From positions 1 through 20,280 of IMG/VR virus record IMGVR_UViG_3300035698_000347: a stretch of 20,280 bases of DNA, one strand, 5' to 3'. Positions within the stretch are counted from its first letter, which is position 1; each line of letters starts with the position of its first letter. The notes under the pieces are model-generated. The model was not told the DNA's origin. It did no database searches and was given only the letters and a program-made list of their open reading frames with translations. The position numbers were made by a program, and so were the translations under genes. Source of the stretch: a virus. Shown here one piece after another: positions 1 through 20,280 of this stretch.

Positions 1-164
1 AAGTGGAGTTTACCGGATGACTGCGTTATTGGTCAAACTTTCTAAATGCAAACGCAAATAGAGCGCCAGAAATGGCATTAGCAGCCTAAGGGTATGTGAG
101 GGTTGGCAACGCACCTAGTAACAGAAGCGTTGCATTTATTTTAAATAACAGAGGAAAAGATGCA
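1..164. other. Left edge and leader of the porin-like gene; no gene recognised
   Basis: All forward frames are closed by stops within the first 61 bases, so at most the last few codons of an upstream gene could be present and I cannot tell which frame. I see no tRNA cloverleaf. A 7-bp perfect inverted repeat (GCAACGC at 106-112, GCGTTGC at 127-133) followed by a T-rich run could be a weak terminator or a leader hairpin. TTTAAATA at 140-147 is one mismatch from the T4 late -10 box and could serve the next gene. Confidence 0.4.
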
Positions 165-956
165 ATGAATAAATTTTTAACGACAACAGCAATCGTGTTT
201 GCAAGTTCTACAGCTTTCGCAGAAGAAACTACTGTATTACCCCACGTCAGCATTAGTGGTGAAATAGAAACAGTAATCGCAGAAACCGCTGGAGATAAGT
301 ACGGTGCTACTACATCTTTGGATTTGGACATCGAAGCAATGCATGGAATAGCTTTTGGTACTATGGATTTTGCTATTGATTCGGGATCTAACGCAATTAC
401 ACTTGATGAATATTCGGTAGGTACAAATGTTGGAATAGCATCAGTAAGCTTTGGCCGTCAAGGTAACATTTTTGTAGAAGGCGAAACAGGAGCAACTTTA
501 CTTGACCCAGCACTAGGTACGAGTGCTATAGTTAAAGCTCATGGCGCATCTGTTGGTCTCGGTTTTACTGACATAACTGCTGACGTAACTGATATTGAAA
601 ATGTACAAGGGGCATATTCCCTTGGCGCAAGTATTTTTGATCTAGCAGTATCTGCAGATTATAATTTAAACTCAGAAGATTGGATCTTGGGTAGTCGTGC
701 AACTACAGATCTAGATAACGCAGCAATTGGTATAACAACAACTTATGGTTCAGCTGCAGAAACATTTGCTTTTGAAGCTGATGCAACTGTATTCGGTATT
801 ACTGGATATCTTGCCGGTGATGCTGACGATATGGCTCAAAATGTTGGTGGTTCATATGAAATGAATTTTGCCGGTATGGCATTAAAGTCTGGCATAGATT
901 ATAATCTAGATTCTGAAGTAATTGCCCCGTCATTCACGGCAAGCTTTGCATTCTAA
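165..956 (+). CDS. Secreted outer-membrane porin-like beta-barrel protein
   Basis: A 263-residue protein. The start at 165 is preferred over in-frame codons upstream because it follows a GAGGAAAAG ribosome site and begins directly with a classic signal peptide (MNKFL, hydrophobic core, cleavage after AFA at residue 19). The mature part is rich in Gly, Ala, Asp and Thr, shows alternating polar and hydrophobic strands, has no Cys, contains an FGRQGN segment reminiscent of alphaproteobacterial porins, and ends in Phe (TASFAF), the usual C-terminal signal of outer-membrane barrels. This points to a protein exported by the infected cell and inserted into the outer membrane. It is shorter than typical trimeric porins. 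Its role is unknown: altered permeability or superinfection exclusion are guesses. A strong terminator follows, so it is a separate transcription unit. Family assignment rests on composition and termini, not on a search. Confidence 0.6.
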   Translation: MNKFLTTTAIVFASSTAFAEETTVLPHVSISGEIETVIAETAGDKYGATTSLDLDIEAMHGIAFGTMDFAIDSGSNAITLDEYSVGTNVGIASVSFGRQGNIFVEGETGATLLDPALGTSAIVKAHGASVGLGFTDITADVTDIENVQGAYSLGASIFDLAVSADYNLNSEDWILGSRATTDLDNAAIGITTTYGSAAETFAFEADATVFGITGYLAGDADDMAQNVGGSYEMNFAGMALKSGIDYNLDSEVIAPSFTASFAF

Positions 957-980
957 TCACTAAAAATAACTTTCTAATAA

Positions 981-1008
981 AAAGAGGAGCTTCGGCTCCT
1001 CTTTTTTT
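981..1008 (+). terminator. Rho-independent terminator after the porin-like gene
   Basis: A 10-bp perfect stem (981-990 with 995-1004) is closed by a C(UUCG)G tetraloop and followed by a run of T. C(UUCG)G hairpins are a known hallmark of T4 intercistronic regions. The T run merges into the late promoter that starts at 1008. Confidence 0.9.
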
Positions 1009-1015
1009 ATAAATA
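1008..1015 (+). promoter_or_regulatory. T4-type late promoter (TATAAATA)
   Basis: Exact match to the T4 late -10 element read by the gp55 sigma factor with gp33 and the sliding clamp. It lies 33 bases before the ATG at 1048 and directly after a terminator. Confidence 0.75.
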
Positions 1016-1047
1016 GATAGCAATCGTTATGAATATAGGATTAATTT

Positions 1048-1632
1048 ATGTTTAAGAACTTTATTTTTATTACAATAATGCTGATGGTGTCGGGCGCTGC
1101 GCTGGCACAGGACACAGATAATGACGTAATTTACACTGATAATACAAACACAAGTGACGTAAACAGTACAAGTAATTCTAAGACCACTGTAAAGTCTCCA
1201 CCGCCGTCGGCAATTTCACCTTCTATAAATTCTGCAAACTCAGACTTGTGTACAACCGGTGTATCTGGTGCTGTGCAGACTCAAATACTTGGTATTTCAG
1301 CTGGAAAAATGGTTCGTGATATGAACTGTGAAAAGTTAAAGAATGCTAAAGTATTATACGATATGGGTATGAAGGTTGCAGCTGTTTCGGTGATGTGCCA
1401 AGATGAAAGAGTCTTTGATGCTATGATGAACGCAGGAACCCCTTGTCCGTACAAAGGAATGATTGGTGCAGAAGCAAGGGCGGCCTGGGAAGCAAATCAA
1501 GATAAACAACCTAGCAACAACAAACCAAAGAATAAATCAATGAACCCATTTAAGGATTTAGGAGAAGATGAAAAGTCAACTATCTTTGGCGGCGGTGCTG
1601 TTGGCGCTCTCCTCCTCTTATTGTTACTCTGA
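1048..1632 (+). CDS. Exported conserved marine-phage protein with C-terminal hydrophobic run
   Basis: A 194-residue protein of unknown function. An AGGA site precedes the ATG. Residues 1-20 form a signal peptide (cleavage after ALA). A low-complexity Ser/Thr/Asn linker with a PPP run follows (about 22-64), then a compact domain with four Cys (near 68, 94, 117 and 133; CTTGVSGAVQTQ, MVRDMNCEKL, VMCQDERVFDAM, GTPCPY) likely to form disulfides. A Lys/Asn-rich tail ends in GGGAVG plus seven Leu, which could anchor or sort the protein. From memory, similar proteins recur in T4-like cyanophages in the same gene order; I cannot confirm by search. It is transcribed from the late promoter at 1008, which fits a virion or late-envelope role. 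Its last 65 bases also encode the start of the next gene. Confidence 0.75.
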   Translation: MFKNFIFITIMLMVSGAALAQDTDNDVIYTDNTNTSDVNSTSNSKTTVKSPPPSAISPSINSANSDLCTTGVSGAVQTQILGISAGKMVRDMNCEKLKNAKVLYDMGMKVAAVSVMCQDERVFDAMMNAGTPCPYKGMIGAEARAAWEANQDKQPSNNKPKNKSMNPFKDLGEDEKSTIFGGGAVGALLLLLLL

Positions 1633-2461
1633 TATAAGTTACAGTGTTACTAATAATGCAGCGATTGCTGGATTGTCTTGGAGTATGCAGCAAATACTCC
1701 CCGATTATTCTGCGCCATATGTTACAGTCCAAATTCATGGTTTAACATACAGATATAAAATGGTAAAAGATCCTGAAACGGATGCCTTAGTTTATATTAG
1801 AAACGAAAATGCTGTTGATGGTGGATATATATTTGAAGAAACTGATGATTGGTCTGGTAATCCTGGCGGAACTATTCAAAAATATATTAGATTTCCATAC
1901 AGCGATGCTACTAAATGGGGCGATGGATCTATGAGTGTTGAAGGCGAAGGGCGCATAGAAAATCCTTTGGCAATATATAATTATAAATTAGATGTAGACG
2001 AGCAAGCAATGTTATGCTACGGTAATCCTTTATATGATTCGTCATGCCCGGGTTTTCAACAAGCATTATTAGATTATTTGAATAACATGGAAACATTAAG
2101 TCCTGACGACCCGTTTTATGATGAATGGGTGCAAGCAAATCTTTCTTTAAATGATGAAAAAGGCAATGAAGAAGTAAAAGAAATAAAAGAACCCAAAGAA
2201 AAATTATCAAAATTTGAAAAAAAATTAGGTGGCGAAAATTCTATAGGAGATTTGGTTAATGGTGCAGAACAAGAAAGAGTATTAGCTGCACTAGCACAAA
2301 ACCAAAAAATTGAAAATTATTATGCTGTAGTAATACCAGGCGGTGAATATACTGATGAACTAATACTTGAAGATGCAATATTACCAGATAACCCAAGGGC
2401 AATGAAAAGTTTAGCATCTGATACTAAACATAATACAATGGTACGCTCTCAATACGATTAA
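1568..2461 (+). CDS. Exported conserved marine-phage protein, unknown function
   Basis: A 297-residue protein that starts inside the previous gene in another frame, after an AGGAG site with short spacing. The first 21 residues are a signal peptide (MKSQLSLAAVLLALSSS then YCYS); there is no proper lipobox. The mature N-terminal half is beta-rich and aromatic (ISYSVTNNAAIAGLSW, TVQIHGLTYRYKM, FPYSDATKWGDGSM), with two Cys near 151 and 160. Around residues 198-222 lies a Lys/Glu-rich segment (EVKEIKEPKEKLSKFEKK) likely to be helical or disordered, then a helical tail. The layout, with the 65-base overlap, suggests that it is made together with the upstream protein. A virion-associated or periplasmic function is possible; I do not recognise a named family. 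Confidence 0.75.
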   Translation: MKSQLSLAAVLLALSSSYCYSDISYSVTNNAAIAGLSWSMQQILPDYSAPYVTVQIHGLTYRYKMVKDPETDALVYIRNENAVDGGYIFEETDDWSGNPGGTIQKYIRFPYSDATKWGDGSMSVEGEGRIENPLAIYNYKLDVDEQAMLCYGNPLYDSSCPGFQQALLDYLNNMETLSPDDPFYDEWVQANLSLNDEKGNEEVKEIKEPKEKLSKFEKKLGGENSIGDLVNGAEQERVLAALAQNQKIENYYAVVIPGGEYTDELILEDAILPDNPRAMKSLASDTKHNTMVRSQYD

Positions 2462-2479
2462 GAACAATAGGAGAAATAT

Positions 2480-2983
2480 ATGTTCAAACAATTATTAACT
2501 TTGAGTACATTTAGCATCATTGTAGGCACAGCAGCCTTTGCTAACGAAACACCGATTGTAGGTAATGTTTCATCCAAGTGCTCAATATATACAGATAAAG
2601 CAGGTGTTTATGGCAACCCTACGCCTGACGAGTTGAGCACACTAGTAGCAGACGGTGGTGTACTTCCAGTCGTTAGATATGATGTGTCTATTGCTGATTA
2701 TTACACTGCTAAAATATCATGGCCAAACACATTCTCTAGCAGTCCAACATTGCCAGATGCGATTGCTTGGGACGGCGAAATAGAAGTATCAAATACATCT
2801 GACGCTGGCATGTCTGGCTACGAAGCTGCAAAAATTGAGTATGAAAACCATACAGAATACGATCTTTCAGTAGCTGGTTCAACGTGGTTTAAAGTAACGT
2901 CAGAAGCAATATATGGTGTTGGTAAAGCATTACCAGGCGGTGAATACAAGGCTAACGTTGTAGCGGAATGCATTGCAAAATAA
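2480..2983 (+). CDS. Exported conserved marine-phage protein, unknown function
   Basis: A 167-residue protein with a good ribosome site (AGGAGAAATAT before ATG). The signal peptide ends with AAFA at about residue 21, giving a mature beta-rich domain of about 146 residues. Two Cys (near 34 and 164) could form one disulfide joining the ends of the domain. Distinctive stretches are KAGVYGNPTPDELSTLVADG, VVRYDVSIADYYTAKI and ALPGGEYKANVVAECIAK. It resembles a protein I associate with T4-like cyanophages, always with a signal peptide and unknown role. The stop codon overlaps the next start (TAATG), so the two are probably translationally coupled. Confidence 0.75.
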   Translation: MFKQLLTLSTFSIIVGTAAFANETPIVGNVSSKCSIYTDKAGVYGNPTPDELSTLVADGGVLPVVRYDVSIADYYTAKISWPNTFSSSPTLPDAIAWDGEIEVSNTSDAGMSGYEAAKIEYENHTEYDLSVAGSTWFKVTSEAIYGVGKALPGGEYKANVVAECIAK

Positions 2984-3357
2984 TGAAAATTTTTGCTACA
3001 ATCGCGGTGACACTTTTTGCTAGTAGTGTCACCGCACACGAACTAACACCTACATATCCAAAAATATTACCGTCTTATATTACAGGCATATCAGTAATAA
3101 AAATGAAATTATGGAATAGAAGAGATGATGTTAGCTTTTATGAAATAGATGTATTTGATTCTGAGTGGAACAAAATCTTATTTGCAACAACTGATAAAAT
3201 TTTGCAGTTAACATATTTGGAGCATAAAAATTTTGAAGTCTTTATAAGGGACACCGATAAAGATAAAATAACCTTTGTATGTACTTCGTCAAAGCAATTA
3301 AAGAAAGACGTCGTGTCAACAGGAATAAAATCTAAAATTTGTTCAAGAATAAAATAA
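2983..3357 (+). CDS. Small exported beta-rich protein, unknown function
   Basis: A 124-residue protein. I choose the ATG at 2983, overlapping the previous stop as TAATG, because it begins cleanly with a signal peptide (MKIFATIAVTLFASSVTA, cleavage before HELTPTYP). The mature domain is about 106 residues, beta-rich, with two Cys (near 101 and 120) that may pair. The pattern 'PTYPKILPSYITGISVIKM' followed by 'NRRDDVSFYEIDVFD' vaguely recalls immunoglobulin-like PapD or fimbrial chaperone N-domains, but this is only an impression. A perfect 11-bp inverted repeat lies within the signal-peptide codons. It belongs to the exported-protein series from 1048 to 3779. Confidence 0.7.
   Translation: MKIFATIAVTLFASSVTAHELTPTYPKILPSYITGISVIKMKLWNRRDDVSFYEIDVFDSEWNKILFATTDKILQLTYLEHKNFEVFIRDTDKDKITFVCTSSKQLKKDVVSTGIKSKICSRIK
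3004..3035 (+). repeat. Perfect 11-bp inverted repeat inside a signal-peptide coding region
   Basis: GCGGTGACACT (3004-3014) and its exact complement AGTGTCACCGC (3025-3035) flank a 10-base loop. In RNA this would be a stable GC-rich hairpin about 20 bases after the start codon at 2983; as DNA it could be a dyad operator. No T run follows, so it is not a standard terminator. Confidence 0.7.
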
Positions 3358-3374
3358 CACGAGTGAGATAAAAT

Positions 3375-3779
3375 ATGAAATATATAGTACTATTGTTTAT
3401 CGTTATTGGTTCAGCTTCATACGCAGATTCATCTTCGTTAAATTTACAGCTGCCAGGAGCACCAGGCAATTATCAATCTGATAAGTTTCGTGCAGGTGAC
3501 CTTGATTGTTCTAATGCTATTGGGTCGGCAACTAATTTAGAATTCGGGGTTACTGGTTTGATTGATAAAGATTATAACGATCCTATAAGTGGTTATAACC
3601 AAGATACTAGAACCGACGTTGGTGTATACGCAAGAATAACCATCCCCTTAGGTAAAAAGGCCAAATCGCGTATCGATTGTAATAGATTATTTGAATTAGA
3701 ATTAAGAAAAAAGCAATTAGAAGTAAGAAAGCTAGAAAAAGAATTAGAGCAACTTAGAGAACTACAGTTCGAAAATTAA
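3375..3779 (+). CDS. Exported protein with C-terminal coiled coil
   Basis: A 134-residue protein. The signal peptide runs to ASYA at about residue 17. The middle part (LPGAPGNYQSDKFRAGDLDC, LEFGVTGLIDKDYNDP, VGVYARITIPLG) is beta-rich and has two Cys (about 44 and 102). The last 30 residues are a Leu/Glu/Lys/Arg heptad-like helix (LELRKKQLEVRKLEKELEQL), a probable coiled coil. The next gene encodes a membrane-anchored coiled-coil protein, so these two may interact. A similar gene, as far as I recall, is shared by T4-like marine phages next to the same neighbours. Function unknown. The ribosome site is weak (GAGTGAGA). Confidence 0.7.
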   Translation: MKYIVLLFIVIGSASYADSSSLNLQLPGAPGNYQSDKFRAGDLDCSNAIGSATNLEFGVTGLIDKDYNDPISGYNQDTRTDVGVYARITIPLGKKAKSRIDCNRLFELELRKKQLEVRKLEKELEQLRELQFEN

Positions 3780-3797
3780 AGGAAATTAGTTTTGTTT

Positions 3798-3805
3798 TGT
3801 AAATA
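3798..3805 (+). promoter_or_regulatory. Possible late promoter, one mismatch (TGTAAATA)
   Basis: Intergenic, 21 bases before the next ATG, and preceded by a T-rich run like the other late promoters here. It has G in place of A at the second position, so it may be weak. Confidence 0.35.
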
Positions 3806-3826
3806 TTTAATAGGAGATTAGGACTG

Positions 3827-4522
3827 ATGGCTGAAGTAGAATTTGGCGGATTAAAATTTTCTGGTGGTAAGATGTTTGCAGTACTTACCGCACTATCAAC
3901 ATTAGGCGGCGCGGCCTGGGGTGGATTTGAAATATATAAAGATTACATGGACATGAAAGAGATTATCCAAAACATTGACATAGATGAAATACAATCCGCT
4001 AACACATTACAACTCCAAAAGTTAAATGACGCGATTGGTTACACAACAGCCATAAGAGAAGACTTAGCATCCGACGTAGAACGTGTAGAAAATGCAGTTC
4101 GCCAGTTAGAAGCACAAGTACAACGTGCTGAAGAAACTGTTCGTACTCTTCGTACTGATGTATATACAAAATTAGATACGTTCGAAGAGCGTTTAAGATT
4201 AACGCTAACAAGCAACCAAAATACTATGGCGACACTTCGTGATACAATTAGTACAAACTTAGAAACATCCGAAGCACGAATTAAAAGTACACAATCTTCT
4301 ATAGAAAATATTCTTGCAAGTGTTCGTGATGATTTAAACAACCAAACTAAAGATGTTACCACGTCTATACGAGAAGTTGAGGCAACTGTGCGACTGTCAG
4401 AAAAAGATGTACGCAATGTCATGAAAGAAACAACCAAAGATCTTGAAGAAAAAATGGCAAAACTTGATAGTGATATAAATAGAATAATACAAGAAGCTCT
4501 TGATAATCCATTATCAGACTAG
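3827..4522 (+). CDS. Membrane-anchored coiled-coil protein
   Basis: A 231-residue protein after a strong AGGAGATTAGGA site. Residues 14-36 (KMFAVLTALSTLGGAAWGGF) form a likely single membrane segment, without a cleavable signal. From about residue 45 to the end it is almost entirely helical and charged, with long heptad patterns (RVENAVRQLEAQVQRAEETV; LEEKMAKLDSDINRIIQEAL) indicating an extended coiled coil. No Cys and few Pro. Such an architecture suits a membrane-tethered rod that might contact envelope layers or form oligomers; a spanin-like or tail-accessory role is speculation. An exact late-promoter match lies inside its 3' end. Confidence 0.75.
   Translation: MAEVEFGGLKFSGGKMFAVLTALSTLGGAAWGGFEIYKDYMDMKEIIQNIDIDEIQSANTLQLQKLNDAIGYTTAIREDLASDVERVENAVRQLEAQVQRAEETVRTLRTDVYTKLDTFEERLRLTLTSNQNTMATLRDTISTNLETSEARIKSTQSSIENILASVRDDLNNQTKDVTTSIREVEATVRLSEKDVRNVMKETTKDLEEKMAKLDSDINRIIQEALDNPLSD
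4474..4481 (+). promoter_or_regulatory. Candidate late promoter inside the upstream gene (TATAAATA)
   Basis: Exact TATAAATA followed by GA, the same context as at 1008 and 8885. It lies 68 bases before the lipase ATG, within the 3' end of the coiled-coil gene, where it also spells Ile-Asn codons, so chance cannot be excluded. Confidence 0.4.
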
Positions 4523-4548
4523 TACAAAAATCTTTAGGAGAAACGGCA

Positions 4549-5277
4549 ATGATAGAACAGTGTTCTAAAATGGCAAAACTGGCTGGGATTGCATATCTCG
4601 ATGAAAAGCCAGCAAAACCAAAATATAAAAAGCTTGGGTATGCAGGTCATAATTTTATAGAAAATGATGGAGCACAATGTCACGCTATTTGGAACGATGA
4701 AGAAATTGTATTATGTTTTAGAGGAACTGAGCCAAACGAATTTTCAGATATATTAGCAGATCTTAATGCTTGGCCTGATAAAGCGAAAGTAGGTGGAAGA
4801 GTTCATAATGGTTTCCAAAACGAATTGGAAAAAATTTGGGAAGATATAATTGAAATTCTCGAATTAAACAAAGATAAAGAGCTATATATCACAGGTCATT
4901 CTTTAGGTGGTGCAATGGCAACAATTGCTGCTAGCCGTTTAAAAGACGAAATAGAAGCTCTATACACATATGGATCGCCACGAGTTGGTACTAGAAAATT
5001 TGTAAAATCTTTTTCTAACGTTGAACATTATCGTCACGTTAATAATAACGATGTAGTTACTTCAATTCCACTAGCCTTTATGGGATATGTACATCACCGC
5101 CCTCCTCGTTATATCAATTTTCATGGTCATATTAGACCTTTCACTACTTGGCAAAGATTAAAAGATAAATGGCGTGGCAGACTAGCATCCATCAAACAAT
5201 GGAAACCATTTGATGGTGCTTCAGATCACGGAATGAATTTTTATGTAGAATATACAGAGAAAAATAAAAATGTCTAA
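4549..5277 (+). CDS. Class 3 lipase (alpha/beta hydrolase)
   Basis: A 242-residue lipase/esterase of the class 3 (fungal triglyceride lipase) family. The nucleophile motif GHSLGG is at 116-121 (Ser118). The acid is probably Asp168 in NNNDVVTSIP, and the base His227 in SDHGMNFY. CFRGTE at 57-62 is the typical strand and oxyanion segment of the family, and VHNGFQ at 85-90 and TYGSPRVG at 140-147 are also standard. The triad therefore looks complete. There is no signal peptide, so the enzyme is cytoplasmic unless released with help; four small genes follow directly, three with membrane segments. It would hydrolyse acyl esters in glycerolipids or lipid-like polymers; the substrate is unknown. Ribosome site AGGAGAAAC. 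A virion-borne, lysis or lipid-recycling role is inference. Confidence 0.88.
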   Translation: MIEQCSKMAKLAGIAYLDEKPAKPKYKKLGYAGHNFIENDGAQCHAIWNDEEIVLCFRGTEPNEFSDILADLNAWPDKAKVGGRVHNGFQNELEKIWEDIIEILELNKDKELYITGHSLGGAMATIAASRLKDEIEALYTYGSPRVGTRKFVKSFSNVEHYRHVNNNDVVTSIPLAFMGYVHHRPPRYINFHGHIRPFTTWQRLKDKWRGRLASIKQWKPFDGASDHGMNFYVEYTEKNKNV

Positions 5278-5479
5278 AGAAGTATTAAAAGATGAAGACA
5301 CTCCTGAAGGAACTTTTGATTTAAGTTTTAGAGTTATGAATAACGAAATACTAGGATTCACAATGCGTGTTGATGACTTTAAAGCTAAGTGGCTATTACT
5401 TGGTCTTATATCTATCGCCGTTTTAGGATACATGGTTTCTGTTTTCGGGCCTGTCATAATGTCTACGTTTGGAAGCTAA
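5270..5479 (+). CDS. Small single-span membrane protein
   Basis: A 69-residue protein starting 8 bases before the end of the lipase gene, probably translated by coupling since the upstream site is weak. Residues 1-40 are acidic and polar (EVLKDEDTPEGTFDLSF), and residues 41-64 form one membrane helix (WLLLGLISIAVLGYMVSVFG). N-in topology is likely. It is the first of a group of membrane proteins after the lipase; a holin or membrane adaptor is possible but not shown by the sequence. Confidence 0.65.
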   Translation: MSKEVLKDEDTPEGTFDLSFRVMNNEILGFTMRVDDFKAKWLLLGLISIAVLGYMVSVFGPVIMSTFGS

Positions 5480-5480
5480 C

Positions 5481-5756
5481 ATGGATACATTAGTAAGAAT
5501 GTTTGGTGATACACTGTGGATTTATACAGCTATCGGCGGGTCAATAATCGGTGCTGCGTTTCTGGCCTGGTTTAGAAATACAAAAGCTGCGCTATATCTA
5601 ATGGGTAAGTTTGATAACGCTTTAGATTACTTGGTAGATCGATTTGGGTGGGATTGGCTACAAGACGATCCCGAGGCTTGGCGGAAACGCTATCCACGTG
5701 TTACTAAAAAAATTGACGACTTAGAATCTCGCGTTAAAGAATTGGAAGGTAAATAA
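5481..5756 (+). CDS. Small membrane protein with C-terminal coiled coil
   Basis: A 91-residue protein. I prefer the ATG at 5481 over an in-frame TTG at 5469 that would overlap the previous gene. Residues about 10-30 form a membrane helix (WIYTAIGGSIIGAAFLAWF). The following soluble part has many aromatic residues (YLVDRFGWDWLQDDPEAWRK) and ends in a heptad-like helix (KIDDLESRVKELEG). The stop overlaps the next start as TAATG. Function unknown. It belongs to the lipase-linked membrane group. Confidence 0.65.
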   Translation: MDTLVRMFGDTLWIYTAIGGSIIGAAFLAWFRNTKAALYLMGKFDNALDYLVDRFGWDWLQDDPEAWRKRYPRVTKKIDDLESRVKELEGK

Positions 5757-5992
5757 TGAGTGATAGATTGAATATGCACGATGCTGTGGAAGATCTTAGA
5801 AAAAGAATCAATACTCTTCGAGCTCATATGGAAGCAAGTGAATCAAATAACAATGTTGTTAATGATGCTGAACATGAAGATCCACCAATACAAATAATAG
5901 ATAAAGTAGAAGACGAAAAAAAGATAGCAGCTGATAAGAAAATGGCTGAAATGAAAGCAATGAAAGCTAAACTGTTAGGAAAGAAAAAATGA
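5756..5992 (+). CDS. Small charged helical protein
   Basis: A 78-residue, highly charged protein without a signal peptide or membrane segment. An N-terminal amphipathic helix (MHDAVEDLRKRINTLRAHME) is followed by an acidic linker and a Lys/Met-rich C-terminal helix (KKMAEMKAMKAKLLGKKK). Start and stop both overlap neighbours (TAATG and ATGA), showing tight operon packing. Function unknown. Confidence 0.6.
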   Translation: MSDRLNMHDAVEDLRKRINTLRAHMEASESNNNVVNDAEHEDPPIQIIDKVEDEKKIAADKKMAEMKAMKAKLLGKKK

Positions 5993-6141
5993 ATTGGATT
6001 AAAAAAAGATTAACAGAAAGAACTACTCTTGATGGCGCCGTTCTTATTGCGACTGGCGTAGCAATGATTTTAGTTCCAGTAGATTTAATTGCGTATGCAG
6101 TGATTTTCTACGGTGCATGGACTATTTGGAAAAAAGGATAG
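5989..6141 (+). CDS. 50-residue membrane protein conserved in marine T4-like phages
   Basis: Its ATG overlaps the previous stop (ATGA at 5989-5992) and it ends with TAG at 6139-6141. The product begins MNWIKKRLTERTTLDG, then a hydrophobic stretch (AVLIATGVAMILVPVDLIAY, continuing AVIFYGAWTIW) and ends KKG. The hydrophobic part is long enough for one or two short membrane segments separated by VPVD. I recall near-identical small proteins from cyanophages in the same setting. Basic at both ends, it could be a holin-like or other inner-membrane peptide; its role is unproven. Confidence 0.7.
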   Translation: MNWIKKRLTERTTLDGAVLIATGVAMILVPVDLIAYAVIFYGAWTIWKKG

Positions 6142-6145
6142 TATA

Positions 6146-6346
6146 GTGTTTAGTAAAAAATGTAAACTACACTTAGACGAAGCTGATCAAAAACCTTTGG
6201 GGCATATGATGCATGCTCTAACCATAGCAGCTAAATTACAATTGCTAGTTCCTGTTTTAATTATACATAGTGTAGTGCCAAGATGCTTTACTAATACGGC
6301 ATCTAACGTAATGAAAGATATATTGAATAAACAAAAAGATACTTAA
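6146..6346 (+). CDS. DUF6356-like small protein
   Basis: A 66-residue protein. I choose the GTG at 6146, which follows an AAGGATA site at good spacing just after the previous stop, because the longer in-frame reading from 6113 overlaps the membrane peptide gene. The sequence CKLHLDEADQKPLGHMMHAL, then a hydrophobic helix (KLQLLVPVLIIHSVVP) and FTNTASNVMKDI matches my memory of the DUF6356 family, short proteins of alphaproteobacteria and marine phages with an HL.E...HM..A start and an H..VP..F...AS motif. Function unknown; one membrane segment is likely. It is the last gene before the early-type promoter at 6356. Confidence 0.6.
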   Translation: MFSKKCKLHLDEADQKPLGHMMHALTIAAKLQLLVPVLIIHSVVPRCFTNTASNVMKDILNKQKDT

Positions 6347-6355
6347 ATTAATCTA

Positions 6356-6384
6356 TTGACAAATACAAAAATATGTAATATAAT
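6356..6384 (+). promoter_or_regulatory. Consensus sigma70 promoter for the bilin genes
   Basis: TTGACA (6356-6361) and TATAAT (6379-6384) are separated by exactly 17 bases. Both hexamers are perfect. Transcription would start near 6391, about 30 bases before the heme oxygenase ATG. This indicates early expression by unmodified host RNA polymerase. Confidence 0.9.
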
Positions 6385-6420
6385 AAAACAATAAGACTAA
6401 GTAAAGGTGAATTTGAATTA

Positions 6421-7014
6421 ATGGACAATTTAAAAAACTTAACAAAATCAGAACATCGAAACGCTGAAAGAACTGCGTTTATGCGCAGGCTAATAAAAAA
6501 GAATATTGCTCCAGTTCAATACTATGTTTATTTAAAAAACCAATTGTTTGTATACACTACGTTAGAATATTATGCAGGGCTTAAAGGTATTTTTGAAGGT
6601 GAAATGTCAAAATTAGAAAGATCTTCTTCATTACTTCAAGATGTTTTGGAAATGGAATCGATTGAAAATTTTAATAACACTGATGACGATTTAATACTTT
6701 TAGCCGCTAAAGACTACGTAAAATATATTGAAGAAATACAAGACGATAAAGATAGGCTCTTTGCTCACGTTTATGTAAGGCATATGGGTGATTTATCTGG
6801 CGGGCAAATGATTAAAAAATTAGTACCAGGTCCTATATCCTTTTATGAATTCGATGGCGACACCGAAGATCTTAAAGGCAAAATAAGAGAAAAACTACAT
6901 GACGGCCTGGTTGATGAAGCTAAAGTTTGTTTCAGCATGGTTCAAAAATTTTTAGAAGAATTGGAACAATATTTTAATGGAACAGACACCGAAGCTGTGG
7001 AAAACGTTGAATGA
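6421..7014 (+). CDS. ho1: Heme oxygenase (heme to biliverdin)
   Basis: A 197-residue heme oxygenase that would open the heme ring to biliverdin IX-alpha, releasing CO and Fe2+, with electrons from ferredoxin or another reductant. The proximal heme ligand is His12 in TKSEHRNAE. The distal-helix signature GDLSGGQ is at 123-129, preceded by RHM. The protein is all-helical as expected and somewhat shorter than cyanobacterial HO1. No membrane anchor. It is expressed from the consensus sigma70 promoter at 6356 and overlaps the bilin reductase gene by 38 bases, so the two steps are probably made together. Cyanophages carry ho1; here the surroundings lack photosynthesis genes. The alternative of iron scavenging from heme is less likely given the adjacent reductase. 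Confidence 0.93.
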   Translation: MDNLKNLTKSEHRNAERTAFMRRLIKKNIAPVQYYVYLKNQLFVYTTLEYYAGLKGIFEGEMSKLERSSSLLQDVLEMESIENFNNTDDDLILLAAKDYVKYIEEIQDDKDRLFAHVYVRHMGDLSGGQMIKKLVPGPISFYEFDGDTEDLKGKIREKLHDGLVDEAKVCFSMVQKFLEELEQYFNGTDTEAVENVE

Positions 7015-7666
7015 ATATGCCAACTATTTAGAAGCAAGGTTTGACGAAGTCTTTGAACGTTACGAAGAACCAAAAATAAATAAGTTAAATTTTAAAAATT
7101 GGAACAACACTTTTTGGAGTTCTAATGTTATTCGTAAGTGTCATTTAAAAACAATTGTACCTAAAGACGGGCGCGACCATTGGCTAATGCATGTAAACGT
7201 GTTTCCGAACACGAATATAGAATTGCCAATCCTTGGGTTTAATATCGCAGCTAGCCCTAAAAAGATTACTAGTTCGTTTATGGACTATAGCCCTTTATAT
7301 GGATTTCCACATCCGTATCACGATTATATGGAAATGCGTGTTGCTGGTTTGGAATGGAACATGCCACAGAATTTGCCACCCTGGGCCAGTGAAATCTTTT
7401 CAGGAGATGTGCTTACAGCTGACAACATTGATACTGATGCGGAACTCAACCATTTTATCCAAGTCATGACCGATTTGGTAGATTATTACCTAGACAATTT
7501 AAATGCGAATGCGCTCGAAACTCAGCGTGATATAAAGCCATTATTAAACAGATATTGTCAAAATCAAAAACTAAATCCGCATTTACATCGTTCTATTTTG
7601 GCTATGGGCATATCAGAGCAAGATAAAAACGATTACGTAAACAACGTATTGTTTGAAGAAATTTAA
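6977..7666 (+). CDS. pcyX: Ferredoxin-dependent bilin reductase (PcyX-like)
   Basis: A 229-residue FDBR that would reduce biliverdin to a phycobilin. The core motif is clear: RKCHLK at 53-58, MHVNVFP at 71-77, ELPILGFNIAA at 82-92, and FMDYSP at 101-106, followed by the C-terminal RYCQNQKLNPH at 192-202 and VLFEE. By motif position His72 and Asp103 correspond to the catalytic His88 and Asp105 of cyanobacterial PcyA, while the PcyA Glu76 position (HLE) appears to be Lys58 here. Loss of that Glu with retention of the His/Asp pair fits the phage PcyX group, reported to make phycoerythrobilin, better than true PcyA. The choice among PcyX, PcyA, PebA and PebS needs an alignment. No ferredoxin gene is in the window. 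The ATG at 6977 lies inside the heme oxygenase gene; an in-frame TTG at 7007 is an alternative start. Confidence 0.85.
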   Translation: MEQTPKLWKTLNEYANYLEARFDEVFERYEEPKINKLNFKNWNNTFWSSNVIRKCHLKTIVPKDGRDHWLMHVNVFPNTNIELPILGFNIAASPKKITSSFMDYSPLYGFPHPYHDYMEMRVAGLEWNMPQNLPPWASEIFSGDVLTADNIDTDAELNHFIQVMTDLVDYYLDNLNANALETQRDIKPLLNRYCQNQKLNPHLHRSILAMGISEQDKNDYVNNVLFEEI

Positions 7667-7876
7667 ATGAAAATATTCAAAGCTATTGCTGCCTATACCA
7701 ACAATTCACCAAAAAAACAGTTGACATACATGCACTGTTGTGATAATATTAATATTATTAGTAATGAAACAGTCCTAAACTTTTCGAACCACAAGTATTT
7801 AATAACTGTGGTTTGCTGTAGTAATTGTGGTAGTAAAAAAGCAACCTCTTACATTAAACACATAAAGGAGATATAA
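7667..7876 (+). CDS. Small cysteine-rich protein after the bilin reductase
   Basis: A 69-residue protein whose ATG follows the reductase stop without a gap. It has five Cys (24, 25, 50, 51, 54) in two clusters, MHCCDN and CCSNCGSKK, with His23 nearby, a layout that could bind zinc as a small ribbon; it is not a recognisable 2Fe-2S or 4Fe-4S ferredoxin. Basic overall (Lys-rich ends). A possible internal promoter at 7721 and a 16-bp palindrome lie in its coding region. Function unknown; its position suggests co-expression with the bilin genes. Confidence 0.5.
   Translation: MKIFKAIAAYTNNSPKKQLTYMHCCDNINIISNETVLNFSNHKYLITVVCCSNCGSKKATSYIKHIKEI
7721..7749 (+). promoter_or_regulatory. Possible internal sigma70 promoter for gp33/gp59
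   Basis: A perfect TTGACA (7721-7726), then 17 bases to TAATAT (7744-7749), which has TG two bases upstream as in extended -10 promoters. It would serve the genes from 7877 to 8884. It lies inside a coding region, so support is moderate. Confidence 0.4.
7743..7758. repeat. 16-bp perfect AT palindrome over the possible -10 box
   Basis: ATAATATT followed by its exact complement AATATTAT with no spacer. It overlaps the candidate -10 element and could be an operator; AT-rich palindromes also arise by chance. Confidence 0.5.
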
Positions 7877-8077
7877 ATGATTGTAAATAAATTCCTAAAA
7901 GAAAAGTCAGGACAAAATTTACGCGCTGAAATTCATTCTGACGTGGATGGATATAACGTCAAATATTTTATAAATGAAACCATGCAAACTCAAAAAACAT
8001 TTGCAGGGCAAACTATTCGACAAGTTGAAGATGAAGCAAAAGGATGGATTAATTCGGTAGGAGTTATAAACGGTTAA
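7877..8077 (+). CDS. Small conserved marine T4-like phage protein
   Basis: A 66-residue protein with an excellent ribosome site (AAAGGAGATATAA before ATG). It contains RAEIHSDVDGYNVKYFINE, predicted to be a beta-hairpin, then an acidic helix ending GWINSVGVING. I recall similar proteins just upstream of gp33/gp59 in T4-like cyanophages, of unknown role. The stop overlaps the gp33-like start (TAATG), so a link with late transcription or helicase loading is plausible but not shown. Confidence 0.65.
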   Translation: MIVNKFLKEKSGQNLRAEIHSDVDGYNVKYFINETMQTQKTFAGQTIRQVEDEAKGWINSVGVING

Positions 8078-8310
8078 TGATAGAAACTAGAACCCCGGAA
8101 AAAATTCACTTGGCAATTCAAGACAAATTAAAAAGAGGAGCAACTTATATTGATGCTCTTGTTACCTATGCCAAAGAAAACAATCTTGAAATTGAAACAG
8201 TCGCAAATATAGTTAAAAAATCTACAATCATAAAGCAAAAAATAAAATCCGAAGCTTTAGAAATGAGATTGGTAAAAAAGGAAGAAAATGACGTCACTGA
8301 ATTATGCTAA
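8077..8310 (+). CDS. 33: gp33-like late transcription co-activator
   Basis: A 77-residue, helical, charged protein. The stretch YIDALVTYAKENNLEIETVA, then NIVKKSTIIKQKIKSEAL, matches the pattern I know for gp33 of marine T4-like phages, which bridges RNA polymerase and the sliding clamp at late promoters. T4 gp33 is longer (112 residues); marine versions are short. Position directly before gp59 is the usual one, and the TATAAATA promoters in the window call for a gp55/gp33 system. Identification by short motif and context, so moderately sure. It ends in VTELC rather than an obvious clamp-binding hydrophobic tail, which is worth checking. Confidence 0.6.
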   Translation: MIETRTPEKIHLAIQDKLKRGATYIDALVTYAKENNLEIETVANIVKKSTIIKQKIKSEALEMRLVKKEENDVTELC

Positions 8311-8884
8311 TGAAGCATCGTTTCGAGTTTATGTCAACTATCTAGCACTTAAGAAACATTTCGATACTGATGGTTATGATTATCACAAATATAATGGAAA
8401 AATTAGAGCTTCTTTCGATAAATTTCAAACACGAAACGATGCATTCTTTTTTTATAAGTTATCGAAAAAAGAAGATCCGTTAAAAATTCTTATCGCCAAT
8501 CTAGTTCGTAATCCAAAGGCTTGGATACGAGAAATAGTCGAAGATCGTGGTGAAGAAATATATGCCGAATGGGAAAAGAGAATGGATTCTCTAACCTATT
8601 CGTATAAAATGGATTTAAAAAAACTAAAAGACAACTATCACGACAACCTAGCTGTTAACGACGGGCAGCATCCTTATATAATGACTATGTATTTCCAAAA
8701 GGAAATTTCTATTGAAACTTTTACTATACTTTCAAAGATTTCTAATGTTTATGACTATTGGGAAGAAAAAGTAGTTGACAAATTCGTTGCACGTGATATA
8801 ATAAGATTATCCAAGAAATATTATCCATTCTTGGAAATAGACCAAAAAAAGTTTTCTGCAATCACTAAAGAATACTTTTTTTAA
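8288..8884 (+). CDS. 59: gp59 helicase loader
   Basis: A 198-residue, helical, basic protein matching T4 gp59 (217 residues), which loads the gp41 helicase onto gp32-coated forked or recombination DNA. Family-typical segments are YDYHKYNGK near residue 31, TRNDAFFFYKLSKK near 48, LIANLVRNPKAWI near 69, YAEWEKRM, EISIETFTIL near 139, and YYPFLEIDQKKF near the end, each with a T4 counterpart (YDVIKYN, FFQKLSEKY, FISNLVANQDAWI, IISFETFILL). It starts 23 bases before the end of the gp33-like gene after AAGGAAG. Its partners gp32 and gp41 are encoded downstream in this window. Confidence 0.88.
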   Translation: MTSLNYANEASFRVYVNYLALKKHFDTDGYDYHKYNGKIRASFDKFQTRNDAFFFYKLSKKEDPLKILIANLVRNPKAWIREIVEDRGEEIYAEWEKRMDSLTYSYKMDLKKLKDNYHDNLAVNDGQHPYIMTMYFQKEISIETFTILSKISNVYDYWEEKVVDKFVARDIIRLSKKYYPFLEIDQKKFSAITKEYFF

Positions 8885-8892
8885 TATAAATA
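8885..8892 (+). promoter_or_regulatory. T4-type late promoter for gene 32 (TATAAATA)
   Basis: Exact match just after the gp59 stop and preceded by a T run; 76 bases upstream of the gp32 ATG. T4 gene 32 also has late expression in addition to early and middle. Confidence 0.75.
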
Positions 8893-8967
8893 GATGGTGG
8901 AATAAATCCACAACATACATCGCAATATAAACCAATGCTATATAACGCAAAACTAGGAGACACAAAT

Positions 8968-9906
8968 ATGACAATGTCATTTGATGCACTTAAAAAGAAC
9001 CGTTCATCTTCACTCGATAAGTTGAACTCACAGCTCTCACAAATCGCAACAAAGAGCTATTCAGATCCTAACGAAGGTAAATTTTGGAAACCAACACGTG
9101 ATAAAGCAGGTAACGGTTTCGCAATCATACGCTTTCTTCCTCCATCATCGGGAGAAGAAATGCCATTCGCTAGACTCTGGGACCACGGATTTCAAGGTCC
9201 AACCGGTTTGTGGTATATCGAAAACTCTCTTACGACAATCGGAAAAGACGATCCAGTTTCAGAATTTAATTCAAAGCTCTGGAACAGTGGTGTCGAACAA
9301 GATAAAGAGCAAGCTCGTAAACAAAAACGCCGCCTTAAATATATATCAAACGTTTATATAGTTAAAGATAGTGGCAACCCTGATAATGATGGAAAAGTAT
9401 TCATGTATCAGTTTGGCAAGAAAATCTTTGATAAGCTAAATGATTTGATGAACCCATCCTTTGAGGATGAAAGTCCAGTCAATCCGTTTGATTTTTGGGA
9501 AGGCGCAAACTTCCGTCTCAAAATCCGACAGTTTGAAGGATATCCAAACTACGACAAATCAGAATTTGACGGCCCATCGCCGCTATTTGAAGATGATGAT
9601 GAATTGGAGGGAGTTTGGAAGCAACAGCATTCTCTGCAAGAATTGGTTGATGAAAAGAACTTTAAATCATATGGAGATCTAAAAGCAAAAATGTATCGTG
9701 TTCTAAATCTCACTGGTGATTCTCCGCTGTCAACAAATACAGCAGATGATGATACAGATAATGATCTTGACATGAGCAAGTTTGGAAAATCTGCTGATGC
9801 ACCTACGATGAAAGAAGAAACATCTTCGGCATCAACATCGCAAACAGATAGTATTAGTGATGATGACGAAGATCTCGCAATGTTTAGAGACCTCGTTAAA
9901 GGTTAA
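8968..9906 (+). CDS. 32: gp32 single-stranded DNA-binding protein
   Basis: A 312-residue T4 gp32 homologue that coats single-stranded DNA in replication and recombination. I choose the ATG at 8968, after AGGAGA with 7-base spacing, over 8935. A basic/Ser N-terminus (KKNRSSSL, 9-16) resembles the T4 LAST motif for cooperativity. The core includes KAGNGFAIIRFLP (46-58), DHGFQG (72-77) and WYIEN (82-86), then KVFMYQFGKKIFDKL and WEGANFRLKI. The C-terminus is a long acidic, Ser/Thr-rich tail ending DDDEDLAMFRDLVKG, the protein-interaction tail. The zinc-binding cysteines of T4 gp32 are absent: DPVSEF replaces the CPVC segment and there is no Cys in the protein, although His73 is kept. This zinc-less form also occurs in marine T4-like phages as I recall. 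Confidence 0.93.
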   Translation: MTMSFDALKKNRSSSLDKLNSQLSQIATKSYSDPNEGKFWKPTRDKAGNGFAIIRFLPPSSGEEMPFARLWDHGFQGPTGLWYIENSLTTIGKDDPVSEFNSKLWNSGVEQDKEQARKQKRRLKYISNVYIVKDSGNPDNDGKVFMYQFGKKIFDKLNDLMNPSFEDESPVNPFDFWEGANFRLKIRQFEGYPNYDKSEFDGPSPLFEDDDELEGVWKQQHSLQELVDEKNFKSYGDLKAKMYRVLNLTGDSPLSTNTADDDTDNDLDMSKFGKSADAPTMKEETSSASTSQTDSISDDDEDLAMFRDLVKG

Positions 9907-9910
9907 CAAA

Positions 9911-9934
9911 GAGAAGGGGCTTCGGCCCCTTCTC
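9911..9934 (+). terminator. C(UUCG)G hairpin after gene 32, without T run
   Basis: A 10-bp perfect stem (9911-9920 with 9925-9934) with a UUCG tetraloop. Unlike the hairpin at 981 it is followed by CATATCT, not a T run, so it may be a partial terminator, a 3' mRNA-stabilising element or a processing barrier instead. Confidence 0.6.
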
Positions 9935-9953
9935 ATATCTAGGAGGTTAAAAC

Positions 9954-10280
9954 ATGGCTAATAAAATATACGAAGAAGTTTTAGATTTCGATTTTGGGTT
10001 TACTTTTATAGACGAAGAACTGCAAGAAAAAGAACTTGCGGCTGCTGACACTATTCAACAAGTAAGCTCAGAAAAGCAAACACTTGAAGATCAGCTTAAT
10101 GATTCAAAAGTTGCTGCTGATGATTTGGAATATAGATTAGAACTTTTATATAAATCTATTGTACCATTTTTAAATAATCTTTGCAAAAATCCCGATAAAT
10201 CAACAATCTTTTGGCCTGATAGAGTTTCTAAAATTCAATCCTATCAAGCTAAACTGCTTTCAATCGCAGAAGGAAAATAA
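9954..10280 (+). CDS. Conserved small helical protein between gp32 and UvsX
   Basis: A 108-residue acidic protein with a very strong ribosome site (AGGAGG). The N-terminus (YEEVLDFDFGFTFIDEEL) is hydrophobic-acidic. Residues about 25-70 are a probable coiled coil, and the C-terminus carries NPDKSTIFWPDRVSKI before a basic helix. I know similar proteins from T4-like marine phages in this region but no function. Its location, one base before uvsX and immediately after gp32, suggests involvement in recombination or replication; the acidic FDFGF segment could be a peptide that binds a partner protein. These are inferences. Confidence 0.7.
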   Translation: MANKIYEEVLDFDFGFTFIDEELQEKELAAADTIQQVSSEKQTLEDQLNDSKVAADDLEYRLELLYKSIVPFLNNLCKNPDKSTIFWPDRVSKIQSYQAKLLSIAEGK

Positions 10281-10281
10281 T

Positions 10282-11391
10282 ATGAGTCTACTATTAGACA
10301 AACTTGTGAAAAACTCTACCATTAAACTTACAGCTCAACTTACTGAGTCGAAAGTTTTTGGTAAAAAGGAAATGGCACCAACACCAGTTCCTATGGTAAA
10401 TGTAGCTCTTTCTGGTGATATCGATGGTGGATTATCCCCAGGCCTTTTGGTTTTGGCTGGTCCGTCTAAACACTTTAAGTCTGCGTTTGCGCTATTAACA
10501 GCAGCTGCATATATGAACAAATATAAAGATGCAATTTTACTGTTTTATGATTCAGAATTTGGTACACCACAAGCATATTTTGAATCGTTTGGTATTGACA
10601 TGGATCGAGTAGTTCATACACCAATTACTAATGTTGAAGAACTTAAGTTTGATATCGCAAGTCAGCTTGATGCAATTGATAAAAAAGATCATGTATGTAT
10701 TATCATTGACTCTGTAGGCAACCTTGCATCTAAGAAAGAAGTCGAAGACGCAATGAATGAAAAATCTGTTGCGGATATGTCTCGTGCAAAGGCTCTTAAA
10801 TCTTTGTTCCGTATTGTAACACCGCATCTTAATTTGAAAGATATCCCACTTATTGCCGTGAATCATACTTATCAGGAAATCGGTTTGTTTCCAAAGGCTA
10901 TCGTATCAGGCGGCACAGGCATATATTATTCGGCCACGGCTATTTGGATTGTTGGTCGCCAGCAAGACAAAGTTGGTACTGAGGTCCAAGGTTATCACTT
11001 TGTTATTAATATTGAAAAATCACGGCACGTTAAAGAGAAATCCAAAATTCCAATTACTGTATCTTGGGACGGTGGTATTGTTAAATGGTCAGGTTTGATG
11101 GACGTTGCTGAAAAGGGTGGATATCTACGTAAACCAAAGGTTGGTTGGTATGAGGCAGTAGATCCAGCAACTGGTGAAATACTTTCAGAAAAACTAATGC
11201 GAGCTAAGGAAGTAAATGACAATGGCGATTTTTGGAATATGATGTTTGAAAAAACTGATTTCAAAGCCTACGTTCACGATCGCTTTACAATCGGTGCATC
11301 TGGTAGTATTATGCGTGAAGACGATAGTAATAGCAGATCAAAGTCATTGGACGATTTGGCAGAAGCTAATAGCGAAGATGATCTAATTTAA
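10282..11391 (+). CDS. uvsX: UvsX recombinase (RecA-like)
   Basis: A 369-residue T4 UvsX homologue (T4: 391), the strand-exchange ATPase for recombination-dependent replication, acting with gp32 and gp41. Walker A is GPSKHFKS at 60-67, matching the T4 GPSKSFKS form. FYDSEFGTP (88-95) is the catalytic Glu region and CIIIDSVGNL (139-148) is Walker B. AVNHTYQEIGLFPKAIVSGG (192-211) corresponds to the DNA-binding loop region that ends GGTGIYYSA. The C-terminus is acidic (AEANSEDDLI), similar to T4 UvsX. The gene lies one base after the preceding ORF. Highly confident. Confidence 0.95.
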   Translation: MSLLLDKLVKNSTIKLTAQLTESKVFGKKEMAPTPVPMVNVALSGDIDGGLSPGLLVLAGPSKHFKSAFALLTAAAYMNKYKDAILLFYDSEFGTPQAYFESFGIDMDRVVHTPITNVEELKFDIASQLDAIDKKDHVCIIIDSVGNLASKKEVEDAMNEKSVADMSRAKALKSLFRIVTPHLNLKDIPLIAVNHTYQEIGLFPKAIVSGGTGIYYSATAIWIVGRQQDKVGTEVQGYHFVINIEKSRHVKEKSKIPITVSWDGGIVKWSGLMDVAEKGGYLRKPKVGWYEAVDPATGEILSEKLMRAKEVNDNGDFWNMMFEKTDFKAYVHDRFTIGASGSIMREDDSNSRSKSLDDLAEANSEDDLI

Positions 11392-11394
11392 TTG

Positions 11395-11423
11395 TTGACA
11401 ATTCTATGATATAGTGATATATT
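11395..11423 (+). promoter_or_regulatory. Sigma70 promoter for the gp41 helicase gene
   Basis: Perfect TTGACA (11395-11400), 17-base spacer, TATATT (11418-11423) with an extended -10 TG at 11415-11416. It starts four bases after the uvsX stop. Start of transcription near 11430 leaves a leader of about 68 bases before the helicase ATG. Confidence 0.85.
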
Positions 11424-11442
11424 AAAATTAATTACAAAGGTG

Positions 11443-11481
11443 ATGGCATTGATCTGTGATTGGTGCCATTACTCATCTTAA
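11443..11481 (+). CDS. Possible 12-codon leader peptide before gene 41
   Basis: ATG at 11443 opens MALICDWCHYSS and ends at TAA. It is the first ATG in the leader expected from the promoter at 11395. AAAGG lies only two bases upstream of the ATG, a poor spacing, so translation is doubtful. If translated it could couple or attenuate helicase expression. Low confidence. Confidence 0.2.
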   Translation: MALICDWCHYSS

Positions 11482-11497
11482 CAATGGAAAAATTTGT

Positions 11498-12928
11498 ATG
11501 ATTGAAAAAACAATATTATCTAATTTGATTTACAACGAAGAATATTGCAGAAGAGTATTCCCTTACATTAAGGAAGAATATTTCGATGATAATAGTCTTC
11601 GTAAAATCTTTTCAACATATTCGGATTATATGAACGAATATAAAGAGCCGCCATCAATTGAAGCTCTTAAAATCTCAATAGATAAACGTAAAGATCTAAA
11701 TGAAAGCGCGTATAAAGAAGTCACGAATTTAATTGATGAATTGAAGACGGACGAAAAAACAAACGAAACGTTTCTTGTTGATGAAACAGAAAAGTTCTGT
11801 CAGAATAAAGATTTGTATAATTCTATTCGTAAAGCTATTCTTATTCTTGACGGCCAAGATAAGGAAAATGATAAGGGTGCAATTCCAGGAATTCTTTCTG
11901 ATTCGCTCGGTATTAGTTTCGATACACATATTGGCCACGACTTTCTTGAAGATTTTGAGTCTAGGCATGAATACTACCACCGTAAAGAAGAACGCATTCC
12001 TTTTGACATTGATATTTTAAATAGTATCACAAAGGGTGGATTACCTCGTAAATCCATGACTGTATTACTAGCAACAACTGGTGGTGGTAAATCATTAGTT
12101 AAATGCCATATGGCCGCAGCTAGTTTAATGCATGGCAAAAACGTTTTGTATGTTACAATGGAACTTGCCGAAGAAGAGGTTGCTCGTCGTATTGATGCCA
12201 ATATTATGGACATTACACTCGATGAAGTAAAGGAAGTTCCGCTTGATGTATTTAAGAAGCAAATGGATCGTTACAAAACAAAAACTACAGGGAAGCTAGT
12301 TGTCAAAGAATATCCAACAGGTTCAGCTCACTCAGGCCATTTTAGACATCTTTTAAATGAAATGCGTCTAAAGAAAAACTTCGTACCCGATGTTGTCTTT
12401 ATTGATTATCTTAATATTTGTGCATCAGCAAGAGTAAAGGGTGCAGCCGCAGCAAATTCATATACACTAGTAAAATCTATTGCTGAAGAAATCCGTGGCC
12501 TTGCTATGGAATTTGATATTGCTATTGTAACCTCATCTCAGTTTAACCGTTCGGGATACGACAATTCTGATGTCGACTTAACAAATACCTCCGAGTCAAT
12601 GGGTATTACTCACACTGCAGATTGTATTCTTGGTCTTATTACATCAGAAGATTTAGAATCAAGAGGACAAATTATGATTAAGCAACTAAAAAATCGTTGG
12701 GGAGATTTAGGTTATTATCGTAGGTTTGTTGTAGGAATTGACCGTTCACGAATGAAACTGTTTAATCTTGAAGACGGAGCGCAACGAAACATTCAATCAG
12801 AATCATCCAATAGTAAAACAAATAACAATGATTCTGGATCGACGTTTGATAAATCTTCTTTTGGACAAAAGTGGGATATGAATTCAAACAAAAAGAAAAG
12901 TTTATTTGAAGTAGGAGAATTGCAATGA
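11498..12928 (+). CDS. 41: gp41 replicative DNA helicase (DnaB family)
   Basis: A 476-residue T4 gp41 homologue (T4: 475), the hexameric 5'-3' fork helicase working with primase and loaded by gp59. I choose ATG 11498 over GTG 11456 because MIEKTILSNLIYNEEYCRRV aligns with the T4 start MVEIILSHLIFDQAYFSKVW. The N-terminal hairpin domain is followed by RIPFDIDILNSITKGG (167-181), Walker A ATTGGGKS (192-199), the catalytic-Glu strand YVTMELAEEEVARRID (218-233), Walker B VVFIDYLNI (299-307), and TSSQFNRSGYDNSD with the sensor Gln. The C-terminus is Ser/Asn-rich. The gene is intact and carries no intein, although gp41 helicases are known hosts of split inteins in marine metagenomes. Confidence 0.95.
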   Translation: MIEKTILSNLIYNEEYCRRVFPYIKEEYFDDNSLRKIFSTYSDYMNEYKEPPSIEALKISIDKRKDLNESAYKEVTNLIDELKTDEKTNETFLVDETEKFCQNKDLYNSIRKAILILDGQDKENDKGAIPGILSDSLGISFDTHIGHDFLEDFESRHEYYHRKEERIPFDIDILNSITKGGLPRKSMTVLLATTGGGKSLVKCHMAAASLMHGKNVLYVTMELAEEEVARRIDANIMDITLDEVKEVPLDVFKKQMDRYKTKTTGKLVVKEYPTGSAHSGHFRHLLNEMRLKKNFVPDVVFIDYLNICASARVKGAAAANSYTLVKSIAEEIRGLAMEFDIAIVTSSQFNRSGYDNSDVDLTNTSESMGITHTADCILGLITSEDLESRGQIMIKQLKNRWGDLGYYRRFVVGIDRSRMKLFNLEDGAQRNIQSESSNSKTNNNDSGSTFDKSSFGQKWDMNSNKKKSLFEVGELQ

Positions 12929-13116
12929 GTTACTCAGTGAAAAAAAATAAAAACCAATACGATATTTTAGAAAAAAATACTGGAACTTTAATTCAAATTG
13001 GGCATAGTGAAAAGAACGCGAGAAATACCTGCAGGAAACTAAATTTAGGATCTGGTTTTGAAGGATGGACTCCACCATTCTTTTCTAAAAAAAATATCCT
13101 TGTTAATTTTTCGTAA
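12925..13116 (+). CDS. Small conserved phage protein
   Basis: A 63-residue protein overlapping the helicase stop (ATGA), with GAGAATTGCA upstream. It looks like an alpha/beta mini-domain: YDILEKNTGTLIQIGHSEKN (a strand pair) then ARNTCRKLNLGSGFEGWTPP. The LN.G.GF.GWTP.FF pattern is familiar from many T4-like marine phages. Function unknown; translationally coupled to the helicase. Confidence 0.7.
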   Translation: MSYSVKKNKNQYDILEKNTGTLIQIGHSEKNARNTCRKLNLGSGFEGWTPPFFSKKNILVNFS

Positions 13117-13135
13117 AGCATACCAAACACTTTTT

Positions 13136-13143
13136 TATAAATA
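13136..13143 (+). promoter_or_regulatory. T4-type late promoter (TATAAATA)
   Basis: Exact match after a T6 run, intergenic, 32 bases upstream of the ATG at 13175. It probably drives the operon of the nuclease-like gene and the fractured gene. Confidence 0.75.
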
Positions 13144-13174
13144 ATAGAAATTAAACCTATAATAGAGAATAGAT

Positions 13175-14470
13175 ATGATTTCATTTAAAAAATATGTAAG
13201 AGAGAATGCTGATATGCTTTTTACATCGCAACAAGATAAAGCAAAATTAGATAGTGCAATAACGCCTTATACTTATACTGTTAAAAATTCAACGCAAAGA
13301 AAAACAGTTTTAGTTGTTCGTTCTCAAAAAAACGATCGTGAAAAAGTAAAAAGAGACCTAGAAAAAAAATTAGATGACGCGAGTATTAGTTATGAATTAA
13401 GCACTACTGGCGGGTCTGTTGGATCTACTGTTGTAAAATTAGGTTCGCAATTAATTCAAATTACATATAAGCCAACGTCAGGCGGAATGTCTGAAACTAC
13501 TCTTAATGCAACAATCACTGAACTTGCCCCTGCGCTTGCGTTCATGGCAAAAACAAAATTTTCTAATATAGATGACTTGTATAATTTTATTTCTAGTGCA
13601 GACGGAAATAAATTAGGAGTATATGTAAATACTCGTGATGCAGCGGCTGGTAAACAATTTATTGAACAAATGCCAACGTCGTCCAAATATGCTGAAAAAA
13701 TGGAAAATGCTTTAGCTATCTTAGATTATCTAAATGATTTAAATAAGCAAACTCCAGTTAGCCAAGTATTTTGGGGCTATCGGGCAAAACCTGCTGGTAT
13801 TGCGGCATCTCATAAAGGAGATCTTTTCGTTAAATTTAAAAATGGTAATATGCTTGGAGTATCTCTTAAAGCTGGCGGTGAAAAAACCGCTGAACCACAA
13901 TTAAATACATATGTAAACAAATTCTTTGATGATTACGGCTATAGTAGAGAAAAAACAACTTTGCAGAGTGAAGTGTATAAAGCGGTTCACTCAACTATCG
14001 GTCTTCCTAAAGATTGGGATTCTAGAACAAATAAAAAATCTTCTATTCAAACAATTAATGACTACAAGAGAAAAAATGCAAGAGAGTATGAAGCAAAATA
14101 CGATCAAATGCTCGAAGTTATTCGGGGCGGTTTAATAAAGGCGGTAAACCAAAATAAAAATAAAACTATAGATTATATACAAAAACAAGTATTGAAAAAA
14201 GATGCGAGCGTTCCTTTGGTTGTTGTAAAGGCTTTTGGTAAAAAATATAAAATGGTAACAGATGAAGATGATTTAGAAACATTTTTACCAACTATAAAAA
14301 GTGTTCGCGCTTATTCGTCTACATCTTCAAAACAAAACTGGTTTATTGAATTGAGTAGCGGCCGCGAAAAGTTAACAATGAACATGTCTGTCCGCTCGAA
14401 CAAATCACCACCTGAAAATAAAATTGCTCAGGGTTTTAATCTTACTATCAAATTTAATGGAATTAAATAA
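13175..14470 (+). CDS. Conserved phage protein, possible PD-(D/E)XK-like nuclease, possibly packaged
   Basis: A 431-residue basic protein not assigned to a named family. It begins MISFKKYVRENA, similar to the next gene and in style to the T4 capsid-targeting peptide (MKTYQEFIAE). Residues 71-124 contain VKLGSQLIQITYKPTSGG and TLNATITELAPALAF. Residues 196-246 contain VFWGYRAKPAGIAASHKGD, then FKNGNMLGVSLKAGG and AEPQLNTYVN. The D216...S230-L-K232 arrangement on adjacent predicted strands resembles a PD-(D/E)XK nuclease core, with Ser in place of the usual acid. I recall related cyanophage proteins with the conserved phrase SLKAGG.TAEP.LNTYV. The C-terminal 150 residues are Lys-rich. Late expression from 13136 and a stop abutting the next ATG tie it to the fractured gene. 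Nuclease assignment is a hypothesis. Confidence 0.6.
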   Translation: MISFKKYVRENADMLFTSQQDKAKLDSAITPYTYTVKNSTQRKTVLVVRSQKNDREKVKRDLEKKLDDASISYELSTTGGSVGSTVVKLGSQLIQITYKPTSGGMSETTLNATITELAPALAFMAKTKFSNIDDLYNFISSADGNKLGVYVNTRDAAAGKQFIEQMPTSSKYAEKMENALAILDYLNDLNKQTPVSQVFWGYRAKPAGIAASHKGDLFVKFKNGNMLGVSLKAGGEKTAEPQLNTYVNKFFDDYGYSREKTTLQSEVYKAVHSTIGLPKDWDSRTNKKSSIQTINDYKRKNAREYEAKYDQMLEVIRGGLIKAVNQNKNKTIDYIQKQVLKKDASVPLVVVKAFGKKYKMVTDEDDLETFLPTIKSVRAYSSTSSKQNWFIELSSGREKLTMNMSVRSNKSPPENKIAQGFNLTIKFNGIK

Positions 14471-14962
14471 ATGTTAAGCTTTAAAAAGTTCATGACTGAA
14501 GAAAAAAACTTACACATGACGCACGCGGAAGATGCTGTTATAGATGGCGGAATTACAGGTACTCGTAACGTTATTAATTACCTACGTGATATTCGTGATA
14601 TGCTAGCAGGTAATACTAAAGCACCTGTCAACATTAGCGTTAAGTGGGACGGTTGTATTCACGAAGACACTATTGTTCTAACCAATGCCGGTGATATGAC
14701 AATCAAAGAAGTTGTTGAACGCTGTCAGTTGGATGATAATCTTATGGTAATGGGTAAGGAATTGGGTAGCCCATTACAATATGATCGCATGGTTCATATT
14801 CTAGCTGGTATGTCACAAGATGGCAAAAAGGCTTGGGTTGAAATTGAATTGGAAGATGGATCAAAACTGAAAATGACAGAAGACCACGAAGTACATACTT
14901 CTAACCGCGGTTGGGTTAAAGCTGGTGAATTAACTGAAGAGGATGATGTGACCGAATTGTAA
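14471..14962 (+). CDS. N-terminal half of a nucleotidyltransferase-like protein fused to a split-intein N-fragment
   Basis: A 163-residue protein: residues 1-61 are the N-extein (MLSFKKFMTEEKNLHMTHAE... ending SVKWDG) and residues 62-163 the intein N-fragment. The extein ends exactly with K58-W-D-G61, the motif I signature (KxDG) of the ligase/capping-enzyme nucleotidyltransferase superfamily, where Lys takes the nucleotide. The remaining domain is encoded at 15763-16821, so activity would need trans-splicing. Its start sits directly after the preceding stop with no clear ribosome site, so translation is probably coupled. The first residues resemble the neighbouring gene's N-terminus and may be a capsid-targeting peptide. 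The joined 413-residue extein resembles a conserved marine-phage family of unknown function (DUF6267 as far as I recall). Confidence 0.85.
   Translation: MLSFKKFMTEEKNLHMTHAEDAVIDGGITGTRNVINYLRDIRDMLAGNTKAPVNISVKWDGCIHEDTIVLTNAGDMTIKEVVERCQLDDNLMVMGKELGSPLQYDRMVHILAGMSQDGKKAWVEIELEDGSKLKMTEDHEVHTSNRGWVKAGELTEEDDVTEL
14654..14959 (+). other. Split-intein N-fragment (102 residues)
   Basis: It begins with Cys (the splicing nucleophile) in CIHEDTIVLTNAGDMTIKEV, a standard block A. Block B is present near the C-terminus as LKMTEDHEVHT, with the TxxH motif (T, E, D, H), followed by NRGWVKAGELTEEDDV, the usual end of a natural N-fragment. The reading frame stops just afterwards, before any C-terminal blocks. 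Confidence 0.92.
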
Positions 14963-14996
14963 AGTGTGATGGATACCGCCTCAAATTACATCTTTT

Positions 14997-15004
14997 TATA
15001 AATA
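14997..15004 (+). promoter_or_regulatory. T4-type late promoter for the HNH gene (TATAAATA)
   Basis: Exact match after a T run, 20 bases upstream of the HNH ATG and in the gap between the intein N-fragment gene and the endonuclease gene. The start of transcription would fall just before the ribosome site AAAGGAGG. Confidence 0.7.
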
Positions 15005-15023
15005 AAAATAAAAGGAGGCTAAT

Positions 15024-15671
15024 ATGACTATTGAATTCACAGAAGAAATGAAGACAAAATACATTGAGAAATACAAAGAAACGTATTCTGTATCAGAAGT
15101 ATTGAGATCATTTGATAATGGAGTTGGAAGAAGTAGAGTAGTAAAGTTATTAAAAGATGAAGGTATATACGAAGGGTTAACCGGCTCTAACTATCTCCGG
15201 AAGAAAGTTGAAAATAATGAAAAGATAATGACAGAGAGATACGGCGTTATTAATTGGGGACAGACGAAAGAAGGCGGCTACAAAAAACAAAACAAAATAC
15301 CATACCAAAAAATATCTTATTTAGATGATAAATACAGAGAATATAGAGCTGCGGTTGAAAAAGAAACAAAGAAGAATATAAAACATATAGACTTTCCAAC
15401 ATATTGTTATTATACTGGAATACAATTTGCAGACGAAGAAGGACTTGTTAATCCGAACGACCCAAGAAAGAGAAGTGTAGATCATAAGGTTCCGGTTATT
15501 ATTTGTTATTTAAACGGTATATCAGTAGAGCAAGCAGGTAGTATAGATAATCTTACTTTTGTTTTAAAATATGTAAATTCGGTTAAGTCTAACACAGAAC
15601 ACAAATCGTTTTTAGCGGTAGCGCATAAAATAAGAAAGGTTTTTATAAATGAAGGTTATAAAAGTAATTAA
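15024..15671 (+). CDS. HNH homing endonuclease inside the fractured gene
   Basis: A 215-residue free-standing endonuclease in a frame different from both intein halves. Its very strong ribosome site (AAAGGAGG) and late promoter make it an independent gene. Residues 20-50 (SVSEVLRSFDNGVGRSRVVK) look like a helix-turn-helix DNA reader. TERYGVINWGQTKEGGYKKQ (70-89) resembles the YGV.N..Q modules seen in phage homing enzymes. YCYYTG (127-132) precedes the HNH core: SVDHKVP (151-157), then D-N176-L and N185-S-V-K188, the bba-metal nuclease pattern. It probably nicks or cuts intein-less copies of the target gene, spreading the whole unit. The endonuclease family first described in fractured genes is Vsr-like; this one is HNH. 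Confidence 0.85.
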   Translation: MTIEFTEEMKTKYIEKYKETYSVSEVLRSFDNGVGRSRVVKLLKDEGIYEGLTGSNYLRKKVENNEKIMTERYGVINWGQTKEGGYKKQNKIPYQKISYLDDKYREYRAAVEKETKKNIKHIDFPTYCYYTGIQFADEEGLVNPNDPRKRSVDHKVPVIICYLNGISVEQAGSIDNLTFVLKYVNSVKSNTEHKSFLAVAHKIRKVFINEGYKSN

Positions 15672-15762
15672 ACTAAAAGAGAAGTATGAGCAATATGATA
15701 TTAGCACTACTTCCGAAAACTTTTATGTGCGAACAAACAATGGATACATATTAATTCATAAC
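15649..15762 (+). other. Split-intein C-fragment (38 residues)
   Basis: It starts MKVIKVIKLKEKYEQYDIST, the usual short basic C-fragment opening with the block F pattern YDI, continues FYVRTNNGYILIHN, and ends with the block G His-Asn pair before Ser. With the 102-residue N-fragment this makes a 140-residue mini-intein without an internal endonuclease domain. Confidence 0.92.
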
Positions 15763-16821
15763 TCGCCAGCTGTATTTGCTGGAATTGATCCTAGCGATGG
15801 TAAATTCTTTGTAGCTAAAAAGGGTATTTTTAATAAGAACCCAAAGCTATATAAAACACACGCCGATATTGATGCTGATACTATTGGCAAGGCTGAATTA
15901 AACGCAAAATTAAAAATTGCACTCGACGAGTTTTCAAAGCTCGGAATTAAGGGTGTAGTACAAGGTGATTTTTTATATGAAAAAAGCGATATTAAAGAAG
16001 ATAAGATTAATGGGGAATCGCATATTACTTTCCATCCTAATACGATTGTTTACGCTGTACCTAAATCGACTGCCCTTGCTAAAACAATACTCAAATCCAA
16101 AGTTGGAGTGGTCTGGCATACTGTATACCGAGGATCAAAACTTGAGGAAATGTCTGCAAGTTTTGGAGAAGAGATTGCAAGCGGTCTCAAAACAGTCCCG
16201 TCGGTCTGGTCAGTAGACGCAGTATTCAAAGATCAATCTGGCAACGCAACATTTACCGCAAAAGAGACTGCTGATATTACAAAGGTAATATCTCAAATTG
16301 GTTCACTGTTTAGAACAATTCCAAAAAACACGTTTGATGCTTTAAAGCCAGGATCTCAGTATGATATTAATATGCGCCTCAATACTTACATCAATACAAA
16401 GGTTCGTGCCGGCGAAAGAATTGGTAGTCCAAAAACTTTTGTTAAAGGCTTTCAGAAATACTTAAGTGATTATTATGATAAAGAAATTGATAATAAAAAA
16501 TCGCCAAAAGGTAAAGCAACCTGGCAAGCTAAAAAAGATAATGCCATGATGTTTTTCAGTAAAGTTAAACCACGTGATTTAGAAAATCTTTTTACTATGT
16601 ATAATTTAATCGTTGACGCAAAGCATACAATTATTCGTAAACTTGAAAACGTTGATGGTTTAAAAACGCTACTCAAAACTAATAATGGTTATGAGGTTAC
16701 AGGACAAGAAGGTTTTGTTGCTATTGACCGTTATGGTAAAAACGCACTAAAACTAGTCGACAGATTGCAATTTTCGTCAGCAAACTTTTCAGACAAGTAT
16801 ATTAAAGGATGGCAAAAATAA
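15649..16821 (+). CDS. Split-intein C-fragment fused to the C-terminal part of the nucleotidyltransferase-like protein
   Basis: A 390-residue protein: residues 1-38 are the intein C-fragment, ending in HN, and residue 39 (Ser) is the +1 extein residue. The ATG overlaps the HNH gene by 23 bases after AGAAAGG. After splicing the junction would read KWDG-SPAVFAG. The C-extein continues GKFFVAKKGIF, which could be motif Ia (SRNG-like), and GIKGVVQGDFLYEK, which could be motif III (DGEL-like), then HITFHPNTIVYAVP and a long Lys-rich C-terminal half. This pattern supports a divergent nucleotidyltransferase/ligase fold; motifs IV and V are not obvious, so catalytic competence is uncertain. The 352-residue C-extein is the bulk of the protein. 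Related proteins in other marine phages, as I recall, are unbroken. Confidence 0.87.
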   Translation: MKVIKVIKLKEKYEQYDISTTSENFYVRTNNGYILIHNSPAVFAGIDPSDGKFFVAKKGIFNKNPKLYKTHADIDADTIGKAELNAKLKIALDEFSKLGIKGVVQGDFLYEKSDIKEDKINGESHITFHPNTIVYAVPKSTALAKTILKSKVGVVWHTVYRGSKLEEMSASFGEEIASGLKTVPSVWSVDAVFKDQSGNATFTAKETADITKVISQIGSLFRTIPKNTFDALKPGSQYDINMRLNTYINTKVRAGERIGSPKTFVKGFQKYLSDYYDKEIDNKKSPKGKATWQAKKDNAMMFFSKVKPRDLENLFTMYNLIVDAKHTIIRKLENVDGLKTLLKTNNGYEVTGQEGFVAIDRYGKNALKLVDRLQFSSANFSDKYIKGWQK

Positions 16822-16880
16822 TGGCGATGTGGAACAAAAATTCATTGTTGACATACGTGAATACCGGCTATACCAAATAG
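16821..16880 (+). CDS. Possible 19-residue peptide after the fractured gene
   Basis: The ATG overlaps the previous stop (TAATG), like several real genes in this window, and the frame gives MAMWNKNSLLTYVNTGYTK before TAG inside the left arm of the following terminator. Translation by coupling is possible, but there is no further support. Confidence 0.22.
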   Translation: MAMWNKNSLLTYVNTGYTK

Positions 16881-16905
16881 GCAACTCTAATTTGCCTATT
16901 TTTTA
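16875..16905 (+). terminator. Rho-independent terminator after the fractured gene
   Basis: A 10-bp perfect stem (AAATAGGCAA at 16875-16884 with its complement at 16892-16901), a 7-base loop and a T run. It ends the operon of the nuclease-like and fractured genes. Confidence 0.88.
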
Positions 16906-16915
16906 ACTTTCCTCT

Positions 16916-16923
16916 AATAAATA
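16916..16923 (+). promoter_or_regulatory. Possible late promoter, one mismatch (AATAAATA)
   Basis: Intergenic, after a terminator and 43 bases before the DUF1127 ATG. The first base differs from TATAAATA. It is the best late-promoter candidate for the DUF1127 pair. Confidence 0.35.
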
Positions 16924-16966
16924 TAATTGTTAATTAAAACAATAACCATTATTAGGGGAAACTAAA

Positions 16967-17254
16967 ATGACTACAACAGTTAACTACTTACCGAAACAGA
17001 TAGTAATCACCCCAGTCGTACAACTCTTTAAGGTTGTATTTAATGCACTGGGGTCACTTCATAGGTCATATAAAAAAGCAAGAAAAGCTAGTGAAACTAT
17101 TCAAGAACTGAATAGACTAAGCAATTCTGAACTGATGGATATTGGTCTTACACGGGGTGACATCTATTCTATTGCACATCAGTCTATGTCTGATTACTCA
17201 GATAAGATTAATACTAAAGTTGGTCCTAACCAAAACCTTAAGGGGTGGGTGTAA
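16967..17254 (+). CDS. DUF1127-domain protein
   Basis: A 95-residue basic protein with AGGGGAAACTAAA before the ATG. Residues about 10-35 are hydrophobic/basic, and the DUF1127 signature is clear at about 45-67: ELNRLSNSELMDIGLTRGDI. In bacteria, above all alphaproteobacteria, short DUF1127 proteins are common; in a few species they have been linked to carbon and phosphate metabolism and to RNA regulation. A phage copy probably came from a host and could redirect host physiology. It overlaps the next gene as TAATG. The 28-residue tail after the domain is not typical of the family. Confidence 0.85.
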   Translation: MTTTVNYLPKQIVITPVVQLFKVVFNALGSLHRSYKKARKASETIQELNRLSNSELMDIGLTRGDIYSIAHQSMSDYSDKINTKVGPNQNLKGWV

Positions 17255-17427
17255 TGACTGCAATAGCATATAACCTTATCGCCGGCCCGTTTGCTGGTCT
17301 GGGCAAAAAGATTATGACTAATCTAGAAATCATTGGATATGCCCGAGCAGCTGCTCATTTGGCAAACCACGGCTTTCACGAAGAAGCAAAAAAGTGCATG
17401 GAAGAATACTCTAAGTTGCGTAAGTAA
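17254..17427 (+). CDS. Small partner of the DUF1127 protein
   Basis: A 57-residue protein; the ATG at 17254 overlaps the upstream stop and follows AAGGGGTGG, better than the GTG at 17245. After a hydrophobic start (MTAIAYNLIAGPFAGLGKKI) comes IIGYARAAAHLANHGFHEEA, then KKCMEEYSKLRK. I associate the pattern RAAA.LA..G..EEAK with short proteins found with DUF1127 genes in Rhodobacteraceae and relatives. This supports transfer of a pair from an alphaproteobacterial host. Function unknown. Confidence 0.65.
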   Translation: MTAIAYNLIAGPFAGLGKKIMTNLEIIGYARAAAHLANHGFHEEAKKCMEEYSKLRK

Positions 17428-17497
17428 ATATAAATGCTAGCACCAAGAGAGCTGAATGACCAGATGAATTGAAAAAATAAATAATTTTTATAAACAT

Positions 17498-17505
17498 TAT
17501 AAATA
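17498..17505 (+). promoter_or_regulatory. T4-type late promoter (TATAAATA) just before a terminator
   Basis: Exact match in the gap before the glycosyltransferase run, 49 bases upstream of the ATG at 17554. Its expected start point falls inside the left arm of the hairpin beginning at 17509. Confidence 0.65.
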
Positions 17506-17508
17506 TTA

Positions 17509-17534
17509 GGGTAGTCGAAAGGCTACCCTTTTTT
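17509..17534 (+). terminator. Rho-independent terminator after the DUF1127 pair
   Basis: An 8-bp stem (17509-17516 with 17521-17528, one G-T pair) closed by a GAAA tetraloop and followed by six T. It should stop readthrough from the DUF1127 genes before the glycosyltransferase run. Confidence 0.85.
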
Positions 17535-17553
17535 ATTAATATGGATTAACAGA

Positions 17554-18090
17554 ATGAAAGAATGGTTTGAAGGAAAAACTGTTGCTGTAGTTGGAAACGC
17601 TGCATCTCTCATAGAAAAAAAATACGGTGAAGAAATAGACACTGCTGATGCTGTTGTAAGAATAAACCGTGGCGGTTATAGGTTTCCGCAATTCGAAAAA
17701 CAAATGGGTAAAAAACTCAACGTGTGGTGTGTGCAAAACATACGCCAAAATAAAAAGTGGATTCAAAATCCGTTAATAAAATCGGCTCATATAATGCAAA
17801 TGGATACGATAGATATATCTCCACAGTTTATAGAAATGGCTGATATGGTGTTTACCAAAAAAGATAGACATGCGTTAGATAAAAGCTTGCCAAAGAAATC
17901 TTCTACAGGTCTTAGGGTTCTTTATTATATAGCCAAACACAATCCAGAAAAAGTTTTTGTATATGGCTTTGATTGGAAAGAAACGTATTCTTGGCATGAA
18001 AAAAGAAAATGTATAGCACACAACTTTGAGGAAGAAAAGAAGTATTGCTATGATAACTTTTTTAATAACCAATTTGAATTAAGGAATTGA
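17554..18090 (+). CDS. Glycosyltransferase family 29 (sialyltransferase-like) protein
   Basis: A 178-residue protein with the sialyltransferase motifs. Motif L is VAVVGNAASL (10-19) followed by G..ID.AD.VVRINRGG (25-41). Motif S is SSTGLRVLYYIAKHN...VFVYGFDW (116-141). A His near 156 followed by acidic residues (HNFEEEKKY) is a possible motif VS. Family GT29 transfers sialic acid or related nonulosonic acids from CMP-sugars; short GT29-like proteins also occur in marine phages, where the donor is unknown. The length is well under that of animal enzymes and there is no membrane anchor. First gene of a glycosyltransferase run; the target (phage particle, phage DNA or host surface) cannot be told. 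Confidence 0.85.
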   Translation: MKEWFEGKTVAVVGNAASLIEKKYGEEIDTADAVVRINRGGYRFPQFEKQMGKKLNVWCVQNIRQNKKWIQNPLIKSAHIMQMDTIDISPQFIEMADMVFTKKDRHALDKSLPKKSSTGLRVLYYIAKHNPEKVFVYGFDWKETYSWHEKRKCIAHNFEEEKKYCYDNFFNNQFELRN

Positions 18091-18091
18091 A

Positions 18092-19144
18092 ATGAACTTT
18101 TTCGTGGCATCATCTTCAAAGGCTACTGCGCATATAGCAGAAGTATTGTGCTCGCCAAGAATTAAGTATTTCTCTGAAAATACTACTATACCAAAGCATG
18201 TAATGCCAAAGGACTTTAAACACCACTTTGATAATTCTGATGCTTTAATACTCAACGGTACATGGGGTTCCAAACTAAGAAAGAAATTGTATTTGCCAAA
18301 GTGCGAGAATGGAGTCTGGAAAGATGGGAATATTCCTAGACACATTTACAAGGGAAACAAACTACCTGACAAAAGCAGATTTGCAATATTGGATTACATT
18401 AATTCAGAACTAGTGCTACTTGCGCGGAAACAGAAAAAGCCGATTATCGTTTTAGAGAGTGCAACTATTTCTCGAGCCGAAAAGAATTATGCTAAAGATT
18501 ACGATCATAAAAATTTTGTAAGGATTAGCTTGGACAATTGGTCATACGGTGACGGCAAATGGTTGGATGAAAACAATGTGGACAACATAAGAACTGTAAA
18601 TGCATCGCGTCTTTATAATCACCAATGGAAATCAGAGAAAGAAGGTAGCATATACATATTTACCGGTCTTGAGACAGACCCAACTAGTACCATGCCAATC
18701 GAACAATTTATCACAAGTTCTATAAAAAAAATAAGAAACCATACAAATAAAAGAATATGTATAAAAGTACATCCTGGCTCAAAAAATAATAAAGCAATCG
18801 GACTCAAGTTAAAAAACTACGAGAACGTAGATTTAATAGAAAAACGTGTTCCTATTCAAAACTTCTATCAGGACATGTACTGCGCAGTGATAGACAATTC
18901 AACGAGCATCTTTGAACTAATAGACGCAGGAATACCAACTTTCTGCTCAGACACAAACTTTGGATCTTTATTACATAACACAGATCTAAATAATATATGC
19001 GATCCCTACTTCGCGACTCAAAAAGAAATACTTAACTGGACCAATAAAATGTCCTGCACTGAATTTACTAAAAAAGACATCAGTTCACCAAACATAGTGC
19101 ATATACTCGAAAAGCTAGTAAGGAAGAATAAGGAATTCAAATGA
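18092..19144 (+). CDS. Probable glycosyl- or glycerophosphate-transferase, GT-B-like
   Basis: A 350-residue protein starting one base after the GT29 stop. The C-terminal part looks like the donor-binding half of GT-B enzymes of the capsule or CDP-glycerol type: RICIKVHPGS (221-230), then VDLIEKRVPIQNFYQDMYCA, and DNSTSIFELIDAGIPTF (268-284), where an Asn-Ser-Thr segment and an E..D.GIP helix are characteristic. The N-terminal half (ALILNGTWGS; KKPIIVLESATISRAE; VRISLDNWSYGDGKW) resembles uncharacterised phage glycan proteins. No membrane segments. It overlaps the next gene by four bases (ATGA). The specific reaction is unknown. Confidence 0.6.
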   Translation: MNFFVASSSKATAHIAEVLCSPRIKYFSENTTIPKHVMPKDFKHHFDNSDALILNGTWGSKLRKKLYLPKCENGVWKDGNIPRHIYKGNKLPDKSRFAILDYINSELVLLARKQKKPIIVLESATISRAEKNYAKDYDHKNFVRISLDNWSYGDGKWLDENNVDNIRTVNASRLYNHQWKSEKEGSIYIFTGLETDPTSTMPIEQFITSSIKKIRNHTNKRICIKVHPGSKNNKAIGLKLKNYENVDLIEKRVPIQNFYQDMYCAVIDNSTSIFELIDAGIPTFCSDTNFGSLLHNTDLNNICDPYFATQKEILNWTNKMSCTEFTKKDISSPNIVHILEKLVRKNKEFK

Positions 19145-19932
19145 AAAAAATAAATGCAGTAACTTGTTTTAGTCTAAAAGGTTGGAGAGAGACTGGTGGT
19201 CTATTAGTAAATGGCTTTATTAAATATTGGCCTAAAGAAACAACTCTTACCGTGTACGTTGATGATCCAATTCCAAAGAAGGATCTAATACGCGACCCTA
19301 GAGTAAAGTACGAGATACTCAATCACAAAGATCTTTTGGCGTTTAAAAATAGACACAAGAATAATACAGAAGCAAACGGAGGTGGCAAGTATTTAGTGAA
19401 GGGTGCTAAAAACTATAAGTACGATGCTGTTCGTTTTAGTCATAAGGTGTTTACTCTGTTTCAATTTCTAGAAACAAATGACACCGACATTCTTATATGG
19501 CTTGACGGTGATAGTAGAACACATTCGCCTGCTAGTATAAATAACATTAACAGTTGGTTGCCAACAGGTAAATTTGCTGGGTATCTTGCTCGTCCTTGGA
19601 TGTATACAGAAACAGGGTTCCATATTTTTGACGTAAAGCACAAAATAGCAAATGATTTTTTAAATATGTGGAAGCAATATTATTTAGACGATAGCATTTT
19701 TCAATTAACAATGTGGACTGATTGCCATACGTACGACGCTGCTAAAACTCACTTTGAAGATTTGCATTGGTTTAATCTTAGTCCTCCTGTTAAAAACAAC
19801 CACCCTTTTATTAATGGCCCGCTTGGCGAATTCATGGATCATATGAAGGGTCCTCGTAAAGCAAAAGGTACAAGTCATAAAAAAGATTTGGTAGTTCGAA
19901 GAAAAAATACTTATTGGGATAACGTAAAATGA
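19141..19932 (+). CDS. Probable GT-A glycosyltransferase
   Basis: A 263-residue protein. A D-G-D triplet at 122-124, in DILIWLDGDSRTH, follows a hydrophobic strand as in the DxD metal/nucleotide-sugar site of GT-A folds. Upstream lie TLTVYVDDP (35-43) and YDAVRFSHKVFTLFQFLE (94-111), the typical helix before the DxD strand. Downstream, TETGFHIFDVKH (about 155-167) resembles the 'E.G...F' acceptor region. Similar proteins occur in marine phage glycosyltransferase runs. Acceptor and sugar unknown. It overlaps both neighbours by four bases. Confidence 0.65.
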   Translation: MKKINAVTCFSLKGWRETGGLLVNGFIKYWPKETTLTVYVDDPIPKKDLIRDPRVKYEILNHKDLLAFKNRHKNNTEANGGGKYLVKGAKNYKYDAVRFSHKVFTLFQFLETNDTDILIWLDGDSRTHSPASINNINSWLPTGKFAGYLARPWMYTETGFHIFDVKHKIANDFLNMWKQYYLDDSIFQLTMWTDCHTYDAAKTHFEDLHWFNLSPPVKNNHPFINGPLGEFMDHMKGPRKAKGTSHKKDLVVRRKNTYWDNVK

Positions 19933-20280
19933 TATATTCTTTTATGTCAGGCAAAGGAGAACAAGATCTTTATGTAAGGCATTTTGGTGCTTCTGTCGGT
20001 GCAAAGCTGGTTTGGACAAAACATTTTTTTACAAAAACACAAGGTAACAGTCAAGTACCGGGCAGTATTAGAAAACGGCCGCTACCACAGAACGTAACTG
20101 GAATTATATTTGCAGGCATGCTCCGTGGAAACGCGCATTTATTTCAATTGGCGAAGCAATATAATATTGATTTTTATTACATTGATCATGCGTATTTTAA
20201 CTCAGGATATAAAAATCCACACTGGATGCGGATTATAAAAAACGGATTTGCTCAGAACGCAATCATTTCTCAAAGAGATA
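19929..20280 (+). CDS. Partial gene, glycan-related phage protein, cut by the window edge
   Basis: The ATG overlaps the previous stop (ATGA at 19929-19932) and the frame stays open for 117 codons to the right edge. It begins MIYSFMSGKGEQDLYVRHFG and contains VTGIIFAGMLRGNAHLFQLA, then YYIDHAYFNSGYKNPHWMRI. The DHAYF.SGY...W.RI.KNG pattern is familiar from phage and bacterial surface-polysaccharide proteins next to glycosyltransferases; no named family can be assigned from this fragment. Confidence 0.7.
   Translation, partial: MIYSFMSGKGEQDLYVRHFGASVGAKLVWTKHFFTKTQGNSQVPGSIRKRPLPQNVTGIIFAGMLRGNAHLFQLAKQYNIDFYYIDHAYFNSGYKNPHWMRIIKNGFAQNAIISQRD

What the first reader, a model, noticed from the sequence alone, without database searches (positions are those of the whole stretch)
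14471..16821. Fractured gene: split intein exactly after a KxDG motif, with a free-standing endonuclease between the halves
Seen: three overlapping or adjacent ORFs in three different frames. The first ends with an intein N-fragment (Cys start, TxxH block B), the last starts with an intein C-fragment (YDI block, terminal HN, +1 Ser), and an HNH gene with its own promoter and ribosome site lies between. The predicted ligated product restores KWDG-SPAVFAG. Known: such 'fractured genes' with split inteins were described from marine metagenomes, in hosts such as gp41 helicase, NrdA/J and IMPDH. Inference: the intein sits in the nucleotide-accepting motif of a nucleotidyltransferase-like protein, so the activity is absent until trans-splicing joins the parts. 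I know of no split intein reported in this host protein.
Basis: partly seen in the sequence, partly recalled or inferred. Interest (0 to 1): 0.9.

Follow-up and report, generated by a model that had tools for sequence, protein, structure and literature searches.

The report
Phage gene split by trans-splicing intein
A conserved marine-phage gene of unknown function is cut in two by a mobile element that should stitch the two protein halves back together, with a DNA-cutting gene sitting in the gap; the arrangement type is known, but this host gene and the unusually complete set of stages of the element's life cycle are not something I found described.

Summary
Three ORFs in three frames encode an N-half (61-residue extein plus 102-residue intein-N), a 215-aa HNH/endonuclease-VII-like protein, and a C-half (38-residue intein-C plus 352-residue extein). 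The extein is Pfam DUF6267 (PF19782): profile positions 1-47 lie in the N-half and 48-373 in the C-half, with nothing missing. Dozens of intact phage homologues run straight across the junction.

The element is not unique. Profile scans gave 25 complete IMG/VR loci (about 23 distinct), all at the same KxDG|S site. All keep Cys1, a terminal His-Asn and a +1 Ser written with six different codons, whereas 67 of 68 intact homologues have Ala there. Carriers are scattered on the extein tree (at least 6 changes), as expected of a mobile element.

Related loci show most stages of a homing cycle: empty gene; intact gene with the same endonuclease family beside it; split intein with endonuclease; damaged endonuclease; deleted endonuclease. 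The endonuclease gene usually carries a T4-type late promoter and a hairpin over its ribosome site.

This is a new member of the known 'fractured gene' kind. The nucleotidyltransferase reading of DUF6267 is plausible but unproven. No splicing or cleavage was tested.

The parts
14471..14962 (+). N-half ORF (163 aa): N-extein plus intein-N
   Evidence: DUF6267 profile 1-47 at residues 13-61
14471..14653 (+). N-extein (61 aa) of a DUF6267 protein, ending in KWDG (14642-14653)
   Evidence: alignment with intact homologues
14654..14959 (+). split-intein N fragment (102 aa): Cys1, block B TEDH
   Evidence: TIGR01445 above cut-off; profile of 14 relatives matches NrdJ-1 split intein at 6e-17
14991..15016 (+). 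predicted RNA hairpin UCUUUUUAU (14991-14999) / AUAAAAGGA (15008-15016) that covers the endonuclease ribosome site; late-promoter box in the 5' arm and loop
   Evidence: similar design in most relatives
14997..15004 (+). T4-type late promoter box TATAAATA for the endonuclease gene
   Evidence: 7 of 10 relatives carry TATAAATA here, 0.14 expected by shuffling
15013..15018 (+). ribosome-binding site AGGAGG of the endonuclease gene
   Evidence: sequence
15024..15671 (+). free-standing HNH / endonuclease-VII-like putative homing endonuclease (215 aa)
   Evidence: CxYT[GN]...NPNDxxKR[ST]xDH...N...N conserved in 11 relatives; 8 of 11 match phrog_1035 endonuclease VII
15633..15639 (+). AGAAAGG ribosome site of the C-half, inside the endonuclease 3' end; the piece kept when the endonuclease is deleted in L090 and L109
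15649..16821 (+). C-half ORF (390 aa): intein-C plus C-extein; start overlaps the endonuclease ORF by 23 nt
15649..15762 (+). split-intein C fragment (38 aa): block F YDISTTSENFYV, terminal LIHN
   Evidence: conserved in 13 aligned relatives
15763..16818 (+). C-extein (352 aa), +1 Ser (TCG)
   Evidence: DUF6267 profile 48-373, E 1.7e-86

Best explanation
A T4-like marine phage gene for a DUF6267 protein has been invaded, exactly after the glycine of its KxDG motif, by a mobile 'fractured gene' unit: a class-1 split intein whose two pieces are fused to the two halves of the host protein, with a free-standing HNH-type homing endonuclease gene between them. The halves are translated separately, the intein pieces associate, splice in trans through Cys1, Asn38 and Ser+1, and leave a seamless 413-residue protein. 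The endonuclease cuts uninvaded DUF6267 alleles in co-infecting phages, so that repair copies the whole unit into them, changing the +1 Ala codon to Ser on the way. The endonuclease is held back in read-through transcripts by a hairpin over its ribosome site and released late from its own T4-type late promoter. Shown: the sequence anatomy, recurrence at one site, conserved splice residues, scattered distribution, presence/absence of the endonuclease. Inferred: splicing, cleavage, homing, timing.
For: DUF6267 profile 1-47 | 48-373 across the two halves. Intact homologues align without a gap. Intein hits. 25 complete loci with invariant Cys1, His-Asn and +1 Ser in six codons (TCN and AGY), all after K-x-D-G, against Ala in 67 of 68 intact proteins. 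Low dN/dS in intein-N between window and L091 (0.14/1.72). Carriers need at least 6 changes on the extein tree and sit beside intact relatives: window with L010, L097 with Melnitz phage, L108 with L082/L084. Endonuclease family found only beside or inside DUF6267 in the 34 loci of the scan. Endonuclease lost or damaged in L090, L109, L139, L113, L116, L150 while the split intein persists. Late promoter and hairpin, with the same design proven for T4 homing endonucleases (PMC2988022).
Against: No splicing, cleavage or homing experiment exists. The endonuclease model is poor (pLDDT 71.5, pTM 0.41) and gives no PDB fold match; Pfam HNH is sub-threshold and in one member only. Hairpin energies are only modestly below shuffles (z -1.0 and -1.25 in the window, -1.9 in L091, -0.4 in L093). 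Lower intein than extein divergence could partly reflect different constraint. All carriers found are IMG/VR contigs; none was found in the cultured-phage collection.
Confidence: 0.9

Rival explanations
1. Gene-in-pieces without splicing: the endonuclease split the gene and the two polypeptides assemble non-covalently, the intein remnants being dead baggage (as in the mobE-split nrdA of phage Aeh1).
For: Precedent: Aeh1 NrdA works as separate pieces (PMC2988022).
Against: All intein catalytic residues and the required +1 Ser are invariant in 25 loci with synonymous-codon turnover; intein-N dN/dS is low; the split lies inside a conserved motif.
Confidence: 0.05
2. Assembly or sequencing artefact breaking a normal cis-splicing intein with an internal HNH domain.
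For: A cis intein with a nested endonuclease would have a similar order of parts.
Against: Three different frames, two further contigs identical over the unit, and the same stop, intergenic region, ribosome site and overlapping start in about 20 diverged loci; the endonuclease stop overlaps the C-half start by exactly 23 nt in six lineages.
Confidence: 0.01
3. Domesticated switch: the phage keeps the split because needing both halves delays or gates DUF6267 activity, not merely because the element is selfish.
For: The endonuclease-free splits L090, L109 and L139 persist; the C-half start lies inside the endonuclease reading frame, so its translation may be coupled.
Against: Most relatives do without the split; scattered distribution and endonuclease decay are what a selfish homing cycle predicts (PMC1654191 abstract).
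Confidence: 0.12
4. The DUF6267 host is a ligase-family covalent nucleotidyltransferase and the intein sits at its nucleotide-accepting lysine motif (compatible with the best explanation).
For: Ordered, invariant or near-invariant K58-x-D60-G61, Q128-G129-D130, E377-G378-x-V380, K391 in 40 homologues, mostly kept in relatives at about 24% identity (L093/L113); top PDB fold hits are DNA ligases and the next viral hits after its own family include RNA/DNA ligases.
Against: Fold E-value 0.045, TM 0.2; no PDB sequence hit; hhalign against phage RNA ligases negative; a helical insert of about 130 residues between the third and fourth motifs is atypical.
Confidence: 0.65

Closest known systems
Fractured genes (Dassa et al. 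2009, Nucleic Acids Res. 37:2560; cited in PMC10448857, PMC12350094; the paper itself is not held)
   Same: Conserved phage gene broken in two by a split intein with a free-standing endonuclease gene between.
   Different: Host is DUF6267 rather than the helicase, NrdA/NrdJ or IMPDH hosts known to me; the endonuclease is HNH/endonuclease-VII-like rather than the EDxHD/Vsr type that paper introduced; here endonuclease-less splits and stand-alone endonucleases beside intact alleles are seen as well.
NrdJ-1 natural split intein (PDB 8UBS)
   Same: Closest solved relative of the N fragment (profile E 6e-17); comparable fragment layout.
   Different: Different host protein; the C fragment matches only weakly (E 0.3).
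T4 hairpin-controlled homing endonucleases I-TevI/II/III, segB, Aeh1 mobE (PMC2988022)
   Same: Late promoter placed so that only read-through transcripts form a hairpin over the endonuclease ribosome site.
   Different: Those lie in group I introns, between genes or in a split gene without intein, not between halves of a split intein; regulation here is predicted only.
Collaborative homing model (PMC2988022)
   Same: A free-standing endonuclease aimed at a gene that also receives an endonuclease-less splicing element.
   Different: Described there for group I introns; here the splicing element is a split intein. Direction of events is not resolved.
uvsW of Salmonella phage S16 (NC_020416)
   Same: N-half with intein-N, endonuclease gene, C-half with intein-C in a cultured T4-like phage.
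   Different: Other host gene; TnsA-like/NUMOD3 endonuclease.

Membership tests
Fractured gene | conserved protein-coding gene broken into two ORFs, intact in relatives | tested here: met
Fractured gene | intein N and C fragments exactly at the break | tested here: met
Fractured gene | free-standing endonuclease gene between the halves | tested here: met
   separate ORF with own ribosome site; nuclease by motif and PHROG matches
Fractured gene | EDxHD/Vsr-type endonuclease (in part of the known loci, not required; from my own knowledge of the 2009 paper) | tested here: not met
   HNH/endonuclease-VII-like instead
Fractured gene | protein trans-splicing | not testable with these tools
   needs expression
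Class 1 (split) intein | Cys1, TxxH in block B, Asp in block F, penultimate His, terminal Asn, +1 Cys/Ser/Thr | tested here: met
   Cys1, Thr75, Asp77-His78 and block F Asp17-Ile18 invariant in aligned members; His-Asn and +1 Ser in all 25 loci
HNH homing endonuclease | HNH / His-Me finger signature | tested here: met
   CxYT[GN]...DH...N...N conserved in 11; phrog_1035 endonuclease VII 3.4e-7 best; fold search uninformative
HNH homing endonuclease | association with one target gene | tested here: met
   34 of 34 loci beside or inside DUF6267
HNH homing endonuclease | cuts the uninvaded allele and promotes its own copying | not testable with these tools
   needs cleavage and mixed-infection assays
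DUF6267 (PF19782) | profile match above the gathering score | tested here: met
   35.4 and 291.4 vs 27 bits
Ligase-type covalent nucleotidyltransferase | motif I KxDG and motifs III, IV, V in order | tested here: met
   invariant or near-invariant in 40 homologues; motif assignment is by eye
Ligase-type covalent nucleotidyltransferase | fold or profile similarity to known members | tested here: inconclusive
   best PDB fold hits are ligases but E 0.045; sequence profiles negative
Ligase-type covalent nucleotidyltransferase | lysyl-NMP intermediate | not testable with these tools
   needs enzyme assay
Hairpin/late-promoter controlled phage homing endonuclease | late promoter inside a hairpin that hides the ribosome site | tested here: met
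   as a prediction only: TATAAATA in 7 of 10; ribosome site >=0.9 paired in 7 of 10 vs 2 of 17 other window genes; energies modest

The most novel reading that the evidence does not exclude
The DUF6267 locus is a natural series for the intein version of collaborative homing: a stand-alone HNH endonuclease already dedicated to DUF6267 was captured by a split intein at the same gene, spread among diverged phages by converting the +1 Ala codon to Ser, and was then repeatedly lost, leaving bare split genes whose retained scar is the ribosome site of the C-half.
Probability: 0.35. Interest if true: 0.7.

Novelty: new member of a known kind. Interest (0 to 1): 0.55.

Why it matters
It adds a widely distributed marine-phage protein family of unknown function to the hosts of natural split inteins, with about 23 distinct natural N/C pairs at one insertion site, which is useful raw material for trans-splicing tools. 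The related loci show intact, endonuclease-beside-intact, split-plus-endonuclease, split-with-damaged-endonuclease and split-without-endonuclease states of the same gene. That makes the origin and decay of a split intein directly testable. The Ala-to-Ser difference at +1 means splicing should leave a detectable amino-acid scar. The insertion point also flags KxDG as likely critical to DUF6267.

Tried and rejected
Artefact or cis-intein reading rejected (three frames, about 20 diverged loci). RNA-level splicing: no intron family in Rfam at the site; two sub-threshold hits (twister-P3 23.8 vs 39.9 bits; mir-8250) treated as chance. hhalign of DUF6267 against five phage RNA ligases: negative, small alignments. 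PDB sequence search with the DUF6267 profile: nothing. AlphaFold of the endonuclease: poor, no fold match. Co-conversion tract search by comparing window and L010 flanks: identity 72-93% in 60-nt bins away from the gene end, no clear tract. Endonuclease tree: too poorly resolved to say whether stand-alone or intein-linked came first. dN/dS for the endonuclease failed on a framing error in my script and was not repeated. The founding fractured-gene paper is not in the library, so its host list could not be checked.

Full report
What is there. The window is a complete 20,280-base IMG/VR virus record with a T4-like replication block: gp59 loader, gp32-like ssDNA-binding protein, UvsX, gp41 helicase. 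After gp41 come a short ORF, a phrog_2496 protein and then the locus in question. ORF 14471-14962 encodes MLSFKKF...SVKWDG followed by CIHEDTIVLTN...TEDHEVHT...DDVTEL. ORF 15024-15671 encodes a 215-aa protein. ORF 15649-16821 begins MKVIKVIKLKEKYEQYDISTTSENFYV...LIHN followed by SPAVFAG....

The host protein. Pfam DUF6267 (PF19782) is matched at profile positions 1-47 by the N-half and 48-373 by the C-half, so the break costs nothing. Cultured phages encode it as one ORF of roughly 400 residues: Stenotrophomonas phage DLP_6, Melnitz phages of Methylophilales, Pelagibacter phage HTVC008M and others. The joined extein aligns with them without a gap at the junction. Of 80 IMG/VR loci with the closest C-exteins, nearly all are intact.

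The split intein. The N fragment passes the NCBIfam intein N-terminal cut-off. A profile of 14 N fragments matches the NrdJ-1 split intein at 6e-17 and DnaE inteins more weakly. Fragment sizes (102 + 38) are those of the common natural split site at the endonuclease insertion position (sizes as in PMC11923092). Scans with the N fragment, C fragment and endonuclease profiles gave 25 complete loci, about 23 distinct. All have Cys1 directly after K-x-D-G, His-Asn at the end and Ser at +1; the Ser is written TCT, TCA, TCG, TCC, AGT or AGC. Intact homologues have Ala in 67 of 68 distinct proteins, the exception being L081. A distant sister group (L168-L174) has Ser natively, and L158-L160 have Tyr. 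TCN and AGY cannot interconvert by one base change without leaving Ser, so the residue appears to be held by selection at the protein level or gained more than once, as splicing chemistry requires. Between the window and L091 intein-N has dN 0.14 and dS 1.72, and the C-extein has dN 0.50.

Mobility. On a tree of 56 DUF6267 exteins the carriers are scattered: starred branches force at least 6 changes. The window pairs with intact L010 (90% identity), L097 with the Melnitz phage protein, and L108 groups with intact L082 and L084. Long-branch carriers (L115, L116) are placed unsurely. One jumbo-phage pair (L092/L093, 293 kb contig) carries the unit in a distant DUF6267 fused behind another domain. 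This fits repeated invasion of one site, although a single ancient gain with many losses is not formally excluded.

The endonuclease. The middle ORF keeps CxYT[GN]...NPNDxxKR[ST]xDH...N...N. Eight of 11 members match the PHROG endonuclease VII family (best 3.4e-7), and others match HNH or homing endonuclease families. Pfam HNH is sub-threshold and the structure model is poor, so the class rests on motif and PHROG evidence. All 34 loci found with this family lie inside or beside DUF6267. In L158-L160 and L166 the endonuclease stands alone immediately upstream of an intact DUF6267; in L168-L174 it lies on the other strand next to an intact, distant DUF6267. In L113 it is frameshifted (possibly an error), in L116 shortened to 132 aa, in L150 reduced to a remnant. 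In L109, almost identical to L105 in the exteins, and in L090 it is deleted down to its last codons, which contain the ribosome site and start of the C-half; L139 has none. These are the stages expected of a homing cycle. The direction of capture cannot be read from the poorly resolved endonuclease tree.

Expression. Between the N-half stop and the endonuclease start, 7 of 10 loci contain TATAAATA, the T4 late promoter box, against 0.14 expected on shuffling. In 7 of 10 the endonuclease ribosome site is at least 90% paired in a read-through transcript, against 2 of 17 other window genes with a recognisable site. In modelled late transcripts, which lack the 5' arm, the pairing falls. Energies are only mildly below shuffles. 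The same design is established for I-TevI, and described for I-TevII, I-TevIII, segB and Aeh1 mobE (PMC2988022). The C-half start overlaps the endonuclease stop by 23 nt in six lineages and has a ribosome site inside the endonuclease frame.

Is DUF6267 a nucleotidyltransferase? In 40 homologues K58, D60, G61, Q128, G129, D130, E377, G378 and K391 are invariant, in the order of ligase motifs I, III, IV and V (motif assignment from my own knowledge). The AlphaFold model of intact L010 (pLDDT 83.7) has DNA ligases as its best PDB matches, but at E 0.045 and low TM. After its own family the viral library includes RNA and DNA ligases. Sequence profiles do not connect. I hold this at about 0.65. The protein is also fused to or followed by cytidylyltransferase-like genes in several phages.

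Known or new. The organisation is that of the fractured genes described in 2009 (cited in PMC10448857 and PMC12350094; original not held), and cultured phages also have it in other genes (S16 uvsW, KP13-7 nrdA). A literature search found no paper that names DUF6267. I therefore file it as a new member of a known kind; its special value is the host and the nearly complete set of states at one locus.

Noticed in passing
window 6421-7666: Adjacent heme oxygenase (PF01126, 1.4e-21) and ferredoxin-dependent bilin reductase (PF05996, 7.9e-15) genes: a bilin-synthesis cassette on a phage contig.
   Followed up: partly
window 17554-20279: Cluster with a GT29 sialyltransferase-like protein (PF00777, 9.8e-14) and further unassigned ORFs at the right end.
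   Followed up: partly
window 16967-17254: DUF1127 protein (PF06568) directly downstream of the fractured gene, where some relatives carry a cytidylyltransferase-like gene.
   Followed up: no
window 4549-5277: Class 3 lipase-like protein (PF01764, 2.7e-24) in a phage.
   Followed up: no
L123 3177-5299: The L091 phage has a second fractured gene about 4 kb upstream: UvsX/RecA split by an intein, with an HNH-looking ORF on the opposite strand between the halves.
   Followed up: partly
L124 8606-11662 (minus strand): The L111 phage has a family B DNA polymerase broken by split-intein pieces with no endonuclease gene between.
   Followed up: partly
L102 2814-5540: Cultured Salmonella phage S16 carries a fractured uvsW: N-half, TnsA-like/NUMOD3 endonuclease (annotated hypothetical), C-half; not annotated as an intein.
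   Followed up: partly
L104 843-6126: Klebsiella jumbo phage KP13-7 nrdA is in several pieces, with split-intein halves flanking a GIY-YIG ORF.
   Followed up: partly
L005 3842-5048: In the older S-PM2 record (AJ630128) DUF6267 is broken over two annotated genes and two frames, while the later record LN828717 gives one piece; probably a sequencing difference.
   Followed up: no

Follow-up and report, generated by a model that had tools for sequence, protein, structure and literature searches.

A phage glycan cassette with three small GT29 proteins and a candidate CMP-Kdo supply

The gene run and its cassette

The DNA analysed here (the window) is the whole 20,280-nucleotide stretch of virus record IMGVR_UViG_3300035698_000347, which comes from a T4-like phage of a Gram-negative, probably alphaproteobacterial host. 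Four genes on the plus strand occupy positions 17554-20280 (Table 1). The initial annotation described them as a run of overlapping or abutting glycosyltransferase genes, and the run is real: successive genes are spaced by +1, -4 and -4 bases, as measured on the same run in contig L003. It is also larger than described. The window end falls within a cassette of ten genes and cuts the fourth of them, leaving only the first three complete; the remainder, seen in near-identical contigs, comprises genes for a ColD-type 3-dehydratase, a GDP-mannose dehydratase (GMD), a short-chain dehydrogenase/reductase (SDR), a GT8 protein and two more GT29 paralogues. All four window genes show purifying selection, with a median pN/pS of 0.21 (DxD gene), 0.27 (GT29 gene), 0.41 (295-aa gene) and 0.52 (350-aa gene), and the family match, motif conservation and selection together indicate that the run is not a product of chance. 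Searching the four proteins against PHROG and NCBIfam gave nothing useful, and the porin-like gene listed as a landmark had no Pfam match.

Table 1. Features of the window
Feature	Position	Strand	Basis or remark
GT29 paralogue A, 178 aa; probable CMP-ulosonate (Kdo) transferase	17554..18090	+	PF00777, motifs, predicted fold
350-aa GT-B-like protein	18092..19144	+	Predicted fold nearest retaining beta-Kdo transferases
263-aa DxD protein, putative GT-A-like glycosyltransferase	19141..19932	+	Invariant D122-x-D124
295-aa relative of the 350-aa protein, first 117 aa only (cut by window end)	19929..20280	+	Complete in L003:12376-13263 and L004
Porin-like gene, landmark only	96..956	+	kdsB of L074 ends just upstream

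Three compact GT29 paralogues

GT29 is the family to which all animal sialyltransferases belong. The first product of the run (paralogue A) matches PF00777 at E 9.8e-14, scoring 51.8 bits where the cut-off is 23; the cut-off is passed in 13/13 related virus records, and there were no matches in 14 control genomes. Each phage genome carries three paralogues (A, B and C) of 169-186 aa. Across the 28 phage paralogues aligned, G14, N15, E27-I28-D29, R36, G119-L120, Y137-G138, D140-W141, H156 and E161 never vary; the L and S motif residues and H-x4-E are thus kept throughout, as had been claimed for the L and S motifs of paralogue A. Neither lack of a GT29 profile match nor motif loss in relatives, the outcomes named at the outset as refuting, was encountered. 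The AlphaFold2 model of paralogue A (pLDDT 91.6) is closest to ST3Gal1 among solved folds (2wnf; Z 15.9, rmsd 2.4, 164 of 178 residues aligned). Animal GT29 structures fill the top 14 rows of the VIA fold search (Z 13.4-15.9), with GT42 next at 12.7, and ranks 1-30 in Foldseek are likewise animal GT29. The product is a genuine member of the family and a putative CMP-sugar transferase.

Fold relatives can be reused, and the GT29-like proteins could have turned to binding or another kind of transfer instead of acting as ulosonate transferases. Their small size would fit this, as would the Thr that paralogue C has at the position of His148 in A and B, and the model of A also aligns with other CMP/NTP-binding folds (SteA, HPPK, Maf). 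Such a loss of activity is nonetheless very unlikely: H156, E161 and the nucleotide-side motif residues are invariant in seven aligned bacterial rows as well as in the phage set, purifying selection is strong, and the alignment to ST3Gal1 is full-length.

GT29 is already known in bacteria, from which 23 sialyltransferase-like sequences have been described (PMC5811610). These resemble the phage proteins in matching PF00777, in keeping the L and S motifs and an H-x4-E near the C-terminus (the VS motif), and in having no conserved cysteine pair. The phage proteins differ from them in their three paralogues per genome, their 169-186 aa length and their linkage to KdsA/KdsB rather than NeuB/NeuA. 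Matches in GenBank phages are remote only (3 records, 24-33% identity), and no report of GT29 in a phage was found among titles and abstract openings, a scope that takes in few subscription journals and preprints.

A candidate supply of CMP-Kdo

The initial annotation suggested that the glycan might contain a nonulosonic acid, and proposed looking to the right of the window for sugar-nucleotide genes such as a CMP-sugar synthetase. A synthetase does exist, to the left rather than the right (where the GDP-sugar genes for ColD and GMD lie), and it is KdsB-like and adjoins KdsA, an arrangement indicative of Kdo, an ulosonic acid with eight carbons. Six of the 13 related records extend 20 kb upstream of GT29, and all six have KdsA, at a distance of about 18-19 kb; the other seven end short of that point. 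The scores of this KdsA clear the equivalog cut-offs (329 vs 242; 315.8 vs 314). KdsB is present in three of the six KdsA-bearing records and absent from the other three; it scores below its curated cut-offs, and its PDB matches at E 1e-4 are all KdsB (13/13). Both genes occur in the near-identical, left-extending contigs L074 and L075, and in L074 (99.96% identical to window positions 1-7229) kdsB lies to the left of the window, its end 366 bases from window base 1. NeuB is absent from all 13 related records, and the suggestion of a nonulosonic acid is not supported. Neither a phage WaaA nor SIS/KdsD was found in any of the 13, which also counts for the Kdo reading. Because near-identical relatives carry Kdo-making genes, the GT29s probably attach Kdo and not sialic acid. 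KdsA (and in some phages KdsB) would contribute to CMP-Kdo from the phage side, with KdsC and KdsD coming from the host.

Two observations qualify this picture. Replication genes lie between kdsA/kdsB and the cassette, 18 kb apart, so the Kdo could simply feed host WaaA. Among 36 more distant phage GT29 loci, KdsA occurs in one, KdsB in none and NeuB/NeuA in none. The phage KdsA and KdsB might serve ordinary host lipopolysaccharide only, while the GT29s draw on a CMP-nonulosonate (of sialic, legionaminic or pseudaminic acid) supplied by the host. Such a donor is favoured by the solved GT29 structures, every one of those found being a sialyltransferase, and by some cellular neighbourhoods considered below; the lack of NeuB in the phage records speaks against it, and we regard it as unlikely. 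For CMP-Kdo as donor there is a eukaryotic parallel: in plants, the Kdo of rhamnogalacturonan II depends on a GT29 protein, RCKT1/MGP2, and the available part of the source (PMC11288761) proposes the same donor. Unlike the phage proteins it is eukaryotic and membrane-anchored, and its evidence for Kdo is genetic rather than from enzyme assay.

A second, exchangeable sugar pathway

The GMD and ColD-like genes lie side by side, as they would for a GDP-colitose pathway (GMD, ColD, ColC). GMD matches 1rpn at E 7e-104, and the ColD-like enzyme scores 376 bits to 2gms, with its active-site histidine pair aligned (SHH with SHH) and the histidine replacing the PLP lysine. The third gene departs from that pathway: its product is an SDR of 179 aa for which the PDB holds no match at 1e-3, so that the end product is not fixed. 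A route from GMD through the ColD-like 3-dehydratase, and perhaps the short SDR, would yield a colitose-type GDP-3,6-dideoxyhexose. GDP-perosamine was rejected as the second sugar (perosamine synthases lie far behind ColD for the PLP enzyme, at 108 bits), and a perosamine-type or Kdo8N aminotransferase (5k8b, 78 bits) falls out on the same comparison.

In one group (5 of 20 loci, exemplified by L015) the place of the ColD/GMD/SDR block is taken by genes for a hexapeptide acyltransferase, a GFO/IDH/MocA oxidoreductase (no PDB match at 1e-15) and a lysine-bearing aminotransferase. All three GT29s and KdsA are kept through this swap, which makes the exchanged sugar unlikely as the GT29 donor.

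The neighbouring putative transferases

The claim that the second gene is GT-B-like agrees with the predicted fold of its 350-aa product, a model of middling confidence (pLDDT 79.6, pTM 0.80). The top Foldseek matches are KpsC (a GT107 protein; 8fux, E 1.3e-6) and KrkA; in VIA, WbbB leads (Z 14.2) and KpsC scores Z 13.6. These retaining Kdo transferases (KpsC, KrkA and the GT99 protein WbbB) resemble the model at Z 11.5-14.2, a range that overlaps the Z 10-12 of other GT-B folds. Identity to the Kdo transferases is 10-14%, and a WbbB-type nucleophile was not identified; HP and NS(S/T) motifs are kept. The protein had no Pfam, PHROG or NCBIfam match, no Kdo-transferase family matched any of 20 scanned members of its family, and the family profile found nothing credible in the PDB. 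A predicted fold most like that of Kdo transferases would count in favour of the Kdo reading.

The fourth gene, also described as glycan-related, encodes 295 aa when complete. Its product clusters with the 350-aa protein, from which it has diverged; it has no HP motif and matches PF20471 (putative glycosyltransferase) weakly, below cut-off (E 0.003). For the third gene the DxD motif was correctly noted: D122-x-D124 is invariant in 11/11 aligned relatives. Relatives occur in phages MW202713 and Pelagibacter phage Mosig. The 263-aa protein had no Pfam, PHROG or NCBIfam match, and its family profile against the PDB gave nothing credible.

Cellular relatives of the phage GT29s

The closest cellular GT29s are alphaproteobacterial, and in the tree their clade (11 rows) is sister to the phage clade. 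NeuB is absent from 10 of these 11 genomes, which again tells against a host nonulosonate as donor, and 10 of 11 have a KdsB match above 140 bits, in line with the Kdo reading. The tree leaves out L070 (a weak, partial match) and, by E-value, a weak second match in L051; several of its branches are long, and joins there may be false. In four loci (L059, L060, L062 and L063) GT29 lies directly between waaA and kdsD, and in L056 waaA is 1 kb upstream. From a set of 59 GT29 places, 40 further Rhodobacterales loci were taken; waaA lay within 2 kb on the same strand in 5, on the other strand in 1 and not at all in 34. The waaA-GT29-kdsD order is therefore genuine but confined to a minority of loci, and the claim that all compact alphaproteobacterial GT29s are Kdo enzymes is weakened.

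Nor are prokaryotic GT29s all Kdo enzymes, given that GT29 stands beside NeuB and NeuA in 4 of 22 GT29-bearing bacterial genomes. NeuB-like matches (28% identity) occur in 2 of the 40 Rhodobacterales loci, and one locus (L182) has NeuA-like, NeuB-like, WaaA and GT29 together. These are the neighbourhoods that favour a nonulosonate donor; a well-supported branch (100/98) separates the NeuB-linked GT29s from the phage clade.

Proposed acceptor and benefit

Our preferred reading, which we hold to be moderately probable and in which donor, acceptor and benefit are all inferred, is that the GT29s use CMP-Kdo and help build a glycan containing Kdo and a 3,6-dideoxyhexose, probably on host lipopolysaccharide. 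The four window genes would open the ten-gene glycan cassette; the phage would make or boost two activated sugars, CMP-Kdo and the GDP-3,6-dideoxyhexose; and about seven small transferases (three GT29 proteins all using CMP-Kdo rather than CMP-nonulosonate, two KpsC/WbbB-like, one DxD and one GT8) could assemble the oligosaccharide. The scanned cassette proteins gave no flippase, polymerase, priming transferase or ligase match, which suggests that the acceptor is already cytoplasmic, most likely host lipid A-core. The benefit may be the exclusion of competing phages by an altered cell surface.

With the same donor chemistry, the glycan might instead be placed on virion proteins (capsid or tail fibres), since a cytoplasmic protein acceptor needs none of those export functions. 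We consider this fairly unlikely: Kdo, ColD-type sugars and GT8 are parts of the lipopolysaccharide type, and pelagimyophages carry GT8 genes for which the published reading, so far as the source is accessible, favours O-chain change (PMC7029224). Of the targets first proposed (particle, DNA and host surface), DNA is the poorest candidate; the proposal that the genes make a defined glycan is supported.

In having lipopolysaccharide-type auxiliary genes, KdsA and a CMP-sugar synthetase included, this phage resembles marine T4-like phages described before. One such set, in TARA_ERS478052_N000008, comprises Gmd, WcaG, ManC, NeuA, KdsA and WaaG (PMC5332604), and viral kdsA/kdsB are on record (PMC10653327); GT29 and ColD go unmentioned in the available parts of these sources and of PMC7029224.

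Implications

A bacterial origin has been proposed for GT29, with the substrate of prokaryotic members left unsettled in the accessible text (PMC5811610). More speculatively, and with a good deal less confidence than in the Kdo reading itself, the compact prokaryotic branch (phages and alphaproteobacteria) may be a lineage of Kdo transferases; sialic-acid transfer in animals would then be one of the uses to which an older CMP-ulosonate enzyme was later put, with phages carrying its smallest known forms, in threes with different acceptors. For a surface glycan that seems to be a defined one, the phage appears to encode the transferases as well as the supply of the sugars that they would need; one of its sugar pathways can be swapped while the other is retained. 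A phage with three GT29s of 170-190 residues and a CMP-Kdo supply would offer a small, soluble and testable case for the substrate of prokaryotic GT29.

Gene organization of the cassette

The window, a virus record of 20,280 bases, has replication genes of T4-like type: UvsX/RecA is identified by Pfam, and putative DnaB-like and gp32-like genes can be read from gene calls and clustering rather than Pfam. The initial annotation described a run of four glycosyltransferase-related genes led by a GT29 protein, and these genes do lie where it placed them, on a single strand and spaced by +1, -4 and -4 bases. The window ends within the fourth gene; two virus loci that match window 7554-20280 (L003, 99.87% identity; L004, 99.95%) both extend rightwards and give a cassette of ten genes (Table), three of them GT29 paralogues (GT29A, GT29B and GT29C), with intergenic gaps of -22 to +6 bases. 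The next gene, which begins 42 bases past the cassette and is left out of the count, encodes a phage protein of 764 aa whose domains are cytidylyltransferase-like and DUF5824. A scan of public virus contigs with GT29 gave 20 loci, L003 and L004 among them: all three GT29s are found in 16, and the other four (L010, L012, L014, L020) are truncated where their sequences stop. The cassette of one relative (L009) also holds PEP carboxykinase and a class-I-aldolase-like ORF (PF00274, below cut-off).

Locations of cassette genes and other features
Feature	Location	Details
Cassette gene 1, GT29A	window 17554-18090	178 aa
Cassette gene 2	window 18092-19144	350 aa
Cassette gene 3, DxD protein	window 19141-19932	263 aa
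Cassette gene 4	window 19929-end	295 aa when complete
Cassette gene 5, ColD-like		392 aa
Cassette gene 6, GMD		333 aa
Cassette gene 7, SDR		179 aa
Cassette gene 8, GT8		225 aa
Cassette gene 9, GT29B		169 aa
Cassette gene 10, GT29C		186 aa
Putative porin-like secreted protein	window 96-956	by reading; no Pfam match
Class 3 lipase	window 4549-5277	PF01764, 86 bits
Heme oxygenase, ferredoxin-dependent bilin reductase	window 6421-7666	PF01126, PF05996
DUF6267 gene interrupted by intein	window 14471-16821
ORF between DUF6267 halves	window 15024-15671	215 aa; no Pfam match
DUF1127 protein, second small ORF	window 16967-17427	PF06568, 38.9 bits
Intein-free DUF6267 allele	L007:7162-8403	uninterrupted reading
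PEP carboxykinase, class-I-aldolase-like ORF	L009:12482-15623	PF01293, 298 bits; PF00274, below cut-off
Interrupted uvsX-like gene	L015:166-2553	300-aa ORF with NUMOD3 motif
KdsA, ORF, second KdsA C-terminus copy	L074:1-1503	ORF 222 aa, no Pfam match
Fused bacterial GT29 proteins	L053:4419-6158; L057:8804-10543; L052:9287-10522; L065:1252-4107

The DUF1127 protein and small ORF immediately before the cassette hint at a proteobacterial host. Further left, the region with the porin-like and lipase genes also looks envelope-directed. The heme oxygenase/bilin reductase pair resembles that of the PcyX phages of PMC11480375. In the DUF6267 gene, the N half carries an intein-splicing start (PF14890, below cut-off) and the C half comes after a separate inner ORF, which looks like a split intein enclosing a free-standing gene. 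One virus relative has an interrupted uvsX-like gene.

The GT29 proteins

Pfam confirms the first gene as GT29 (E 9.8e-14; 51.8 bits against a cut-off of 23), and PF00777 scores above cut-off in all 13 related records searched. Motifs L and S, reported initially for one protein, hold in relatives: across 28 aligned paralogues from phages (10 GT29A, 9 GT29B and 9 GT29C), the GN, E-I-D and R of motif L and the G-L of motif S are invariant (28/28), as are YG-x-DW, H156 and E161. Position 148 is His in A and B and Thr in C. The alignment has no invariant cysteine, and bacterial GT29 is likewise reported to have no conserved cysteine (PMC5811610). The closest solved folds to an AlphaFold2 model of GT29A (pLDDT 91.6) are animal GT29s (2wnf, Z 15.9, rmsd 2.4, 164/178 residues), with GT42 next (Z 12.7); the Foldseek ranking agrees. 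The structural alignment ends at model residue 178 and ST3Gal1 residue 341; if the last 22 residues align gap-free, H156 would be ST3Gal1 residue 319, which we take to be the catalytic base. The A, B and C proteins fall into three separate clades (support 100/99, 100/99 and 99/94), so the triplication predates the spread of these phages, and all are under purifying selection (median pN/pS 0.27, 0.23 and 0.28).

Candidate donor-sugar genes

A CMP-sugar synthetase, suggested initially as something to look for to the right, is absent from the cassette. A PF02348 search of the 13 related records found one in three (G004, G005, G006), about 18 kb left of GT29A and adjoining a KdsA-like gene and a cupin. 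Its best profile matches are all KdsB, as are 13/13 PDB matches, but the profile scores fall below curated cut-offs (162 vs 193); the phage KdsA is above equivalog cut-offs. By PF00793, KdsA is in 6/13 records, exactly those whose contig range leaves 20 kb or more of sequence upstream of GT29A (G013 qualifies only when its two ends, which join inside KdsA, are read as continuous); the other seven stop sooner. L074, which matches window 1-7229 at 99.96% identity and carries the same sample code as L003, has an intact KdsB, preceded by KdsA, and the KdsB stop lies 366 bases before the window begins; L075 (98.2%) has cupin, KdsA and KdsB. NeuB, WaaA and SIS/KdsD were each absent from 13/13 related records. 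With KdsA present, KdsB sometimes, and WaaA and SIS/KdsD absent, the phage would depend on the host for the remaining steps. In L074 the stranded KdsA C-terminus is 99.7% like the L075 gene and the in-frame one 86% then 69%; the insert looks like a homing-type element carrying its own KdsA C-terminus.

Cellular relatives and the 350-aa protein

When genome contigs were scanned once with the phage alignment, 23 loci were found in 22 genomes, all with PF00777. NeuB is strong in five, weak (<32 bits) in three and absent in 14, and in 4/22 NeuB and NeuA are encoded no more than 10 kb from GT29. In the tree, the phage proteins group next to a clade of 11 rows from Rhizobiales and Rhodobacterales, and every NeuB-linked row lies beyond a 100/98 branch, a placement that long branches make one for caution. 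Within that clade, NeuB is absent from 10/11 genomes and KdsB matches exceed 140 bits in 10/11. L060, L062 and L063 each have a lipid A acyltransferase followed by WaaA, GT29 and KdsD, and L059 has WaaA, GT29, KdsD; in L056, WaaA lies upstream at a distance of 1 kb. Wider sampling showed GT29 in 56/292 Rhodobacterales genomes; among 40 loci examined, waaA was beside it in five and a NeuB-like match occurred in two. A cellular Kdo link is thus supported yet not universal. Some bacterial GT29 domains are fused to GT4, methyltransferase, or DUF4422 and GT8 domains.

The 350-aa protein itself matches no family in Pfam, PHROG or NCBIfam, and a scan of 20 members of its family showed no Kdo-transferase family. 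Foldseek places its model (pLDDT 79.6) closest to the Kdo transferases KpsC and KrkA, and VIA gives WbbB Z 14.2 and KpsC Z 13.6, with other GT-B folds at 10-12, supporting a resemblance to Kdo transferases at fold level only. HP and NS(S/T) motifs are kept in the 350- and 301-aa types (HP in 12/12 rows; 0/8 of the 295-aa type).

A likely second sugar and its natural replacement

The cassette PLP enzyme is ColD-like (376 bits to 2gms, active-site histidines aligned); RfbH-type enzymes (150 bits) and perosamine synthases (108) score far lower. GMD matches 1rpn (E 7e-104) and misses the NCBIfam equivalog cut-off (368 vs 415). These matches make GDP-4-keto-3,6-dideoxymannose a likely product; a PDB search found no close solved relative of the SDR that would define the reduced sugar made last. 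Five of the 20 loci (L015-L019) carry a different set of genes in place of the ColD/GMD/SDR block: a hexapeptide acyltransferase, a GFO/IDH/MocA oxidoreductase and an aminotransferase of DegT type. The best matches of this last enzyme, WbpE and QdtB among them, are genuine aminotransferases, and the lysine aligns. The replacement set resembles a pathway of WbpB/E/D type. The GT29 triad is kept in this group and KdsA in both of its records reaching far enough (G010, G011), which makes the swapped sugar unlikely as the GT29 donor.

Proposed pathway and role

GT29 is already known in bacteria (PMC5811610), as are kdsA, kdsB and LPS genes in marine phages (PMC10653327, PMC5332604), and a GT29 of plants has been proposed to transfer Kdo (PMC11288761); the literature searched yielded no account of a phage GT29 or of a link between GT29 and KdsA/KdsB. 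The genes, families, conservation and linkage are observed directly; the pathway they suggest is as follows. Host sugars and phage KdsA/KdsB would yield CMP-Kdo, and GMD with ColD a GDP-3,6-dideoxyhexose; GT29A, B and C, possibly with the 350-aa protein, would attach Kdo at different places, and the DxD, 295-aa and GT8 proteins would attach other sugars. Among the cassette proteins scanned there is no flippase, polymerase, priming transferase or ligase, which favours a cytoplasmic acceptor, either lipid A-core or a virion protein. For phage LPS genes, the benefit most often proposed is exclusion of other phages (PMC5332604, PMC7029224).
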